NCBI GenBank assembly: GCA_012839095.1
Contig: DUOA01000077.1
Location: 1-64,000, forward strand
Direction of reading: 5' to 3'
From: Clostridiales bacterium
Lineage (GTDB): Bacteria; Bacillota; Clostridia; Caldicoprobacterales; DTU083
Length of the DNA stretch: 64,000 bases
Shown here piece after piece: positions 1-64,000 of this stretch (positions are counted from its first letter, which is position 1; each line of letters opens with the position of its first letter). Below the pieces are notes generated by a model, which was given only the letters and a program-made list of their open reading frames with translations, was not told the origin of the DNA and made no database searches. The translations under genes were made by a program, and so were the position numbers.

Positions 1-70
1 CAGCGGTGTCCGCAAATGCTGTTCTGAAACGCTATATTATACAGAGACAGTGCAAAGAGGTGACAAGCGG

Positions 71-595
71 GTGGGGGATGAAAAGCTCAATAAAGCTTGT
101 GACAGAGCCATCGTTGAGCTATCAATGGGTGAAAGAGATGCTTTGGCTGTAATATACGACTGCATGGCCAGAATGATATTTTCAGTGGCTTATGCAATAA
201 CAGGCAATTATCAGGATGCAGAGGATGCACTGCAGAATACCATGATCGGGATTATGAAGTATGCGCATACTTATAAAAGCGGCAGCAATGCCAAGGCATG
301 GATCATGACAATAGCGCGTAATTGCTCAATTGACATTATTCGCAAAAGAAGGCCGGCAGTATCAATCGAGGATTCAAATCAGGGAACTGGTCCCCGGACA
401 CAGCCCGATCTGTCACGTCTTGAAGTGCTTGATATGCTAAGCATATTGGACAAGGAAGAAAAACAATGCCTCATATTGCGTCTTTATGCAAATTTACCTC
501 ATAAGGAAATTGCCAGGATTATGGGGCTCAGCCTTGCTTCCGCTCAGAAAAAATATCAGCGCGCTGTCAGAAAACTGAAGAATTATTATTCATGA
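71..595 (+). CDS. ECF-type RNA polymerase sigma factor
   Basis: Alternative sigma factor that would direct core RNA polymerase to a small regulon. Region 2 is visible at about residues 20-95 (GNYQDAEDALQNTM, then AWIMTIARNCSIDIIRKR) and region 4 at about 115-170, with the helix-turn-helix LPHKEIARIMGLSLASAQ. There is no region 1.1 or 3, and 174 residues is normal for ECF factors. I chose the GTG at 71 over the in-frame GTG at 50 because AGAGGTG lies 8 bases before it and nothing comparable precedes position 50. The next gene starts 16 bases after the stop and encodes a one-pass membrane protein, the usual arrangement of an ECF factor with its anti-sigma factor. The regulon cannot be deduced from sequence. 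Confidence 0.93.
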   Translation: MGDEKLNKACDRAIVELSMGERDALAVIYDCMARMIFSVAYAITGNYQDAEDALQNTMIGIMKYAHTYKSGSNAKAWIMTIARNCSIDIIRKRRPAVSIEDSNQGTGPRTQPDLSRLEVLDMLSILDKEEKQCLILRLYANLPHKEIARIMGLSLASAQKKYQRAVRKLKNYYS

Positions 596-611
596 TTCGG
601 AGGGGCGCATA

Positions 612-2135
612 ATGAAAAAGAATGATATAGCAGATGTTTTAAAACAGCTGGATGAGATACCGCTTCCTGACAAGGAAAAAGTATTGTCATTCTGTTTGCA
701 GCAGGCAGACTCAGGCGGCAGGGCATTACCGGCAAAACGTGGCAGAAGGCCGGGGCTCAGGCCGCTGGTGGCTGTATGTACAATACTTGTGCTGCTGATA
801 GCCGGGTTTTCCACCTATGCCATCGCTGCAGATATAAGGGAATACAATGAGGCAGTGACATTTTTCCTTGAAAACGATCTGCCCATGGAAGGGCTGTCCA
901 GAGGGGAAATAAAGAAAGTTTTCAGGGACATAAGAACAGGAACATTCACTTATGATAAGACAGCAGAAGTGATTGAGAAAAGCATTATTGAGGGCAGCAT
1001 CGGAGGATATGAAATTTTCCAGGAGGATCCAACGCCCCAGGATCTCCGAAACCTTTGGAACTACAAGAATATTCATGGGTATTACATGAGAAGGGATTCA
1101 ATAAAACACAAGGACGGCGTATCTTACAGGTATTTATCCAGGGAAAAATATGATGAAGATTTGGGATTCCATGTTCATGACGTAAGTATTCTTGAGAAGT
1201 ATATTAATGACAAACCGGTCTGGAATGTGGAGTTCAGCAGCTTTTGGATTGAAGGTTATGTTCCTTTTGATGAGAAGGTAATTGTTTACGGACAATCGCC
1301 GACAACTCCCGACATCCAGAAAAGTTATGCCTGGATGGCACTGGTTGATTCCAATGGGACGATCCTGTGGCAAAAAAGGCTTGAAAACGGATTTAAATCC
1401 GAATACATTGGTGCTATTGTGCCGTCAGATGAGAAAATTGTTGTGTTCAGCAGGGGGGACCTTAGATACTTTTGTCTGAACGAGTATGATATTCAGGGAA
1501 ATGTTGTAAAATTTCACAAAACAGAAGTGGGAAATTACGGAATATGGAATGCTGCAAAGCTGGGTGACGGCTATATCGTGCAGCTTGGAAGTTTTATAGC
1601 TGGTGAATATGCCCGTATTGTCAAGGTGAGCAGGAACGGGGAGATAGTGGATTCATTCTTATATGAATCGGATGACATTCATTACTACATCACTGATATG
1701 CTGGAGTATAACGGATTGATTTATCTGAGTGCATATTCCGTTCCTGTAACTGAAGACGAAGAAAACCAGGGCAGCCGCCAGGATATTGCTGCCATTCTCA
1801 AATACATTTTTGACGGCAGGCTGGATATTTCAAATGAAGAGCTGACCGATCTTGTGCGGGAACATTTCACTGCCGTGCTTTTAGTGTGTAGTCCTGAATC
1901 AGGCCGGCCGCAGGAGTTCTATTCGGTGAAGGGCTCTCTCGGAGGCAGGCTGGCATTGGATGATTCGAAAAAGCTGACATGGGATGTTGAAAGCATTACT
2001 GACACATTTTTTTCACCTGCTACGTCTGCATTTACGATTGGCGGTGCAAGCTATGTATACAGATATACATTTGACCAGGACGGCAGGCTGCTGGAACGGG
2101 TCAAAACTGATGAAGTCGTTGATTTCTACAGGTAA
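612..2135 (+). CDS. Putative membrane anti-sigma factor / sensor protein
   Basis: Probable partner of the upstream sigma factor. A short cytoplasmic N-terminus (about residues 1-48, basic RGRRPG just before the membrane) is followed by one transmembrane helix at about 50-72 and a large extracytoplasmic part of some 430 residues. The outer part is rich in aromatic and beta-prone segments such as DGYIVQLGSF and NGLIYLSAYS, suggesting a propeller-like sensor, but no repeat count can be fixed by eye. No HxxxCxxC zinc anti-sigma motif is present in the cytoplasmic tail. The role is inferred from gene order and topology, not from a recognised domain. AGGGGCG precedes the ATG. It could instead be a sensor without anti-sigma activity. 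Confidence 0.65.
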   Translation: MKKNDIADVLKQLDEIPLPDKEKVLSFCLQQADSGGRALPAKRGRRPGLRPLVAVCTILVLLIAGFSTYAIAADIREYNEAVTFFLENDLPMEGLSRGEIKKVFRDIRTGTFTYDKTAEVIEKSIIEGSIGGYEIFQEDPTPQDLRNLWNYKNIHGYYMRRDSIKHKDGVSYRYLSREKYDEDLGFHVHDVSILEKYINDKPVWNVEFSSFWIEGYVPFDEKVIVYGQSPTTPDIQKSYAWMALVDSNGTILWQKRLENGFKSEYIGAIVPSDEKIVVFSRGDLRYFCLNEYDIQGNVVKFHKTEVGNYGIWNAAKLGDGYIVQLGSFIAGEYARIVKVSRNGEIVDSFLYESDDIHYYITDMLEYNGLIYLSAYSVPVTEDEENQGSRQDIAAILKYIFDGRLDISNEELTDLVREHFTAVLLVCSPESGRPQEFYSVKGSLGGRLALDDSKKLTWDVESITDTFFSPATSAFTIGGASYVYRYTFDQDGRLLERVKTDEVVDFYR

Positions 2136-2295
2136 GGCATAAAAAAGTAATAATCAGGCAACAAAAAGTTAATGTTATTGTTATGCAAGAAAAAAGACCC
2201 TGTAAAAATTTCGGCAAAAGTTGAAATAATAATATGATAAGCTTGGATATCAGAAAGCATTCTTCTCAGCAAACATAAGACAGGAGTGATATTTA

Positions 2296-3090
2296 ATGAA
2301 ACTACGCTTTCCATTTATTATTGCAGTGACCCTGGTAATGGCTTTGATTGTTACAAGCTGCACCGGTCCCGTCCAGCCTGAGGAGACCAACAACCCGCCT
2401 CAGCCGACAGAAACGCCCGAACCTGCACAGCAGCCTGAATCCACACCTGAACCAGAGCAGCCTGAATCCACACCTGAATCAACCCCTGAACCGGCAGAAG
2501 AACCAACGCCACCACCGGCACCAGAGCCGGATGCCCGACTGCAGGCCCTGCTGCCTGACAAAGAGGGGTACAAATGGGTATACAACGGATTTGCAGAATA
2601 CGGCCATGATGCAGTGCTGGAAAAGATAGAAAGAAAAGAAGAACAAATAGTTTATTCTGCGAAAGGTGAAGTATTCGATATGTCTGACGGGGAGTCTGAC
2701 CGTGATTTTTCCCTTTCCGTCAGTTTTATCGTAACATCTGATTCCCTCATTCAGGAGAAAAAGGCCGAAATGATGCTTGATCTCTTTGATAAAATGGTGC
2801 TTATTCAGACTCCTCTGAAGGAAGGGCATTCCTGGACCCAGACGGTAAAGGGAAGCGAGGGGGAGGATATAGTTCTGGAATGCACCATAGAAAGCGTGGA
2901 AGATGAGGATGGAGCTAAGGTATACACTGTATCCTATCAGGATAAAAACGGTCCCTACTATGAAAAAAGAATACTGAAAGAAGGAATTGGTGTTGTTGGC
3001 TATACCCGGCTCTATATAACCGAACCGGAATATGAAAATTATGAAATCACATACTGGCTGTATGAGGAAGCCTCAGGTTACGATAAATAA
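2296..3090 (+). CDS. Proline-rich surface lipoprotein, unknown function
   Basis: Secreted lipoprotein of 264 residues. A hydrophobic signal sequence ends in the lipobox LIVTSC, with Cys22 as the predicted lipid-modified residue. A Pro/Glu/Thr-rich stretch follows (about residues 25-78, with repeated TPEP, QPEST and PAEEP units), probably spanning the cell wall. The globular domain (about 80-264) is acidic and beta-rich (LLPDKEGYKWVYNG, LKEGHSWTQTV, EKRILKEGIGVVGY), resembling uncharacterised lipoprotein domains of clostridia; I assign no function. It lies 160 bases after the putative anti-sigma gene on the same strand and could belong to the same envelope-stress unit. The repetitive linker gives long spurious open frames on the other strand. 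Confidence 0.85.
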   Translation: MKLRFPFIIAVTLVMALIVTSCTGPVQPEETNNPPQPTETPEPAQQPESTPEPEQPESTPESTPEPAEEPTPPPAPEPDARLQALLPDKEGYKWVYNGFAEYGHDAVLEKIERKEEQIVYSAKGEVFDMSDGESDRDFSLSVSFIVTSDSLIQEKKAEMMLDLFDKMVLIQTPLKEGHSWTQTVKGSEGEDIVLECTIESVEDEDGAKVYTVSYQDKNGPYYEKRILKEGIGVVGYTRLYITEPEYENYEITYWLYEEASGYDK

Positions 3091-3216
3091 AACTGCCTGT
3101 TTAGCCTTGGTCTGATTCGGGATGGATATTGCAGAATATCGAAATACAGGTTAAAATGTTAATTGTATGGCAGAAGCTGGATATTCAGATCGTATCAGAT
3201 GAAAAGGAAGGCAAAG

Positions 3217-4194
3217 ATGAACAGAAAGAAAATACTGGTGACCTATCCTCTTTTACCGGAAGGTCTTCAGGAATTAAAAAAACAATTTGATGTTTATGTA
3301 TATGAAAATGGCTGGATGCCCAAGTCTGATTTGCTGAAGGCTGTTGGTGACTGTGCAGGAATTATAGCAGCCGGCGTGGATGTGGATGAAGAGGTAATGG
3401 ACGCCGCACCGGAATTGGAGATCATCAGCGTTTACGGGGCAGGTTATGATAATGTTGATATCAGAGCCGCCACCGGCAGAGGTATTGTCGTAACCAATAT
3501 TCCCGATGTGGTTGCCGATGCCACGGCTGAAGTCACTATGGGCCTGATGCTTAGTTTGATGCGCAGAATCACCGAGTTGGATCGCAGGCTCAGAACAGAC
3601 AGCAATTTTGAATGGGGTATGCTCAAATATATGGGCAGCGGGCTGAGCGGCAAGGAACTGGGGATTGTGGGTATGGGCCGTATCGGCGGTGCTGTGGCTA
3701 AAAGAGCAGCTGCCTTTGGTATGCGCATTTCCTACTACAAACGCAAACGCCTGGATCCGGTCATTGAAATGGAACTGGGTGCAGCATACAAGAGACTGGA
3801 TGACCTGCTAAGAACAGCCGATGTCATAAGCATTCATACGCCCCTGACCAAAGAAACCCGCCACTTGATTGGACAGCGGGAGCTGTCCCTGATGAAGCCG
3901 GAAGCTTATCTGATAAACGTTTCCAGAGGGTCTGTTGTTGATGAAGCTGCGCTGGTGAATGCTTTGAGCAGAGGAAAGCTGGCCGGTGCAGCTCTGGATG
4001 TTTTCGAGCATGAACCGAAAATTTCACCTGAACTTCTTAAGATGGACAATGTAGTACTTACGCCGCATATTGGTACTGATACAATAGAGACCCGGCATTG
4101 CATGACCAGGGAATCGGCTCAGAGCATAATTGATTTTTTCAATGGCCGCCGGCCCTTCCATGTAGTAAATCCGGAAGTATTAAGGGCTTACTGA
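3217..4194 (+). CDS. D-isomer-specific 2-hydroxyacid dehydrogenase
   Basis: NAD(P)-dependent oxidoreductase that would interconvert a 2-keto acid and a D-2-hydroxy acid, or reduce glyoxylate/hydroxypyruvate. The Rossmann motif is ELGIVGMGRIGGAVAKR (about residues 145-161). The catalytic residues of the family are visible: Arg in INVSRGSVVDEAAL, Glu in DVFEHEP and His in LTPHIGTDT. The ATG at 3217 is chosen because AAGGAAG lies 6 bases upstream; this gives 325 residues, typical for the family, whereas an in-frame upstream extension to 3163 has no ribosome site. The substrate cannot be assigned. The gene appears monocistronic, with a 12-bp hairpin overlapping its stop codon. Confidence 0.93.
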   Translation: MNRKKILVTYPLLPEGLQELKKQFDVYVYENGWMPKSDLLKAVGDCAGIIAAGVDVDEEVMDAAPELEIISVYGAGYDNVDIRAATGRGIVVTNIPDVVADATAEVTMGLMLSLMRRITELDRRLRTDSNFEWGMLKYMGSGLSGKELGIVGMGRIGGAVAKRAAAFGMRISYYKRKRLDPVIEMELGAAYKRLDDLLRTADVISIHTPLTKETRHLIGQRELSLMKPEAYLINVSRGSVVDEAALVNALSRGKLAGAALDVFEHEPKISPELLKMDNVVLTPHIGTDTIETRHCMTRESAQSIIDFFNGRRPFHVVNPEVLRAY

Positions 4195-4215
4195 ACATAA
4201 TGCTCAGTAAGCCCT
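4183..4215 (+). terminator. Hairpin overlapping the dehydrogenase stop codon
   Basis: A perfect 12-bp inverted repeat, AGGGCTTACTGA (4183-4194) and TCAGTAAGCCCT (4204-4215), with a 9-base loop. The left arm includes the TGA stop of the dehydrogenase. No T-run follows, so it may be a weak terminator or a 3'-end stability element rather than a classic intrinsic terminator. Confidence 0.55.
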
Positions 4216-4245
4216 GCTATAAGCCTGAATCGGCTGAATCGGCGG

Positions 4246-4274
4246 TTGACAAAGCCGTGCTGTGGGTGTAAAAT
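4246..4274 (+). promoter_or_regulatory. Sigma-A promoter of tRNA-Arg
   Basis: Perfect -35 TTGACA at 4246-4251, a 17-base spacer and -10 TAAAAT at 4269-4274, placing the start about 10 bases before the tRNA 5' end. Confidence 0.85.
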
Positions 4275-4291
4275 ATACTTTGTTCTCTTGT

Positions 4292-4368
4292 GCACCCGTA
4301 GCTCAGCAGGATAGAGCGTCGGTTTCCTAAACCGCAGGTCAGGGGTTCGAATCCCTTCGGGTGCGCCA
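4292..4368 (+). tRNA. tRNA-Arg (anticodon CCT)
   Basis: Cloverleaf read by eye: acceptor GCACCCG (4292-4298) pairs with CGGGTGC (4358-4364), the discriminator is G, and CCA is encoded at 4366-4368. D arm is GCTC/GAGC, and the T arm carries GGTTCGAATC. The anticodon loop TTCCTAA gives anticodon CCT, which reads AGG arginine codons. The outermost anticodon-stem pair appears to be a T-C mismatch, the other four pairs being standard. Confidence 0.96.
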
Positions 4369-4380
4369 CAATTTGTCTGA

Positions 4381-4405
4381 AAACCCGCTATTTAAGCGGG
4401 TTTTT
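4381..4405 (+). terminator. Rho-independent terminator of tRNA-Arg
   Basis: AAACCCGC (4381-4388) pairs with GCGGGTTT (4396-4403) around a 7-base loop, and further T residues follow. It lies 12 bases after the encoded CCA end. Confidence 0.9.
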
Positions 4406-4545
4406 GCATGATAAACTTGAGTAAATATGCCAAATCCAAATCAAGGCTATCAACAAATAGCAATTGTGTTCTATGGGAATATATGCTAATGTAATATTAA
4501 CAATTGATTGAATCTTCTTAATGGTCTAACTAATATGTTCAAATT

Positions 4546-4575
4546 TTCAAAATAAGTAGTTCTACTTACTATAAT
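4546..4575 (+). promoter_or_regulatory. Candidate promoter with palindromic operator in its spacer
   Basis: A -10 TATAAT at 4570-4575 and a weaker -35 TTCAAA at 4546-4551 (18-base spacer) precede the 68-codon gene and the alpha-galactosidase. A perfect 16-bp palindrome, TAAGTAGTTCTACTTA (4553-4568), fills the spacer, a classic place for a repressor site. The binding protein is unknown. Confidence 0.5.
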
Positions 4576-4620
4576 ATACTAATTCCATGTAGTGTCGGGA
4601 TATAAGGGAGCCATACATAA

Positions 4621-4827
4621 ATGATTAAGATAGGGAAGTTATTAAAAAGAAAGCAAATCAAAAAAGGCTATATAATACATAAAACAGCTACCAAATTCAT
4701 GCTTTGTAAAATTCTGAATGAATATGAGAATGAAACAGACGCGAAGGCAGATTTGATCAAATTATTATCGCATAAGAAAACGGAAAAAGAATTGCTGGAG
4801 GATTACAGCAGAAAAGTATCGTGGTGA
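4621..4827 (+). CDS. Small basic hypothetical protein (68 aa)
   Basis: A short lysine-rich protein beginning MIKIGKLLKRKQIKKGY, with a predicted helical, charged C-terminal half (DAKADLIKLLSHKKTEKELLEDY). No family recognised. AAGGGAG stands 12 bases before the ATG, somewhat far, and a plausible promoter with a palindrome lies just upstream, which supports a real gene. It ends about 105 bases before the alpha-galactosidase start and may share its transcript. There is no signal peptide or membrane segment. Confidence 0.5.
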   Translation: MIKIGKLLKRKQIKKGYIIHKTATKFMLCKILNEYENETDAKADLIKLLSHKKTEKELLEDYSRKVSW

Positions 4828-4932
4828 GGTAATGTATAACGAAATTAAGTTGCTGTACAGCAACCAAACAGCAACAAGAAAAAAATGAGATACAGAAAGT
4901 ATGCATGTATTGTATATGGAGGGAACCTAATA

Positions 4933-6894
4933 ATGTTTAGTAACATTCCTGTCAGCTTTAAGTACGATGGAAATGTCATAAAAGGCTTTGATGATTGTCA
5001 TTTTAAGTTATCGACCAGGGAAGAAAAAATAGATAATAACGTTAAATATTCTGCTTATACATATGATTTTAGAGATGACATAAAGGTTACAGTATTGACT
5101 GAAAGCTATGATAAATACAATGCATTTACACAGACAGTATGGTTCGAAAATACCGGCACATCCAATACCCGAAATATCAGTGAGTTAAAATGCGCAGATA
5201 GGATACTGGAAGGAAAAAATCCTGTATTGAAAGGAATACTGGGGGACCATGTAAACCAGTACAGGCCTTATGAGATTGATCTAAGCGAAAGGAATACAGA
5301 ATTCAGCGCAGTAACAGGCAGGGCAACCCATGTAAACTTTCCATACTTTTTACTTGAAACCGATGAATGCTCTTACCTGATTGCCTTAGGCTGGGCCGGT
5401 ACATGGAAAGCCGTTTTCAACAGCACAGAAGAAGGCGTACATCTTGCTGCCAAAGGCGTAATTAATCTTGATACATATTTAAAACCGGGTGAAAAAATCA
5501 GGACACCCTTAATGTGTATCATAACCTGTGATGCAAACAGAGATAAGAGCATTGCAATGAATCATTGGCGTAAATGGTTTGTTAATCATGTGATGCCGCG
5601 TAATGGCGCAAAAGAAACTGAACCTGTACGACCAATGATAACAAATTGTCTTGCGCTTGATACAGGAAGACCGAACAGTGACGGAAGTATATCCGAGTAT
5701 TATGGCAGCTGGAAACCATCTCTTGATAAGTATTATCAGGAAAGCCTTGAAATGGACATTAGATGGGTTGACGCAGGCTGGTACTGCGATCCATATAATA
5801 AATCAGTTCCTGCTGATTGGTGGGGTACTGTAGGCACATGGACCCTGGACAGGGAAAAATGGCCTGGTGACAGCATCAGACAATCCGTTGAGTATGCAGA
5901 AAAACACGGTGCATATACAATGATGTGGTTTGAACCTGAAAGGGTAACTCATGTGGAAGCACTGTCGCAAAATTACGGATTTAATCCGGAATGGGTTTTG
6001 ACAGACGGCGGACCGGTTAAACTGGCTAACCTGGCCAGGGAGGATTGTGTCAGCTGGCTCACTGAACGGATAATCAGCACAATGGATGAACACGGAATCC
6101 ACATGTACAGGGAGGATTTCAACTGTGATCCCGCGCCTTACTGGAGCATCGGGGATCAGATGGAAGACGGTGAAAGAACCGGTATAACAGAGAACTTATA
6201 TGTTCAGGGGCATTACCGCCTTTGGGACAATATAATTGATTATTGCAGAAAGACGAATAAACTGCCCTTTATTGACTCATGTGCCAGCGGCGGCGGAAGA
6301 AATGATTTGGAATCAATGCGCCGTGCAATACCCATGTTAAGAAGCGACAGTGACAGAACAAGTGCAGCACTTAGGCTTTCTATGACAACCTCTTTCATGG
6401 AATGGATACCCTGCTGTGGTGCTTCTACAAAAGAATCAGTTGATCAGCTGGAAGCAGGAAAACCGGATCTATATGTACTAAGGGCATCATATCTTCCTAT
6501 ACTGAACTATGGCTTTGAATATACCCAGGATAGAACATTGAACTTTGATTTACTGAGACAGGGCCAGAAAGAATGGAAGATGATTAAACCATTTTTCTAC
6601 GGTGACTTCTATGTTCTGACGCCATGGCATCCTGAATCGGAAACTGACAAGTGGACCGTCTATATGTTTATTAAGGATAACAAGGGTATCATACAGGCAT
6701 TCAGACAAGAAACCTGCGAACAGGATTCTATTGTAGTGAAGTTAAAAGGTCTTGATGAGAATCGGTATTATAGCATCCACGATATCGACGGCAGAAATAT
6801 TATTTATAACAAGAGAGGCAATGAACTGGCGGAAGGCCTTACCATTAAACTGCCGGAGAAGAGATCAGCAGCAATTTTGCTTATTAACTCCTAA
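4933..6894 (+). CDS. Alpha-galactosidase-type glycoside hydrolase, family GH36
   Basis: Cytoplasmic hydrolase (no signal peptide, 653 residues) expected to release terminal alpha-galactosyl groups from imported oligosaccharides such as raffinose-type sugars or galactomannan fragments. An N-terminal beta-sandwich (about 1-240) leads into the GH36 barrel: WVDAGWY, MMWFEPERV, MYREDFN with the likely nucleophile Asp near residue 395, DSCASGGGRNDLESMRR, and RSDSDR with the likely acid/base Asp near 472. A small C-terminal beta domain closes the protein. The ATG at 4933 is chosen because GGAGGG lies about 9 bases before it. GH36 also contains alpha-N-acetylgalactosaminidases, so galactose specificity is inferred. 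The gene opens a sugar-catabolic stretch containing a repressor, an isomerase-type enzyme and a kinase. Confidence 0.9.
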   Translation: MFSNIPVSFKYDGNVIKGFDDCHFKLSTREEKIDNNVKYSAYTYDFRDDIKVTVLTESYDKYNAFTQTVWFENTGTSNTRNISELKCADRILEGKNPVLKGILGDHVNQYRPYEIDLSERNTEFSAVTGRATHVNFPYFLLETDECSYLIALGWAGTWKAVFNSTEEGVHLAAKGVINLDTYLKPGEKIRTPLMCIITCDANRDKSIAMNHWRKWFVNHVMPRNGAKETEPVRPMITNCLALDTGRPNSDGSISEYYGSWKPSLDKYYQESLEMDIRWVDAGWYCDPYNKSVPADWWGTVGTWTLDREKWPGDSIRQSVEYAEKHGAYTMMWFEPERVTHVEALSQNYGFNPEWVLTDGGPVKLANLAREDCVSWLTERIISTMDEHGIHMYREDFNCDPAPYWSIGDQMEDGERTGITENLYVQGHYRLWDNIIDYCRKTNKLPFIDSCASGGGRNDLESMRRAIPMLRSDSDRTSAALRLSMTTSFMEWIPCCGASTKESVDQLEAGKPDLYVLRASYLPILNYGFEYTQDRTLNFDLLRQGQKEWKMIKPFFYGDFYVLTPWHPESETDKWTVYMFIKDNKGIIQAFRQETCEQDSIVVKLKGLDENRYYSIHDIDGRNIIYNKRGNELAEGLTIKLPEKRSAAILLINS

Positions 6895-7014
6895 CCGCAA
6901 TTTCTATGTTCTTCTGCCTGTACAACTTAGTGGCCTACACATCATTTAATTGTATAATGCCAGAAACAGAACTTTCTTCTCAAAATTACTAAGTACACAT
7001 TTGAAGGAGGCAGC

Positions 7015-7198
7015 ATGTTACCAAGAGAACGGTACTTAAACACCCTCATGTTCAAGCCGGCAGATCGAATTCCGTTAGTGGAATGGCATTCCTCATGTGG
7101 ATCATGCCATACCTCCTGATGTCCCTCTTGAAAACTACCTGTATTTCAGAGAAATAATGACTGCAGCAGCATATGGAAGACAGGTTAAACAGGTTTGA
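7015..7198 (+). pseudogene. Decayed uroporphyrinogen-decarboxylase-superfamily-like remnant
   Basis: An intact ribosome site AAGGAGG precedes ATG 7015. The reading frame starts MLPRERYLNTLMFKPADRIP and then LVEWH, like the N-terminus of URO-D/MtaA-type methyltransferases found beside sugar operons, but stops after 34 codons at 7119. An overlapping frame (7097-7198) carries on with IPPDVPLENYLYFREIMT and more before a second stop. A normal protein of this family is about 340 residues, so most of the gene is gone. This explains most of the gene-free interval 6895-7310; the rest holds the GntR promoter. The family call rests on N-terminal resemblance only. Confidence 0.5.
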
Positions 7199-7250
7199 CT
7201 TTTTCTTGATGTAGTACTAAAATATTCTGTATACAAGGTTGTTATAACAA
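7195..7250 (+). promoter_or_regulatory. Promoter and palindromic operator of the GntR-family gene
   Basis: TTGACT (7195-7200), a 17-base spacer and TAAAAT (7218-7223) form a good sigma-A promoter. The perfect 12-bp palindrome TTGTTATAACAA (7239-7250) sits just after the predicted start site, where a bound repressor would block transcription. Eleven of these 12 bases recur at the promoter of the following gene (8209-8220), so autoregulation by the GntR protein is likely. Confidence 0.7.
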
Positions 7251-7310
7251 TATTATGACTGTACATTGATACGCAGACTACAAGAAGAATAATTTAAATC
7301 GAGGAGAGTT

Positions 7311-8042
7311 ATGGATCAATTGCTGAATGAGAAATCACCGGTTGCACTGTATCATCAACTAAAAAATATATTACTGCAGAAAATTGCTGACAAGGAATGG
7401 GCAAAGGGGCAGAAGATACCTTCCGAATTCGAACTATGCGAACAATACGGCGTTAGCAGGATAACCGTAAGGCAAGCCCTGGCGGAACTGGAGAAGGAAG
7501 GCTACCTTGTCAGAAAGCAGGGAAAAGGCACTTATGTTACTATTCCTGCTATCGAACAAAATCTTATGAGTTTTTACAGCTTTACTGAAGAGTTCAGGAA
7601 AAAAGGATTCGAACCCCGCTCAGAGCTGCTGGAATTCAACCTGCAGGTATGCAGTTCTGAGATCAGATTACAGCTGAATTTAGACCAAAGCGAGCCCCGT
7701 GCTTATTACATCAAAAGGCTGAGATATGCAGATAATCTGCTTATAGCAATAGAATCCACTTATCTGCCTGCTGATTTGTTTCCTAATCTGAAAGAGGAGG
7801 ATTTGAAAAAAGCCCCCCTATATGATCTCATGAGAAACACATACGGCATTATACCTAATACTGCGGAAGAGTCATTCGGAGCTGCATTAATCGGTGAAAA
7901 AGAGGCATTTTATTTCGGAGTGGGAAAAGGCTCACCGGCCCTGGATATTGAAAGGAAAACATACAGCAATCAGAGATGCATAGAGTATACTAAGGGAACT
8001 ATATGCGGGGATAGATTCCGGTATAGCATTAAATTGGAGTAA
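7311..8042 (+). CDS. GntR-family (HutC/UTRA) transcriptional regulator
   Basis: DNA-binding repressor of 243 residues with effector-binding UTRA domain, likely sensing a sugar phosphate or amino-sugar derivative. The winged helix is at about residues 10-75 (QKIPSEFELCEQYGVSRIT, then QALAELEKEGYLV and GKGTYV), and the UTRA domain covers about 95-240 (YIKRLRYADNLLIAIESTYLP). GAGGAGAG precedes the ATG. The gene stands directly before an SIS-domain enzyme and a PfkB kinase. Near-identical palindromes at its own promoter and at that of the SIS gene point to autoregulation plus control of the downstream pair. The layout parallels frlR-frlB-frlD (fructosamine use) and nagR/aga-type loci; sequence alone does not decide which. 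Confidence 0.93.
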   Translation: MDQLLNEKSPVALYHQLKNILLQKIADKEWAKGQKIPSEFELCEQYGVSRITVRQALAELEKEGYLVRKQGKGTYVTIPAIEQNLMSFYSFTEEFRKKGFEPRSELLEFNLQVCSSEIRLQLNLDQSEPRAYYIKRLRYADNLLIAIESTYLPADLFPNLKEEDLKKAPLYDLMRNTYGIIPNTAEESFGAALIGEKEAFYFGVGKGSPALDIERKTYSNQRCIEYTKGTICGDRFRYSIKLE

Positions 8043-8169
8043 ACCATCCGACTGGTTGTTGGTCATAATATCTATTTATCCTGTAGTATTTATTGCATCA
8101 GCTGAGTTGGAGAACTATATGCGTAATCAGTTTCAAAAGCAGTGAAAAGGCCTATATAGCTGCTCTGCA

Positions 8170-8220
8170 TTGACAAACACCGCCTGGGGTGGTACTATTT
8201 TGATATAAATGTTATAACAA
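8170..8220 (+). promoter_or_regulatory. Promoter and operator of the SIS-pfkB operon
   Basis: Perfect -35 TTGACA (8170-8175), a 17-base spacer and -10 TACTAT (8193-8198). The palindrome-like ATGTTATAACAA (8209-8220) differs from the gntR operator by one base and lies at the same place relative to the predicted start site. Confidence 0.72.
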
Positions 8221-8247
8221 CATAACATATTGTAAGGAGAGATGCAT

Positions 8248-9285
8248 ATGTACTTAACCAAAAAAGAGATTTTTGAACAATATGATGCTTTGCAAAAAAC
8301 CTACAATCACATTTTAAGCATGGAGCCTGACATCAGAGAATTTTATGAGCAGAGTAACTTTAAAAGCATCACTTACATAGGATGCGGTTCCAGTTACTGT
8401 TTGTGTCAATCGGCGGAGATATCTGCCAACATAAGACTGGGGCTTAAAGCCTATTCAATTCCGGCCGGGGATTTAATGCTTAATTATAAGAGCTATAAAA
8501 GCATCCTAAAAGACACTATGCTTGTTGTCCCCTCCCGTTCAGGCAGCACCAGTGAAGTTCTGAAGGCAGTTGAATTGGTTAAAAGTGAATCGGAAGCACC
8601 ATGTATATCCATTTGCGCTAAAACGGACAGTGAGTTGTCGAAAATTGCAGATCTGAACATTGAGATTCCCTGGGCCTTTGATGAGAGCGTTTGTCAAACC
8701 AGAACCGTAACCAATCTTTACCTGGCCAATCTTATGCTGAACGCAATTTACTCCGGCGATAAGGCACTTCTTGATGAAATGAAGACTGCAATACAAAAGG
8801 GAAATTCATTTATTGAAGACTATAGGGACTTACTAAAAGAAGTTGCAGAGAAGGAAGAATGGTCAAAAGTGGTCGTTCTGGCCGACTCAGAACTACAGGG
8901 GATTGCCTCTGAAGCTGCTCTTGCTTTTACCGAGATTTCACTGCTGCAATCCAGCTGTCATCATCTGCTGGATGTCAGACACGGCCCCATTGTACTGATA
9001 AATGACAGCACTTTGGTTATTGCAGTAAGCACTCCGTATGACACACAGTATCAGACTGAGCTTGTCAAAGACCTGAAAAAGAAAGGTGCAAAGGTAGTTC
9101 TGGTCAGCAGCAATGATATCAATTGGGGAGCTGACTATACCCTTCTTATTCCCGGGTATGAAAACTATGCTGTGCATGGAATTCCTTTTATATTCGTGTG
9201 CCAGGCCATAGCCTATTACAAGGCCGTTGCAGAAGGAATAAACCCTGATGTTCCGCAGGGGCTGGATCCATGGATTAAGCTGTAA
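8248..9285 (+). CDS. SIS-domain sugar-phosphate isomerase/deaminase/deglycase
   Basis: Soluble enzyme of the GlmS C-terminal/AgaS/FrlB group, with two SIS domains acting on a phosphorylated amino sugar or fructosamine. The first has YIGCGSSY and PSRSGSTSEVLKA (phosphate binding); the second carries LLDVRHGP, typical of AgaS- and FrlB-like enzymes. The ATG at 8248 is preferred over the one at 8242 because AAGGAG is 8 bases upstream of it and only 2 from the other; this gives 345 residues. A PfkB kinase follows after 21 bases. Two readings are open: galactosamine-6-phosphate deaminase/isomerase (AgaS-like), or fructoselysine-type deglycase (FrlB-like) working with an FrlD-like kinase. Confidence 0.85.
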   Translation: MYLTKKEIFEQYDALQKTYNHILSMEPDIREFYEQSNFKSITYIGCGSSYCLCQSAEISANIRLGLKAYSIPAGDLMLNYKSYKSILKDTMLVVPSRSGSTSEVLKAVELVKSESEAPCISICAKTDSELSKIADLNIEIPWAFDESVCQTRTVTNLYLANLMLNAIYSGDKALLDEMKTAIQKGNSFIEDYRDLLKEVAEKEEWSKVVVLADSELQGIASEAALAFTEISLLQSSCHHLLDVRHGPIVLINDSTLVIAVSTPYDTQYQTELVKDLKKKGAKVVLVSSNDINWGADYTLLIPGYENYAVHGIPFIFVCQAIAYYKAVAEGINPDVPQGLDPWIKL

Positions 9286-9306
9286 TTTACTGGAGGTCAG
9301 TTACCG

Positions 9307-10236
9307 ATGAAGAAAGCCATTGATGTTTTAACCCTGGGTGATTTGTGTGTGGACCTGATTTTGTTCGGCAGTGACATTACACCGGAATTTGGCCAGAAGG
9401 AAAAACTGATTGATGATTATTCCCTTGAGATGGGAGGTTCATGCAGTATTTTTGCCTGTCAGGCTGCAAAGCTGGGTCTGCATACTGCTTTAATTGGCAG
9501 TGTAGGTGATGATGCCTTTGGTGAGCTGATTCGAGATACTCTGGTGGATGCAGGGGTGGACGGAAAATATATTAAAACTGATAGCAGTGTAAAAACCGGA
9601 ATAAGTACAGCACTAAGTAAAAGTGATGATCGGGCAATACTTACCTACAACGGTACTATAAATGCGGTCATGCGCAGTGATATAAGTGATGAGATCATAC
9701 CATTGGTAAGGCACCTGCATATCGGAAGCTTTTACCTGATGACGCAGCTCCAGCCGGATTATCCGGACATTATAAAAGAGTTCAAGAGACATGGCGCTAC
9801 TGTAAGCCTTGATACCAACTGGGATCCGGAGGAAAAATGGGATGGCGGCATCTGGGATATCCTGCCTTACATAGACGTGTTTCTGCCCAATGAAAATGAA
9901 GCCATGGCATTTGCAGGTGAAAATAATGTAGAGGCGGCAATAAAGAAACTGAGTGAACAGGTACCGGTACTGGTAGTAAAAACAGGAAAAAGCGGTGCTG
10001 TTGCATGCTCCGGAGGGGAGATTTACAGGGCCGGTTCACTGCCGGTTGCAGTAGTTGACACAATTGGGGCAGGGGATAGTTTTGACGCCGGCTTCATATA
10101 TGGATATCTTTCAGGAAAAACCATAGAGGAATGCCTGGAAATCGGCTGTATCTGCGGCAGCCTGAGTACAAGAAAGTCCGGGGGAGAGAAAGGTCAGCCC
10201 AGGCTTAATGAAGTGGAAAACTATCTGCACAGATAA
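9307..10236 (+). CDS. PfkB-family carbohydrate kinase
   Basis: ATP-dependent sugar kinase of the ribokinase/PfkB family, 309 residues. The N-terminal PfkB region has GGSCSIFACQAAKLGL and IGSVGDDAFG; the C-terminal signature DTIGAGDSFDAGF holds the catalytic Asp. GGAGGT precedes the ATG, and the gene directly follows the SIS enzyme, so the two probably act in sequence: kinase producing the phosphorylated substrate of the SIS enzyme, or phosphorylating its product. Candidates by analogy are fructosamine 6-kinase or tagatose-6-phosphate/fructose kinase. A strong terminator follows. Confidence 0.92.
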   Translation: MKKAIDVLTLGDLCVDLILFGSDITPEFGQKEKLIDDYSLEMGGSCSIFACQAAKLGLHTALIGSVGDDAFGELIRDTLVDAGVDGKYIKTDSSVKTGISTALSKSDDRAILTYNGTINAVMRSDISDEIIPLVRHLHIGSFYLMTQLQPDYPDIIKEFKRHGATVSLDTNWDPEEKWDGGIWDILPYIDVFLPNENEAMAFAGENNVEAAIKKLSEQVPVLVVKTGKSGAVACSGGEIYRAGSLPVAVVDTIGAGDSFDAGFIYGYLSGKTIEECLEIGCICGSLSTRKSGGEKGQPRLNEVENYLHR

Positions 10237-10309
10237 ACCATTTGATATAATTGAACCGGCTTTGCTTATTAAAGGTATATAGCTGTTTAGAAGTATAAGG
10301 CGATAAATA

Positions 10310-10346
10310 AAAAAACCGGCAGCGGAAGAAATGCTGCCGGTTTTTT
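10310..10346. terminator. Bidirectional rho-independent terminator
   Basis: AAAAAACCGGCAGC (10310-10323) and GCTGCCGGTTTTTT (10333-10346) form a 14-bp stem with a 9-base loop. It has T-runs on both strands and lies between the convergent pfkB and solute-binding-protein genes, so it can end both transcripts. Confidence 0.93.
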
Positions 10347-10380
10347 ATATCTGAAAAAGAGATTACTGAACTGTCTTTTT

Positions 10381-12165
10381 TTAATTCCGTCCTGCGAGAT
10401 ACTCCAGGTAGGCTGCTTCAATTATTGGATTTATATGGTTGTAGTAATCCATGTAATTGATATTTTCAGCTTTTGTCCGCCATTCATCAATGATCTTGTC
10501 AAATTCAGCGTCATCTTTGGCCAGATAGAGCTTTCCGATATACTCTGCCTGCATCGAGAACAACTGACTTTCAATGAGAGCCAGATCCGAACCGGGTTCG
10601 ATGCCTGTTTCATATAAAAATGCTTCATCGTCACGGGTCATACCTGCCCTGGCAGCGTTGAACTCCACTGTAAGGTTAGGATCCAGTCCCAGGATCTCCT
10701 TATATTCCAAATCGTACTCGTCTTCACTCTCAGCCAGGTAATATTTATTCTCCAGGATAGTGTAGGCGTCTCCTTTTGAATCAAAGCCGCCGTAGTAGTT
10801 GGAGAATATGCCATACTTGCCGATTCCGGTTTTCTCAATATAGTCAGGATCATTTTTTACCATTTCGATGATCTCATCGGTAGGTTTCCTGAAGCCGTCT
10901 TCATCATATGTCCAATGAACATCTTCGACACCCATTCCCTGAAACGCAATGCCTTCTTCAGTACTCAACCAGGCAAGTCTTTTGATGATTTCTTCGGGAT
11001 CTTCGCAATTGACGGTAATATACAAACCGGTCATGCCGTTGGGGAAGTATTGCCCTGTAATGGGTTCGGCTGTGATGCCTGAGGACTCAGGATATTTCAT
11101 CCAGGTATAGGGAACGAGTTTCTGTTCGGGGAAACCTGCTGCAGCTCTTGCTCTGTTGGCTACACCGTCCAGCCACCCGCCGGCGTAATAGTTTATGAGT
11201 ACTATACCCTGGGCCAGCTTCTGATTATACTCATCCATAGTCATGGTTACAGCTTCCGGATCGGCGATTCCTTCCCTGTATGCCCTGTTAAGGTAACGCA
11301 TGCCCCACATCCATTCCTCACTGTCAAAGCAGTATTTTTGTTTCCAATTGTCAGCCTGAGTAGCTGATCCCACCCAGGCATGGGAGCCGCCGAAACGCTG
11401 AATGGCATAAACAGACCAGACAGCACCCCAATCATCTCCAAACCATCCGGAAAAGGCGTACGTCTTTCTTCCATCATATTCCGGAAATGCCTCCTGCATA
11501 GCCTTGGCCATTTCAAAGAACTCATCCAGATCCTTGGGTTTGGGTAGATCGGCAGGATCTTCGGCCAGCATTCTCCAGACATCATAACGGAAACCCAGGG
11601 AGGGTTCAATGCAAGGGAAGTCTTCGGTATAACCAAAGGACCCCGGAACATAGAAGAATCTGCCTGAGTAATCTTCTATACCCAATGAGAATGCAGAGGG
11701 TTTGCTTGCCATGTATTCATATAACCAGGGAGCGTGTTTTTCCAGATAAGGACCGACTTCCACCAGATGTCCCCCGGTTATATAGTTATCCATGATTTCT
11801 TCGGGCTTCAAGTGCAGGGCATCCGGATAGGAACTGCTGGTCAGCATCAGTGTCAGCTGCTCAGTAGCATCAGTTGCCGTGTATTGAAACTCGATGTCAA
11901 CACCAAGCACCTCCCGGATATATTGGTGGACCGGATCCTCATCCACAAAGTCTCCCGGATCAGCATTTCCTGTCCATATGGTAAACTTGATGGGATCCAC
12001 GGTTTCTGCCGGTTCTTCGCTGGGCTCATCCGGAGTCTGAGGAGCTGCAGTGGCCGGAGTATCTGTGGGAGTTACTCCTGTATCCCTGCCGCATGCCATA
12101 AGAGTGGATGTGATTAGTACTGTGATGAGACAGATACACAACAGTTTAAACAGAGTTTTCTTCAT
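10381..12165 (-). CDS. ABC sugar transporter solute-binding lipoprotein (LplA type)
   Basis: Extracytoplasmic substrate receptor for a carbohydrate ABC importer, 594 residues, the long form typical of LplA/YtcQ-like proteins. The signal peptide ends in lipobox TLMACG, followed by a short Thr/Pro-rich linker. The mature part has the family 1 pattern (KFTIWTGNADPG near the N-terminus, GMTGLYITVNCEDPEE later). The ATG at 12165 is chosen since AAGGAGG lies 7 bases upstream. It is the last gene of a triad with the two permeases upstream; no ATPase gene is present, as usual for this subfamily, which borrows a shared MsmX-type ATPase. The ligand is probably an oligosaccharide. Confidence 0.92.
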   Translation of the reverse strand: MKKTLFKLLCICLITVLITSTLMACGRDTGVTPTDTPATAAPQTPDEPSEEPAETVDPIKFTIWTGNADPGDFVDEDPVHQYIREVLGVDIEFQYTATDATEQLTLMLTSSSYPDALHLKPEEIMDNYITGGHLVEVGPYLEKHAPWLYEYMASKPSAFSLGIEDYSGRFFYVPGSFGYTEDFPCIEPSLGFRYDVWRMLAEDPADLPKPKDLDEFFEMAKAMQEAFPEYDGRKTYAFSGWFGDDWGAVWSVYAIQRFGGSHAWVGSATQADNWKQKYCFDSEEWMWGMRYLNRAYREGIADPEAVTMTMDEYNQKLAQGIVLINYYAGGWLDGVANRARAAAGFPEQKLVPYTWMKYPESSGITAEPITGQYFPNGMTGLYITVNCEDPEEIIKRLAWLSTEEGIAFQGMGVEDVHWTYDEDGFRKPTDEIIEMVKNDPDYIEKTGIGKYGIFSNYYGGFDSKGDAYTILENKYYLAESEDEYDLEYKEILGLDPNLTVEFNAARAGMTRDDEAFLYETGIEPGSDLALIESQLFSMQAEYIGKLYLAKDDAEFDKIIDEWRTKAENINYMDYYNHINPIIEAAYLEYLAGRN

Positions 12166-12304
12166 CTTGTATCCTCCTTGCATTAAAATATTTTTATATT
12201 CAAAGTGTCAAAAAGCATTTATATGTCATGTAAATCACCATGCAAGGCTTTTGACACCTGAATCACTGCACAAAAATCTGTATTGAAGGCGGAACAGCCT
12301 CGTA

Positions 12305-13195
12305 TCAGCCTTTTATGGCACCAAGCATGATACCCTGGGTAAAATACCTTTGGAAAAAGGGGTAGACCAGAATAATAGGAACAGTAACGATCATGGTAAT
12401 GGACGCCCTCATGGATTCAGGTGTAAGGGTAACCAATACGTCCTTTGGGAGAGGCACATCTCTGGATGTCGCTACGGAGGTACGTTTGAGCATGTTCATC
12501 AGTATGAGCTGAAGCGGCCATAGCTCAGGGGAATTTCTGTTGAACACAGTGGCGTCAAACCAGGAATTCCATTGTCCGACTGCAGAAAATATACTGACAA
12601 CTGCCAGCACCGGAGTGCAAAGAGGAAGTATTATCCTGAAAAAGATTGTATATTCCTTTGCCCCGTCTACTTCTGCTGATTCCCAGAGTGATGAGGGGAG
12701 TTCCTGTATATATGTTCTTATTAAAATCATGTTGAAAATGCCTATAAGCCCGGGGATGATATATACCCAGAATGTATCCAGAAACCCCAGCTTGGACAGG
12801 GTCAGGTAATAGGGAATCAGTCCACCGCTGACATACATTGTTATCACAAACAGCCGGTTGAAGAATTTACGAAAAACCAGATGAGGCCTGCTGAGGACAT
12901 AAGCCAGCATGGAAGTTGCCAGCAGAGACAAGGCGGTACCTGCGGCTGCCCGGCATACTGAGATGAAGGCGGCTTGCGGCAGATTATTGGTTGCCCACAC
13001 CATCCTGTAGTTTACAAATGAAAATTTTCTGGGCCAGAAGTAAATACCCCCCCTCATTGCATCAAGAGGTTCATTTAAAGAATACACCAACAGGTAGTAG
13101 AAGGGGTAAAGCATCAAAATTCCCATAATAAGAAGGATGAAGGCGGCTGTCCAGTTAAACAGTATTTCTGAGAACGATTCCTTTCTGATTTTCAT
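12305..13195 (-). CDS. ABC sugar transporter permease (LplC/YtcP type)
   Basis: Inner-membrane subunit of the CUT1 importer, 296 residues, about six transmembrane helices beginning with FILLIMGILMLYPFYYLLVY. The cytoplasmic EAA loop that docks the ATPase is ESAEVDGAKEYTIFFRIILP, and the C-terminus LGAIKG is typical of YtcP-like permeases. The ATG at 13195 is preceded by GGAGG at 9 bases spacing. It partners the permease encoded just upstream (13250-14209). Confidence 0.94.
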   Translation of the reverse strand: MKIRKESFSEILFNWTAAFILLIMGILMLYPFYYLLVYSLNEPLDAMRGGIYFWPRKFSFVNYRMVWATNNLPQAAFISVCRAAAGTALSLLATSMLAYVLSRPHLVFRKFFNRLFVITMYVSGGLIPYYLTLSKLGFLDTFWVYIIPGLIGIFNMILIRTYIQELPSSLWESAEVDGAKEYTIFFRIILPLCTPVLAVVSIFSAVGQWNSWFDATVFNRNSPELWPLQLILMNMLKRTSVATSRDVPLPKDVLVTLTPESMRASITMIVTVPIILVYPFFQRYFTQGIMLGAIKG

Positions 13196-13249
13196 TATTC
13201 TTTGCCTCCGGAATATAGTCTGCTGCAGCTTTGCCGGTTTAAGGAGCAA

Positions 13250-14209
13250 TCAAAAGAGCGATCGTCCGTTAATTCGCTTAATGACAGCATTCACAAAAAC
13301 CAGCAGAGCAAGGCTGCAAAATGTATTAAATATGCCGACCGCTGTTGCATATGAAAAGTTTGCCTGCTGCAGTCCCATACGGAATACCATGGTGTCTATG
13401 GTGTCAGCATATTCCATATTTGCGGGATTCTGAAATACGTAGACCTGTTCGAAGGAACCGGATATGAGCCCGCCGGCCGCAAGTATAAGCAATACCGATA
13501 TGGTTGGAGCCAGGCCCGGGAGAGTTATATGCCATATGCGCTTCATCCTGCCGGCACCGTCAACATATGCAGCTTCATACAGGTTTGGATCAATGCCGCC
13601 CATGGCACCCAGGTATACAATGGTAGACCACCCCAGGTTTTTCCATATACGGGTGAATATTAGAATCGGCCAGGCCATACTGGGCATACCCAGGAACATG
13701 ATGGGCTCTTTGGTAATTCCCAGTGCTATCAGAAGATTGTTTACTACCCCCTGCATGGATAAAAACTGAAAAAATATTCCGCCTACAATAACCCAGGAGA
13801 TAAAGTAAGGTAAATAGGAAATGGTCTGCATTACACGTTTATAGACTTTGAAACGCATCTCATAGATAACAATTGCCAGTGATATCTCGAGGGGCATTGA
13901 AATAATCAGCGTAAGAATGTTAACCACAATGGTGTTGCGCATTACACGGCCGAAATCCAGGCTCTTAAAGAGGAAACGATCAAAATTTTCCAGCCCGACC
14001 CAGGGGGCGCTGGAGATGGGAAAACCCGGACGGTAGCGCACAAAAGCCAGATACCAGCCCCAAAGGGGGGTGTAACAGAACAGGATTACCCAGATCAGGC
14101 ATGGAGCAAGCATGATCAAAAGGTGCTTTTGCGATATAATCTTACTTAACAGATTTTTCTTCTTACTTGTGACTTCAGGGACATTGCTTTGAATTGGACT
14201 GATACTCAT
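13250..14209 (-). CDS. ABC sugar transporter permease (LplB/YteP type)
   Basis: First gene of the transporter triad, an integral membrane protein of 319 residues. The EAA loop is EAAYVDGAGRMKRIWHITLP; hydrophobic segments include LIMLAPCLIWVILFCYTPLW. The ATG at 14209 has AGGAGCGG upstream. No strong promoter is obvious, but a 13-base motif shared with the second transporter operon lies about 155 bases upstream (14365-14377), and the divergent YesN/YesM system nearby is a likely regulator. Confidence 0.93.
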   Translation of the reverse strand: MSISPIQSNVPEVTSKKKNLLSKIISQKHLLIMLAPCLIWVILFCYTPLWGWYLAFVRYRPGFPISSAPWVGLENFDRFLFKSLDFGRVMRNTIVVNILTLIISMPLEISLAIVIYEMRFKVYKRVMQTISYLPYFISWVIVGGIFFQFLSMQGVVNNLLIALGITKEPIMFLGMPSMAWPILIFTRIWKNLGWSTIVYLGAMGGIDPNLYEAAYVDGAGRMKRIWHITLPGLAPTISVLLILAAGGLISGSFEQVYVFQNPANMEYADTIDTMVFRMGLQQANFSYATAVGIFNTFCSLALLVFVNAVIKRINGRSLF

Positions 14210-14364
14210 ACAACCGCTCCTAATCATCACAGGTGAAATGCTAAATTCAGTATATAGGATGGGAGTAAGGTATTCATTATAGAAAACATTGACTTTTCCA
14301 AAAATACATTGTAGTAAGGCAAAACCTCGTAAAGGAACCTTTTAAGAACGAAAATGTTTTGCTT

Positions 14365-14377
14365 TTCATAGAAAAGT
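14365..14377. promoter_or_regulatory. Shared 13-base motif upstream of transporter operon 1
   Basis: TTCATAGAAAAGT occurs here and again at 18288-18300, before the second transporter operon. The local context CTTTTC-ATA-GAAAAG is also an inverted repeat. The shared AATAATGCAT lies close to both copies. Candidate site for the AraC-type response regulator; inference only. Confidence 0.4.
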
Positions 14378-14420
14378 ATAAGAATAAATGAATAATGCAT
14401 AGAATTGAGACGGTTTTCAG

Positions 14421-14448
14421 AAAAAAACCGCATCATTCAGATACGGTT
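14421..14448 (-). terminator. Terminator of transporter operon 2
   Basis: On the minus strand AACCGTATC pairs with GATGCGGTT (one U-G pair) around a 5-base loop, followed by seven T residues. It lies 20 bases after the stop of the 14468-16321 gene. Confidence 0.8.
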
Positions 14449-14467
14449 CATGTGTAGAGGTCTTATT

Positions 14468-16321
14468 TTAATTGTCGACATTAAAGCTGTTGACCAGAAA
14501 AGTCAGCTCCTCCAGTACTTTCTCCATTCCCAGGTCCTGCAACCGCTTCAGGCCTTCCTGATAATATATTTCAAAGTCTTCATCATTTCCGGATACTATA
14601 GCCTTGGCCCATTCATTTTTGACGGCACCGTACAGTCCTTCTTCACTTGTTAACCTGGCTGCATCCGGCACTTGTCCCAGAAACATGGGCAGCGGACTGA
14701 ATCTTATTTCCCTCGGGAACATTTCAGACCAGAAATCTGCATACTGAGCGTTATATATATTTTCTGCCCTGGGTGATATCCTGTGATAGGCTTTGGCTGA
14801 ACGTGTATTTGTGTGCAGATAGGTAAATCTTGCAAGTTCATAGAAGTTAATTGGCCCTCCGGCCAGACCGTAATAGGTAAGATCCTTTTCTGTTTCTGTG
14901 CCGTACATGGCATTTTGCATAAGCTCGGGATCCACAAATGTTTTTACTCCGTCCCTGATCTCCCACAGCCCGGCAGACTCCGGCCCCCATGCCATGAGTT
15001 CTTCTCCCTCGTAAGAATACATGAAGTCAATCCAATTCAAAATCTGAATAAGCTCATCTTCCGCAGCGGTTTTTGAGATCATGAGGAAACTGCCTCCTCT
15101 TGGATCATTTATAATATACTGAGGATCCCCCTTAATCTGTTCGGTCATCCCTTTCATCAGCCTGTATGCAAACTTTTCCCCGTTGGCTTTGATAATGCTG
15201 TTTATACTGCCAATATCCTGCCAGTTATGAGTTACAGCATAAAGGCCTGCATTGATTTTTGCCTTACGCTGTTCATCTCCCATTACAAAGGTTTCCTGAT
15301 CCATAAGTTTTTCTTTGTAAGCAGTATGCAGCCAGTACAGGTATTCTTTGTATTCAGAAGTAGATGGTGCCCAGTAAACGGAATTAGTTTCTTCGCTCCA
15401 GGTCACACCCCATGCCCCTCCGTTTACAAAGCCGTAAGCTTCAGCAAAAGGTGCTATCCACCAGCCTTCTGTCCACATATCCAATGGAATGACGTCTTTG
15501 CCCTGGGTCTTTATATTCAGTTCTTTTACTTCTCTCAGGAAGTCCAGAAAATCCTCAGGCGTTTCAACAGGAGTTTTCATATCCTCCCATTTGAGCTCGC
15601 CCTTTTCTTCCAAGACAGCCTCTAATTCAGCTGATGTCTTTGTTTCCGGATAAATCCGTTTCAGCAGATCATCCCTTACTACAACCATGAATGGCTCGTC
15701 CTTTACTGCTATCTGCTCCTTTGCCAGCTCTGTCATGTTGGGTTCGTACAAGAGGCTGGATTCGAAGTCGCCCGGTATGCCGTATATTTTTCCTCCTCTG
15801 AACCAGCATTCCCAGGTTTCCGGCAGAATCCTCTGCATTATATTGGGTGCATGCTTATCAAGGTACGGAGTAAGCTCCCACACCTTGTCTGCTTCAATCA
15901 GGGTATTGATAATATCCGTGGAGCTGGAAACCTGGGCATATATTATTTCAGGCAGCGTATCGGTTGCAATAAACATATTGAGTCTTTCAGGTCCTGTGAC
16001 ACCGTTATTCGCAAGAATATTGTCCTGTGAAAAATTCACTCCGGTTATCCGAGAGATTTCCGTGCCTACCACATCATCAACCGGCCTCCTGCTCGGCGCA
16101 AAGGTATCAGCCCAGGTAAACCATGCCCTGGGGCTTAAATCATCTGCAGGAGCATGTATACCTTCAGCCATTTTCTCATCCTCTGTTTCTGCGGATTCGG
16201 CATCCTCAGTTTCTGCCGGTGTTTTGCCTGGTGCATTTGCCTGTCTGCGGCATCCTGAAAAGAGAGAGAGTACCATGCTGATTGTCAGAATCAATATAAT
16301 AATCCATACAGGCTTTTTCAT
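14468..16321 (-). CDS. ABC sugar transporter solute-binding lipoprotein (second triad)
   Basis: Substrate receptor of a second LplABC-like importer, 617 residues. Signal peptide with lipobox LFSGC, then an acidic Glu/Ala-rich linker (ETEDAESAETEDEKMAEG). Mature features include the family 1 solute-binding arrangement with NVNFSQDNI-like N-terminal strand and many Trp/Tyr residues expected in a sugar cleft (MWTEGWWIAPFAEAYG). The ATG at 16321 follows AAAGGAG; an in-frame GTG at 16333 overlaps that ribosome site and is less likely. The upstream permease stops 9 bases before. It is clearly diverged from the binding protein of the first triad, suggesting a different ligand. Confidence 0.9.
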   Translation of the reverse strand: MKKPVWIIILILTISMVLSLFSGCRRQANAPGKTPAETEDAESAETEDEKMAEGIHAPADDLSPRAWFTWADTFAPSRRPVDDVVGTEISRITGVNFSQDNILANNGVTGPERLNMFIATDTLPEIIYAQVSSSTDIINTLIEADKVWELTPYLDKHAPNIMQRILPETWECWFRGGKIYGIPGDFESSLLYEPNMTELAKEQIAVKDEPFMVVVRDDLLKRIYPETKTSAELEAVLEEKGELKWEDMKTPVETPEDFLDFLREVKELNIKTQGKDVIPLDMWTEGWWIAPFAEAYGFVNGGAWGVTWSEETNSVYWAPSTSEYKEYLYWLHTAYKEKLMDQETFVMGDEQRKAKINAGLYAVTHNWQDIGSINSIIKANGEKFAYRLMKGMTEQIKGDPQYIINDPRGGSFLMISKTAAEDELIQILNWIDFMYSYEGEELMAWGPESAGLWEIRDGVKTFVDPELMQNAMYGTETEKDLTYYGLAGGPINFYELARFTYLHTNTRSAKAYHRISPRAENIYNAQYADFWSEMFPREIRFSPLPMFLGQVPDAARLTSEEGLYGAVKNEWAKAIVSGNDEDFEIYYQEGLKRLQDLGMEKVLEELTFLVNSFNVDN

Positions 16322-16329
16322 CAATATTT

Positions 16330-17238
16330 TCACTCCTTTACTTCACCGATTATAACCCCATTGATAAAATACTTCTGCAGGAAGGGATATACGACAATTA
16401 TGGGAAATACAGCCACAATAATGGCAGCATTTCTTATGGATTCGGGGGTCATCTGCGGAACCATTTCTCCAGTCCTGCCGGTTTGATAAATTCTCAGGTC
16501 ATTAATAAAACTCATCATATTATGCTCTCTGACTATTTTCATTAAAACATATTGCAGTGTATTAAGCCTGTGATCATGGATATACAGCAGGTTTGTAAAA
16601 AAGTCATTCCAATGTCCGACGGCAGTAAACAGCGAAAGTGCAGCCAGCATAGGGAGGGACAGGGGAAGGATAATTCTTGCAAATACTAGAAATCCTGATG
16701 CTCCGTCTATTTCAGCTGACTCTTCGAGACTGGGCGGAATAGTGCAGAAGTAAGTTCTCATAATAATCATATTGAAAAAATTGAATGCCCTGGGAATTAT
16801 ATAAACCAGAAAATTATTCAGCAAACCAAGATGGTGCATTACAATAAAGTTGGACACTGCTGTTCCGCTGATAAACATGGGTATGGTCAAAAATACCAGT
16901 ATTGCTCCTCTTCCCGGCAAGTATCTTTTGGACAGAGCATATGCAGCCAGGGCAGTAATCAGTATACTGAGAAGTGTACCTGTCAGTGTTCTGGCTGCGC
17001 TGATTATTGCTGCCTGCTTCAATTCATCATTACTTAGTACTGTTCGTAAGTTTTCCAGTGTAAATACCCTTGGATATATTGTCAACCCGCCCCTGGCGGT
17101 GTCTGCTCCCTTGTTAAATGCATGCGCCAGTACATTCAGATACGGGTAGAGTGTGGCCACACATAATAAGAGCATAAAGGCGATATTAAAAATATCAAAT
17201 AATTCTTCAGATATATATTTCTTTATCCTTCTTCTCAA
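16330..17238 (-). CDS. ABC sugar transporter permease (LplC/YtcP type, second triad)
   Basis: Membrane subunit with about six helices; EAA loop EESAEIDGASGFLVFARIIL, C-terminal FINGVIIGEVKE. I place the start at the TTG at 17238: AAGGAAG lies 8 bases upstream, and it falls 14 bases after the stop of the previous gene. In-frame extension to 17304 would overlap the upstream permease and lacks a ribosome site. With this start the protein has 302 residues, normal for the family. Confidence 0.88.
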   Translation of the reverse strand: MRRRIKKYISEELFDIFNIAFMLLLCVATLYPYLNVLAHAFNKGADTARGGLTIYPRVFTLENLRTVLSNDELKQAAIISAARTLTGTLLSILITALAAYALSKRYLPGRGAILVFLTIPMFISGTAVSNFIVMHHLGLLNNFLVYIIPRAFNFFNMIIMRTYFCTIPPSLEESAEIDGASGFLVFARIILPLSLPMLAALSLFTAVGHWNDFFTNLLYIHDHRLNTLQYVLMKIVREHNMMSFINDLRIYQTGRTGEMVPQMTPESIRNAAIIVAVFPIIVVYPFLQKYFINGVIIGEVKE

Positions 17239-17251
17239 TTCCTTCTCTTCC

Positions 17252-18208
17252 TTACCAAATTGATATATCTGTAAACTTACCGGACAACTTGTTTGTAACA
17301 GCAATCAATATAAAGGAGAAAAACCCCTGAAACAAACCTGCAGCGGCAGCAATGGGGTATTTTGCCTTCTGTATTCCTTCACGATATACATAGGTCTCCA
17401 GTACATCCACCTTATCCTGTATATGTATGTTTATAAAATTGTACACCTGATCGAAGTTAGTTTCGAAAATGCGGCCCGTTCTTAATAAAAGCAGAATAAT
17501 AATTGCCGGCAGTATGCCGGGAAGAGTGACGTGCAATGCTTGTTTCAACCGGCCGGCTCCGTCTGTGGCAGCCGCTTCATAAAGCTGGGGATCAACTCCG
17601 CTTAAAGCCGCAAGAAAAATAATGGTATTCCATCCGCTCTCTTTCCAGATGTTCGTAATGATTATAATTGGGAGAAAGAACCTTTCATCAGCCAGAAACA
17701 TAACCGATTCCCCTCCGAACAAAAAGATTTTTATGCTGTTAATTAACCCGCCGTCCAGGGCCGTCATCTGTTTGACAAAGCCTGCAACAATAACCCATGA
17801 TATAAAATGAGGCATATAGGTTATGGTTTGAACTGTCTTTTTAAACCTGTCTGATTTTAGTTCATTTAAAAGCAGGGAAAGTATAATAGGCGCAGGAAAG
17901 GTAAATAAGAGATTTACCGTACTCAGGACCAGCGTATTTTTAATAACAAGCAGCGCATGGCGATCTTTAAATAGTTTTTTAAAATACATAAAACCCACGA
18001 AGGGACTTTTCAGGAATCCTTTTGTTATGTCAAAGTCTTGAAATGCTGTTATATTGCCAAACATGGGAAGGTATGAGAATATAATCGTCAGAATAATGGC
18101 CGGTGTTACATAAACGAGGAGCCACATCCGTTTCTTAACCCTTCTATTGGATTGCTTCGGTTTCGCTCCGGGACAGAATGCATGATTTGTACTTGTCAGC
18201 ATATCCAC
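17252..18208 (-). CDS. ABC sugar transporter permease (LplB/YteP type, second triad)
   Basis: First gene of the second transporter operon, 318 residues. EAA loop YEAAATDGAGRLKQALHVTL; membrane segments begin at MWLLVYVTPAIILTIIFSYL. GTG at 18208 (after GGTGG) and ATG at 18202 are both possible starts. A promoter with TTGAGA and TATAAT lies 43 bases upstream. Gene order permease-permease-binding protein equals that of the neighbouring triad, suggesting an old tandem duplication. Confidence 0.92.
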   Translation of the reverse strand: MDMLTSTNHAFCPGAKPKQSNRRVKKRMWLLVYVTPAIILTIIFSYLPMFGNITAFQDFDITKGFLKSPFVGFMYFKKLFKDRHALLVIKNTLVLSTVNLLFTFPAPIILSLLLNELKSDRFKKTVQTITYMPHFISWVIVAGFVKQMTALDGGLINSIKIFLFGGESVMFLADERFFLPIIIITNIWKESGWNTIIFLAALSGVDPQLYEAAATDGAGRLKQALHVTLPGILPAIIILLLLRTGRIFETNFDQVYNFINIHIQDKVDVLETYVYREGIQKAKYPIAAAAGLFQGFFSFILIAVTNKLSGKFTDISIW

Positions 18209-18250
18209 TGTTCCACCATTTCATTATTGTTCATCTTTTATCTTGTCCCG

Positions 18251-18280
18251 ATTATACAACCATTTTGTCCTGCTTCTCAA
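18251..18280 (-). promoter_or_regulatory. Promoter of transporter operon 2
   Basis: On the minus strand -35 TTGAGA (18280-18275), an 18-base spacer and -10 TATAAT (18256-18251). The shared motif at 18288-18300 ends 8 bases upstream of the -35, the usual position for an activator of the AraC type. Confidence 0.7.
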
Positions 18281-18287
18281 TAATGCA

Positions 18288-18300
18288 TTCATAGAAAAGT
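18288..18300. promoter_or_regulatory. Shared 13-base motif upstream of transporter operon 2
   Basis: TTCATAGAAAAGT, identical to 14365-14377, overlapping AATAATGCAT (18279-18288). It lies between the divergent promoters of the transporter operon and the YesN-like regulator. Confidence 0.4.
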
Positions 18301-18340
18301 TTTAATATTCAACGAACTGTAAGTAACGCATTGCTTAGTG

Positions 18341-18369
18341 TTGATAGCATTTATGATTTGTGTTATTCT
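18341..18369 (+). promoter_or_regulatory. Promoter of the YesN/YesM-like two-component operon
   Basis: -35 TTGATA (18341-18346), a 17-base spacer, and -10 TATTCT (18364-18369), about 65 bases before the response regulator start. Confidence 0.65.
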
Positions 18370-18439
18370 TTAACTGAATCAATCTCGAATTTGTGTATTG
18401 TGCATATCATATTCCGTTTTCAAAAAAGGAGTTCATACC

Positions 18440-20050
18440 ATGCAGAAAATTTTACTGAAGCTGCTTATCGTTGATGACAAGCCGTCTGAGCGTGAAGGAA
18501 TTGCAGATATCATTGACTGGGAGAGCATTGGAATATCAGTGGTAGCTACAGCTGAAAACGGATTGGATGGGATTGAAAAAGCCAGAGCTCTGAAACCTGA
18601 TATCATAATAACTGATATTGTAATGCCCCATGCAGACGGGTTTAAGATGGTGGAAAGCATAAGGGAGTTTCTGCCTGACATAAAAGTTATTTTTATCAGC
18701 TGTTTTGATAATTTCAATTTCGCAAAATCTGCAATTAACATGAATGCAATGGGTTATGTGTTAAAGCCCATAATTGCAAGCGAACTCATGGAAACAATAA
18801 GCAAGGTCACAGGGCTTCATTTAAAAGAAGTGAAGAAAAAAGAGGAAGAAGAGGCGCTGATCAGGCGTCTGCGGGAGAATTTTCCCGTACTCAGGGATCA
18901 GCTGATTCGTGATATTCTGTTCGGCTTCATTAGGGATGAGAATACAATATGGAATAAAATTGAGTTTCTTGGTATCGGGCTCAGAAAGGGACATTATGCT
19001 GTACTGGCAGTGGAATATGATGACCATGAAAGTGAAACAGAAGAAAAAAAGCAGCTGTATTCACTTAAAATTAAGGAATATATCTGCAACTTCTGTGAAA
19101 AACAGTCAAGCAAAGTCAGTTTCTTTGTAATCTGCATAGAAAAGTCAAGGTATGCCATATTGATTAATATACATGAATATGAAGAATTCAGTATAAGAAA
19201 TTTCTCTGAAACACTTAAAGAAGAGCTTTCAGGAAAATTCAGCCTGTCCTTTGCCATGGGCGTCAGTAAAGCCTACAATCGCATCACGGAAGTCCACAGC
19301 TGCTATCAGGAAGCTTGCGATGCTCTTAAATTCAAGATGTATCTGGGGAAAAATCAAATATTCAATTATTCGGATATCTATAAAGGCAGTAACAGTCCTG
19401 CTGCCATTAATACAATTTTTTTGCAGAATGATTTGAAATATCTGATGAAGACAGGAGACACAGAGGAGATTGACAAATTTGCAGAAAAGCTTTTTGCAAA
19501 TGAGTCATTTACTGATAACAATCACTACATCCAGTATGTCTGTATCAGCATCATTTATTGTCTGCAGATTAACCTTATTGAACTTAATGAAGAACCGAAC
19601 GACATTATGGAAGACATCTTCACTGCTTCTGAAAAGTTTTACTTGCTGAATACGGTCGATGATGCCAAAGGCTGGATAAAAGACTCGATATTTTCAGTAA
19701 GCTCTTACCTGAATTCCAAAGACAGAGGCAGAAACAAAAAAGTAATTGAGGTACTTAAAAAATTCATGCATGAGAACTACAGCAAGGATCTGACCGTATC
19801 TGACATTGCAGAAAAGGCATATTTAAGCCCTTGTTACGCCAATTATATATTCAAAAGGGAGACCGGAGTTACTCTGATAGAATATCTCACCAGAATCCGG
19901 ATTGAGGAAGCCAGATATCTGCTTAAAAACTCCCTTCTGAAAGTATATGAGATAGCTGAAAAGGTAGGTTATAAGAGCAATTCCTATTTCAGCACGGTTT
20001 TCAAGGAACACTGCAAAATGACCCCTCTTGAATATCGTGACAGGAGGTAG
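18440..20050 (+). CDS. AraC-family response regulator (YesN-like)
   Basis: Response regulator of 536 residues that would control sugar-uptake genes. The receiver domain (about 1-125) has LLIVDDKPSEREG, phospho-acceptor Asp59 in DIIITDIVMPHADG and Lys in YVLKPI. A long helical linker follows (about 130-425). The C-terminal AraC DNA-binding domain (about 430-536) shows LTVSDIAEKAYLSPCYANY and KVYEIAEKVGYKSNSYF. AAAGGAG lies 8 bases before the ATG at 18440, which beats the upstream in-frame start. The sensor kinase starts 5 bases after the stop, and the divergent transporter operon is the likely target. Confidence 0.95.
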   Translation: MQKILLKLLIVDDKPSEREGIADIIDWESIGISVVATAENGLDGIEKARALKPDIIITDIVMPHADGFKMVESIREFLPDIKVIFISCFDNFNFAKSAINMNAMGYVLKPIIASELMETISKVTGLHLKEVKKKEEEEALIRRLRENFPVLRDQLIRDILFGFIRDENTIWNKIEFLGIGLRKGHYAVLAVEYDDHESETEEKKQLYSLKIKEYICNFCEKQSSKVSFFVICIEKSRYAILINIHEYEEFSIRNFSETLKEELSGKFSLSFAMGVSKAYNRITEVHSCYQEACDALKFKMYLGKNQIFNYSDIYKGSNSPAAINTIFLQNDLKYLMKTGDTEEIDKFAEKLFANESFTDNNHYIQYVCISIIYCLQINLIELNEEPNDIMEDIFTASEKFYLLNTVDDAKGWIKDSIFSVSSYLNSKDRGRNKKVIEVLKKFMHENYSKDLTVSDIAEKAYLSPCYANYIFKRETGVTLIEYLTRIRIEEARYLLKNSLLKVYEIAEKVGYKSNSYFSTVFKEHCKMTPLEYRDRR

Positions 20051-20054
20051 GCTT

Positions 20055-21905
20055 ATGCTGCTGAAGCTGTACAGAAACTTTTCTCAGAATCTGAAGCTAA
20101 GACATAAGCTTATTTATGCCTATACACTCCTGATTATTGTTCCAATTATCATTGTCGGAGAACTATCCTACTCACAATCAGAATCATTTCTTATCAATGA
20201 GGCAGTCCGCTCGCTGGAAAGTGAACTTATACAAGTTACGGATGATATCAACTATAAGCTGGATTTATGCCGCAAGGAGAGCGAACTGCTTTTGTTCGAC
20301 AGGCAGTTCAATAAAATTCTTCATACTGATTATACTAATGATATAAAAAAATTAAATGAAGCATATATAGATATTATAATGCCGAAATTTGAGAACCTGC
20401 GGACCATGCAGACAGACATAAAGGTATACACGGCAAACAATAGCCTTGTTTTCGGTAACAAAAACATATTAAGCATTGATGAGATAAAAAACAATCCACT
20501 TTATGAAAGCATATTTGCGGAAAAACGGCACATTGCCTGGCTCCCGGTGACTGACTTGGCAAAAAGCACTTCTTCTAACTACACCTTTTATCGTGTCAGG
20601 AATGTAGACGGCAGTGAAAATACTAGGTCAGCGGACAACATAAGTTATGAGAAGGTGCTAACCTTGTCAAGGGCGGTATATGACAATTCAGACAGTCTTC
20701 AGGCTGTAATTGATGTCTACCTGCCTGTTAGTACAATTGACAGTGTTCTGAATAATATAAACCTGCCTGATGAGGGCTCATGGGCATACTACGGTTCGGA
20801 TGGCGGTATTATCACAGCTCTCGACTCAATAAATCCGGATGAGGAGCAGGTAGCTGATATTTTGCTTAGCGGGAATGAATTTGGTACAATTTATAGTGAA
20901 AACAAGATACTGGTATACAGGAAAACATCATTGAACAGCGGTACAGTTATTTTGTCCTACCCTATGAGCTACATAAGCAGCAGAGTAAAGGTTATACGCA
21001 ATATTACACGTTGGACTGCTGCTGTATCCATTGTTATCGTCATACTAATGTCCTATTTTCTTTCCAGCCTGATTACAAGAAGACTGGGTCGCTTAATGAG
21101 CAAGATAACCAGGATTCACGATACAGGTGAGGCTGATGCAACCCTGATCATACCCGGAAATGATGAAATTGCAAAAATAGATAAGATGTTTAATATAATG
21201 ATGTCCCGTGTCAATTATCTTAAAGAACAGCATTTAAAATCAGAGGTTTCAAAAAGAGTCATGGAAATGGAGATTCTTCAGGCCCAAATCAACCCTCATT
21301 TCTTATATAACTCGCTTTCTTCTATCAAATGGGCTTTGAATAATCCAAAAATAGAGTATGTTGACAGTGTAATCGATTCACTGGTCAGGTTCTACAGGCT
21401 TGGTTTGAGCAAGGGCAGGGAGTTTATTTCCGTAAAGGAAGAACTTGAAATAGTACGTGAATATGTAAATATCCAGAAGTTTACCTATGATGCTGTTTTT
21501 GAACTCATATATGACGTCAATGAAGAAGTATATGACTATTATTGTATTAAGCTGATTCTTCAGCCTTTTGTAGAGAATGCAATTCTTCATGGAATAAATC
21601 AAAATAAAAAGGACAGCTATCTGAAAATAGGTGCATATCCTGAAAGAGGGAAAATTGATTTTGTTATCGAAGATAACGGCAAAGGCTTTGATACCGCCAT
21701 TCTGAGTACACAGGAAGACTTAGGTGACCGGGCAGCCTATAAGGGGTTTGGGATAAAAAATGCCGTTCGAAGGATAAAGCTTACCTATAAGGAACAGTGT
21801 GATGTATGTATTCAAAGCTCACCGGGAGCAGGCACAAAAGTCATCATTGAAATTCCTGCACTGACTTATCAGGAGATAAACCAATTATTCAGACAGACGC
21901 CTTAA
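20055..21905 (+). CDS. Sensor histidine kinase (YesM-like, HPK7 type)
   Basis: Membrane sensor kinase of 616 residues, partner of the regulator upstream. First transmembrane helix at about 18-40 (LIYAYTLLIIVPIIIVGEL), an extracytoplasmic dCache-like sensing region of about 270 residues, a second helix (AAVSIVIVILMSYFLSSLI), then HAMP. The His_kinase motif is QAQINPHFLYNSLSSIKWAL with the phospho-accepting His, followed by the ATPase motifs LILQPFVENAILHGI and VIEDNGKGFD. AGGAGG precedes the ATG at 20055. YesM-type kinases sense extracellular sugars or their binding proteins. Confidence 0.95.
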   Translation: MLLKLYRNFSQNLKLRHKLIYAYTLLIIVPIIIVGELSYSQSESFLINEAVRSLESELIQVTDDINYKLDLCRKESELLLFDRQFNKILHTDYTNDIKKLNEAYIDIIMPKFENLRTMQTDIKVYTANNSLVFGNKNILSIDEIKNNPLYESIFAEKRHIAWLPVTDLAKSTSSNYTFYRVRNVDGSENTRSADNISYEKVLTLSRAVYDNSDSLQAVIDVYLPVSTIDSVLNNINLPDEGSWAYYGSDGGIITALDSINPDEEQVADILLSGNEFGTIYSENKILVYRKTSLNSGTVILSYPMSYISSRVKVIRNITRWTAAVSIVIVILMSYFLSSLITRRLGRLMSKITRIHDTGEADATLIIPGNDEIAKIDKMFNIMMSRVNYLKEQHLKSEVSKRVMEMEILQAQINPHFLYNSLSSIKWALNNPKIEYVDSVIDSLVRFYRLGLSKGREFISVKEELEIVREYVNIQKFTYDAVFELIYDVNEEVYDYYCIKLILQPFVENAILHGINQNKKDSYLKIGAYPERGKIDFVIEDNGKGFDTAILSTQEDLGDRAAYKGFGIKNAVRRIKLTYKEQCDVCIQSSPGAGTKVIIEIPALTYQEINQLFRQTP

Positions 21906-22409
21906 ATATTGTGACAGAATTGCATTCATAAAAATTTTAATGAATTTTTAAACATACCAGCACAAAGCAAATGTTTATAAAGAAATTCTTATATAAATCG
22001 TTGACTAAAGAAAACAAAGAACACAAATCTGTACACATTTTCATATTTCATATGACAAATGGATAAGACAATCTCAAGTGCTATGTATAATTGTACTTTT
22101 TGTTTTTTTCTTTAATTTCAAAAGAATTTATTAATGCTATAATCTGGGTGCTCATACCATACTACCCATTATCATGCTGATTTACAGCACAGTTTATTTG
22201 TATTAGTCAATGCAGGTTTACCGGCACAGCTATACTCTTTACTCGGAATAAGTGAATGAAATGGTTTTTCTCTGCTTTGGCTAAGTGATCTGCAGCCCTG
22301 AATATTATGCTTACTACTACATCCTAGGGGAGGTGATTGCATCGGTCTTAATTGGATAAAAGCTGTTAATTCTTACGGGAACTTCACTAAAGAAGAAAGG
22401 GGATAAAAA
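21906..22409 (+). promoter_or_regulatory. Long non-coding leader of the cohesin/dockerin operon
   Basis: A 504-base gene-free interval. An extended -10 (TGCTATAAT, 22135-22143) is the best promoter candidate; its -35 is poor. This would give a leader of about 260 bases. Near 22327 there is a strong ribosome-site-like GGGGAGGTGA without a following ATG; GTG 22334 within it opens only an 8-codon frame. Another open frame runs up to the TAA six bases before the real start but lacks a normal start codon. AAGGGGA just before ATG 22410 is the working site. No known riboswitch is recognised. Confidence 0.4.
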
Positions 22410-25400
22410 ATGACAAAGAGAAAAACAAGTCAATTTCTCTCAATGGTTTTAATCTGTACTTTGCTGATTACATTATTTGTACCTGCAGGCTATGTCTTTG
22501 CACAAGCAGCAGATGATTCGCTCTATAATTTTGAAACCGGTCTGCATGATTTCTGGCATGATGATGGTGAGCATGGAACCGGAGGTATTTCTGTAAGCAG
22601 AGATAACACCAGAAGTTTTGCAGGAGACTACTCCATGAAAATCACTCTGGAAGGAGAAGATTATTATACTTTAGGTGTACAATCGCCTCCGGGCTCGGTT
22701 GGGATGACGATCACCTATCGCTTTTATATTCCATCTGGTGGAGAAACATTGCTCGTTCCATACATAATGAACTATAGTTATGACTGGCACTCTGACTGGG
22801 TATGGGAGCCTCCGAAAGATGAGTGGATTGAGCTGAAGCTTGAAATACCTTCAGGGTTTAATTCATTGGAGAGACTGGGTGTTCAGATATGGACGGATAT
22901 CCCCATTGAAATATGGATGGACAGCATTACCGTCGGATTTGATGATGACCCCGGCGATCCTGGTGATCCTGTTGAGCCGGATGACTCTCTTTTTAATTTT
23001 GAAACTGGCCTTCATGATTTCTGGGTTGATGAAGATGGTGTGCTTGTAAGAGACAATACAAGAAGTTATCTTGGCGAGTATTCTGTCAAGCTAGCCATGG
23101 AAGGTGATGTTTTTTATTCTATAGGGAAGGAAAGCCCGGGAAGTGCAATACAGCCGGGGATGACAATAACGTATCATTTCTTTCTTCCTGAAGAAAGTGA
23201 TCCCGATGAAGTAGTCGTGATTTCTCCATACTGCATGGATAGAAACTGGGGGAACTGGCAGTCAAATTGGGTGCAATTGCATCCAAGAGGCCAGTGGTTT
23301 GAAGTAAAGCTTAAAATACCTGAAAATTACAATACTCCCCTTGCCAGATTAGGTGTTCAGCTGTGGTGTGAAAATCCAATAGATATATGGATGGATAGTA
23401 TTTCAGTTGGTTTTGATATAGATAAAACCGGTCTTCAGCAGAAAATTGAGGATGCCACTTTGCTTCATGACTCAGCTGTTGAGGGGACCGAGCCCGGTCA
23501 ATATGCTGCAGGTTCAAAAGCCATATTGATGGCAGCTATTACGCAGGCAACATCGGTTTTGCTGGATGAATCAGCAACACAAGCTGTTATAAACCAGGCA
23601 ATAACTGATCTGGATAATGCTATTGCAGATTTTCTTGCTGCAAAAGTTCCGGGAGACGGATTGAGCATTACTGTAGAGTACGATAACGTAATCAATGATA
23701 TACGATATCCCTTCTGGGGAATAAATTATGTTGCATTTTGGGATGACATCCAGGGAAGTCCGGAGAGTATGCACGCCATTAAGCAGACCGGTATAGATTA
23801 TCTGCGTTTCCCGGGAGGTGAACCAGGCAACTGGTATGATTGGGCCCAGGAGACAGATTGGACTACCACCGACACCTTGGCTTTGAGGGATTATGCCAAT
23901 GGAGTAGGTGCTGCAATAATGTTGCAGACAAATCCCACTACAAATGAGGTAAATGACAACGGAGACAAAAATGATCCCTCCGGTGAGCATATTGCAGATT
24001 GGGTTCAATACTGCATCGATAATAATGTAAATGTTCCATTCTGGGAGATTGGCAATGAGCTCGATATTGACCTGTGGGATCCTCAAAGGCTGCATGAATT
24101 TGCATGGTATCTGGATATTTATGAGGAACACTATGATGCTATAAAAAGCGTTGATCCAGATGCCGTTGTCATGGGACCTGCCTCAACCAATACCTGGTAC
24201 TGGTGGGGAGTCGGCATTTTGGATTACTTCCTGAAGTCTTTCGGTAATGTATACGGTAACGGCAAGGTAGATGCCGTATCTCTCCATTATTATCCGGAAG
24301 GCTCCGCTACATGGGATTTTATCAAAAGCAGTGCTCAGGATGAATGGTACAGAGCCATGGACTTCATTCAGGGAGTTTTGGATGAAAATGACACAAGGGA
24401 TCTTCCCTTATTTATTACTGAGACCAGTGTTGCCATCGGTACCTGGGGTGGCAGCGGTACCAATGCGAATATGATAGGTGCTTTAGGAATGGCCGACCTG
24501 CTTGGAGCATACAGGAATTCCGGTGTGCAGTCTGTTGCTCTTTTCGGATGCATTCATTCAGCATCCAGAAACTGGGGATTGCTGTATGGCGTCGGTGAAG
24601 ACAGACCGGCAGAAACCCCAACCCCCACATATTTCATATTACCGATATGGACCGCCTCCGGGGATCAAGTGCTTAATGTGACAGGACTTGATGAAGATAC
24701 AGAGAGGCTCTCGCTGTCCTCCTATGCTTCAAGAAAAGATGACGGTTCAGTTCAGGTTGTTATTATAAATAAAGAGGCAGCTCCAACGAATGTCAATATT
24801 TCAATTGATGGGATTGATATAGACGGAGCCTCAGTTGAAATTTATGAAATGAAGCCAAAGAACGGAAGCTTAACCGACAAAGATGTATACTATAACGGAC
24901 AATTAATGCCGGACGTGGCAAGAGAATTATTGCCAGGCCCCACTGAGGATGTTGTGGAAGGCGAGATTTATACCAAGATAGTACCCGGGTATTCTCTCAC
25001 ATTGCTTGATTTCAAGACTACATCCGATCCTGGCTTTGATCCTGCAGAAGAAAGGGTAGAAAGCATTACACTGATAACTGAAGTTACACCTTATGGAGAA
25101 AAGGTAATGGCAGCAGCTTTGGAATATGATGAAGTTATTGATAATGAAAGCCTTGACGACTCCTGCTACTCTGTTATTGGAACCATGTTGTATGATAGTA
25201 AGGATCCAAGAACCGTAACCCGAGTGTACACCAACACTTCTCCGTCTATGACAGATGAACCTGTAAACGGTAAGTATGTAATTATAGAATTGGATGAGAA
25301 TGACGATAATGCAAGTACACTGGAATACAGTTTTGATACATGGTTGAATTTCAGGCCTGAGCCTGATTACCAAGTTTACCAGGAGAAGGATATAAATACT

Positions 25401-26744
25401 GTAAGCGGTGAAATTATTAAGGCTTCCGATGTTGCCATGAATTCCACTGATGAGATTAATCTTGTTGTTGAGGATTTCCAAAGACTATCACATTATAATG
25501 AAGCGTATGACTTTACATTGAATTATCGTTTCTTTAGCCCAACAACTGAGCCGGGAGAAAAATATCCATTGGTAATATTCCTCCATGGTTCCGGAGAACG
25601 TGGAAGCGATAATGATGTCCAGATTCTTGCCAACAAAGGAGCTGTGGTGTGGGCCTTACCTGAAAATCAGGCGGCAAATCCAGCTTTTGTTATTGCTCCA
25701 CAAGCACCGGCAGGTAACAACTGGAATACAGCCAGAGTATATAATTCGCTTTTAAGCCTTATAGATGAATTAGCATCAACACACCCAATAGATGTTGACA
25801 GGATTTATATAACCGGATTGTCGTTGGGTGGTAACGGCACATGGTCCTTAATTCAGAACAATCCTGATTTGTTTGCAGCTGCAATTCCAATATGTGGGAG
25901 AGGTACCCCGGGCAATGTGGAACCAATAAAAGACTTGCCTATTTGGGTATTCCATGCTGAAGATGATGGAACTGTTCCTGTTGAAAGATCGAGAGAAATG
26001 GTTGATGCTCTCAGGGCTATTGGCAGCAATGTCTTGTATACTGAGTATCCGGCAGGCACTGTGCTTCCCAATGCACACTTCTCCTGGGTACCGACTTATG
26101 AGAATCAGGAGGTTATTAACTGGCTTTACTCACAAACAAAGAGTGCCCTCATAAGCCCGGAATTTGTACTTACGTATGAGCCATACATTACAGAAGTCGG
26201 AGAAGAGGTTGTTGTAACTGTAAGTGTAAGGGAGATGGTGGATCTTTACAGCTTCAGAATGGATATTGAGTTTGACCAGGAACTGCTTGAATTCAGGGAA
26301 GTTATATTCAATGAAGTCTTTGATGAGTTGGGATTCGTTCTGTTGCATGATGACAATAAGGACTCCGGGTCCATAGGTTTCCTTGGCACATTGTTGCAGA
26401 ATGCGGATGGCCTGACGGGGGACATTGATATGGCCAGAATCGTTTTTGCTGCCAGAGATACAGCGGGACAGGCATTGACTATACTTCTGAGAGGTTCAGA
26501 AGCAACTGATTCCACTCTTAATGAATATGTAACAGAGAGTGACTATGAAATAAGGATGGCAATAGCCAATTCAGATGTTAACGGGGATGGGAAATTAAGT
26601 CTTTCCGACCTGACTCTGGTTGCCAAAGCGTTCGACATCATTGGGGACATGGGATTGTATGATGAAGCGCTCGATATGGATCATGATGGCGTAATTGACA
26701 TTACCGATATTGCATATGTTGCAAAAAGGCTTTTTATGCAGTAG
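22410..26744 (+). CDS. Secreted multi-domain hydrolase with cohesin-like and dockerin modules
   Basis: Exported protein of 1444 residues. Order: signal peptide (1-33); two homologous beta-sandwich modules, about 36-178 and 191-336, each starting DSL(Y/F)NFETGLHDFW and ending WMDSI(T/S)VGF, probably sugar-binding; FIVAR-like helical module (about 338-413); a clan-A-type hydrolase barrel (about 420-730) with likely acid/base Glu550 in FWEIGNELD and nucleophile Glu671 in FITETSVA, arabinofuranosidase/GH51- or GH39-like; beta domain (about 740-870); an Ig-like plus alpha/beta-hydrolase esterase resembling COG4099 (about 880-1244; Ser1138 in GLSLGG, Asp1185 or 1186, His1223); cohesin-like module (about 1250-1386); C-terminal dockerin with calcium loops DVNGDGKLSLSD and DMDHDGVIDITD. 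It would debranch hemicellulose. A cohesin and a dockerin in one enzyme chain is unusual. The next gene encodes a membrane cohesin, its possible anchor. Confidence 0.9.
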   Translation: MTKRKTSQFLSMVLICTLLITLFVPAGYVFAQAADDSLYNFETGLHDFWHDDGEHGTGGISVSRDNTRSFAGDYSMKITLEGEDYYTLGVQSPPGSVGMTITYRFYIPSGGETLLVPYIMNYSYDWHSDWVWEPPKDEWIELKLEIPSGFNSLERLGVQIWTDIPIEIWMDSITVGFDDDPGDPGDPVEPDDSLFNFETGLHDFWVDEDGVLVRDNTRSYLGEYSVKLAMEGDVFYSIGKESPGSAIQPGMTITYHFFLPEESDPDEVVVISPYCMDRNWGNWQSNWVQLHPRGQWFEVKLKIPENYNTPLARLGVQLWCENPIDIWMDSISVGFDIDKTGLQQKIEDATLLHDSAVEGTEPGQYAAGSKAILMAAITQATSVLLDESATQAVINQAITDLDNAIADFLAAKVPGDGLSITVEYDNVINDIRYPFWGINYVAFWDDIQGSPESMHAIKQTGIDYLRFPGGEPGNWYDWAQETDWTTTDTLALRDYANGVGAAIMLQTNPTTNEVNDNGDKNDPSGEHIADWVQYCIDNNVNVPFWEIGNELDIDLWDPQRLHEFAWYLDIYEEHYDAIKSVDPDAVVMGPASTNTWYWWGVGILDYFLKSFGNVYGNGKVDAVSLHYYPEGSATWDFIKSSAQDEWYRAMDFIQGVLDENDTRDLPLFITETSVAIGTWGGSGTNANMIGALGMADLLGAYRNSGVQSVALFGCIHSASRNWGLLYGVGEDRPAETPTPTYFILPIWTASGDQVLNVTGLDEDTERLSLSSYASRKDDGSVQVVIINKEAAPTNVNISIDGIDIDGASVEIYEMKPKNGSLTDKDVYYNGQLMPDVARELLPGPTEDVVEGEIYTKIVPGYSLTLLDFKTTSDPGFDPAEERVESITLITEVTPYGEKVMAAALEYDEVIDNESLDDSCYSVIGTMLYDSKDPRTVTRVYTNTSPSMTDEPVNGKYVIIELDENDDNASTLEYSFDTWLNFRPEPDYQVYQEKDINTVSGEIIKASDVAMNSTDEINLVVEDFQRLSHYNEAYDFTLNYRFFSPTTEPGEKYPLVIFLHGSGERGSDNDVQILANKGAVVWALPENQAANPAFVIAPQAPAGNNWNTARVYNSLLSLIDELASTHPIDVDRIYITGLSLGGNGTWSLIQNNPDLFAAAIPICGRGTPGNVEPIKDLPIWVFHAEDDGTVPVERSREMVDALRAIGSNVLYTEYPAGTVLPNAHFSWVPTYENQEVINWLYSQTKSALISPEFVLTYEPYITEVGEEVVVTVSVREMVDLYSFRMDIEFDQELLEFREVIFNEVFDELGFVLLHDDNKDSGSIGFLGTLLQNADGLTGDIDMARIVFAARDTAGQALTILLRGSEATDSTLNEYVTESDYEIRMAIANSDVNGDGKLSLSDLTLVAKAFDIIGDMGLYDEALDMDHDGVIDITDIAYVAKRLFMQ

Positions 26745-26787
26745 CAGAAAAGTACTGATTGGCGTATAAACCTTAGTCGATGATATT

Positions 26788-26817
26788 ATCTGCTGCCGGT
26801 TCGGTCCGGCAGCAGAT
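26788..26817 (+). promoter_or_regulatory. Intercistronic 12-bp hairpin before the cohesin-anchor gene
   Basis: ATCTGCTGCCGG (26788-26799) and CCGGCAGCAGAT (26806-26817) form a perfect stem with a 6-base loop, ending 6 bases before the ribosome site AAAAGGAG. There is no T-run, so it is more likely an mRNA processing or stability element or partial attenuator than a full terminator. Confidence 0.7.
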
Positions 26818-26836
26818 ATTTAAAAGGAGAGTAGCT

Positions 26837-27847
26837 ATGAAAAAGACAATAGTTATGCTGATTATTGCTTCCATAGTATTATTGTCTTCTTTAGGCATGA
26901 AAACCGCTCATGCCCAGGGTGATACAGAGATTATAGTTATGGTGCAGAATGATGCTGCCTGTGTAAGTACCAATGAAACATTCAAGGTATATGTCAAAGT
27001 TTTAAATGCTGTCGACCTGTTTGGTTTGCAATTCATGCTGGAATTTGATGCCGACAGAATTCAGATTGTGAATAACGGCATCAATATTGATGAAGACATG
27101 AGCGTATTCGGGGGGCAGGTTGAAGATTTCGAAAACGGAACCCTGATATATCCTTTTATCAACCAAAAACCCTCAAAAGACAGAATTGACGAGATTCCTG
27201 TCATGGAAATCATTTTCAAGGCTCTTCAAAAAGGACCTGCAGAGATCAGACTTTCCAATGTTAAAGCAGTAAACAGTGAAATAAAAGAAATACATTACAA
27301 CACGGAATATGTGACTACGCTCAATGTTACAGATGCTCAGACCCCGGCTCCAACCTTTGAACCGACTCCTGCCCCGACCGTTAAGCCGACTCCAAAACCG
27401 ACTCCAACAGTAAAGCCAACCCCAAAACCGACTTCAACTACAAAACCAACCCCATCTCCTGTCACAACGGCAAAACCTACTATAAAGCCAACACAGGAAC
27501 CGGATAAAACACCTGGCGAAACGGAATTACCGGGGGATACCAGGGAACCCGGAGTTTCTGAGGAACCTGAAGAAACCATGAAGCCTGAAGATTTGATTCC
27601 TTCTGATGAACCGGGTGAAGCTGGTCCGGATGATGAAACAGGTGACGATACACCTGAAGAACCAGACCATGAAGGACCGGTTGAAAAAGATCCAAAAGAG
27701 GAGGAATCATCAGCTGCAGGTGAGGTTAACCTATGGATGTATTCAACAATAGCTCTGCTGTTAATACTGATAGGTATCATATTGATATACTTACTTAATA
27801 ACAAAGGCATAAAAAAGAGCAGTAAAAGCGGAACACATACAGGTTAA
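26837..27847 (+). CDS. Membrane-anchored single-cohesin protein (anchoring scaffoldin-like)
   Basis: Cell-surface protein of 336 residues that would bind a dockerin and hold the partner enzyme on the cell. Signal peptide MKKTIVMLIIASIVLLSS to AHA; one cohesin domain (about 28-165; FKVYVKVLNAVDLFGLQFML, MEIIFKALQKGPAEIRL); a 115-residue linker rich in Pro, Thr, Lys then Glu, Asp (repeated KPTPKPT units); a transmembrane helix (MYSTIALLLILIGIILIYLL) and a short basic tail inside. There is no LPXTG sorting motif or SLH domain, so anchoring is by membrane helix. The ATG at 26837 is preceded by AAGGAG. It follows the dockerin enzyme by 92 bases; pairing of the two is inferred. Confidence 0.9.
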   Translation: MKKTIVMLIIASIVLLSSLGMKTAHAQGDTEIIVMVQNDAACVSTNETFKVYVKVLNAVDLFGLQFMLEFDADRIQIVNNGINIDEDMSVFGGQVEDFENGTLIYPFINQKPSKDRIDEIPVMEIIFKALQKGPAEIRLSNVKAVNSEIKEIHYNTEYVTTLNVTDAQTPAPTFEPTPAPTVKPTPKPTPTVKPTPKPTSTTKPTPSPVTTAKPTIKPTQEPDKTPGETELPGDTREPGVSEEPEETMKPEDLIPSDEPGEAGPDDETGDDTPEEPDHEGPVEKDPKEEESSAAGEVNLWMYSTIALLLILIGIILIYLLNNKGIKKSSKSGTHTG

Positions 27848-27870
27848 ACAGGCAGATTCACCGACAGTAA

Positions 27871-27906
27871 ACGCCTGCATTCATATTAATGCAGGCGTAA
27901 TTTTTG
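27871..27906 (+). terminator. Rho-independent terminator after the cohesin gene
   Basis: ACGCCTGCATT (27871-27881) and AATGCAGGCGT (27888-27898), a perfect 11-bp stem with a 6-base loop, followed by AATTTTTG. Confidence 0.9.
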
Positions 27907-27919
27907 TCGTATCTAATAC

Positions 27920-28582
27920 CTACAGCCTGGCCTCCCATTCAGCCTCTTTAAAACCCACCAGTACAAAGCCTTCACCTATCAGAATGGGGCGTTTCACCAG
28001 CATTCCGCTGGAAGCAAGCAGTGCAAACTGCTCATCCTCAGTCATGGAGGGCAGCTTCTTTGATAGTTCCAGCTCTCTGTACTGCTGCCCGCTGGTATTA
28101 AAAAATCGCTTAAGCGGAAGGCCGCTTTTTTTATGCCAGTCCCGCAGCTCTTCCTCAGTGGGATTCTCTGTTTTTATATCGCGGGTTTGGTATGCCGCTC
28201 CCCTGGAGTCCAGGAAGGCCTGCGCCTTTTTGCAGGTGGTGCACTTGGGATAGCAGACAAACAGCATTACAATTCCTCCATTATCAGTTACTTGAATTCT
28301 TGTGCATGACGGGGGAATCAGACCGTCCGGTTCTTCACCCCGGATCAACCGTTCCTTTTCCTGCCTGGTAAGTTTCTTTAGGCGGTATTCCAGCCTTGAG
28401 GCATGGGATCTGTCAGGCGTTTTCCAGGCTGCCTCGCAGCGAACCGGCCTGCGGGAAGCAGTGTATTTCGCCCCTCTTAAGCCCTGCCCCCTGTGTTCGG
28501 CAAAGCGGCGGACAAGGTCCGTGGTTATGCCGGTGTAAAGGCTGCCGTCCTCACATCTCAGTATATAGGTATAAAAAGCCAT
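27920..28582 (-). CDS. GIY-YIG nuclease domain fused to ArsC/Spx-like thioredoxin-fold domain
   Basis: One continuous frame of 220 residues made of two normally separate small proteins. Residues 1-85 form a GIY-YIG domain of the UPF0213/YhbQ kind (FYTYILRCEDGSLYTGITTD, RRFAEHRGQGLRGAKYT), with catalytic Tyr and Arg candidates present. Residues 106-220 form an ArsC/YffB/Spx-like domain (MLFVCYPKCTTCKKAQAFLD with the CxxC pair, and GMLVKRPILIGEGFVLVGF). The join keeps an ATG at 28267 with GGAGGA 6 bases before it, so the second domain may also be made as a free 115-residue protein. AAGGA precedes the chosen ATG at 28582. Function of the fusion is unknown. Confidence 0.85.
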   Translation of the reverse strand: MAFYTYILRCEDGSLYTGITTDLVRRFAEHRGQGLRGAKYTASRRPVRCEAAWKTPDRSHASRLEYRLKKLTRQEKERLIRGEEPDGLIPPSCTRIQVTDNGGIVMLFVCYPKCTTCKKAQAFLDSRGAAYQTRDIKTENPTEEELRDWHKKSGLPLKRFFNTSGQQYRELELSKKLPSMTEDEQFALLASSGMLVKRPILIGEGFVLVGFKEAEWEARL

Positions 28583-28772
28583 ATTGCGTCCTTTTGTCTT
28601 TTTTCTGTAATTTCTTACCTGAGTATAGCACAATTCAGCAGGAAAGGACAGAGCCTGCGGTAAGTATTGGATTCTGCCGGAATTTATTGTTTTACTACCT
28701 GTATGGATATATAATTAAATATACAGAGATTTTTCACATGTTCTGATTCAAAGAGCCGGGGGGTGTGTTGCA

Positions 28773-29918
28773 ATTAAACTCTTGCACATTGCTGATATAC
28801 ATATCGGAAAACGAGTAAACGGTTTTAATATGATTGAGGATCAAAAACATATATTGGAGCAGATACTGCAGATAACCTGCAGGGAAAAACCGGATGGTGT
28901 TCTTATCTCCGGAGATGTCTACGATAAGAGCCAGCCTTCTGCTGAAGCGGTGGAACTGCTTGACGAGTTCCTGACAGAGCTAGCTGCACTCGGACAGTCT
29001 GTTTTCATGATATCCGGTAATCATGATTCTCCTGAACGCTTAAGCTTTGGAAGCCGTATCATGCAAAAAAACGGACTTCATATAGCCGGGGGATTTGACG
29101 GTGCTCTGAAAAAGGTTACACTGGAGGATGAACACGGCAGGGTCAACATATACTTACTGCCCTTTCTTAAGCCTGCTGCAGTAAAACCTTATTTTGAAGA
29201 TCCGCCGGAAACCTATGATGACGCCGTGCGGGCGGTGATTTCTTCGGCGGAAATAAATGAACATGAACGAAATATATTGCTGGCGCATCAGTTTGTGGTC
29301 AGCGGAGCCCGGCAGCCCGAGCGCTCTGAATCGGAAAGCCTGTCTGTGGGCGGGCTGGATTCTGTTGATGTATCAGCCTTCGACCCTTTTGATTACGTTG
29401 CCCTGGGCCATCTGCACAGACCCCAGAGCATCGGACGGGATAGTGTCCGCTACGGCGGCTCCCCTATAAAATATTCCTTTTCTGAGGCACATCATCAGAA
29501 GTCAGTAACACAATTGGAGCTTGGCCCGAAAGGCGAGCTTACAATCAGCAAGCACCCGCTTACTCCCCTTCATGATCTCAGAATTATCAAGGGACCGATT
29601 GAAGAACTGCTGCGTACAGGCCGGGAAGAAGCCGCCGGTACAGAGGATTATATACTGGCCATTCTTACGGATGAAGAGGAAATTTATGACGCAATCGGTC
29701 AGCTGCGCCAGGTATATCCCAATCTCATGGGCCTGGATTTTGAAAACAGCCGCACCGGACAGGCTTCTTATTCCCAGATTGCTGCTTCTGAAGATGTTTC
29801 CGGCAAAAATCCAATGGATTTGTTTGCTGCCTTTTATGAGCTGCAGAATAACAATGAGCTGACTCCTGAGCAGACCAAAGTGATGGAAGATATTTTTGAA
29901 CAGGCAGGAGGTTGCTAA
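28773..29918 (+). CDS. sbcD: SbcD nuclease subunit of the SbcCD complex
   Basis: Mn-dependent Mre11-type nuclease, which with SbcC cuts DNA hairpins and blocked ends during replication and repair. Metal-binding motifs: HIADIHIGKR, LISGDVYDK, ISGNHDSPERL, LLAHQFV and ALGHLHRPQ. Start is uncertain: no ATG or GTG is available in frame. An ATT at 28773 lies 8 bases after GGGGGTG and would give the family N-terminus (I/M)KLLHIADIHIG; the TTG at 28782 lacks a well-placed ribosome site and would cut three residues. I annotate the ATT start. SbcC begins 4 bases after the stop. Confidence 0.93.
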   Translation: MKLLHIADIHIGKRVNGFNMIEDQKHILEQILQITCREKPDGVLISGDVYDKSQPSAEAVELLDEFLTELAALGQSVFMISGNHDSPERLSFGSRIMQKNGLHIAGGFDGALKKVTLEDEHGRVNIYLLPFLKPAAVKPYFEDPPETYDDAVRAVISSAEINEHERNILLAHQFVVSGARQPERSESESLSVGGLDSVDVSAFDPFDYVALGHLHRPQSIGRDSVRYGGSPIKYSFSEAHHQKSVTQLELGPKGELTISKHPLTPLHDLRIIKGPIEELLRTGREEAAGTEDYILAILTDEEEIYDAIGQLRQVYPNLMGLDFENSRTGQASYSQIAASEDVSGKNPMDLFAAFYELQNNNELTPEQTKVMEDIFEQAGGC

Positions 29919-29921
29919 AAG

Positions 29922-32900
29922 ATGAAGCCGATAAAAATAGTGATGAGTGCCTTTTGTCCCTATGCCGGCAGGACGGAGCTGGACTTTACGGCTTTAGGCG
30001 GTCAGGGCCTGTTCCTTATAACCGGTGATACAGGTGCGGGCAAAACGACGATTTTTGATGCCATATCCTTTGCACTCTTTGGAGAGGCCAGCGGCAGCAC
30101 CAGGACTGCCGACACCCTGCGCAGTGATTTTGCAAGACCTGACACCGAGACTTATGTAGAGCTCACCTTCCTGCACAGAGGCAGGACATACCGCGTAAGA
30201 AGAAATCCCCGCTATGAGCGGCCCAGGAAGAGCGGCAGCGGGATGACAACGGAAGGTGCAGACGCCGTTCTGTACCTGCCTGACGGAGACCTTATCACCG
30301 GTTACCGGGATGTCACTGCAAGGATCACAGATATTTTAGGCATCAGCTATCGCCAGTTCAAGCAGATAGCCATGATAGCTCAGGGGGAATTTCTTCAGCT
30401 TTTGCTTGCAGACAGCAAAGAGCGGGGGGAAATTTTCAGGCGCATATTCAATACCGATTTTTATCTGACGGTTCAGCGCTTATTGAAGGATAGGGAACGC
30501 GAAGCGAGAGATCGCTGCGAGAGCGCTGAACAGAGCATCCTTCAGTTTATCACCGGGATCACATGCCCTGATAATGAACAGGGACAGGAACTGGCAGCAA
30601 GGATTGAGACAGCCGGTATACACAGTGCTGAGGATATACTTGTGGATTTGCAGGCCTTGATTAAATCAGACACTGAAGCGATGGACAGCCTTAAAAATAA
30701 GGCGTACAGGCTGGACAGAGCCCTGACTGCACAGATAGCCTTGATTACACAGGCTGCTTATATAAATAAAGCCTTTGATGATTTGCAGGCTGCCCAAGAA
30801 AAGCAAAAAGTCCTGGCCGGCCGCCGGGAGGAGCACAAGGCTGAAATAAAGGCACTGCAGAATGCAGAAAAAGCACTTTACAGCGTTTCTCCCCTGGAAA
30901 CCGCATATCTCAGGGAAAAGGAAGCCGAACAAAAGCTGGTACAGGATATAACAGATCTGGATACCGGTATTCGTAAACTGACAGAAGAACTGAAAGCGGC
31001 CGAAACTGCCTATGAGTCTGAGAAGGGAAGAGAAGGAGAACGCGACAGGCTTACTTCCGATATTGACCGGCTGACTAAGCTGCTTCCCAACTATGATGCC
31101 GCCGAGAAACTTGAAAAAGAACTGGAAGAGCTGGCAAAAGGGCAATCGGTAATCAGCTCAGAACTGAAAAAGCTCCGGCAGCAAAAAGCCGATCTTTTGG
31201 AGCGGAAAGACAAGCTTAATCAGGAATTGGAGCTGCTTGCCGATGCGGAAGTAAAAGCAGCAGCCTGTGAACAGGCCGGAAAAGAGCTGCAGTCCACCCA
31301 GTCAGGGCTGCTTGACTTGCAGGATTCTCTGCTTACCTTGGACAAGCTTCAAAATGAGAGCGCCGGGCTGCAGAGGCATTTTATAAAGACAGAGACAGAT
31401 TTCCAGGCTTTAAGCAAGGAGCTCAGTGAAAAGGAAGCTGCCTTTTTCCGCGAGCAGGCGGGACTTCTTGCAGCCTCACTGGAGGAAGGCGAACCCTGCC
31501 CTGTATGCGGTTCCACGGTTCATCCCCAAAAAGCGATGCCGGCTGCTGACGCTCCCAGTGAGGCAGAGCTGAAAGAATTAAAACAAAAGGCTGACATTGC
31601 CAGAAAGGATATGCAGAAAGCCAGCCAGCAGTCATCGGCAAAGGCTGCTCAGGCTGAACTTGCCCGGGAACAGCTGGTACATTCCGCAAGTGAGTATTTT
31701 TCTGATATTGATGAGGGCATAATTCTGGACCGGCTTCCGGGACTTGTAGAATCTGCTTTGGAAGAAATCAGACAGAAGATAGATGAGAATGAAAAACAGC
31801 ATATAAGATTAAAGGAACGGGTTACCCGAAAAGAGCAGTGCAGGAAGGAACTTGTTTCCCTGGAGAACCTGCTTGGGACCAACGAGGAAGAAACAAGACA
31901 AGGCGAAGAGAAGGAAACCGGTATTATTCTTGATATCGGCTCAAAGACCGGGGAATTAAAGGCACTCAAGTCCTCTTTGGAATATCCTGATAGGAAACAG
32001 GCCGTGGAGTTTGTTGAAGCCCTGACCAGTAAGCTCAAAGCCTTGAAAGATGCCTTCAGGCTGGCGGAAGAAACATATCATAGGCTTAAGAACAAACTGG
32101 ACAGCAGCCAATCCCTGCTCGGCGACCTTAATAAAAGGAAGGCCCTGGCGGCTCAGGCCAGGCAGCAGGCATTTACAGCTTTCCTGAATAAAATGTCTGA
32201 ATGCGGCTTTTCAGATGAGGAATCCTACCGCAGTTGTCTGAAGACAGAGGAGGAAATCAGCGGGCTCAGGCATTCCATCCAGGAGTATCAGAAAGAGGTT
32301 CAGGCTGTTGAGCGGGATCTGCAAAGGCTTATCAGTGAAACCGAAAATAAGCAGAAGCAGAACATGGAAGCGCTTGAAGCTGTAAAACAAAGGCTGGAGC
32401 ATGAAAAGAAACAGCTGGATGAGTCTGTCAAGGCACTCACAATGCGCCTGGGAGCAAATGAACCAATTGCAAAAGCTCTTGCTAAAGCCATATCAAGGGC
32501 AGCTGCCTGCCGTAAGGAATATCTCCTGCTCAGCAATCTTTCAAAAACAGCCAACGGTGAGCTGGCAGGCAGGCAGAAGCTGGCATTTGAACAGTATGTG
32601 CAGGCCTCATACTTCAACCACATTATCATCGAGGCAAACAAGAGGCTGAAGATTATGACCAACAACCGCTATGAGCTGCTGCGCCGGGAAGATGCAGCAA
32701 ACCTTCGCTCTCAAACCGGGCTGGAAATTGATGTCCTGGATCATTATACCGGCCGCATACGCTCGGTGAAGTCATTGTCGGGGGGAGAATCCTTTAAGGC
32801 ATCCCTGTCCCTGGCACTGGGGCTTTCTGATGTGATTCAAAGTTTCGCAGGCGGAATAGAAATTGATACCCTCTTTATAGATGAAGGGTTTGGAGCCCTG

Positions 32901-33065
32901 GATGCTGAATCCCTGGAACAGGCAATACAGACCCTGGCAGGGCTGACAGAGGGAAACCGCCTTGTCGGCATCATATCCCATGTAGGTGAACTGAAGGAGC
33001 GGATTGATAGGCAGGTTGTTATCAAAAAAAGCAATACCGGCAGCAGTATCCATATAGTCGCATAG
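29922..33065 (+). CDS. sbcC: SbcC ATPase subunit of the SbcCD complex
   Basis: SMC-like Rad50-type ATPase of 1047 residues. Walker A LITGDTGAGKTTIFDAI at about residues 32-48; a Q-loop QIAMIAQGEF; two long coiled-coil arms; zinc-hook CPVCG at about 525; ABC signature SLSGGESFKASLSLALG at about 952; Walker B TLFIDEGFGALDAE at about 983. Length and order are standard. AGGAGG lies within the end of sbcD, so the two genes are translated together. No terminator is clear after it; the next promoter lies 107 bases downstream. Confidence 0.97.
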   Translation: MKPIKIVMSAFCPYAGRTELDFTALGGQGLFLITGDTGAGKTTIFDAISFALFGEASGSTRTADTLRSDFARPDTETYVELTFLHRGRTYRVRRNPRYERPRKSGSGMTTEGADAVLYLPDGDLITGYRDVTARITDILGISYRQFKQIAMIAQGEFLQLLLADSKERGEIFRRIFNTDFYLTVQRLLKDREREARDRCESAEQSILQFITGITCPDNEQGQELAARIETAGIHSAEDILVDLQALIKSDTEAMDSLKNKAYRLDRALTAQIALITQAAYINKAFDDLQAAQEKQKVLAGRREEHKAEIKALQNAEKALYSVSPLETAYLREKEAEQKLVQDITDLDTGIRKLTEELKAAETAYESEKGREGERDRLTSDIDRLTKLLPNYDAAEKLEKELEELAKGQSVISSELKKLRQQKADLLERKDKLNQELELLADAEVKAAACEQAGKELQSTQSGLLDLQDSLLTLDKLQNESAGLQRHFIKTETDFQALSKELSEKEAAFFREQAGLLAASLEEGEPCPVCGSTVHPQKAMPAADAPSEAELKELKQKADIARKDMQKASQQSSAKAAQAELAREQLVHSASEYFSDIDEGIILDRLPGLVESALEEIRQKIDENEKQHIRLKERVTRKEQCRKELVSLENLLGTNEEETRQGEEKETGIILDIGSKTGELKALKSSLEYPDRKQAVEFVEALTSKLKALKDAFRLAEETYHRLKNKLDSSQSLLGDLNKRKALAAQARQQAFTAFLNKMSECGFSDEESYRSCLKTEEEISGLRHSIQEYQKEVQAVERDLQRLISETENKQKQNMEALEAVKQRLEHEKKQLDESVKALTMRLGANEPIAKALAKAISRAAACRKEYLLLSNLSKTANGELAGRQKLAFEQYVQASYFNHIIIEANKRLKIMTNNRYELLRREDAANLRSQTGLEIDVLDHYTGRIRSVKSLSGGESFKASLSLALGLSDVIQSFAGGIEIDTLFIDEGFGALDAESLEQAIQTLAGLTEGNRLVGIISHVGELKERIDRQVVIKKSNTGSSIHIVA

Positions 33066-33171
33066 GATACACCCGAAAAGAGGGCAATGAATAATTTATT
33101 CCATTTTATCATGAGTAAACAACCTGTAATTCCGTATAATGTATAATATTGGTGTAAATAGAATTATTTCG

Positions 33172-33200
33172 TTTACACATGGGGGTTTTTCAGGTATAAT
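33172..33200 (+). promoter_or_regulatory. Promoter of the 33-47 kb motor/cytoskeleton operon
   Basis: -35 TTTACA (33172-33177), exactly 17 bases, -10 TATAAT (33195-33200); a near-consensus sigma-A promoter. Transcription would start near 33207, giving a leader of about 85 bases. A T-rich stretch and a second TATAAT (33145-33150 region) lie just upstream. Confidence 0.8.
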
Positions 33201-33291
33201 ATCTGAAGATATCATTTTTTCTGGAAAAGAGCTAACAAGGCATATTAGACAATGAATATACATGTTACGGAATGATCTGGGGGGATTACGG

Positions 33292-34917
33292 TTGTCTCAT
33301 GATAAAGGGTTTCGCTCATTGATTATTATTTTCCTATGTTTTTTTTTATTAATGAATTTAGCCGCCTGTATAAAAGCTCCGCAGGAATCCGGCCAATTCT
33401 CATATAACACACTGATATTTGATAAATTCCAACAGAATGAAGAGGACATAACAAAGTACCTGGTCACAGATGAGGTTGCCGAGTACTGTGATATAGACCT
33501 GTTTATCGATGCCACAAAATCCATGCAGGGGTTTGTCAGATTAAGAACACCCGGATTATATGAAGAAGTTCTTCAGAAACTGGAGGAAATATCATTACTG
33601 GCATTCAAGGATCATGTATTCAGCTATTATCGTTTTTGGGACAAACCTGAGGAGATTTCCCGGGAGCTTTTCCGTCAGAGCGCTTTTACAGCAGATTTTT
33701 ATGAGTCATATCATGCTCCTGATGACAACAATCCGGCTAACACAAATCTTGTAAATGTATTCAATAATATTGCATCCAATTATGGGGATATGAGTGATAA
33801 GGAACTGAAAAATCAGATGTCTGTGGTGGTTACCGACATGGTTTCCACCTCTGAATCCGATCGCATTGAAATGGTTAAAACCCTGAATGAATCATTTCTG
33901 CGAAGGGGCATGAGTATAGCTTTGATTGGAATTAAAGCTCAATACAACGGAAGAGTGTACGATATAGTTGCCGACGGCGCCTCTTACCGGTTTGATTATG
34001 AAGGTATCCGTCCTTATTACCTGCTGCTCATCGGCTCCTTACCCAACCTTAGATCATATCTGGAAAAATTCAATCAAACCTTTTCGAATCTCTTCCCGGA
34101 CAAAAAAGAAAGCCTGCTCATATTCAGCCATCTGCTGACAGTTAGGGAAGATACCGGGCGGGCTGCTCTGAACTGGGATGAATCATATGAAGACCCCTTT
34201 ATAAATGCCATAGCGGCTCAGCACTTTTTTTCTCCTTCATTATTGAATGATCCTGATATACAGACGACAGAAACCTATCGTTTTTTCCATGATCTGGTTT
34301 TTGAATTGCCTGAGCTGAGCACACCAGCAGGTACAATAACATTTAATAATCCATTTGCATCCGATCCTGAATCCGTGCTGAGACTGGCAGACTGGGAGCT
34401 GTCCGCCAGGGTGGAGGTGATCAGGGGAAGGGAAGTCCATCCTTCTACCGGTGAGCTTTTGGATGACAACCAGGGTGCACAAGCGGTTATAACAGATGCA
34501 AATAATATGTTGTCCACAGGCGATCCTGTTTTGAAATCAAATAATCAGCGAATAGATGTGGACATAATGTTCAATATGAAAAAAATGCAGAAAGATATGG
34601 CATATCTTGTAAGGGTTGATTTATACGGAAAGCCGGTTGTTATGGAAAGGAATATACCGGATTGGATAAACCAATGGACCATGGATCTGACCGGACTGGC
34701 TGAATGGCAGCAGGATCCAGGCACATTTGAAGGCCATACAACACCCTATCTGAATGCTCTTATTGGGACCTTGTGGAAAAAGGCAGCTGCTGATTCCATG
34801 GAGTATCCAAATTTGCATATGGGCTCTGCAACTATCGGAGTCTTATGTGCTGAATATACGGATATGGAACTGCGCAAAAGATGCCTGGACGCTATCGATG
34901 AACGGAAGCAAAAATAA
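33292..34917 (+). CDS. vWA-like lipoprotein, first gene of the motor/cytoskeleton operon
   Basis: Exported lipoprotein of 541 residues. I start at TTG 33292, 7 bases after GGGGGGAT: this gives a compact signal peptide ending in lipobox MNLAAC (Cys26); the in-frame ATG at 33262 would add ten residues and has no ribosome site. A von Willebrand A-like domain covers about residues 65-250: DLFIDATKSMQGF holds a MIDAS-type D-x-T-x-S, and MSVVVTDMVSTSESDR is the next core strand with an Asp. The C-terminal 280 residues are beta-rich and unassigned (LADWELSARVEVIRG). It would sit on the outer membrane face, near the OmpA-domain protein of the operon. Similarity to vWA is by motif only. Confidence 0.75.
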   Translation: MSHDKGFRSLIIIFLCFFLLMNLAACIKAPQESGQFSYNTLIFDKFQQNEEDITKYLVTDEVAEYCDIDLFIDATKSMQGFVRLRTPGLYEEVLQKLEEISLLAFKDHVFSYYRFWDKPEEISRELFRQSAFTADFYESYHAPDDNNPANTNLVNVFNNIASNYGDMSDKELKNQMSVVVTDMVSTSESDRIEMVKTLNESFLRRGMSIALIGIKAQYNGRVYDIVADGASYRFDYEGIRPYYLLLIGSLPNLRSYLEKFNQTFSNLFPDKKESLLIFSHLLTVREDTGRAALNWDESYEDPFINAIAAQHFFSPSLLNDPDIQTTETYRFFHDLVFELPELSTPAGTITFNNPFASDPESVLRLADWELSARVEVIRGREVHPSTGELLDDNQGAQAVITDANNMLSTGDPVLKSNNQRIDVDIMFNMKKMQKDMAYLVRVDLYGKPVVMERNIPDWINQWTMDLTGLAEWQQDPGTFEGHTTPYLNALIGTLWKKAAADSMEYPNLHMGSATIGVLCAEYTDMELRKRCLDAIDERKQK

Positions 34918-34970
34918 GGCAACACAGCCTTGTTGATCATTTAAATACTTTCTCAGGAGGTGCCTGCTGC

Positions 34971-35420
34971 ATGACACTTAAAAGTGTGCACAAAAAAATT
35001 ATCTTTTCCCTGCTCTATCTTATAATCGGAGGTATATGCGCTTTTGTACCGGCTTTGCTCAATTTAGGCGATTTTTATCGAATTGTCCGGCCATTGGATG
35101 ATATACCCCGGGAACTGTGGTTGTACCTCTATAATCGTGTATTTGTCATTACTGCAATGCTTATTTGTCTTATAAGTCTGCTTTTCTATCTGCTGGAGGA
35201 GTTTCGCTATGTTCTGGCCAGCTGGTTTCGGTTCTGGCTCCATGTAATTTTACTTTTGATTACTATTATAACCGGCATATTAATAGTCAAATTCTTTTAT
35301 CCCTTCGCTTCAGACATGAATCTGAAAATATTCGGAAGCATGACAGCTGTTTTTTTGGTGCAGTCAATTCTGTATTTGTGGCCGCTGGCACCAACCAACT
35401 ATAAAGGTTTATTCCGGTAA
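34971..35420 (+). CDS. Four-helix membrane protein of the motor/cytoskeleton operon
   Basis: Integral membrane protein of 149 residues with four predicted helices at about 9-31, 57-76, 85-108 and 119-138; charged residues (RIVRPLDDIPRE) lie in the loop between helices 1 and 2. No family recognised. AGGAGGTG lies 8 bases before the ATG. It sits between the lipoprotein and the tubulin-like gene, 25 bases before the latter, so it may link an outer sensor to cytoplasmic partners; that is inference. Confidence 0.8.
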   Translation: MTLKSVHKKIIFSLLYLIIGGICAFVPALLNLGDFYRIVRPLDDIPRELWLYLYNRVFVITAMLICLISLLFYLLEEFRYVLASWFRFWLHVILLLITIITGILIVKFFYPFASDMNLKIFGSMTAVFLVQSILYLWPLAPTNYKGLFR

Positions 35421-35444
35421 TAATTGTCAGAGAGGTGGTATTTA

Positions 35445-37028
35445 ATGAGCGTTCATAAGTATCTGATTGGTATCGGAGGAAGCGGTGCCAAGGCAGTGGA
35501 AGCATTTCTCCATCTGAAGGCAGCAGGGTATGGCAATCCGGGCAATCCGACCCATCTGGCAGTTATCGATCCGGATGGTTCCAACTGGAATCTGCAGACC
35601 ATGTATCAGACACTGCTTAAGTATCGCGACGTACAAAAAATCCTGCAGATTGACAACAACTCAAAAGACGAATCCTTCCCCTTGTTCGGGACAAGGTTTG
35701 AAATACAGGAGAAGAGGAGCGGCAGTTCAGATGATATCGGAAGCATGGTCTGGTCTCCTGTTGAGCATGAAGATGCCTCTCTGAATCTGATTTTTGCCCA
35801 GGACCGGATAACGGATATAGAAGGGCAGCTTTTTAAAACTCTTTATACGGAAGAGGAGATGACTGAGAAACTGAAGTACGGCTTCAAGGGACATCCCGGG
35901 ATAGGTTCACTTCTCATATCAAAGGAGTTCCGGCCGGAGCTGGATCCCGAGGATATCGATCGGATACCGGAGAGGGACAGGGACAGGGTATCCTATTGGT
36001 CCCGCCTGCTTGGCAAACAGAGCAGAATAAACAATATTATTGCTGACGGCAGTGATGAAGTCAGGATAATGATAGTTGGTTCAATTTTCGGCGGCACAGG
36101 TGCGGCCGGTGTGCCTACCATAGTAAAGAAGATACATAATTTGTACAGCGAGGCCATTCAGGACGGCAGAATCAAGCTTGGCCTGATACTATTGCTTCCC
36201 TACTTTAAATTTATTCGCAGCAGCAGCGGGATGCAGGATGGCCAGCTGTACGCTGAGGCAGATGATTTTATCCTGAACAGCCGTTATGCTCTCAGGTATT
36301 ATAAGGAAGCAGGCCTTACTGATTATGTAAACTCAATATATGTGTTGGGTGATAATCACTACGAAGATATGGATTTTGCCGTAGGAGGCAGTGAACAGAA
36401 AAACAAGGCCTTAATAGCTGAAACTCTTGCTGCTGTGGCAGTGGATCATTTTTATAATGCCGGGATAGAAAACAATAAGAATCTGTTCTATGCCAACCGG
36501 GGTGGAACAGTCGACATGGACGAAACCGGGCAGAAAGTTGATATAAAGGAAATTCCATACGGCGATGAGCTGCGGAAAGCTATGCTTGATATGGTCCGCT
36601 TTGGCATAGTTTACAACAAGTTCAGTGCTCTTATGAAAGAAATCACAGCTAATTTCAAATTGCGTCAGCAGCATCCCTGGTCAACCGGTTATTTCAGGGA
36701 ACTGAAAAGCAACTGGCGTCATAAAGCTTCAGACGCTGACAGAAACAGGGTAAGGGACGAAATGGCGGTTATAGAATCATACCTGGACCGTTATCTTGAC
36801 TGGACAGATGACATTACGGACAGGCTGAACATATTGAATCGAACCAAAATGAGAGACATGCGTCAGACCACAGCAGAATTTAATCTGGGTGATCTGGTAG
36901 GCGATGACTCAGAAAAACTGACCTGGAGAGATATCCAAATGAAGGTGCGCGACACAGGCGGGAAAGGCAGGGAGAAAGGCATTAACCAATTGTGTAAGGC
37001 GATTTACGATATTGTAAGGTTATCTTAA
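35445..37028 (+). CDS. Tubulin/FtsZ-like GTPase-fold protein
   Basis: Cytoplasmic protein of 527 residues with a tubulin-like nucleotide-binding fold. The N-terminus HKYLIGIGGSGAKAVEAFLH matches the first glycine-rich loop of the family, LAVIDPDGSN a following strand, and IVGSIFGGTGAAGVPTIVKK at about residues 208-227 corresponds to the GGGTG(T/S)G tubulin signature, here GGTGAAG. The rest (about 240-527) is helical and does not resemble FtsZ. It is nearest in type to the bacterial Tubulin_2 (PF13809-like) group rather than FtsZ, TubZ or BtubA. The ATG at 35445 follows AGGTGG. Whether it polymerises or hydrolyses GTP cannot be told. Confidence 0.85.
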   Translation: MSVHKYLIGIGGSGAKAVEAFLHLKAAGYGNPGNPTHLAVIDPDGSNWNLQTMYQTLLKYRDVQKILQIDNNSKDESFPLFGTRFEIQEKRSGSSDDIGSMVWSPVEHEDASLNLIFAQDRITDIEGQLFKTLYTEEEMTEKLKYGFKGHPGIGSLLISKEFRPELDPEDIDRIPERDRDRVSYWSRLLGKQSRINNIIADGSDEVRIMIVGSIFGGTGAAGVPTIVKKIHNLYSEAIQDGRIKLGLILLLPYFKFIRSSSGMQDGQLYAEADDFILNSRYALRYYKEAGLTDYVNSIYVLGDNHYEDMDFAVGGSEQKNKALIAETLAAVAVDHFYNAGIENNKNLFYANRGGTVDMDETGQKVDIKEIPYGDELRKAMLDMVRFGIVYNKFSALMKEITANFKLRQQHPWSTGYFRELKSNWRHKASDADRNRVRDEMAVIESYLDRYLDWTDDITDRLNILNRTKMRDMRQTTAEFNLGDLVGDDSEKLTWRDIQMKVRDTGGKGREKGINQLCKAIYDIVRLS

Positions 37029-37048
37029 TTTGACAGGGGGCGTTATAT

Positions 37049-40000
37049 ATGAAATACTGGCTGCCGACAATTAATCCTGATGCTTCACTTGGCGGGGCTC
37101 CGGAAGGAGGAAAACTGGTCAACACCAGCAGTGATAAGATAGAGGTTATATCTGATAATCTTGTTGTGAACAATAACAATCCCAAGGATTTACGCTCCAT
37201 ACCCAATGTATGGGCAAAGGCACTGTCTTGTCAGATGTTTTTAAGGGATATGATGTTTGCACCTGAGAAGGCAACAAGTTATTGCAAACGTGTCATCGGC
37301 GAATGGCGGGGGCTGCTGGCTGCATTGGTACTAAGAAAACATTACAAACTGGACATGAGCATAGGCTTTGTCAGATTGGATGACAGCCATGAAGGCCCGT
37401 TTCTGCAGGCAGCCATGTCCCTGCTGCCCTCCCATACAGCCTTCGAAGGTGACAGCTGGCAGAGAATCTCCCTGCTGTATTGCAATATTAAAGTAGACAA
37501 TCAGACGATTAAATACCCCATCGGCATGACCTCTCCCACCACCATGGTCAGCGCAGCAGCAGCACAGGCTCAAAGTCTGCCCATAAGCTGGCATAAAAAC
37601 GGTTCTTTTGTCGATCCTCTTACCCTGACTGCTCCTGATGAAAGGCTGACAAATGCTGATATTATCGTTCTTGCCTATTGGCTGAAACATGCAATAGAGA
37701 TTCTGGAAAAAAGGGAAAGAAACAGGGATAACGACTTTGCCGCAGCTCTTATCTGGAATCTCAGAGACTATTACAGTGAGATTTGCAGCCTTTATCCGGA
37801 TTATGCCTTTTACAAGGTTCCGGATGAAGACGAAGAAAACCCCATGATTACCTTTGCTGAGACTATAGAGGAACCTGAAAGAGATCCCATGTTATCACTG
37901 CTTTTTGTCCGGTATGCAATGAATTTTATTGGCAGGGTTCCAAGTCAGCTGATGTTTGAGATTAACGGCAGTTATCATATAATGGAACACAGCCTGTCAG
38001 ATTCAAATCCCGTCGTTTTCGGCATATATGACTACGCCACGCTCAAACGAAATCCGGAAATGGTAAGAAGGGCAATCAGAGACAGAAATGCCGGTATGCA
38101 TCTGTACCGGATGGAAGATTTATTTCTCCCGAATCTTGCATATATGGTTTCCCTGGAGAAAGATGCAATGCCCGAGCCCTTGAGAAACAGGGGGCTGACC
38201 AGTGAAACTCCCTATGTGGATGCAACCTTTAAGAAAAATGTAGTAACAACAACAGCCTTGTTTGGACTGGTAGTGGACGATACCATAGTGGAATCAAGGG
38301 CATTCATTCTGCCCCTGTCAGAGCTGGCCTTTAACTTAGTGGAAGACATCCGGGCAGATGTTTCCATTGAGATCCATGATGAGGATGTGGTAGTTGCTGC
38401 ACGGGTAAAATTACTTGACGGAAACAAGGTTGAGATTAAGAAAACCTACAAATCGGATGAGCTGGTACGAATAAATGAGAAGCCCATAGCTGCAATATGG
38501 CCCAGATACCGGATACCCGGCTGGGAACACTATTACTTTATGAGTGCAGAAAATGAAACACGGGAGTTTCATTTCGAGCCGGCAGCTGATTCTAATTCCG
38601 TAATGGAGCAATATAAGAAACTGAATGAAGAGGGTCATCCAAATACAAAGCCCTATGTCAGATACTATAAGTGTGATAAGTATCCAAGGGCTTTATCCCT
38701 TAAGTGGAATGACAGGCATGCAGGTTACCTGCTGCCTGCGGAGCCGGAACAAAAAGCAGCCGGCCAGGACCCCAAAACAGTTGTCTTTGGCATAGATTTT
38801 GGAACCTCATCATCAACCATCTATGGCAACACTATTAACGAACAGGGAGAATTGCAGATTCCGTTTAAGGTTAATTTCATGGATACCCTGGCGGTTCTCT
38901 GCTGTGATGTCCAGGCTATAAACCAGCTGATTGAGTTTTTCATGACTCCCTTTGAAGTAATATCTCCCTTCCCCACTGTGGTGCATGCCATGAAAGGAGA
39001 AGGAGCAAGAGAACCTTACATGGATGCAAATCTGTTCTTTCATAAAACAGATCCATATCAGGGCGGGATCAGCTATGACAATTCCGCACGGGTTGGATAT
39101 CTGAAAACACAGGTAAAATGGACTTCCAAGGTCGGAGATCAGCTTCTTTCAAGGACAGTGATTGCCCAGATAGTTATGATGGCAGTGCTGTATGCCCGTT
39201 TGAACGGTTATAGGAAGATCAAGTGGCAGTTCTCATACCCGCTTTCGCTCAACAATCCCAATGAATTCATGAGCATGTGCAAGGAATGCGTAAATATGTT
39301 CGGTGGAGCCGATGCGCTGGAGACTACAATTGAAAACGCTGTTACGCTGATGACGGAAAGTGAAGCTGTGGCACGATATTTTGTTCACAGTGATTATGTG
39401 ATTATGCTAAGGAATATTACCATAGTGGATATAGGAGGCGGCAGCTCGGATGTCTTCCTGCACCTTGAACATGGAGACAGCATGAAGAGTCTGCAGACTT
39501 CCATACGCTACGGGGCAAGAAACATGCTGCTTGATCTGCTGTATGACAACAGGCAGTTCCTTTCGGATCTGATCAACAGGACAGTAAACAGAAATCAGGG
39601 GCTTATGAATAATTATACCATCAACCAGGCACTGCTGGATCCGGAACTGGTCAGAGACAAGGATGAGTTTTACATGCATATGGAAAACCTCCTGTCGGTT
39701 CAAATCGGGGCCGGCAAGACCTTTGGAAACCTGCTCAGCGATTATATAATAGCCAATTACGATACTGACTTTGGAAACTTTGGAGCCAAGCTTAAAATGT
39801 TCCGGACAATAATAGCATTTTATGTCAGCTCTCTCTTCTATTACTGCGGCATGCTGATTCGTTTCTCAAGAAAAGAACATGCTGATTCAGCAATAAACAG
39901 CCCCTTTATCGGCATTGCCGGTAACGGAAGCAATATACTTGACTGGATCAGAACAGGCTTCTACGATGAGCAGGCAGTGTCCGAGCTTCTGAGGGCATTT

Positions 40001-40561
40001 ATGAATGAGGGAATCGGTTCAATGGGAGAAGGTGCTGTATACAAAGCCGTCAGAAGTAAAAATCCGAAGGAAGAAGCTTCAAAGGGTCTGGTTTCAAAAC
40101 CCTTCACCTATGAAGAAAGAGAGCTTGAGTCGGATAAGATTGCCGAAGTCGTATTGGCGGGAGAGTCATTTGTTGTCAGCACGGAAGAGGGAGAACAGGT
40201 TGTAGACGCAATGACCAATCTGGCTGCACTTCCGGAAGAGTATTGGCTGAAGCAGTGGAAATACAAGGATTTGGCAGAAATCGACAGATTCATTGCATTA
40301 TTTAACAGACAGGCAGCTGCTAACGGTTTCTATCCCGTTGAGCTCACCCTGGGCAGAACCGGAGGCTTTATCAGCCTGTCCAGAACGGAACTGCTGGAAG
40401 CATTGAATCGCGAGCTTGCTTCCCGCAGGATGGTGCAGGGCGGCGCCCAGGGAAATCAGCGTCCACAGGTTGCATTTGCGGCTGCGGAATCCTTGTTTAT
40501 TAAGGCGGTTAATACGATTATTACCTGGCAGCTTCTGCGTATGTGGCGTTCCATGAACTAA
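37049..40561 (+). CDS. Large protein with actin/Hsp70-type ATPase core
   Basis: Cytoplasmic protein of 1170 residues with no signal peptide. An N-terminal region of about 575 residues (IPNVWAKALSCQMFLRDMMF, GEWRGLLAALVL, PIGMTSPTTMV) is unrecognised. An actin/Hsp70-fold ATPase follows: phosphate-1 FGIDFGTSSSTIYGNT at about 579-594, phosphate-2 TIVDIGGGSSDVFLHLE at about 791-807, adenosine motif IGIAGNGSNILDW at about 953-965. The core differs from DnaK, MreB, FtsA and ParM in length and inserts; Pfam SrfB-type proteins are the closest comparison I can suggest, untested. AGGGGGC precedes the ATG. The gene directly follows the tubulin-like gene, pairing the two cytoskeletal folds in one operon. 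Confidence 0.85.
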   Translation: MKYWLPTINPDASLGGAPEGGKLVNTSSDKIEVISDNLVVNNNNPKDLRSIPNVWAKALSCQMFLRDMMFAPEKATSYCKRVIGEWRGLLAALVLRKHYKLDMSIGFVRLDDSHEGPFLQAAMSLLPSHTAFEGDSWQRISLLYCNIKVDNQTIKYPIGMTSPTTMVSAAAAQAQSLPISWHKNGSFVDPLTLTAPDERLTNADIIVLAYWLKHAIEILEKRERNRDNDFAAALIWNLRDYYSEICSLYPDYAFYKVPDEDEENPMITFAETIEEPERDPMLSLLFVRYAMNFIGRVPSQLMFEINGSYHIMEHSLSDSNPVVFGIYDYATLKRNPEMVRRAIRDRNAGMHLYRMEDLFLPNLAYMVSLEKDAMPEPLRNRGLTSETPYVDATFKKNVVTTTALFGLVVDDTIVESRAFILPLSELAFNLVEDIRADVSIEIHDEDVVVAARVKLLDGNKVEIKKTYKSDELVRINEKPIAAIWPRYRIPGWEHYYFMSAENETREFHFEPAADSNSVMEQYKKLNEEGHPNTKPYVRYYKCDKYPRALSLKWNDRHAGYLLPAEPEQKAAGQDPKTVVFGIDFGTSSSTIYGNTINEQGELQIPFKVNFMDTLAVLCCDVQAINQLIEFFMTPFEVISPFPTVVHAMKGEGAREPYMDANLFFHKTDPYQGGISYDNSARVGYLKTQVKWTSKVGDQLLSRTVIAQIVMMAVLYARLNGYRKIKWQFSYPLSLNNPNEFMSMCKECVNMFGGADALETTIENAVTLMTESEAVARYFVHSDYVIMLRNITIVDIGGGSSDVFLHLEHGDSMKSLQTSIRYGARNMLLDLLYDNRQFLSDLINRTVNRNQGLMNNYTINQALLDPELVRDKDEFYMHMENLLSVQIGAGKTFGNLLSDYIIANYDTDFGNFGAKLKMFRTIIAFYVSSLFYYCGMLIRFSRKEHADSAINSPFIGIAGNGSNILDWIRTGFYDEQAVSELLRAFMNEGIGSMGEGAVYKAVRSKNPKEEASKGLVSKPFTYEERELESDKIAEVVLAGESFVVSTEEGEQVVDAMTNLAALPEEYWLKQWKYKDLAEIDRFIALFNRQAAANGFYPVELTLGRTGGFISLSRTELLEALNRELASRRMVQGGAQGNQRPQVAFAAAESLFIKAVNTIITWQLLRMWRSMN

Positions 40562-40582
40562 TACGGGGGGGAGGATTACCGA

Positions 40583-41443
40583 ATGCTGTACATACTGATT
40601 GCCGATACGGCGGCTTCCGGAGCGGTTTCCGGCAAGGGAGGCTTAATGCAGCTCATACTCCTTATAGCACTTATTATTCTCGTTGCTGCCCTGATTGCTC
40701 TTACCATCCTTATCCAGAGAGGACAGGCTAAGACAAACTGGGATATAAGAAAGCAGCTGGACAATAAATTCTTTGAACTGAAAGAAAAAATTGAAGTAAT
40801 GGAAAGAACACGCTACGCTCGGGCGAATCCCGGATTAAACTCCCGAAAAGATACCCTGCCCGACAGGGAGCTGGATGATACAGTAAACTCCAAAATAGGG
40901 GAGTTTGCCTTTGAATTCAGAAATGAGATGAAGGAGTTTATAAGGGAAGAAATAGAGAAACAGCTTGCAAAGAATGTGAAGATGCCGGAGGTTTACAATG
41001 CTTATTCAGGCAAACAGGATTTGCCTCCATCTCCCGGTTTTACGGATGATGAAGCTGAGCTTCGCAATCTCTATAACAACTACCTGGAGCTGACCGATGA
41101 GCAGAAAAATAAATATTCGGAAAAATTTAAATTTCAACAGATTGCCGTAAACACATACATGTCCGGTGCCATGACCAGCGCCGAACTGATGGACTCCAAT
41201 GAAAGGAATGCTCATTTTATAAGGACCGTTCCTAAAAACGGTATTTGTTATGTTATTCCGGTTCCAACAAGGTCAAAGCTGATGCAGGATCTGGAGCTGG
41301 AGAAATACCGTCCTTTATTTAATATAAGCGGTGCCCTTGCAGGAGGAAAACGTAAGGTAACACTGCATAAGCCTGCTCTTATTGTTCCGGCCGGAAGCAA
41401 TCGCTACAGCCTTAAGGAAAAAGGAGCGCTGGAGGCAATATAG
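40583..41443 (+). CDS. Membrane-anchored coiled-coil protein of the operon
   Basis: Protein of 286 residues with a single N-terminal helix at about 21-45 (LILLIALIILVAALIALTIL), then a charged helical stretch likely to form a coiled coil (about 50-140: RKQLDNKFFELKEKIEVMER, FEFRNEMKEFIREEIEKQL), and a C-terminal globular part ending in NRYSLKEKG. No known family. The large body is predicted cytoplasmic. GGGGAGG precedes the ATG, and the gene starts 21 bases after the actin-like gene. It could tether that ATPase to the channel encoded next; inference. Confidence 0.8.
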   Translation: MLYILIADTAASGAVSGKGGLMQLILLIALIILVAALIALTILIQRGQAKTNWDIRKQLDNKFFELKEKIEVMERTRYARANPGLNSRKDTLPDRELDDTVNSKIGEFAFEFRNEMKEFIREEIEKQLAKNVKMPEVYNAYSGKQDLPPSPGFTDDEAELRNLYNNYLELTDEQKNKYSEKFKFQQIAVNTYMSGAMTSAELMDSNERNAHFIRTVPKNGICYVIPVPTRSKLMQDLELEKYRPLFNISGALAGGKRKVTLHKPALIVPAGSNRYSLKEKGALEAI

Positions 41444-41512
41444 CCTGCACAGGCGGATACTGAATTCAAAAAATAACCGTTTCAGGGGATGTATTAACAA
41501 GGAGACAATACA

Positions 41513-43180
41513 ATGCAGCTTAATATAAAGGAAATGTTGATCAATCAGGAGCCATTCGGCCAGGGAATCTGCCTCTTTATCACACTTTTATTTCTCATTT
41601 TCATGGCTGCGGACATAATCAGGATGCTGTGGTTTCAGAAACTTAACCGGTGTCTCATAAGGAAAAAAGAAAGCCCGGAAGAGGAACCGGGATCCTTTGA
41701 GCATGAGTATCTACAGAACGTCTATGATCAATATGTAGCAGCAAAGCAGGAGAATGCAAATGCAGCTGATCTTGATTCCATGCTGGACAAGGAAATACCT
41801 GTCAGCATGCGGATAAGTAAGAACATAATATCGCTCTTTCCCGGCTTAATGACGGCTCTGGGCCTTCTTGGCACTTTTTACGGGCTGTCAGCCGCAATTA
41901 TTAGGTTGATTACGGAATTTAACCAGCATTTTGTTTTTTCAAATTCAGGAATGACCATGCAGTCTTTCAAGGATCTGGTAGATATACTGCGTTCTCCCCT
42001 GGTGAGCATGAGCACTGCCTTTACAACCAGCCTGCTGGGTTTATTTATGTCTATCCTGGCAAACCTTGTACACAGCTTGTTATTTTCGCATAATGAAGAA
42101 AAAACGTTTGCCTGCATAGTTGATTTTTTTGAAAATGAAATTGGAATAAAGTACGAAAGCGGGCTGGACAGGGCTATAATCAAGTTGAAAGACGGGCTGC
42201 AGGAAAGCATAAATAAGTTTTCCGGTAATGTACAGAATCTTTCTCTTAATCTGGAGTTCTCAGCTGAAACAATCGACCGGTCCGTGTCCGAACTGAATCA
42301 GGCAATAGACGGATTGCATGGGCCGATTGAGCATTTCCGTGGCAGCATAGAAATATTCAGCGACAGCTGCAGTACCCTGGATGAGCAGGTGGAAGCCGTT
42401 AACATGATCACTGCCCGTTTAAGTGAGGAATTAGGCCAGACCCTTCATCAGGGACTCAAAGAATTTGTCGGCAGAATGGAGCAGGTGACGGAGCAATTTA
42501 CAGACAATCTGGATATGGCCTCATCGGCCTTCAGTGATGCCATGGTAATTGCTGTTAACAATATGTATGAACTGATTGGAGGCATGAATGACAATCTTGC
42601 AGCCTCAACGGATTCCAATCGGGAAATGAAGGAAGCTTTATCATCTTTGACCAGCATATATAAGAATTATGAAAAGAGTACAGATTCAGTACAACAGGTA
42701 ATGGATAACAGCTACAGGCTGCTTCTGGATTTACAGGGAAATATCCGTGATCTTTCAATAAATGTTTCAAACAGAATGAGAGAGGCATTTGACGATGCTG
42801 TAACCACCACCATGAATGAATCAGCCGTCCGCCTGGCAGATCACTTAAGACAGGAAACAGAACAGATGAACAGGGCTGTTTCGGAGACTAATAATATGCT
42901 TTTGGAGCTTAGGGAGAATCTGAACGGCTCCTTACATGGTCTGGGAATGAGGTTAACCGAATTCGTGGACACCATGCAGCAGGGAAATGCAGATTCCCAG
43001 GAATTCTTTATACAGACCCTTGATGAGATGACCAATAAAGCCGCTGCCAGCTACGATGATTTCCACAGAAACATCATAGACCTTCATGAAACTGCAGACC
43101 TGCTTCAAAAGGCCCTAAACTATGTAATCGGTATACAAACCCAGAGTGCAGAAGGAGGACAAACCTTTGATGACATATAA
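41513..43180 (+). CDS. MotA/TolQ/ExbB (ZorA-like) channel with long cytoplasmic tail
   Basis: Stator-type membrane protein of 555 residues. Helix 1 at about 16-40; then the MotA/TolQ/ExbB core, SLFPGLMTALGLLGTFYGLS (about 107-126) and MSTAFTTSLLGLFMSILANL (about 166-185), the two pore-lining helices of the family. Residues about 200-555 form a heptad-like helical tail with repeated Asp/Asn/Ser/Leu patterns, as in ZorA of the Zorya defence system and unlike the compact MotA, TolQ or ExbB. With the protein encoded next it should form an ion-driven rotary unit. AAGGAGA lies before the ATG. Its end overlaps the next gene by 11 bases. Confidence 0.88.
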   Translation: MQLNIKEMLINQEPFGQGICLFITLLFLIFMAADIIRMLWFQKLNRCLIRKKESPEEEPGSFEHEYLQNVYDQYVAAKQENANAADLDSMLDKEIPVSMRISKNIISLFPGLMTALGLLGTFYGLSAAIIRLITEFNQHFVFSNSGMTMQSFKDLVDILRSPLVSMSTAFTTSLLGLFMSILANLVHSLLFSHNEEKTFACIVDFFENEIGIKYESGLDRAIIKLKDGLQESINKFSGNVQNLSLNLEFSAETIDRSVSELNQAIDGLHGPIEHFRGSIEIFSDSCSTLDEQVEAVNMITARLSEELGQTLHQGLKEFVGRMEQVTEQFTDNLDMASSAFSDAMVIAVNNMYELIGGMNDNLAASTDSNREMKEALSSLTSIYKNYEKSTDSVQQVMDNSYRLLLDLQGNIRDLSINVSNRMREAFDDAVTTTMNESAVRLADHLRQETEQMNRAVSETNNMLLELRENLNGSLHGLGMRLTEFVDTMQQGNADSQEFFIQTLDEMTNKAAASYDDFHRNIIDLHETADLLQKALNYVIGIQTQSAEGGQTFDDI

Positions 43181-43973
43181 ACGGACAGGCTACAGGCAGA
43201 GCAGGGAAAACAAAGTCGATTACTGGCCGTCTATGGTGGATATCATGTCATCATCGGCTTTGATTCTCTTTTTTGCCATGGCATTGTTCGCTGTAATAGC
43301 TTCCTATAATTCATTGAGATACAGAGTCCTGACTGAAGAGCTGGAAAGAGAAAAACAGATACAGGAAGACGAAAGCACAAGGCTGGAAGAAAGGCACAGG
43401 CAGCTGGTTGATGATATAGAGCGGATTATTGATGCCCGTGAAAACATGTATGACACACTGATGACCGAGCTTAACAAACAGCTGGGACCGGGCACGGTTA
43501 TGCGGGATGAGACCCGGTTATACGTTGATGCGGAGACCCTGTTTGAATTCAACGAATGGAAACTGACAAGGGACGGCAGGGAACTGGCCAAAGAACTGGG
43601 AAAGGCATTCATGAAAATTGTCAAGGAACAACAGCGGCAGATAGAAAACAGCGAAAACAGCGTCAGGATATTAAACATAGAAGTAATCGGTCACACGGAT
43701 AACAGGGGCGCCGAAAGCAGGAACCGGCTGCTTTCCGCACAACGTTCCGGTGTCTTTGTGGATTATATGTTATCAGAACTGTCCGAAGAGGATCTACTTA
43801 AATATGGTTCCTTCTACAAATCATCCAGCATGTCCAAGTATTCACCCATAGCCGGAACGGTTATATCTCAGACAGATGAGGAAAGAGCCAGAAATAGGAG
43901 AATCGAGTTCATCATCAACTTTTCGGATGAAGATTTCAACTACCTGCTTGAAAAGTACTCCGAAGGTGGGTGA
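43170..43973 (+). CDS. MotB/ZorB-like stator protein with OmpA peptidoglycan-binding domain
   Basis: Single-pass protein of 267 residues. Basic N-terminus, then WPSMVDIMSSSALILFFAM with Asp24 at the membrane entry, matching the essential proton-carrying Asp of MotB and ZorB. A short coiled coil (about 50-100) leads to an OmpA-like domain (about 116-255) with VIGHTDNRGAESRNRLLSAQ and ARNRRIEFIINF, which binds peptidoglycan. The ATG at 43170 follows AAGGAGG and lies inside the end of the ZorA-like gene, so the two are translationally coupled and likely made in fixed ratio. With the ZorA-like channel it forms the motor; here the operon lacks zorC, zorD and zorE homologues. Confidence 0.92.
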   Translation: MTYKRTGYRQSRENKVDYWPSMVDIMSSSALILFFAMALFAVIASYNSLRYRVLTEELEREKQIQEDESTRLEERHRQLVDDIERIIDARENMYDTLMTELNKQLGPGTVMRDETRLYVDAETLFEFNEWKLTRDGRELAKELGKAFMKIVKEQQRQIENSENSVRILNIEVIGHTDNRGAESRNRLLSAQRSGVFVDYMLSELSEEDLLKYGSFYKSSSMSKYSPIAGTVISQTDEERARNRRIEFIINFSDEDFNYLLEKYSEGG

Positions 43974-46900
43974 GGCATTTGTACCATGTAATCCATGATT
44001 CCTTATTTGGCAGTTCATTGTCTGAGGATATTGAAAGGCTTACATGTCCGTCCTTTATAGGCAGGCTCGAGCTATTGGGTGAAAAATACTGGGCTGAAAG
44101 CATGAGCAGGCTGCACGATGAAGAAAAACCTGCTGATGCCGTATTGTCCATGCGGGAGTATTTGGATCATCCGGCGGCTGTCAGAATTGAAACAGAGAAT
44201 TCTGATGAGATCCTGCTGAAAACAGAGGATTTCTCAGCTGTGTCCGGGGCTGCTGAGCAGACAGTCGTCCACGGGCATTTCAGTCTGAGGCTGACCGGGT
44301 CTTACAAGCTGGACATAAAGTTTTTAACGGTCCATATCAGGCATACCGATAATGTATTTGATATCAGGCGAGAAGTTACAAGTCGGAATACCATGACTGT
44401 CTACTACTCAGTGCTGGCAGAACCATCCCTGCTCTATCAGGGTGAACAGAAGGAGCTTATTACCCTGTCGATTCCGGGCAGCAGTGTTCAGTATCGTATC
44501 CGGATCCGGCCTGAAGAATTTGAAAATGAAAACCACCTGGACAGATGCAGGACCTTTGAGGAGCTGAAAAAACACTTTGATGAAAAGCCCTCTCTTGCAG
44601 CAGAGTGTTTGAACCCATCCAATCACTCCTATAACGACTTGATAAAGTGGCACAGGGATAATGAGCTTAATACATGGCCATTGGAACTTATTCGGAATAT
44701 GCCGGCAGGCAGTGATGATGAATGCCGTGCAAAGCAGATCAGCTTCTTCAGGCTGCTGGGTCTGCCGGGCAGAGAAGACAAACTTCAGAGCCTGCCCATG
44801 GAAGGTGCAGCTGCAGGCAGCAGGAAAAGGGGCAGAAAGGAATATCAGAACAGGGACATCAGGCTCCTTGCCAGATTGGGCGGAAAAGAAGTGAAATCGG
44901 TAGGCATAAGCAACCGCGGGCTTCGCGGCTTTCGCCTTTTCAGGCAGTACTTTGTTATTAAAAACCCTTTCTTTTTTACCGAGGACAGCACTGGTGTAAG
45001 CTTTTACAATGGAAGCGGGTTTATATACCATAGGTACAGGCTGCGCAGAAGAAAGTTAGGCAGAAATGTACCCCTGTACAATCAGAAGGACAGCTTGTAC
45101 AACTGGAGGGATGATCTGGAGAAGGCTCTCAGGCTCCTGAGAATTCACCTGTTTACATCTCCCAATATGAACAGGGTAGAGCGCAGGGTTCAGAGAAAGG
45201 CCATTATAAGCGTATGCAGGAGGATTATGGCTCATATGCCGGGCAGCTCATTGGCCGTCAGGCTTGCTATACGTATTATCCTCCTGTCAGGGTTGAAAGA
45301 TACCAATACTCCTTTAAGAAAATGGCAGCTGCTGCATCTTTTCCCCAACTGGGATGTTCTTGATATAAGGTATGCATATAAGCTGTTGCATGAGCTGGAT
45401 GTACAGAAACGCGTATTAAATATTGAAAATCTTCCTCTTTTGTGGTACATGGGCCAGACGGAAAGCAACCCCATGCTTATGGCAGATCTGAAAAACATGA
45501 TTCTTATAAGGACGGTTGCTTTCTTTAGAATCATGCAGCGTGATTTAAAGCTGATGCAGGCAGAAAAACCGGGCATGTATGAACTTTTGTGGAATAAATA
45601 CAGGCTTATACTCCAGGATTGCATGTTCAGCCAGGGAGAAACTGAAGCTGTTGTTCTGAAGCTTTTCAGCAGTGCCGGCAAGGGTGAGCTGCCCTTCCTC
45701 TTCTGGCGCTTGCTGCCTCAGCCTTCGACAGCGGCCGTATACCTGAATTATATAACCGAGCAGAATTTTCGGCCTGAACATTTCAGTGATTACCAGTCCA
45801 TACTTCTGACGTCCGAAGCCCGATACTGGGAGGAAAGCCCGCTTAGAAAACTGATTATGGAATATCTGCCGGCGGTAAACAAGCCGGAAGGAATGCTGAT
45901 TGAGCTGCTGCAAAGCTCAGATACTAAAGATTATCCTTATATTAGTCTGCTAAATCCTGCATTGGATGATGAATCGTTTTTTATAGCTATAAACCAATGC
46001 AGAACCATCAGCAGCAGTCTGGCCGATGAATGTGAGAAAAGACTGTCGAGTGCGGAGCGGCCATGGCCTATGAATGCCTGGATAGCTGCTTTCAGGCTGA
46101 CCCGCTTGTATTATATATCGGCAGATAAGCTGGCCCGGCAGAAAAATCTGCAGGGAAGAATCAGCCTTCGGTTCTGCTATCTGGACAAGGATGCCGGGAA
46201 TCCGCCGATCATTATATGGCCCGGTACAAGAAGTCTCTGTTTTCTGGACAAACCGGACCCATATGCAGTATGGGTGGAACCCCTTTGTAAGTTTTTCCCG
46301 GCAGACAGGATAGACAGATTAGAAAGGAAGATAAAGAATTCAGCCCTGAAGCTGCTGATAGATAATGCCATGGCCGGAAAAAACGGTAATCTGATAGGCT
46401 GCTTAAAAGCGCTGTCAACTCACTCCGAAGATGAAATATCCGGCATCTGGTCCACCATTCATCCTGCAATACAAAAAATACTCAGCCTTTCTGTTCGGTA
46501 TTACAATGATCCGGAAAAGCCGGGGGAAATCAGCTGCGATTCCGTCAGCATGGACTGGACCGAGGTCAGCAGGCTGGCATTGAAACTGCTGCGTTACTAC
46601 CGGCCGTCCGGATACACCGGAATGATACGTACTATGTACAGGGGCATGATACCGGGAAAAGCGGAGGATATCAGGATTAAGCTGGTTGATCTTCTGGTCC
46701 GGCTGGATCTAAGCACCCTGCTGGATAAGGATCTGGACAGTAAGGAATGCAACATATGGGCTCAGGCTGTATATTTCAGGAACCAGTATAATAAGAATAA
46801 CCTGTCGGAAATAGATTTTCGTGAATACATTGCTCATAACGGCCTGTATCACGATAAACCAAATGATATACTCTGCAGTCTGTGTGTTTCCTATTTGAAG

Positions 46901-47371
46901 GAAACAGCAATGTATTATCCATATGGTCAATATCTGGTTCATCATTGGGACTACCTTTCAGTGGAAATTGTGAATGATGCTGAAATTGTACGTTATCTGA
47001 TGCAAACAACGGATGACTACGAGTTCAAACTAAAACAATACCTGAATAAGGGTGAATACAGTGCTGTAAGCATTCGTACCCTTGCTCAGGCATGGAGACA
47101 GTATTCACGGCTGACGCCTGTTATGGAGGAGTATATAAGCAGACTGATATACAGAAGGCGCAAAAATGAGCTGGCTATGATATTTGATCTGCTAACCCAC
47201 TATTATCGGAAATATCCTGAGAAGTTTCTATTTCTGCTTGAGCTCGAATACCAATGGAAGCACCGCAGCATGGATGTGCCGTCAGAATTTGAAGATCTGG
47301 TTAAAAGCAAAGCCTATCAGGAATTTTTGTCATGGCTGCAGCATGAAAACAACCTTCTACTATATGTATAG
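43970..47371 (+). CDS. Very large protein of unknown function, last gene of the operon
   Basis: Protein of 1133 residues with no signal peptide or membrane helix, hence probably cytoplasmic. GTG start at 43970 overlaps the TGA of the previous gene (GTGA), giving tight coupling. The N-terminal 200 residues look beta-rich (HGHFSLRLTGSYKLDIKF, ELITLSIPGSSVQYRIRIRP), and the remainder is largely helical, Leu/Arg/Tyr-rich, perhaps alpha-solenoid-like (KLLHELDVQKRVLNIENLPL). No catalytic motif, Walker box, nuclease motif or known domain was recognised. Its position after the motor genes suggests a structural partner or the system's effector. The frame is intact over 3.4 kb with normal base composition, so it is a real gene. 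Confidence 0.85.
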   Translation: MRHLYHVIHDSLFGSSLSEDIERLTCPSFIGRLELLGEKYWAESMSRLHDEEKPADAVLSMREYLDHPAAVRIETENSDEILLKTEDFSAVSGAAEQTVVHGHFSLRLTGSYKLDIKFLTVHIRHTDNVFDIRREVTSRNTMTVYYSVLAEPSLLYQGEQKELITLSIPGSSVQYRIRIRPEEFENENHLDRCRTFEELKKHFDEKPSLAAECLNPSNHSYNDLIKWHRDNELNTWPLELIRNMPAGSDDECRAKQISFFRLLGLPGREDKLQSLPMEGAAAGSRKRGRKEYQNRDIRLLARLGGKEVKSVGISNRGLRGFRLFRQYFVIKNPFFFTEDSTGVSFYNGSGFIYHRYRLRRRKLGRNVPLYNQKDSLYNWRDDLEKALRLLRIHLFTSPNMNRVERRVQRKAIISVCRRIMAHMPGSSLAVRLAIRIILLSGLKDTNTPLRKWQLLHLFPNWDVLDIRYAYKLLHELDVQKRVLNIENLPLLWYMGQTESNPMLMADLKNMILIRTVAFFRIMQRDLKLMQAEKPGMYELLWNKYRLILQDCMFSQGETEAVVLKLFSSAGKGELPFLFWRLLPQPSTAAVYLNYITEQNFRPEHFSDYQSILLTSEARYWEESPLRKLIMEYLPAVNKPEGMLIELLQSSDTKDYPYISLLNPALDDESFFIAINQCRTISSSLADECEKRLSSAERPWPMNAWIAAFRLTRLYYISADKLARQKNLQGRISLRFCYLDKDAGNPPIIIWPGTRSLCFLDKPDPYAVWVEPLCKFFPADRIDRLERKIKNSALKLLIDNAMAGKNGNLIGCLKALSTHSEDEISGIWSTIHPAIQKILSLSVRYYNDPEKPGEISCDSVSMDWTEVSRLALKLLRYYRPSGYTGMIRTMYRGMIPGKAEDIRIKLVDLLVRLDLSTLLDKDLDSKECNIWAQAVYFRNQYNKNNLSEIDFREYIAHNGLYHDKPNDILCSLCVSYLKETAMYYPYGQYLVHHWDYLSVEIVNDAEIVRYLMQTTDDYEFKLKQYLNKGEYSAVSIRTLAQAWRQYSRLTPVMEEYISRLIYRRRKNELAMIFDLLTHYYRKYPEKFLFLLELEYQWKHRSMDVPSEFEDLVKSKAYQEFLSWLQHENNLLLYV

Positions 47372-47532
47372 GCAATATAGCAAAAAACAAATTTTAAAAT
47401 ATTCAGAAAGTTAAAGGAATATTCAGAAAAGTAGCGAATACAATAAAAACACATATATATAAGTTAAAACAATGTATAGGAGCGAAGCTAATATAAATAT
47501 AGCGGGTTACTCATCTGAGGGGAGGGGTCAAT

Positions 47533-47703
47533 ATGATTAAAGAGAAATGCTGTAAATCCGCCCTCGCCGAATTATGTAAGGAGTTTTTGCTGCATCTGCA
47601 GGTTATGAAACAGAAAGGTCTGATTAGTGAAGCGGAGTATGAAAGCCACAGTCTAAAGAAAATACAATTTCTGAATGAATTTGAAATGGATAGGCCGGTT
47701 TAG
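47533..47703 (+). CDS. Small SHOCT-like protein (56 aa)
   Basis: Short gene with GGGGAGGGG before the ATG. The peptide (MIKEKCCKSALAELCKEF, LLHLQVMKQKGLISEAEYES, and KKIQFLNEF) carries the GLISEAEYE pattern of SHOCT (short C-terminal) oligomerisation domains, Lxx(K)xGLI(S/T)xxE(F/Y). The stop codon lies in the loop of a terminator hairpin. It starts 161 bases after the large operon; whether it belongs to that unit is open. Function unknown. Confidence 0.7.
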   Translation: MIKEKCCKSALAELCKEFLLHLQVMKQKGLISEAEYESHSLKKIQFLNEFEMDRPV

Positions 47704-47716
47704 CCGGTCTTTTTTA
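47692..47716 (+). terminator. Terminator overlapping the SHOCT-like gene stop
   Basis: AGGCCGG (47692-47698) and CCGGTCT (47704-47710), 7-bp stem with one G-U pair and a 5-base loop TTTAG containing the stop codon, followed by TTTTTATT. Confidence 0.75.
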
Positions 47717-47736
47717 TTGGGACAGGAGGTGGGCGG

Positions 47737-48060
47737 TTGAAGCTCTATGGAGTGGTAATCATAGCGATTATAGCGGAAGGCATCTGGGAGACCATTAAGA
47801 TGCTGGGAAAAAACAGAGAGTTCAACTGGGACAGAGCAGGTGCCATGGTTGTCGGCATTTTGATAGCCCTGGGAACCCGGGCAGACGTTTTTCAACTGCT
47901 GGACATACCCTTTCAGATTCCCTTTGTGGGAAATCTCCTGACCGGCCTTCTGATATCAAGAGGAGCAAATTTCATACATGACCTGTTCAGCACCTTGAAT
48001 CTGGGTAAGGAGATCATGACAGCCAGAACCCTAGAAAAAAGGAATAATTTGCGGCGGTAA
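47737..48060 (+). CDS. Small membrane protein, unknown (107 aa)
   Basis: Membrane protein with two or three hydrophobic segments (YGVVIIAIIAEGIWETI, AMVVGILIALGTRADVF, PFVGNLLTGLLISRG) and a basic C-terminus (TLEKRNNLRR). TTG start at 47737 after AGGAGGTGG. The size and topology resemble small holin-like or phage-type membrane proteins, but no other phage gene is nearby, so I make no functional claim. It lies just after the SHOCT-like gene and before a strong terminator. Confidence 0.7.
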   Translation: MKLYGVVIIAIIAEGIWETIKMLGKNREFNWDRAGAMVVGILIALGTRADVFQLLDIPFQIPFVGNLLTGLLISRGANFIHDLFSTLNLGKEIMTARTLEKRNNLRR

Positions 48061-48076
48061 CCTGCCGCCGTTTTTT
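48052..48076 (+). terminator. Rho-independent terminator
   Basis: CGGCGG (48052-48057) pairs with CCGCCG (48065-48070), followed by six T residues; overlaps the stop of the 107-residue membrane protein. Confidence 0.85.
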
Positions 48077-48108
48077 CTTTGGCCATTGTTCCTGCAGTTC
48101 TGCTGCAC

Positions 48109-48137
48109 TTGACATTATTCCTGCCTTTCAATATAGT
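48109..48137 (+). promoter_or_regulatory. Promoter of the second YesM/YesN operon
   Basis: Perfect -35 TTGACA (48109-48114), 17-base spacer, -10 TATAGT (48132-48137), about 110 bases before the histidine kinase frame. Confidence 0.8.
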
Positions 48138-48251
48138 TTAAATTGCCCATATATATTATTGTATATTCTTGTCAACCAGTGGACTTTAGCTGCCGGCAGG
48201 TGAAGCAACATAGCAAATAAGAATGGAAGCAAATCGATTTTTACCCTGATA

Positions 48252-50012
48252 TTGGCTGCCTTTATTGTGGTTGTCATACCTGTTTATGCTGCCGGTTTCG
48301 GCATCTATCGATGGACAATAAACCGCCTGCAGGCTGAGATTGCCTTGTCCCAGGAATCTCAGAGTCAGTTTTACATGGACAAGCTTCGATCCGACATATC
48401 CCGGATTATCAAGCAGCAATCCGTTCTTCTGAATGACAAGGATGTAATGAGGCTTGCTGTCTTTCCTGAATACGAGACCGATATCGACATGGTTTTTGCC
48501 ATTAACCGTATAAAGGATCGGCTGGCATCACTTCTGGATATCAGCGATATAGTACAGAATGCATCCATCCACATGCCTGGTATAAACCGATCCATTCAGG
48601 CAAATGGAAATGTTACCGGCCTTACCAAAGAGGAGTATGAGAAACTGGTAAATCAGACCACCGGCAGCAGCCGTCAGTTGATGCTTAATGACGGAATCCT
48701 CGTCACAGCAGTGGCTTCTGTCCAGATATATAAGGGAGAAGGCATTTATCCAACCTGCCTGTCTACCGTGGAGCTGTCTCCGGGCAGCATCAAGGCCGGC
48801 CTTGGCCAGATTAAAAGGGCGTCTGACGGTGGAATGGCCCTCCTGGACCAGCAGAGCGGACAGCTGATTGCCGGCTGGGGAACTCCGGCCGGGGATCCGG
48901 CTGCTGTATTGAGCCTGCTGCCGGTGGGCCGGTCAGAAACCCTTTCCGCTGCCGATTCTCCTTCAGCTGACATGCAGACAACAACCGAGCTTAAGCAGTG
49001 GAATGATGTAATGTATCTTGTTACAGTATACAGGGATGAAAACATCGGCCTTACGCTGATTAACTATACCTCCGCTGAGGAGATATACAGACCCCTTCAG
49101 CGTTATCATCCTTACTTTTGGATATTTACCGCCTATGTAGCAGTAGTTGCCTTTTTATTCCTGTACCTTTTGTACAGGCAGGTTAAGCATCCCCTGACTC
49201 AGCTGGTGGAAGCCTTTCAGATAGTGGAGTCCGGCAATCTGGATATCAAGGTTGAGTATGAAAAGGACAATGAATTCCGATACCTGTTTACTGCATTTCA
49301 TTCCATGCTGGGGCGGATCAGAAACCTGATTGATCAGGTATACAAACAAAAGATACTCTATCAGAGATCAGAACTTAAGCAGCTGCAGTCACAAATCAAT
49401 CCCCACTTTCTCTATAACAGCTATTTTGTCCTCAATGATATGGCTGTTAATGAGGATTATGAGAACCTGGCGGAGTTTTCAAGACAGATGGGAATCTACT
49501 TCCAATATATAACACGGAATGCCAGTTCCAAGGCCCTGTTGGAGGAAGAGGTACAGCATGCCCGGATATACGCGGATTTCCAGGCTCACCGCTTCCGCAA
49601 CCGCATTTCCATTCATTTCGAAGAGCTGCCTGAAGGGCTGCGGGGTTTGACGGTACCCAGGATGATTCTGCAGCCGGTAATAGAGAATGTCTTTGAGCAT
49701 GGCCTTAAGAACAAGGTAAGAGACGGGTTATTAAAAATATATTTTCAGTCCGGAAACGGCTCACTTGCCATCATCGTTGAAGACAACGGGGATGATATGA
49801 GCGATGAGGAGCTGAATCTGCTTAAGGAAAAGCTTAATTCTGAAGATCTGGATGCTGAGAGCACCGGCCTTGTGAACATACACAGAAGGCTGATGCTGGG
49901 TCATGGGCCGGACAGCGGGGTAGAGGTCGGCAGAAGCGAATTGGGCGGGCTGAAGGTTGCATTGCGTATGGAAAAGGTATACAACGAATCGATTGATGAG
50001 ATTTCCAATTGA
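48252..50012 (+). CDS. Sensor histidine kinase (YesM-like), second system
   Basis: Membrane kinase of about 586 residues: first helix AAFIVVVIPVYAAGF near the start, extracytoplasmic sensing region of about 250 residues, second helix IFTAYVAVVAFLFLYLLY, HAMP, His_kinase motif LQSQINPHFLYNSYFVLNDM and ATPase motifs ILQPVIENVFEHGL and IVEDNGDDMSDEE. The start is doubtful: the TTG at 48252 lacks a ribosome site and would begin inside the first helix. The frame stays open back to 48204; an ATA at 48210 lies 6 bases after AGGTGA, and an ATG at 48223 is one base out of frame. It precedes its response regulator. Confidence 0.9.
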   Translation: MAAFIVVVIPVYAAGFGIYRWTINRLQAEIALSQESQSQFYMDKLRSDISRIIKQQSVLLNDKDVMRLAVFPEYETDIDMVFAINRIKDRLASLLDISDIVQNASIHMPGINRSIQANGNVTGLTKEEYEKLVNQTTGSSRQLMLNDGILVTAVASVQIYKGEGIYPTCLSTVELSPGSIKAGLGQIKRASDGGMALLDQQSGQLIAGWGTPAGDPAAVLSLLPVGRSETLSAADSPSADMQTTTELKQWNDVMYLVTVYRDENIGLTLINYTSAEEIYRPLQRYHPYFWIFTAYVAVVAFLFLYLLYRQVKHPLTQLVEAFQIVESGNLDIKVEYEKDNEFRYLFTAFHSMLGRIRNLIDQVYKQKILYQRSELKQLQSQINPHFLYNSYFVLNDMAVNEDYENLAEFSRQMGIYFQYITRNASSKALLEEEVQHARIYADFQAHRFRNRISIHFEELPEGLRGLTVPRMILQPVIENVFEHGLKNKVRDGLLKIYFQSGNGSLAIIVEDNGDDMSDEELNLLKEKLNSEDLDAESTGLVNIHRRLMLGHGPDSGVEVGRSELGGLKVALRMEKVYNESIDEISN

Positions 50013-50040
50013 CAGGCGGACTTTGAGTCAGGAGGAGAGC

Positions 50041-51360
50041 ATGTACAAACTGCTTATCGTAGATGATGAACCGGATGTGGTGGAGGGCCTGTATAATGCT
50101 TTTTACAACTATGAGGATCTGGAACTGGACATTTTCAAGGCCTTTTCAGCTTATGAAGCCCTGGAAATTCTGAATACCGAGCGGGTTGATATTGTGCTCA
50201 GCGATATCAACATGCCTGGCATGAACGGGCTGGAGATGGTCCGGCAGGTAAAGGCAAGATGGCCTCACAGCCAGGTTATATTTCTTAGCGGGTATACAGA
50301 ATTTGATTATATCTATCAGGCAAATCAGCTGGAGGCGGTCAACTACATTCTGAAGACCGAAGGTTATGAAAAGATTGCTGAAAGCCTGCACAAGGCGGTG
50401 CAAAGAATCAGGAATCAGGTGAGGCTGAGCCGTTTGAGCGAAAGCCCGCTGGAATTCCGGCATGAATTCCTGGTATCACTGCTGGAATATCCGGATATCG
50501 GCCCAGAGGAGCCTGAGTACATGATCAGGAACATGAATCTTTCCCTGGATCACCGGCAGGCTGTCTGCCTGATGATCGGCAGTATTACCAATGCCGAGGA
50601 TTTCAGTCTCAGGGAACAATCTGCAGTATACCCCATACTGCAGCAGCTTACCTATACCTATCTGCTGCCACGTTTCGAGATGATACTGGATGAATACAGA
50701 AAAAACACCTTTGTTTTTGTCCTGCAGCCCCGCCCCATGGATTCCGTGCACGAAGCAGATGAATCACAGCCCCATCCGGTCAAGAGGATAAAGGGAATTG
50801 CAGAAGTTATGCAGGATCGCTTTTCAGAGGAAGCCGGCATTAATCTTTCCTTTGTAATATGGGGAAAGCCCGTCAGGCTTCATTGTCTGGGTGAGGCTTA
50901 TAAAAGCTGCAACCGGCTGATCTTAAACAGCAGAACCAGGGGAGCAGGGCTGATTATAGCCCGGACAGGCATGTTCGCGGCCCCCGGGGGAGCGGACGGA
51001 GGGAAATCAAATATTGCCCTGGGTGATTCCCAGGCCATTCATATGGTCAGGGAACATATTTCAGAGAATCTTAATAAGCCTTTATCCCTGACGGCTCTTG
51101 CCGATCTGGTGCACTATAATGCCTCATATTTGTCGCGGATATTTAAGGCGGCTACCGGCATGACCTTAACCAGCTATATTACCAGCATGCGCATCCAGAG
51201 AGCACAGGAGCTGCTGGCGCAGACCAACCGGAAGATCAATTCCATAGCAGCAGAGCTCTGCTTTGCCTCCCCCTCCTACTTCAATCAGACCTTCAGGAAG
51301 TATATGGGCATGTCTCCCCTGGAATACAGGGCCAGGTACGGAAGTTCAGCGGAATCCTGA
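50041..51360 (+). CDS. AraC-family response regulator (YesN-like), second system
   Basis: Response regulator of 439 residues. Receiver domain about 1-120 with LLIVDDEPDVVEG, Asp55 in IVLSDINMPGMNG, and Lys in ILKTEG. C-terminal AraC HTH about 335-435 (LSLTALADLVHYNASYLSRI, NSIAAELCFASPSYFNQTF). AGGAGG precedes the ATG at 50041. It follows the kinase by 28 bases and is the likely activator of the transporter/GH172 operon downstream. A terminator stands after it. Confidence 0.95.
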   Translation: MYKLLIVDDEPDVVEGLYNAFYNYEDLELDIFKAFSAYEALEILNTERVDIVLSDINMPGMNGLEMVRQVKARWPHSQVIFLSGYTEFDYIYQANQLEAVNYILKTEGYEKIAESLHKAVQRIRNQVRLSRLSESPLEFRHEFLVSLLEYPDIGPEEPEYMIRNMNLSLDHRQAVCLMIGSITNAEDFSLREQSAVYPILQQLTYTYLLPRFEMILDEYRKNTFVFVLQPRPMDSVHEADESQPHPVKRIKGIAEVMQDRFSEEAGINLSFVIWGKPVRLHCLGEAYKSCNRLILNSRTRGAGLIIARTGMFAAPGGADGGKSNIALGDSQAIHMVREHISENLNKPLSLTALADLVHYNASYLSRIFKAATGMTLTSYITSMRIQRAQELLAQTNRKINSIAAELCFASPSYFNQTFRKYMGMSPLEYRARYGSSAES

Positions 51361-51413
51361 TATATAAAAATAAGGTATATATAATAAAGTAAAATTAACT
51401 AAATATAAGTAAA

Positions 51414-51443
51414 AAACCTGATATGGAGCCCATATCAGGTTTT
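51414..51443 (+). terminator. Rho-independent terminator
   Basis: AAACCTGATATG (51414-51425) and CATATCAGGTTT (51431-51442), a perfect 12-bp stem with a 5-base loop, followed by a short T-run. It separates the two-component genes from the hydrolase/transporter operon. Confidence 0.88.
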
Positions 51444-51489
51444 CTGTATAATAAAAACGGGAGAGACTCTGTGATGGGAGGGAAAGCAA

Positions 51490-52251
51490 GTGGATATTAT
51501 TGTAAGAAACAGAAGAGTGAAGGACATACCTGTGCTGGAGTTGTACAGGACAGATGAGCCAGGAAAAAGGCCCATGGTTTTGTTGTATCACGGCTATATG
51601 GGCAGAAAGGAATTTATCCTGCCTCAGGCATATCTGCTGGCAGCCAATGGTTTTTATGTTGTTGCACCGGATGCGGCAGGCCATGGAGAGAGGAGCGGTA
51701 CCAGGATCATAGATCTTCTTGAGGCCATTACCAAAAGTGAGGCTGAAATCAACCAATTGCTGGATCACTTTGCCGATCATGAGACAGCAGATGCGTCAAG
51801 GGTGGGTCTGGCAGGTTACTCCATGGGCGGCTGCATCACCTTTGCCTATCTGGTGAGCGGGGAAAAACGCATCAATGCCGCAGTACCCATAATCAGCACG
51901 CCGGATTGGGTGTCCATAGTGGATGGCATTGTATCAAGGGGAATGACAGAAGAACTGAAATCCTACGGCATTATTGAGAAGGAAGAGGATCTGAAGGAAT
52001 TCCGCAATCTGGCTGAAAAAATCCAGCCCATCAACTATTATCAGGAAATGAAGGACATTCCCCTGCTCATGCTGTGCGGAGAAAAAGACGAACTCACTCC
52101 TGCCCAGGGTGTGATAAGGCTCTATGAAAAGCTGAAACCCCTGACCAGGAACAAGGAAGCCCTTTGCTACAGGATCTATCCCGGTGTCGGGCATGCTGAT
52201 ACGGTGGAAATGAATATGGAAATGGCGGAATGGTTCAAAAAGTACATTTGA
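51490..52251 (+). CDS. Alpha/beta hydrolase, probable carbohydrate esterase
   Basis: Soluble hydrolase of 253 residues without signal peptide. Oxyanion region LLYHGYMGRKE; nucleophile Ser in GLAGYSMGGCITF; Asp candidate in MLCGEKDELTP; catalytic His in VGHADTVEM. This is the prolyl-oligopeptidase/dienelactone-hydrolase-like or acetylesterase group. GTG start at 51490. As first gene of an operon with a sugar importer and a GH172 enzyme, it may de-esterify imported oligosaccharides; that is inference. Confidence 0.88.
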   Translation: MDIIVRNRRVKDIPVLELYRTDEPGKRPMVLLYHGYMGRKEFILPQAYLLAANGFYVVAPDAAGHGERSGTRIIDLLEAITKSEAEINQLLDHFADHETADASRVGLAGYSMGGCITFAYLVSGEKRINAAVPIISTPDWVSIVDGIVSRGMTEELKSYGIIEKEEDLKEFRNLAEKIQPINYYQEMKDIPLLMLCGEKDELTPAQGVIRLYEKLKPLTRNKEALCYRIYPGVGHADTVEMNMEMAEWFKKYI

Positions 52252-52288
52252 ATCTCATAGAAAGGTAAGAAAGGAGCAGGTTACTGCA

Positions 52289-53950
52289 ATGAGAAAAACA
52301 AAGCGGGCAATCCTAATCAGTTTATTTCTTGTAATTGCAATGTTTATTGCTGCATGCAGCGGAAGCTCTACGGAGCCCGATCAGAATGATACGGCAGCCG
52401 AGGACTTTGATTTGAAGGCGGATGAGAAGTATTCACCGCCTGTTGAGATGATGTCGGTCAAATCAGTGGATGCAACGGTGAAATTCCTGGGCGACAACGA
52501 TATCCATAACAATATCTGGACCCGCACCTATGCCGACAAGCTGGGAATCAACCTGAAATACTTGTGGGTGGTTGATGCCTCCCAGTACAGTCAGAAGTTA
52601 TCTGCAACGGTTATGTCGGGGGAACTGCCCGATGTATTCGTTGTCAACTCACTCCTGTTCAAGCTGTTGTATGACAGTGAAATGATTGAAGACCTGACCG
52701 ATGTATATGAAGCTTATGCATCGGAAAAGACAAAGGATGTTATGGAACAGGACGCTACTGCCCTTCCTGTTGTCACTCTGGAAGGCAGGATGATGGGGCT
52801 GCCCTTAACCGATGCCTCCATTGCCGGAGCTCCTCTTTTGTGGATAAGGCAGGACTGGATGAACAAATTGGGTATGGCGCCGCCTCAGTCCATGCAGGAT
52901 GTCATGGAAATGGCTGCCCGTTTTGTTAAAGAGGATCCGGATGGCAACGGCCTGGATGATACATTTGGACTTGCCATGTCCAAGGATTTATGGTCGGCAT
53001 ATGGAGGACTGCAGGGGTTCTTCAATGGTTTTCATGCCTATCCCAGGATATGGATCGAGAGGGACGGCTCCCTGGTCTACGGCTCAGTTCAGCCTGAATA
53101 CAGGGAGGCACTGGCTGCCCTGCAGGAGATGTACAAACGTGGAGAAATCGATCCGGAATTTGGTGTAAAGGACGCAGTAAAACTGTCCGAGGATATTGCT
53201 AACAGCAGGGTGGGCATTGAGTTCGGTGTCTGGTGGAATCCTTACCATCCGCTAAATTTAAGCCAGGCCAACTATCCCGACGCATACTGGCAGGCTTTTC
53301 CCATTCCCTCCATCGATGATAAGACTGCAAAGAGTCAGTACTCGGCAGCTGTCTACTCTATGATAGTGGTACGAAAGGGATATCCGCATCCTGAAGCTGT
53401 CATGAAGATGATTAATCTGTGGACTGAAAACTTCCTGCAGGATGACACGGATCAGAAACTGCGGGATGCATATCTGGGTGATCTGGATAATCCTGATGTA
53501 ATCAAATACAAATATACGGATTTTCATTTATGGGAGCCCAATAACATGCTTACTGCCCATGAGAAATTATCCAGAGCTCTGGCCAGACGTGATCCTTCAG
53601 GTTTGAATATTGATGAAAGCCAGAGGTATCAGATTATTGCCGCCTACTTCGACCAGGGCATCAAGGAGGCCTGGGTGGAGGTGGCAACCAATGGCGAGAA
53701 TGGTGCTGTCAGCATTCTGAATGAAATTGCCCGGGATCGGGGAATGCTGAACCGGTTTTACGGAGCACCTACTCAGACTATGTCCGAGAAAATGGCTGCT
53801 CTCCATACCATGGAGGAAGAAATGGTTATCAAGGTGATAATGGGCGAGCCTTTGTCGGAATTTGATGCCTTTGTGAATGAGTGGTACAGCCTGGGAGGGG
53901 AGGACATCACCCGTGAAGTAAATGATTGGTGGAAAGAAAACCGTAATTGA
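52289..53950 (+). CDS. ABC sugar transporter solute-binding lipoprotein (third triad)
   Basis: Extracytoplasmic receptor of 553 residues. Signal peptide with lipobox FIAACS, then the LplA-type solute-binding fold (VKFLGDNDIHNNIWTRTYA at the N-terminal lobe; MNLWTEN-like hinge region). Calcium-like DPDGNGLDD appears in the middle, common in this family. AAAGGAG lies before the ATG. First transporter gene in this operon, followed by its two permeases; the shared MsmX-type ATPase is not encoded here. Confidence 0.93.
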   Translation: MRKTKRAILISLFLVIAMFIAACSGSSTEPDQNDTAAEDFDLKADEKYSPPVEMMSVKSVDATVKFLGDNDIHNNIWTRTYADKLGINLKYLWVVDASQYSQKLSATVMSGELPDVFVVNSLLFKLLYDSEMIEDLTDVYEAYASEKTKDVMEQDATALPVVTLEGRMMGLPLTDASIAGAPLLWIRQDWMNKLGMAPPQSMQDVMEMAARFVKEDPDGNGLDDTFGLAMSKDLWSAYGGLQGFFNGFHAYPRIWIERDGSLVYGSVQPEYREALAALQEMYKRGEIDPEFGVKDAVKLSEDIANSRVGIEFGVWWNPYHPLNLSQANYPDAYWQAFPIPSIDDKTAKSQYSAAVYSMIVVRKGYPHPEAVMKMINLWTENFLQDDTDQKLRDAYLGDLDNPDVIKYKYTDFHLWEPNNMLTAHEKLSRALARRDPSGLNIDESQRYQIIAAYFDQGIKEAWVEVATNGENGAVSILNEIARDRGMLNRFYGAPTQTMSEKMAALHTMEEEMVIKVIMGEPLSEFDAFVNEWYSLGGEDITREVNDWWKENRN

Positions 53951-53966
53951 CTTCAGGGAGGAAATT

Positions 53967-54875
53967 ATGAAAACTAAGCAAAGAGAAAAGTGGAGACGGG
54001 AGCTGCCCCTGTACCTGATGCTCCTGCCTCCGGTTCTGATAATGGTAGTCTATGCATATGGCCCCATGGTGGGCAATGTAATAGCCTTTCAAAAATTTCT
54101 GCCGGGGAAGGGTCTTTTCGGGTCCGAATGGATTGGGCTGACCAATTTCACCTATATCTTCGGTATGCCCAATATCGTCAGTGTAATCCGTAACACAGTA
54201 TTCATTGCATTTATGAAGATGATTGCAGGAATAATAGTGCCGGTTACGGTAGCCCTGCTCCTCAATGAGGTGGTACATTCCTCATTCAAGCGGACGGTAC
54301 AGACAATCATCTATCTGCCCTACTTTTTATCCTGGGTTATTCTGTCCGGTATCCTCATAACCATCCTTTCCCCGTCTGAGGGTATAGTAAATCAATTTTT
54401 AGGATATCTGGGAATAAGGCCAGTATTTTTCCTTGGTGATGAGAAAATCTTTCCCTTTACCACAGTGATTACGGATGTATGGAAAAATTTTGGGTTTGGC
54501 ACCATTGTATACCTGTCTGCACTTACATCCATTGATCCCAATTTATACGAGGCAGCAGTGATAGACGGTGCAGGCCGCTGGCAGCAGACCTGGCATATCA
54601 CCCTGCCCGGCATTTCCACTACCATTATCCTGCTGACGGTATTGAGTACAGGCAACATACTTAATGCAGGATTTGAGCAGATATTCAACCTTTACAGTCC
54701 GATGGTATACAGTACCGGTGATATCATCGACACGCTGGTTTACCGGATGGGAATAGACAACTATCAGTACGGCCCTGCTACTGCAGTCGGTATGATGAAA
54801 TCCCTGGTGGCTCTTCTCTTCATCGCAGCTTCCAATAAGGCAGCGGAAAAAGCAGCAGGCTACCGGGTCTTTTAG
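53967..54875 (+). CDS. ABC sugar transporter permease (LplB type, third triad)
   Basis: Six-helix permease of 302 residues. Start at ATG 53967 after AGGGAGG. First helix region LPLYLMLLPPVLIMVVYAYG; EAA loop YEAAVIDGAGRWQQTWHITL. It works with the permease encoded 11 bases downstream and the upstream binding protein. Confidence 0.94.
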   Translation: MKTKQREKWRRELPLYLMLLPPVLIMVVYAYGPMVGNVIAFQKFLPGKGLFGSEWIGLTNFTYIFGMPNIVSVIRNTVFIAFMKMIAGIIVPVTVALLLNEVVHSSFKRTVQTIIYLPYFLSWVILSGILITILSPSEGIVNQFLGYLGIRPVFFLGDEKIFPFTTVITDVWKNFGFGTIVYLSALTSIDPNLYEAAVIDGAGRWQQTWHITLPGISTTIILLTVLSTGNILNAGFEQIFNLYSPMVYSTGDIIDTLVYRMGIDNYQYGPATAVGMMKSLVALLFIAASNKAAEKAAGYRVF

Positions 54876-54886
54876 GAGGGGATAAG

Positions 54887-55771
54887 ATGAATATTATACG
54901 AACCCGCGGCCACAAGGTGTTTCTGGTTTTTAATTATATACTCCTTTTCCTGATGGCTGCCCTGTGCATCTTCCCCATTTTGCATGTACTGGCACTTTCA
55001 ATGTCCACCAGTGCGGCAGCTTCCAGCGGAAAGGTTGTTATATTCCCAGTGGACTTCAACCTGAATTCTTACCGATATGTCATTGAAAACAATGCCTTTG
55101 TGCGTGCATTCGGGATTTCCGTACTCAGGGTCGCTCTGGGGGTTCCCATAAACATGCTGATGACGATTCTGGCTGCCTATCCCCTCTCCCGCAGCAAATC
55201 CCAGTTCCGGGCAAAGGGAATCTTCACCTGGTTTTTTATCATAACCATCCTTTACGGAGGAGGCCTTATTCCCTGGTATATGATCATAAGAGAAACCGGG
55301 CTTCTGAATTCCATCTGGGCCCTGGTCATACCCGGTGCAGTGCCTGTCTTTAATGTTATTCTGCTGATTAATTTCTTCAGAGGGATACCCGGCGAACTGG
55401 AGGAAGCGGCCTATATGGACGGAGCAGGACACGGCAGGATCCTTTGGAGCATATTTCTGCCCCTTTCCATCCCCACTCTGGCCACTGTTACCCTCTTTTC
55501 CCTGCTGGGTCACTGGAATGCCTGGTTTGACGGGCTGATACTGATGAACGACACCAGCAAGTATCCCCTGCAGAGCTACATGCAGACCATTGTAATAAGC
55601 AGGGATCCCACAACTCTGACAGTACGGGATCTGGAGCTTCTGAAGATAATTAATGAACGGACAACCAAATCCGCACAGTTGTTTATTGCTATGATACCCA
55701 TTATCTGCATATATCCCTTCCTGCAGCGATACTTTACCACCGGTCTGGTACTGGGAGGAATCAAAGGATAG
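54887..55771 (+). CDS. ABC sugar transporter permease (LplC/YtcP type, third triad)
   Basis: Permease of 294 residues with about six helices, starting FNYILLFLMAALCIFPILHV. EAA loop EEAAYMDGAGHGRILWSIFL; C-terminus LVLGGIKG as usual. AGGAGGGG precedes the ATG. Completes the importer before the GH172 enzyme. Confidence 0.94.
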   Translation: MNIIRTRGHKVFLVFNYILLFLMAALCIFPILHVLALSMSTSAAASSGKVVIFPVDFNLNSYRYVIENNAFVRAFGISVLRVALGVPINMLMTILAAYPLSRSKSQFRAKGIFTWFFIITILYGGGLIPWYMIIRETGLLNSIWALVIPGAVPVFNVILLINFFRGIPGELEEAAYMDGAGHGRILWSIFLPLSIPTLATVTLFSLLGHWNAWFDGLILMNDTSKYPLQSYMQTIVISRDPTTLTVRDLELLKIINERTTKSAQLFIAMIPIICIYPFLQRYFTTGLVLGGIKG

Positions 55772-55810
55772 GGATGCAGGCAAAGAATATATTTCTGTTG
55801 GAGGAAAAAG

Positions 55811-57118
55811 ATGATTAATCAAGATTGGTTTCGTAAACCCGAGGGAGTGGCAACCCGGTGGGCCAGCCCTGAGAATGTGTGGGGCAGGAAAGGCGGAGGC
55901 GGAAAAAGCTCTCTGGGAAGGAAAGGCTCCCCCTACTTCTTCATACAGCCCGGCAAAAGGCTGACTCTTGCGGAAGCAAGCGGCAGCAGCGGGGTTATAC
56001 GGCGCATCTGGATGACCATCCACGGGCTCTGCCCCAGGCTTTTAAAACAGCTAAGGCTGGAGATCCGCTGGGATGGAGCTGAGCAGGCTGCAGTAAATGT
56101 CCCCCTGGGAGACTTCTTCTGCATGGGCCTGGGCAGGATGACCGCTTTTGAGAGCGCATGCTTTTCCAGTCCGGAGGGCAGATCCCTGAACTGCTTCATA
56201 CCCATGCCCTTCCGCACAGGGATGAGGGTGGATCTGGTAAATGACGGCTTCTCAACCGCCAATATGCTCTATTATGACATCGATTATACCCTGGGTGATG
56301 ATATACCGGATGATGCCCTCTACTTCCATGCCTGGTATAATCAGGAACTGCCTACCACTCTGAGAAAGGACTATACCATCCTGAGCAGGGTAAAGGGAAA
56401 AGGCAGGTTTCTGGGTGCCAGCTTCGGAGTGTTCATGGATCAGGATAAATACAGCAAGTCCTGGGGAGGAGAAGGGGAAGTAAAGTTCTACCTGGACGAT
56501 GACGATGAGTACCCCACTCTGTGCGGAACAGGAACGGAGGACTATGTGGGCACAGGCTGGTGTCAGGGGCAATACAGCAACCAATATCAGGGGTTCACGG
56601 TAGCTGATGACCAGGATATGGCCCTTTGCTTCTACCGGTTTCACATTCCGGATCCAATATATTTTGATAAGAATATCCGGGTGACCATGCAGCAGATAGG
56701 AAGCTGGGACAGGAATCTGCTTGAGTATTTCAGGGAAAAGGATATATCCGTGATCCGGGCCGGCCTTTACGCCGGGGAAGACGGCAGGCCCATAGATTTT
56801 GAAAAGGAAGTTCTGCCTCCCTTTGATTTGTTTGAGCGCTCGGATTATTGGACCAGCTGCTGCTATTTTTATCTGGATCGGCCGGAAAATGACCTGCCTG
56901 TCATAACTGATGTTAAGGAACGGGTAAAATCCATACCCGGATTTGATGAAAAGGAGTTGTATGATATGAACAACGAGTTGCCCGAAGTTCAGATGATCAG
57001 CAAATATATTCCTGACTTCAGGAATTTGGAGCTTAATGAGATTCGTCAGCTGAGTTATGCTCTGCAGGCGGTAATCAAGGTGCTTTCCAATCAGGAAGAG
57101 GCACTGAAGAAGGAGTAA
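55811..57118 (+). CDS. DUF2961 / glycoside hydrolase family GH172 protein
   Basis: Cytoplasmic protein of 435 residues (no signal peptide) of the DUF2961 family, now GH172, whose members act on alpha-fructofuranosyl or arabinofuranosyl linkages (difructose anhydrides, D-arabinan). Typical motifs: GEVKFYLDDDDEYPTLCGTG followed by TEDYVG, WCQGQYSNQYQGF, VNVPLGDFFCMGLG. Catalytic residues in the family are glutamates; candidates include Glu in GTGTEDY, not proven here. Together with the importer it suggests uptake and cleavage of a fructose- or arabinose-containing oligosaccharide. GGAGGA precedes the ATG. The substrate is inferred from family knowledge only. Confidence 0.88.
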   Translation: MINQDWFRKPEGVATRWASPENVWGRKGGGGKSSLGRKGSPYFFIQPGKRLTLAEASGSSGVIRRIWMTIHGLCPRLLKQLRLEIRWDGAEQAAVNVPLGDFFCMGLGRMTAFESACFSSPEGRSLNCFIPMPFRTGMRVDLVNDGFSTANMLYYDIDYTLGDDIPDDALYFHAWYNQELPTTLRKDYTILSRVKGKGRFLGASFGVFMDQDKYSKSWGGEGEVKFYLDDDDEYPTLCGTGTEDYVGTGWCQGQYSNQYQGFTVADDQDMALCFYRFHIPDPIYFDKNIRVTMQQIGSWDRNLLEYFREKDISVIRAGLYAGEDGRPIDFEKEVLPPFDLFERSDYWTSCCYFYLDRPENDLPVITDVKERVKSIPGFDEKELYDMNNELPEVQMISKYIPDFRNLELNEIRQLSYALQAVIKVLSNQEEALKKE

Positions 57119-57130
57119 AGGGGGAGAACA

Positions 57131-57814
57131 ATGAAAACCGTTACAGCAAAAGAACCGTTGGTAAAAAAACATGACTGGTCTGTCATAGGGTTAATTCTGA
57201 CCTTTGCCCTGTTTGGCCTGGTATCCTTTGCCGGACAGCGGATCCTCTCTACCATGATTTTGCAAAGTAAGATGGATATGAGTACCTACCAGAATACCCT
57301 GTACAGCTTCAATCTGATTGTTGGAATTATCTCAACTGCAGTGTTGGCTGTATGCTTTATATTTGCAGCCTTGGGTACATCAGGCGGCAGGCGGGCAGCC
57401 TTCTTTATCGGGCTGATTTCCGCACTGGCACCGGTTTTTGGCGCGGTTTCCACTACTCTGCTCTTCAAAGTATTGCGCCTTCCCTCCATGGGAGCCGGCA
57501 GCGTTATAGCAGCAGCTGTATCCGCCATCCTAATTATCCTGCCTGCATTCATCATGTTTCTCATTTTTGCCTGCTCCAAAAAGCTGGAGAAGGGCAGCAG
57601 GCTGCTGACACTGCTTATAGCCATCCTGGCTCTCATTGTTGCCTTCTTCCCCGTTACCATAGCAGTGCTTGCCCTGGTGGTGATGCCCGGCAACCCGGCC
57701 ATGGCGCCTCTCATGCAGCTGTCTGCCTATATGATACATGTCAGGCCGATGATGATAGCTTTGGGATTGGCAGTAATATATTTCATGAACCGGAAGAATC
57801 GAACAAATCCTTGA
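57131..57814 (+). CDS. Multi-pass membrane protein, unknown
   Basis: Protein of 227 residues with about six hydrophobic segments (VIGLILTFALFGLVSFAG, LIVGIISTAVLAVCFIFAAL, FFIGLISALAPVFGAVSTTL, AISAILIILPAFIMFLIFA-like, LLTLLIAILALIVAFFPVTI, PMMIALGLAVIYFMNRK). No family recognised. It follows the GH172 gene by 12 bases with GGGGGAG before the ATG, so it is probably the last gene of that operon. Its end overlaps the convergent amidohydrolase by 32 bases. Confidence 0.8.
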   Translation: MKTVTAKEPLVKKHDWSVIGLILTFALFGLVSFAGQRILSTMILQSKMDMSTYQNTLYSFNLIVGIISTAVLAVCFIFAALGTSGGRRAAFFIGLISALAPVFGAVSTTLLFKVLRLPSMGAGSVIAAAVSAILIILPAFIMFLIFACSKKLEKGSRLLTLLIAILALIVAFFPVTIAVLALVVMPGNPAMAPLMQLSAYMIHVRPMMIALGLAVIYFMNRKNRTNP

Positions 57815-58649
57815 GTTTGGGATAAACCTTAAGAGCATTGTTAAAGAAAACATCCTGGTGATGTTCTTCCGGAACAAGGTCTTTGATGAACTCCACATAG
57901 GGCACCACAGGCGCAATGGGCCAGTCGGTTCCGAACAATATCTTGTCATACTGTTCGGCATACACCATTGCCTGCCTGAAGTGGTCCATGTACAGGGCAG
58001 TATTCCGGCGCCTTTGTATAAAGGCTGCATTTCCCGCAATCATGCCGGATACATCGGTATAGACATTGGGATTTTTGGATATAAGCTCAGCTGTATCCAT
58101 AACCCAGGGGTCTCCCATATGACAGATTACAAAAGTAATATCGGGATATTCCACAGCCGCCTCGTCAACAGTCATGGGGTGGCTGTATTTTAATTTTGCC
58201 CTGGCTGAACTGGTATCTCCGCAGTGAATGGCTACAGGCATTTTATACTTCTGAGCCAGACGGTATATCGGTTTATAAAGAGGATCGGTTACATAAAAGG
58301 GAAAGTATCCGGGGTAAAGCTTGATACCAGTTGCATAGGGCATGTTCAGCTCCTTTTCAATGAGGTATAGCTCTTCTCCGGGATCATTGGATAAATCCAC
58401 CGGGTTGACTCCTATACAGGCCAGCAGATTTTCGATGCTTCCGTCTTTCAGTTCCAGCTCCCGGGAGTATCCGGAGGAAGGCAGCGGTTCCCTGCCCGGT
58501 GAGGTCATAACAATACCTGCTGTTACTCCGGCTATTTCATATTCACTTCTCAGCCCCTTGGCAGAAAAAGCCACTTCCGCCACTGTTTCTGCTGTTCTCC
58601 TGAAGTGCTCCCGCTCTGAAAAATGGAGGTGGGCGTCTATAATCTTCAA
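57783..58649 (-). CDS. Amidohydrolase-family metal-dependent hydrolase (COG2159 type)
   Basis: TIM-barrel hydrolase of 288 residues. Metal and catalytic motifs: DAHLHF at the N-terminus, VAIHCGDTS, ICHMGDPW, and FGTDWP near the C-terminus. The family contains decarboxylases and lactone or amide hydrolases, so the reaction is not assignable. It is transcribed toward the GH172 operon and its 3' end overlaps the membrane-protein gene, with no terminator between. The upstream interval 58650-58918 holds no gene I can support. Confidence 0.9.
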   Translation of the reverse strand: MKIIDAHLHFSEREHFRRTAETVAEVAFSAKGLRSEYEIAGVTAGIVMTSPGREPLPSSGYSRELELKDGSIENLLACIGVNPVDLSNDPGEELYLIEKELNMPYATGIKLYPGYFPFYVTDPLYKPIYRLAQKYKMPVAIHCGDTSSARAKLKYSHPMTVDEAAVEYPDITFVICHMGDPWVMDTAELISKNPNVYTDVSGMIAGNAAFIQRRRNTALYMDHFRQAMVYAEQYDKILFGTDWPIAPVVPYVEFIKDLVPEEHHQDVFFNNALKVYPKLKDLFDSSGS

Positions 58650-58918
58650 CTATGTTCCACCTTTCTGTATGTTAATTCTACTCAGATTTTTATACTCGAA
58701 TTTATCTGTGTCTGCTTTATGCAGTTTATTATATTATACAATAATAAACGTAAAATGCCTGTTTCTATCAGTGCTTTTTTAGGCTGTTTTCAGCGGGGAG
58801 TCATCATTTCATCAGCTTCTCCTTTTTCTGTACTGTCATCTGTGTTATTATTATGGCAGGCATAACAGGCATAAAGTTTCTCATATAGTATAAATAAATG
58901 TAACAGGTGTGATGTGCT

Positions 58919-59590
58919 TTGCTTATTGAGGATTTGGAGTTCGTAAAAGAGGTGCTTGCCTTCTGGCCTGCACTGAATTCAGAACAAAAAAGATTTGTGC
59001 AGGGAAAATTGCTGCAGCGGTGCTTCAAGCAGGGGCAGAACATTCACGACGGAGAGGACTGCACCGGGCTGATTCTTGTAAAGAGCGGTCAGCTGCGCTG
59101 CTTCATTCTTTCGGAATCCGGCAAGGAAATTACCCTCTTCCGCCTCTTTGAGCGGGATGTATGTATTTTGTCCTCCTCCTGCATCATGCGCAATATTACC
59201 TTCGATATACATGTGGAAGCGGAAAAGAACAGTGAAATTATGATCATGCCGGCTTCTGTTTTCAAGCAGCTCAGTGATTCCAACCCGGCAGTCAAGAGCT
59301 TTGAGGCCGAGATTGTTTCTGCCCGCCTGTCCGATGTAATGTGGGTTGTGGAACAAGTTGTATTTATGAGCATGGACAAGCGGCTGGCCGTTTTTTTGCT
59401 GGAGCAGTCTGCCATTGAAGAAACTGATGATTTGGCAATTACCCACGAAGTTATTGCCAGGAACCTGGGCACCGCCCGGGAAGTTGTATCCAGGATGCTG
59501 AAATATTTTGAGAGCGAGGGTCTGGTGTCCCTGTCCAGAGGGAAGATAACTCTGGTAAGTCGAAGCGGACTTATGGACTACAGTGAGTGA
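58919..59590 (+). CDS. Crp/Fnr-family transcriptional regulator
   Basis: Regulator of 223 residues. cNMP-binding-type effector domain about 15-130 (CFKQGQNIHDGEDCTGLILV) and Crp-type winged HTH about 150-215 (ITHEVIARNLGTAREVVSRM, LKYFESEGLVSLSRGKI). The N-terminus lacks the Cys cluster of Fnr, but has a few Cys residues (CFKQG, ILSSSCIM) that could sense redox state. TTG start at 58919 after AGGTGTGA. It faces a thioredoxin and two sulfur-type transporter genes; a Crp-like palindrome sits at their promoter (61524-61538), making it the likely regulator. Confidence 0.92.
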   Translation: MLIEDLEFVKEVLAFWPALNSEQKRFVQGKLLQRCFKQGQNIHDGEDCTGLILVKSGQLRCFILSESGKEITLFRLFERDVCILSSSCIMRNITFDIHVEAEKNSEIMIMPASVFKQLSDSNPAVKSFEAEIVSARLSDVMWVVEQVVFMSMDKRLAVFLLEQSAIEETDDLAITHEVIARNLGTAREVVSRMLKYFESEGLVSLSRGKITLVSRSGLMDYSE

Positions 59591-59596
59591 AAAAGC

Positions 59597-59627
59597 AAAA
59601 GGTGCAGCTGATTTGGCTGCACCTTTT
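59597..59627. terminator. Bidirectional rho-independent terminator
   Basis: AAAAGGTGCAGC (59597-59608) and GCTGCACCTTTT (59616-59627), a perfect 12-bp stem with a 7-base loop between the convergent crp-like and thioredoxin genes. Confidence 0.93.
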
Positions 59628-59651
59628 ACCTTTTATAGATACTATCCTGAT

Positions 59652-59966
59652 TTACAGATCCAACATCTTTTTCATATCGTTCTTGCTTCTGGCACCAATC
59701 TGCAGGGCGGTTACCTTTCCGTCCCTGACTACAGCCAGGGTGGGGATGCTGGCTACCCGGAAGGCAGAAGCCAGTTCAATTTCTTCATCTACGTTTACCT
59801 TTCCTACCTTGGCCTGACCTTCCAATTCCTCGCTCAGCTGTTCCACCAGGGGCCCTACCATTCTGCAGGGGCCGCACCAGGGAGCCCAGAAGTCCAGCAG
59901 GACGGGTACCTTGGATTCCATTACCTCTTTATTGAAATTATCCTTTGTTATTGTAATTGCCGCCAT
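59652..59966 (-). CDS. trxA: Thioredoxin
   Basis: Small thiol-disulfide oxidoreductase of 104 residues with the WCGPCRM active site and the cis-Pro loop SIPTLAVV. AAAGGAG precedes the ATG at 59966. It follows the two YeeE/YedE genes by 244 bases on the same strand. In this setting it may reduce or transfer sulfane sulfur delivered by the transporter, besides general redox duty; the sulfur link is inference. Confidence 0.96.
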   Translation of the reverse strand: MAAITITKDNFNKEVMESKVPVLLDFWAPWCGPCRMVGPLVEQLSEELEGQAKVGKVNVDEEIELASAFRVASIPTLAVVRDGKVTALQIGARSKNDMKKMLDL

Positions 59967-60210
59967 TTTCAATCTCCTTTCAAATTTCGCATTTAGTTCT
60001 CTTACAATGCTTGTCGATTCAAAGTCATTCCATAATTGTTAAGGATTCTTATATGGTTTTCTTATCTATTTTTACTGTATTCATTATTTATACAGTTACA
60101 ATTTCGAAACCTCTCATTCTTGCTGGTTCATGCTTCTTATATCGTGTCTCTAAGTTCATACCTCTGACATCAGGCATGTTAATACATGCTGCTGTCATAT
60201 ACCGTGCCGG

Positions 60211-60810
60211 CTAATTCATGTTTCTTGTCTGTTTTACGGGCTGAGCCTTTGCCAGGCTGCCGGGCAGGACATAAGCTGCAGCTGTCAGGAGCAGGCCCAT
60301 AATCAGAAGTCCACCGAATCCCAGGTTGATAACTGAGGGAAAGGCATCCGAAATATTGAAAAGGGTCAGTTTTCCGGCATTCAGTGAGTCAAACAATCCC
60401 AGATCCTTGAACCATCCGTAGCTGAGAGAGAAGACGAAGGCACCGAGCAGGCCGCCGATTACGGCACTTATAGCCTTTTTGATCCCATCGCTGCCTGCAG
60501 CCGCCACACATGTGCCGGGGCAGGTACCTGCCGCTCCGAAACCGATTCCGAATATCAGGCCGCCGATGATGACACCAAGGTTGGTGGTTTTGATGCTCAG
60601 GTGGCTGATGTCGAATAGTCCAACAAGGGATGAGACGGACAGCAGGATGCTGGCAAAACCAATTCCGAAAAGAATGGTTTTCATCAGGGTAAGATCCTCA
60701 AGACGGAGGGTAGCCATAAGTTTTTTAGGGTCGGAAGCTCCTGACTTGTATAGCGCAAAGCCAAAGAGGCCGCCAAGTATAATTGCAGATAAAATAGTCA
60801 TATCAATCAA
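60211..60810 (-). CDS. YeeE/YedE-family half transporter (second gene)
   Basis: Membrane protein of 199 residues, about five helices, of the YeeE/YedE (thiosulfate/sulfur transport, TsuA-like) family. The conserved Cys motif AAGTCPGTCVAAAGSDG lies in the middle. Family proteins are either one chain of about 350-400 residues or two halves; here two halves are adjacent. Start overlaps the previous gene's end by 8 bases, so they are co-translated and probably form a heterodimer. Confidence 0.9.
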   Translation of the reverse strand: MIDMTILSAIILGGLFGFALYKSGASDPKKLMATLRLEDLTLMKTILFGIGFASILLSVSSLVGLFDISHLSIKTTNLGVIIGGLIFGIGFGAAGTCPGTCVAAAGSDGIKKAISAVIGGLLGAFVFSLSYGWFKDLGLFDSLNAGKLTLFNISDAFPSVINLGFGGLLIMGLLLTAAAYVLPGSLAKAQPVKQTRNMN

Positions 60811-61435
60811 TCATCCCTTCCATGAAGTATTTTCCCAGATACCTGGCAACGGGAATTCCGGCCAGGAAAACCGATGCGGCAAAGATATAGCCGCTGACGC
60901 TGCCCTGCATCATGCCGCTGAACATGTGTCCGCTGGTGCAGCCGTCTGCCATCCTGGCTCCGAAGAGAAGGAGGAACCCTCCTATATAGGCCGGCAGATA
61001 CTTTTTGATAAAGGGGGTTCTGACACCCCGGACATTCATCTCAGGCATTTTAAGCTCCTGTTCACTAATCTTCAGGCTGTTATCTTCAGTTTTTGCACTG
61101 GATACACCGGCCTTCTGCTTCTTGATTTTGTCTGTCAGATACCCGGCCAATGCTCCCAGCGGGATGGCCAGTACAAAAATGAAATCATAATTCATGGGGT
61201 TCTTGATGGATTTGGCCAGTTTTCCATCTGATTTATCGTAGTAGGCATTGGTACTGCGGTATCCCGAATCACGGGTTTCATCCACCTGTATTACATCCTG
61301 ATCCAATGTACTGTGTACTATTCCTGCAGCTACGCTGAACTGAGTGGAAACTCCTATGGGCTTTACCAGAAATGCTGCTATGAAGAATACTGCTCCCAGC
61401 AGCAAGGCCCCCTTAAGCCAATTCCAATTATGCAT
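60803..61435 (-). CDS. YeeE/YedE-family half transporter (first gene)
   Basis: Membrane protein of 210 residues. Helices begin at WLKGALLLGAVFFIAAFLV; the Cys-containing motif DGCTSGHMFSGMMQGSVSG matches the substrate-conducting cysteine region of YeeE/YedE proteins. It contains a periplasm-facing loop of about 60 residues after the first helix. AGGTGAGG precedes the ATG. A promoter with an activator-like palindrome lies 63 bases upstream. Confidence 0.9.
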   Translation of the reverse strand: MHNWNWLKGALLLGAVFFIAAFLVKPIGVSTQFSVAAGIVHSTLDQDVIQVDETRDSGYRSTNAYYDKSDGKLAKSIKNPMNYDFIFVLAIPLGALAGYLTDKIKKQKAGVSSAKTEDNSLKISEQELKMPEMNVRGVRTPFIKKYLPAYIGGFLLLFGARMADGCTSGHMFSGMMQGSVSGYIFAASVFLAGIPVARYLGKYFMEGMID

Positions 61436-61497
61436 TGCAACCTCACCTTTCTGATACTAAGTGTTTATTAAGCCCGTTCCGATGGCTTTCAAGTACT

Positions 61498-61538
61498 ATT
61501 ATAACCGGGGAGAATAAATCTTCTGTGACAATGTCACA
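61498..61538 (-). promoter_or_regulatory. YeeE/YedE promoter with Crp/Fnr-like palindrome
   Basis: On the minus strand -10 TATAAT (61503-61498) has no good -35 (ACAGAA). The perfect palindrome TGTGACA-A-TGTCACA (61524-61538) is centred 40 bases upstream of the expected start site, the class II activator position of Crp/Fnr proteins. The nearby Crp/Fnr gene (58919) is the candidate activator. Confidence 0.72.
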
Positions 61539-61551
61539 TTGGCCAAACAGT

Positions 61552-61580
61552 TTGATAAAATCAACATTTTTTGGTAAAAT
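61552..61580 (+). promoter_or_regulatory. Promoter of the diaminopimelate dehydrogenase gene
   Basis: -35 TTGATA (61552-61557), 17-base spacer, -10 TAAAAT (61575-61580). The -35 lies in TTGAT-AAA-ATCAA (61552-61564), a 13-base palindrome resembling a shortened Fnr box, which may be coincidental. Confidence 0.65.
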
Positions 61581-61654
61581 ATCAGTTATTGAAAGAAGGA
61601 AGTGAACCCTAAGAGGACCTTACTAAAATCTATGAACAAGGAAGGTAGATGGGG

Positions 61655-62644
61655 ATGAAGAAAATAAGAATCGGCATTTCAGGATACGGTAATCTGGGAA
61701 GAGGGGTCGAGCTGGCTGTCAGGCAGTGCCCCGATATGGAGCTGGTGGGAATTTTTACCCGTAGACCGCCTGAAACGGTAAAGCCGGCAGATAAAACCGT
61801 TAAGGTAATGCATATAGATCAGGCAGAAAGCATGAGGGACCGGATTGATGTAATGATTCTCTGCGGCGGCTCAGCCACGGATTTGCCGGAGCAGGGCCCG
61901 TATTTAGCCAAACTATTCAATACTGTTGACAGCTTTGATACCCACGCAAAAATACCTGCTTATTTTGAAAGCATGGATGAAGCGGCCGGATCATCCGGCC
62001 TGATAAGCATAATTTCAGTAGGATGGGATCCAGGCTTGTTTTCCATTAACCGCATGATGGCAGAAGCTGTTCTGCCCCAGGGAGAAAATTATACCTTCTG
62101 GGGCAAGGGGGTCAGCCAGGGACATTCTGATGCCATACGGCGGATAGATGGAGTGAGGGACGCAAAGCAGTATACCATTCCAATTCAGCAAGCCGTGGAC
62201 AAGGTGAGAAGCGGCATGAGCCCGGAACTCTCAACCAGGGATAAGCATTTTCGCGACTGTTATGTGGTTTTGGAGGAAGGGGCTGATCCGGCCAGGATCG
62301 AAGAGCAGATCAAAACCATGCCCAACTACTTTGCAGATTATGAGACCAGGGTTACTTTTATCACGGAAGAAGAACTGAAAAGGGAGCATTCTGCTATGCC
62401 TCATGGCGGCTTTGTTATCCGGAGCGGAAAAACCGGAGAGGATAATGAGAATACCAGCATCATTGAATTCTCGCTCAGGCTGGACAGCAATCCGGAGTTT
62501 ACAGCCAGTGTACTGACTGCATATGCCCGGGCCGCCTGGAGAATGCAGCAGGAAGGGCAGACCGGAGCCCGCACTGTATTTGATGTGCCCCCGGCTTACC
62601 TGTCGCCCAAATCTGCGGCAGAGCTGAGGAAAGAGCTTCTGTAG
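61655..62644 (+). CDS. ddh: meso-Diaminopimelate D-dehydrogenase
   Basis: NADPH-dependent enzyme making meso-diaminopimelate from tetrahydrodipicolinate in one step, for lysine and peptidoglycan. Nucleotide-binding N-terminus IRIGISGYGNLGRGVELAV; family motifs VGIFTRRPP, CGGSATDLPEQGP, NTVDSFDTH and SVGWDPGLFSINR; length 329 residues is standard. ATG 61655 is chosen over ATG 61649 since AAGGAAGG is 9 bases upstream of it. Single gene with own promoter, divergent from the YeeE/YedE pair. Confidence 0.95.
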   Translation: MKKIRIGISGYGNLGRGVELAVRQCPDMELVGIFTRRPPETVKPADKTVKVMHIDQAESMRDRIDVMILCGGSATDLPEQGPYLAKLFNTVDSFDTHAKIPAYFESMDEAAGSSGLISIISVGWDPGLFSINRMMAEAVLPQGENYTFWGKGVSQGHSDAIRRIDGVRDAKQYTIPIQQAVDKVRSGMSPELSTRDKHFRDCYVVLEEGADPARIEEQIKTMPNYFADYETRVTFITEEELKREHSAMPHGGFVIRSGKTGEDNENTSIIEFSLRLDSNPEFTASVLTAYARAAWRMQQEGQTGARTVFDVPPAYLSPKSAAELRKELL

Positions 62645-62875
62645 AACAGCAGCTGCAAAACACCTGATAGAAGTTAATGAGGCCGGTAACATCCCTTTTG
62701 ATGCCCGGCGGACATGGAAGCGCCGGAATTTGATTCGTCCGCTGATAGCTGTTATGATATAGTGTAATGTGTGCTGCAGAAATCAGGTTCAATATCTACA
62801 AGTGCTATGACAGGCCTGTATTACTGATTAGAACGAATATTATCCATGTGCAGGTAAAGGAACTGGGGGATAGGT

Positions 62876-63610
62876 ATGAAAGCGATTATATTGGCAGCAG
62901 GATATGCCACCAGGCTGTATCCGCTCACGGAGAATATGCCGAAAGCATTGTTGAAAGTAGGCAGCAGGGCGATTCTGGATCATATTATGGAAAATGTCAC
63001 CCGGATAGATGCGGTAGATGGAATCCATATAGTTACCAATGAAAAGTTCTATCAGGATTTTTTGGACTGGAAGAAAGAAAGCGATTATGATATTCCGATT
63101 ACCATATATAATGACGGCACCACCAGTAACGATGACCGGCTGGGTGCCTTGGGTGATTTGAAGTTTGTGCTGGATCAGGCAGGTATTTCAGACGATATAA
63201 TAGTTCTGGCCGGAGACAACCTGATGGATTTTTCTCTGAGGGATTTCTATGATTACCATAAAGCAGTGGACGGCAATGCTGTATGTGTCAAAGAGATAGA
63301 GCCTGAGGATACTTCCAGGTTTGGCATTGTTCTTATGGATGAAACCAACCGGATTATTGATTTTGAAGAGAAGCCGGAGCATCCCAAATCTCTTATCGGG
63401 GCTTTTGCAGTTTATATTTACAAAAGGGAAACCCTGAAACTGCTGGATGAGTATCTGAAAGCAGGCAATAATCCGGATGCTCCGGGGAACTTTCCTGCCT
63501 GGCTGTGTCAGCGGGATTCGGTATACGGCTATCTGTTTGACGGAAACTGCTACGACATAGGCACACATGATGCATATAATGAGGTGCAGGAGCTATATAA
63601 AGACAGATAG
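62876..63610 (+). CDS. Sugar-phosphate nucleotidyltransferase
   Basis: Nucleotidyltransferase of 244 residues that activates a sugar phosphate or phosphocholine-type alcohol with NTP. Signature [20 protein letters not shown] followed by MPKALL, then metal-binding Asp in [10 protein letters not shown] and the [10 protein letters not shown] loop. Short, without the C-terminal beta-helix of GlmU or GlgC, so of the RmlA/LicC-like single-domain type. GGGGGATAGG precedes the ATG. The substrate is unclear; it lies directly before tadA. Confidence 0.9.
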
Positions 63611-63621
63611 GAGCTTTAATC

Positions 63622-64000
63622 TTGAACCCGGAATTTATGAAGGAAGCCCTGACAGAGGCGCGGAAAGCCTTTGAACTGGATGAAGTGCCTGTCGGTGCTG
63701 TTATTGTAAAAAATGGGGAGATAATAGGCCGGGGGCACAATCTCAGGGAGAGCAGGAAGGATCCGACCCTCCATGCGGAGATGATTGCCATCAGGCAGGC
63801 TGCGGCTGCTTTGGGAGGCTGGCGCTTAACAGACTGCGACCTCTATGTTACAATTGAGCCATGCCCCATGTGTGCCGGCGCTATAATACAGGCAAGAATA
63901 AATCACGTCATATTTGGAGCCCGGGATCCCAAAGCCGGTTGTGCAGGCAGTTTATACAATCTGCTTAAAGATCATCGATTCAATCATCAGGCGGAAGTAA
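63622..64000 (+). CDS. tadA: tRNA-specific adenosine deaminase TadA (partial, runs off the window)
   Basis: Zinc deaminase that converts the wobble adenosine of tRNA-Arg(ACG) to inosine. Zinc ligands and catalytic Glu are seen in TLHAEMIAI and [12 protein letters not shown]-terminus [20 protein letters not shown] is typical. I start at TTG 63622, 8 bases after AGGAG; ATG 63637 is an alternative. The frame is open to position 64000 with about 126 codons; the C-terminal part lies outside the window. Confidence 0.93.

Follow-up and report, generated by a model that had tools for sequence, protein, structure and literature searches.

The question raised by this locus is why a tubulin-like gene stands directly upstream of a gene for a giant protein with motifs of the actin/Hsp70 class. 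The textbook case of an actin-fold protein working together with a tubulin-fold protein is FtsA-FtsZ. In the window, i.e., the whole stretch of 64,000 nucleotides that we analyzed, the open reading frames, the start codons and the 20-base gap between the two genes are as initially annotated, and the statement that neither gene is FtsA or FtsZ holds, with the host's own FtsA (C24:71955) and FtsZ (C24:72612) genes located side by side on contig C24. The initial annotation also treated the adjacency of the two folds as a rarity outside FtsA/FtsZ; a pair outside FtsA/FtsZ is indeed real, but rather than being an isolated curiosity it forms the middle of a conserved five-gene cassette, comprising eight genes in the window copy (Table 1), that is present in at least four phyla.

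Table 1. Features of the window copy of the cassette and its borders
Feature	Position	Strand	Description
Promoter-like site, TTTACA-17-TATAAT	33172..33200	+	11/12 consensus match only; upstream of cassette
Lipoprotein with vWA-like MIDAS motif (DATKSM ... VTD)	33262..34917	+	551 aa; cassette gene 1
Small membrane protein	34971..35420	+	149 aa, 4 hydrophobic segments; cassette gene 2
Tubulin/FtsZ-superfamily GTPase (predicted)	35445..37028	+	527 aa; cassette gene 3; Tubulin_2 matches, AlphaFold model, invariant sites
Actin/Hsp70-fold ATPase (predicted)	37049..40561	+	1170 aa; cassette gene 4; family profile, structure model, invariant sites
Module N1 of actin protein	37049..37798	+	aa 1-250; presence follows that of tubulin
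Module M of actin protein	38036..38764	+	aa 330-572; beta-rich; retained beside ATPase core in all variants
Module C of actin protein	38777..40558	+	aa 577-1170; actin/Hsp70 nucleotide-binding core and C-terminal extension
Single-TM coiled-coil protein with C-terminal beta "E domain"	40583..41443	+	286 aa; cassette gene 5
ZorA/MotA-like motor subunit, long coiled-coil tail	41513..43180	+	555 aa; PADLOC ZorA2 2.9e-11, MotA_ExbB 8.1e-5
ZorB/MotB-like subunit, OmpA-type peptidoglycan-binding domain	43146..43973	+	275 aa; PADLOC ZorB1 4.9e-19, OmpA 1e-5
Protein of unknown family	43970..47371	+	1133 aa; start overlaps ZorB-like stop
Terminator-like hairpin with T tail	47692..47710	+	consensus match only

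The first gene of the pair encodes a divergent member of the tubulin/FtsZ superfamily. Both motifs on which the tubulin-like label was based are present, GIGGSGAKA in the region of residues 9-17 and GGTGAAG at residues 216-222. The window protein matches Pfam Tubulin_2 (PF13809) at 1.7e-5 with 24.7 bits, i.e., just below the curated cut-off of 27 bits, and the Tubulin_2 search proposed in the initial annotation matched 38 of the 38 tubulin relatives scanned (best 1e-11). Comparison of the AlphaFold model (pLDDT 78, pTM 0.86) with the PDB placed tubulin, FtsZ and TubZ on top (best E 6e-4, prob 1.00), with low TM-scores of 0.2-0.36. Alignment of 38 sequences showed that G11, G12, G14, S213 and F215-A220 are invariant, i.e., that the glycine-rich T1 and T4 loops of the nucleotide site are kept in all relatives; the T7 loop, which is catalytic in tubulins, could not be identified in this alignment.

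The 1170-aa protein holds a predicted actin/Hsp70-fold ATPase core, with the DFGTSSS (583-589), DIGGGSSD (794-801) and GNGSN (958-962) motifs all present as annotated. Searched alone against Pfam and NCBIfam, the window protein gave no significant match, and HSP70 Pfam models matched neither this protein nor any of its 39 relatives. The family profile matched the BeeR actin (8r2n, 1.2e-4), MreB and FtsA in the PDB, with the matching region around the phosphate-2 motif, and weak Pfam matches to FtsA and MreB were present in 30 and 26 of the 39 relatives, respectively. A structure model of middling confidence (pLDDT 70, pTM 0.63) matched Hsp70 nucleotide domains (E 1.9e-9) and BeeR (1.9e-8), again with low TM-scores. 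Analysis of the 39 aligned sequences located the phosphate-1, phosphate-2 and adenosine motifs within the fold and showed D583, F584, G585, T586, K690, E770, D794, G796, G797, D801, G958 and N959 to be invariant; we take D583, K690, E770 and D794 to correspond to Hsp70 D10, K71, E175 and D199, based on the order of residues without superposition. The link to SrfB (SrfABC operon), the large protein family suspected earlier, is not supported: with E<=0.1 as the limit, the Pfam SrfB model matched none of the 39 relatives.

The N-terminal 575 residues of this protein were described as having no recognised domain. We likewise found no library domain there, but the region is not featureless: two modules, N1 and M, are conserved within it. 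Of 55 actin proteins that carry N1, 53 adjoin a tubulin gene; one exception starts 287 bases from its contig end, and a single genome with a fragmented assembly (G460) contains N1 without a detected tubulin. None of the seven N1-less proteins made of M and C is next to a tubulin gene; two of these seven are truncated 5' by a contig border. Because N1 and tubulin co-occur, we read N1 as the probable tubulin-docking module of the actin protein. In two of the N1-less proteins, a C14 caspase domain replaces N1 at the N-terminus and is thereby fused to the actin-like core, i.e., in Microcystis viridis (L029:8129-11992; 5.7e-13), where a HATPase_c_4-like segment is also present, and in Planktothrix rubescens (L035:8642-11941; 9.1e-13), in whose genome no tubulin of the paired family was found. 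These fusions suggest a version of the tubulin-actin system with a regulated protease. Second, N1-less actin-like paralogues are also located a few kb downstream of the pair at L022:15678-17870, L024:16597-18795 and L052:15263-18247.

The core cassette runs from a lipoprotein with a vWA-like motif through a small membrane protein to the tubulin, the actin and a membrane coiled-coil protein, and the same order occurs in Cyanobacteria, Poribacteria, Omnitrophota (with the cassette divided between two contigs), Negativicutes (Phascolarctobacterium) and a second genome of the window's phylum, where it is seen in a complete genome (L100). Our scan for relatives, limited to a single genome for each species, found 49 loci, mostly from cyanobacteria but also from Poribacteria, Clostridia, Phascolarctobacterium and Omnitrophota; at nearly all of them the tubulin gene comes right before the actin gene. 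The tubulin gene is directly upstream of the actin gene in 53 relatives from at least four phyla, and plasmid copies of the pair are present in Picosynechococcus and Gloeothece. Approximately 11 of 79 Poribacteria and 1 of 145 Omnitrophota contain the pair. A search of the window's phylum matched 53 of 399 genomes, but since 51 of these cover only a short stretch around the phosphate-2 motif and lie in frames as long as a normal FtsA or MreB, the true count is 2 of 399. In one relative from Clostridia (L038:8365-9815, which is the same as locus L008:12246-13696) the tubulin is in two frames, the actin is intact and the lipoprotein motif is degenerate, i.e., a decayed gene or a sequence error.

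Where one gene of the pair is present, the other nearly always is: in 146 cyanobacterial genomes, 15 contain both, one contains only the actin and none contains only the tubulin (Fisher 1.5e-19). Comparison of the tubulin and actin trees across 36 loci gave r = 0.97 (0.98 for cyanobacteria alone), a value reached in 0 of 2000 permutations, although these p-values overstate independence because the sequences are related by descent. Co-linearity and mirrored trees would also follow from transfer of the operon without physical contact between the proteins. That the two genes are chance neighbors with misread motifs, as the weakness of the single-sequence library matches might suggest, is refuted by adjacency at 53 loci, by invariant nucleotide sites and by matching folds, and we give this reading practically no chance.

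The proteins encoded around the pair point to the membrane. The lipoprotein has a hydrophobic segment (19-37) ahead of an LAAC motif with a nearly invariant Cys36, and its D[GA][ST]xSM and TD motifs are conserved in nearly all of 34 relatives and are compatible with a vWA MIDAS site; neither a Pfam vWA match nor PDB profile support was found, and the vWA assignment is one of motif. It matches the cluster-3 profile at 3.5e-87, a profile that has the window copy among its 40 members, and the gene is inverted in many cyanobacteria. The 149-aa protein is the counterpart of cluster 2 by position and topology, with no sequence similarity to that cluster detected. The E domain of the coiled-coil protein, which we delimited by eye because its sequence recurs at C-termini, occurs in one to several copies. 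In Lyngbya confervoides (L052), a second actin protein begins with an E-like domain, which stands where N1 would otherwise precede the actin core, and at L081 an E-like domain follows a vWA-like domain in a gene adjoining an actin. Downstream of the second actin gene of L. confervoides, WD40-like repeats are joined to an E-like domain (L052:18375-19859).

Two motor genes extend the cassette in the window, Phascolarctobacterium and Poribacteria, and PADLOC models of ZorA and ZorB matched at 9 of 9 loci; this identity is one of profile homology, with scores below the NCBIfam subfamily cut-offs. Cyanobacterial cassettes have no motor genes, so that the motor is not part of the core. ZorAB of Zorya has been shown to be an ion-driven complex of the MotAB type that binds peptidoglycan through one domain and extends a long tail into the cytoplasm (PMC11890865), and by analogy the ZorAB-like pair of the cassette may work in the same way. 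In Poribacteria (L013-L018, L049, L056), the ZorB-like gene is followed by one for a membrane protein of 320 aa (cluster 8) whose GGDCEDT motif is transglutaminase-like. The 1133-aa protein that ends the window operon is found only in this copy, with no library match and no relative in the other cassette loci. The proposal that the pair lies on one transcript is plausible at the level of sequence, given a shared strand, small gaps, and promoter-like and terminator-like ends that are consensus matches only, with 41 promoter-like sites found against 29.4 expected in shuffles.

We compared the cassette with described systems, and our search of openly licensed full texts found no paper describing the tubulin-actin pair. 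FtsA-FtsZ shares with it the adjacency of an actin-fold and a tubulin-fold gene but differs in that the cassette has the order tubulin then actin, other membrane partners, and a host that encodes FtsA-FtsZ elsewhere. Nearest among described systems are the FtsZl1-vWA-OmpA operons and the DO-GTPase/GAP1-N2 conflict systems, not all of whose defining features are present in the cassette. The former, as presented in the main text of Makarova and Koonin 2010 (PMC2875224), likewise combine a distant tubulin of the Tubulin_2 group with a vWA-type membrane protein (in the cassette, a lipoprotein that is vWA-like by motif) and an OmpA-type protein (in the cassette, in the window copy) in a predicted membrane-associated machine; neither an actin/Hsp70 protein nor a ZorA-type motor is named among the operon members in that main text, although the supplement may list some members. 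FtsZl1 itself is there typically extended by a long coiled-coil region and a C-terminal domain made of helices, with 1051 aa in the type protein, unlike the paired tubulin, which is of ~500 aa (527 aa in the window) with no long coiled coil in its model. Long FtsZl1-like Tubulin_2 proteins (open frames of 912-1106 aa) are encoded by separate genes in several genomes that bear the paired tubulin, and their coexistence argues that the latter is a distinct short subfamily. The DO-GTPase/GAP1-N2 systems (Kaur et al. 2020, PMC7159879) include a theme with tubulin and vWA and another with HSP70, are membrane associated, and were proposed to assemble on a trigger; they are built on a TRAFAC GTPase and GAP1, with tubulin and HSP70 in separate themes where the cassette has its two folds adjacent and inherited together, and neither TRAFAC DO-GTPase nor GAP1 gave a Pfam or NCBIfam match in the eight operon proteins. 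Zorya has in common with the window copy a MotA-family subunit with a long coiled tail and a peptidoglycan-binding ZorB-like subunit, whereas the cassette opens with the tubulin and actin genes and contains no ZorC, ZorD or ZorE. BeeR (PMC11929497), the top PDB profile match and a good fold match to the ATPase core, is a 386-residue chain without N1 and M, and its paper mentions no tubulin or operon.

Taken together, this evidence fixes a predicted membrane-associated system with two NTPases, and its recurrence in cyanobacteria, Poribacteria, Omnitrophota and Firmicutes suggests an undescribed envelope machine apart from FtsA/FtsZ. The reading we favor, with confidence somewhat short of even, is an envelope-anchored, nucleotide-switched tubulin-actin complex with the pair at its heart, coupled to a motor where ZorAB is present. 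In such a complex, the tubulin-like GTPase would assemble or switch at the cytoplasmic face, the actin/Hsp70-like ATPase would bind it via N1, and modules M and C would bind the membrane coiled-coil proteins at their E domain, with the lipoprotein sensing or binding a ligand on the outer side of the membrane. Where the motor is present, ions flowing through the peptidoglycan-anchored ZorAB-like stator would drive or gate the complex via the ZorA tail. As FtsA and FtsZ are encoded separately, the job of the complex is likely to be sensing or reshaping the envelope rather than cell division. Caspase fusions and kinship to ZorAB favor a link to stress or conflict, and ordinary neighborhoods and a constant core favor envelope housekeeping. 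We propose only tentatively that this second, co-inherited tubulin-actin lineage is one composite envelope cytoskeleton that has a ZorAB-type motor in some phyla and swaps N1 for a caspase upon loss of the tubulin.

An alternative that we consider somewhat unlikely is a conflict system, i.e., an anti-phage or cell-suicide system in which damage to the envelope is sensed by the lipoprotein or by the ZorAB-like motor, with assembly of the tubulin and actin, or the caspase swapped in, as the effector arm. Tubulin-bearing conflict systems have already been proposed (Kaur et al. 2020, PMC7159879), and homology to ZorA and ZorB, the caspase-actin fusions of M. viridis and P. rubescens, the plasmid copies and the patchy spread (16 of 146 cyanobacteria, 2 of 399 genomes in the window's own phylum) would all suit such a role. 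However, neither ZorC, ZorD or ZorE nor another known effector was found in the window operon using Pfam, NCBIfam and PADLOC, and the core genes are constant rather than variable. The window copy lies between SbcCD and two-component/sugar-uptake genes, and a location in defence islands is rejected, with PADLOC matches near cassettes comparable to those in matched control regions of the same genomes (122 versus 84 models, a weak test as models and not proteins are counted). An origin in phage is also rejected, as the tubulin matched nothing in phage records and no relative was found in viral contigs.

It is rather unlikely that the large protein is instead an Hsp70-like, chaperone-type regulator that assembles or disassembles the tubulin without forming an actin filament. 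Hsp70 nucleotide domains are its best structural matches, the invariant E770-S771 segment resembles the EPTAAA segment of Hsp70, and the large N-terminal modules could impede actin-type packing; yet the sequence profile matches the filament-forming actins BeeR, MreB and FtsA and not HSP70, and the cassette encodes no Hsp70 substrate-binding domain, J-protein or GrpE. A surface motility or transport device, with an ion-driven stator pulling an actin/tubulin track as in gliding motors, would account for ZorAB/MotAB-type subunits beside both cytoskeletal folds, but is improbable given that cyanobacterial cassettes have no motor genes and that no adhesin or gliding genes were recognised around the window copy.

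If the envelope-anchored tubulin-actin complex is correct, a widespread, mobile second pair with intact nucleotide-site motifs would provide a clean system in which to study cooperation of the two folds, and an ion-driven motor would be tied to a bacterial cytoskeleton. Relatives are present in culturable cyanobacteria, e.g., Picosynechococcus, where the cassette could be deleted; in strain PCC 7003 it is plasmid-borne. The GC content of the window operon (0.448) lies between that of its flanks (0.433 and 0.474), and composition is uninformative on recent import. Elsewhere in the window, positions 22410-26744 encode a protein of 1444 aa that combines esterase, FIVAR, cohesin and dockerin-like domains and is a possible cellulosome-like component.
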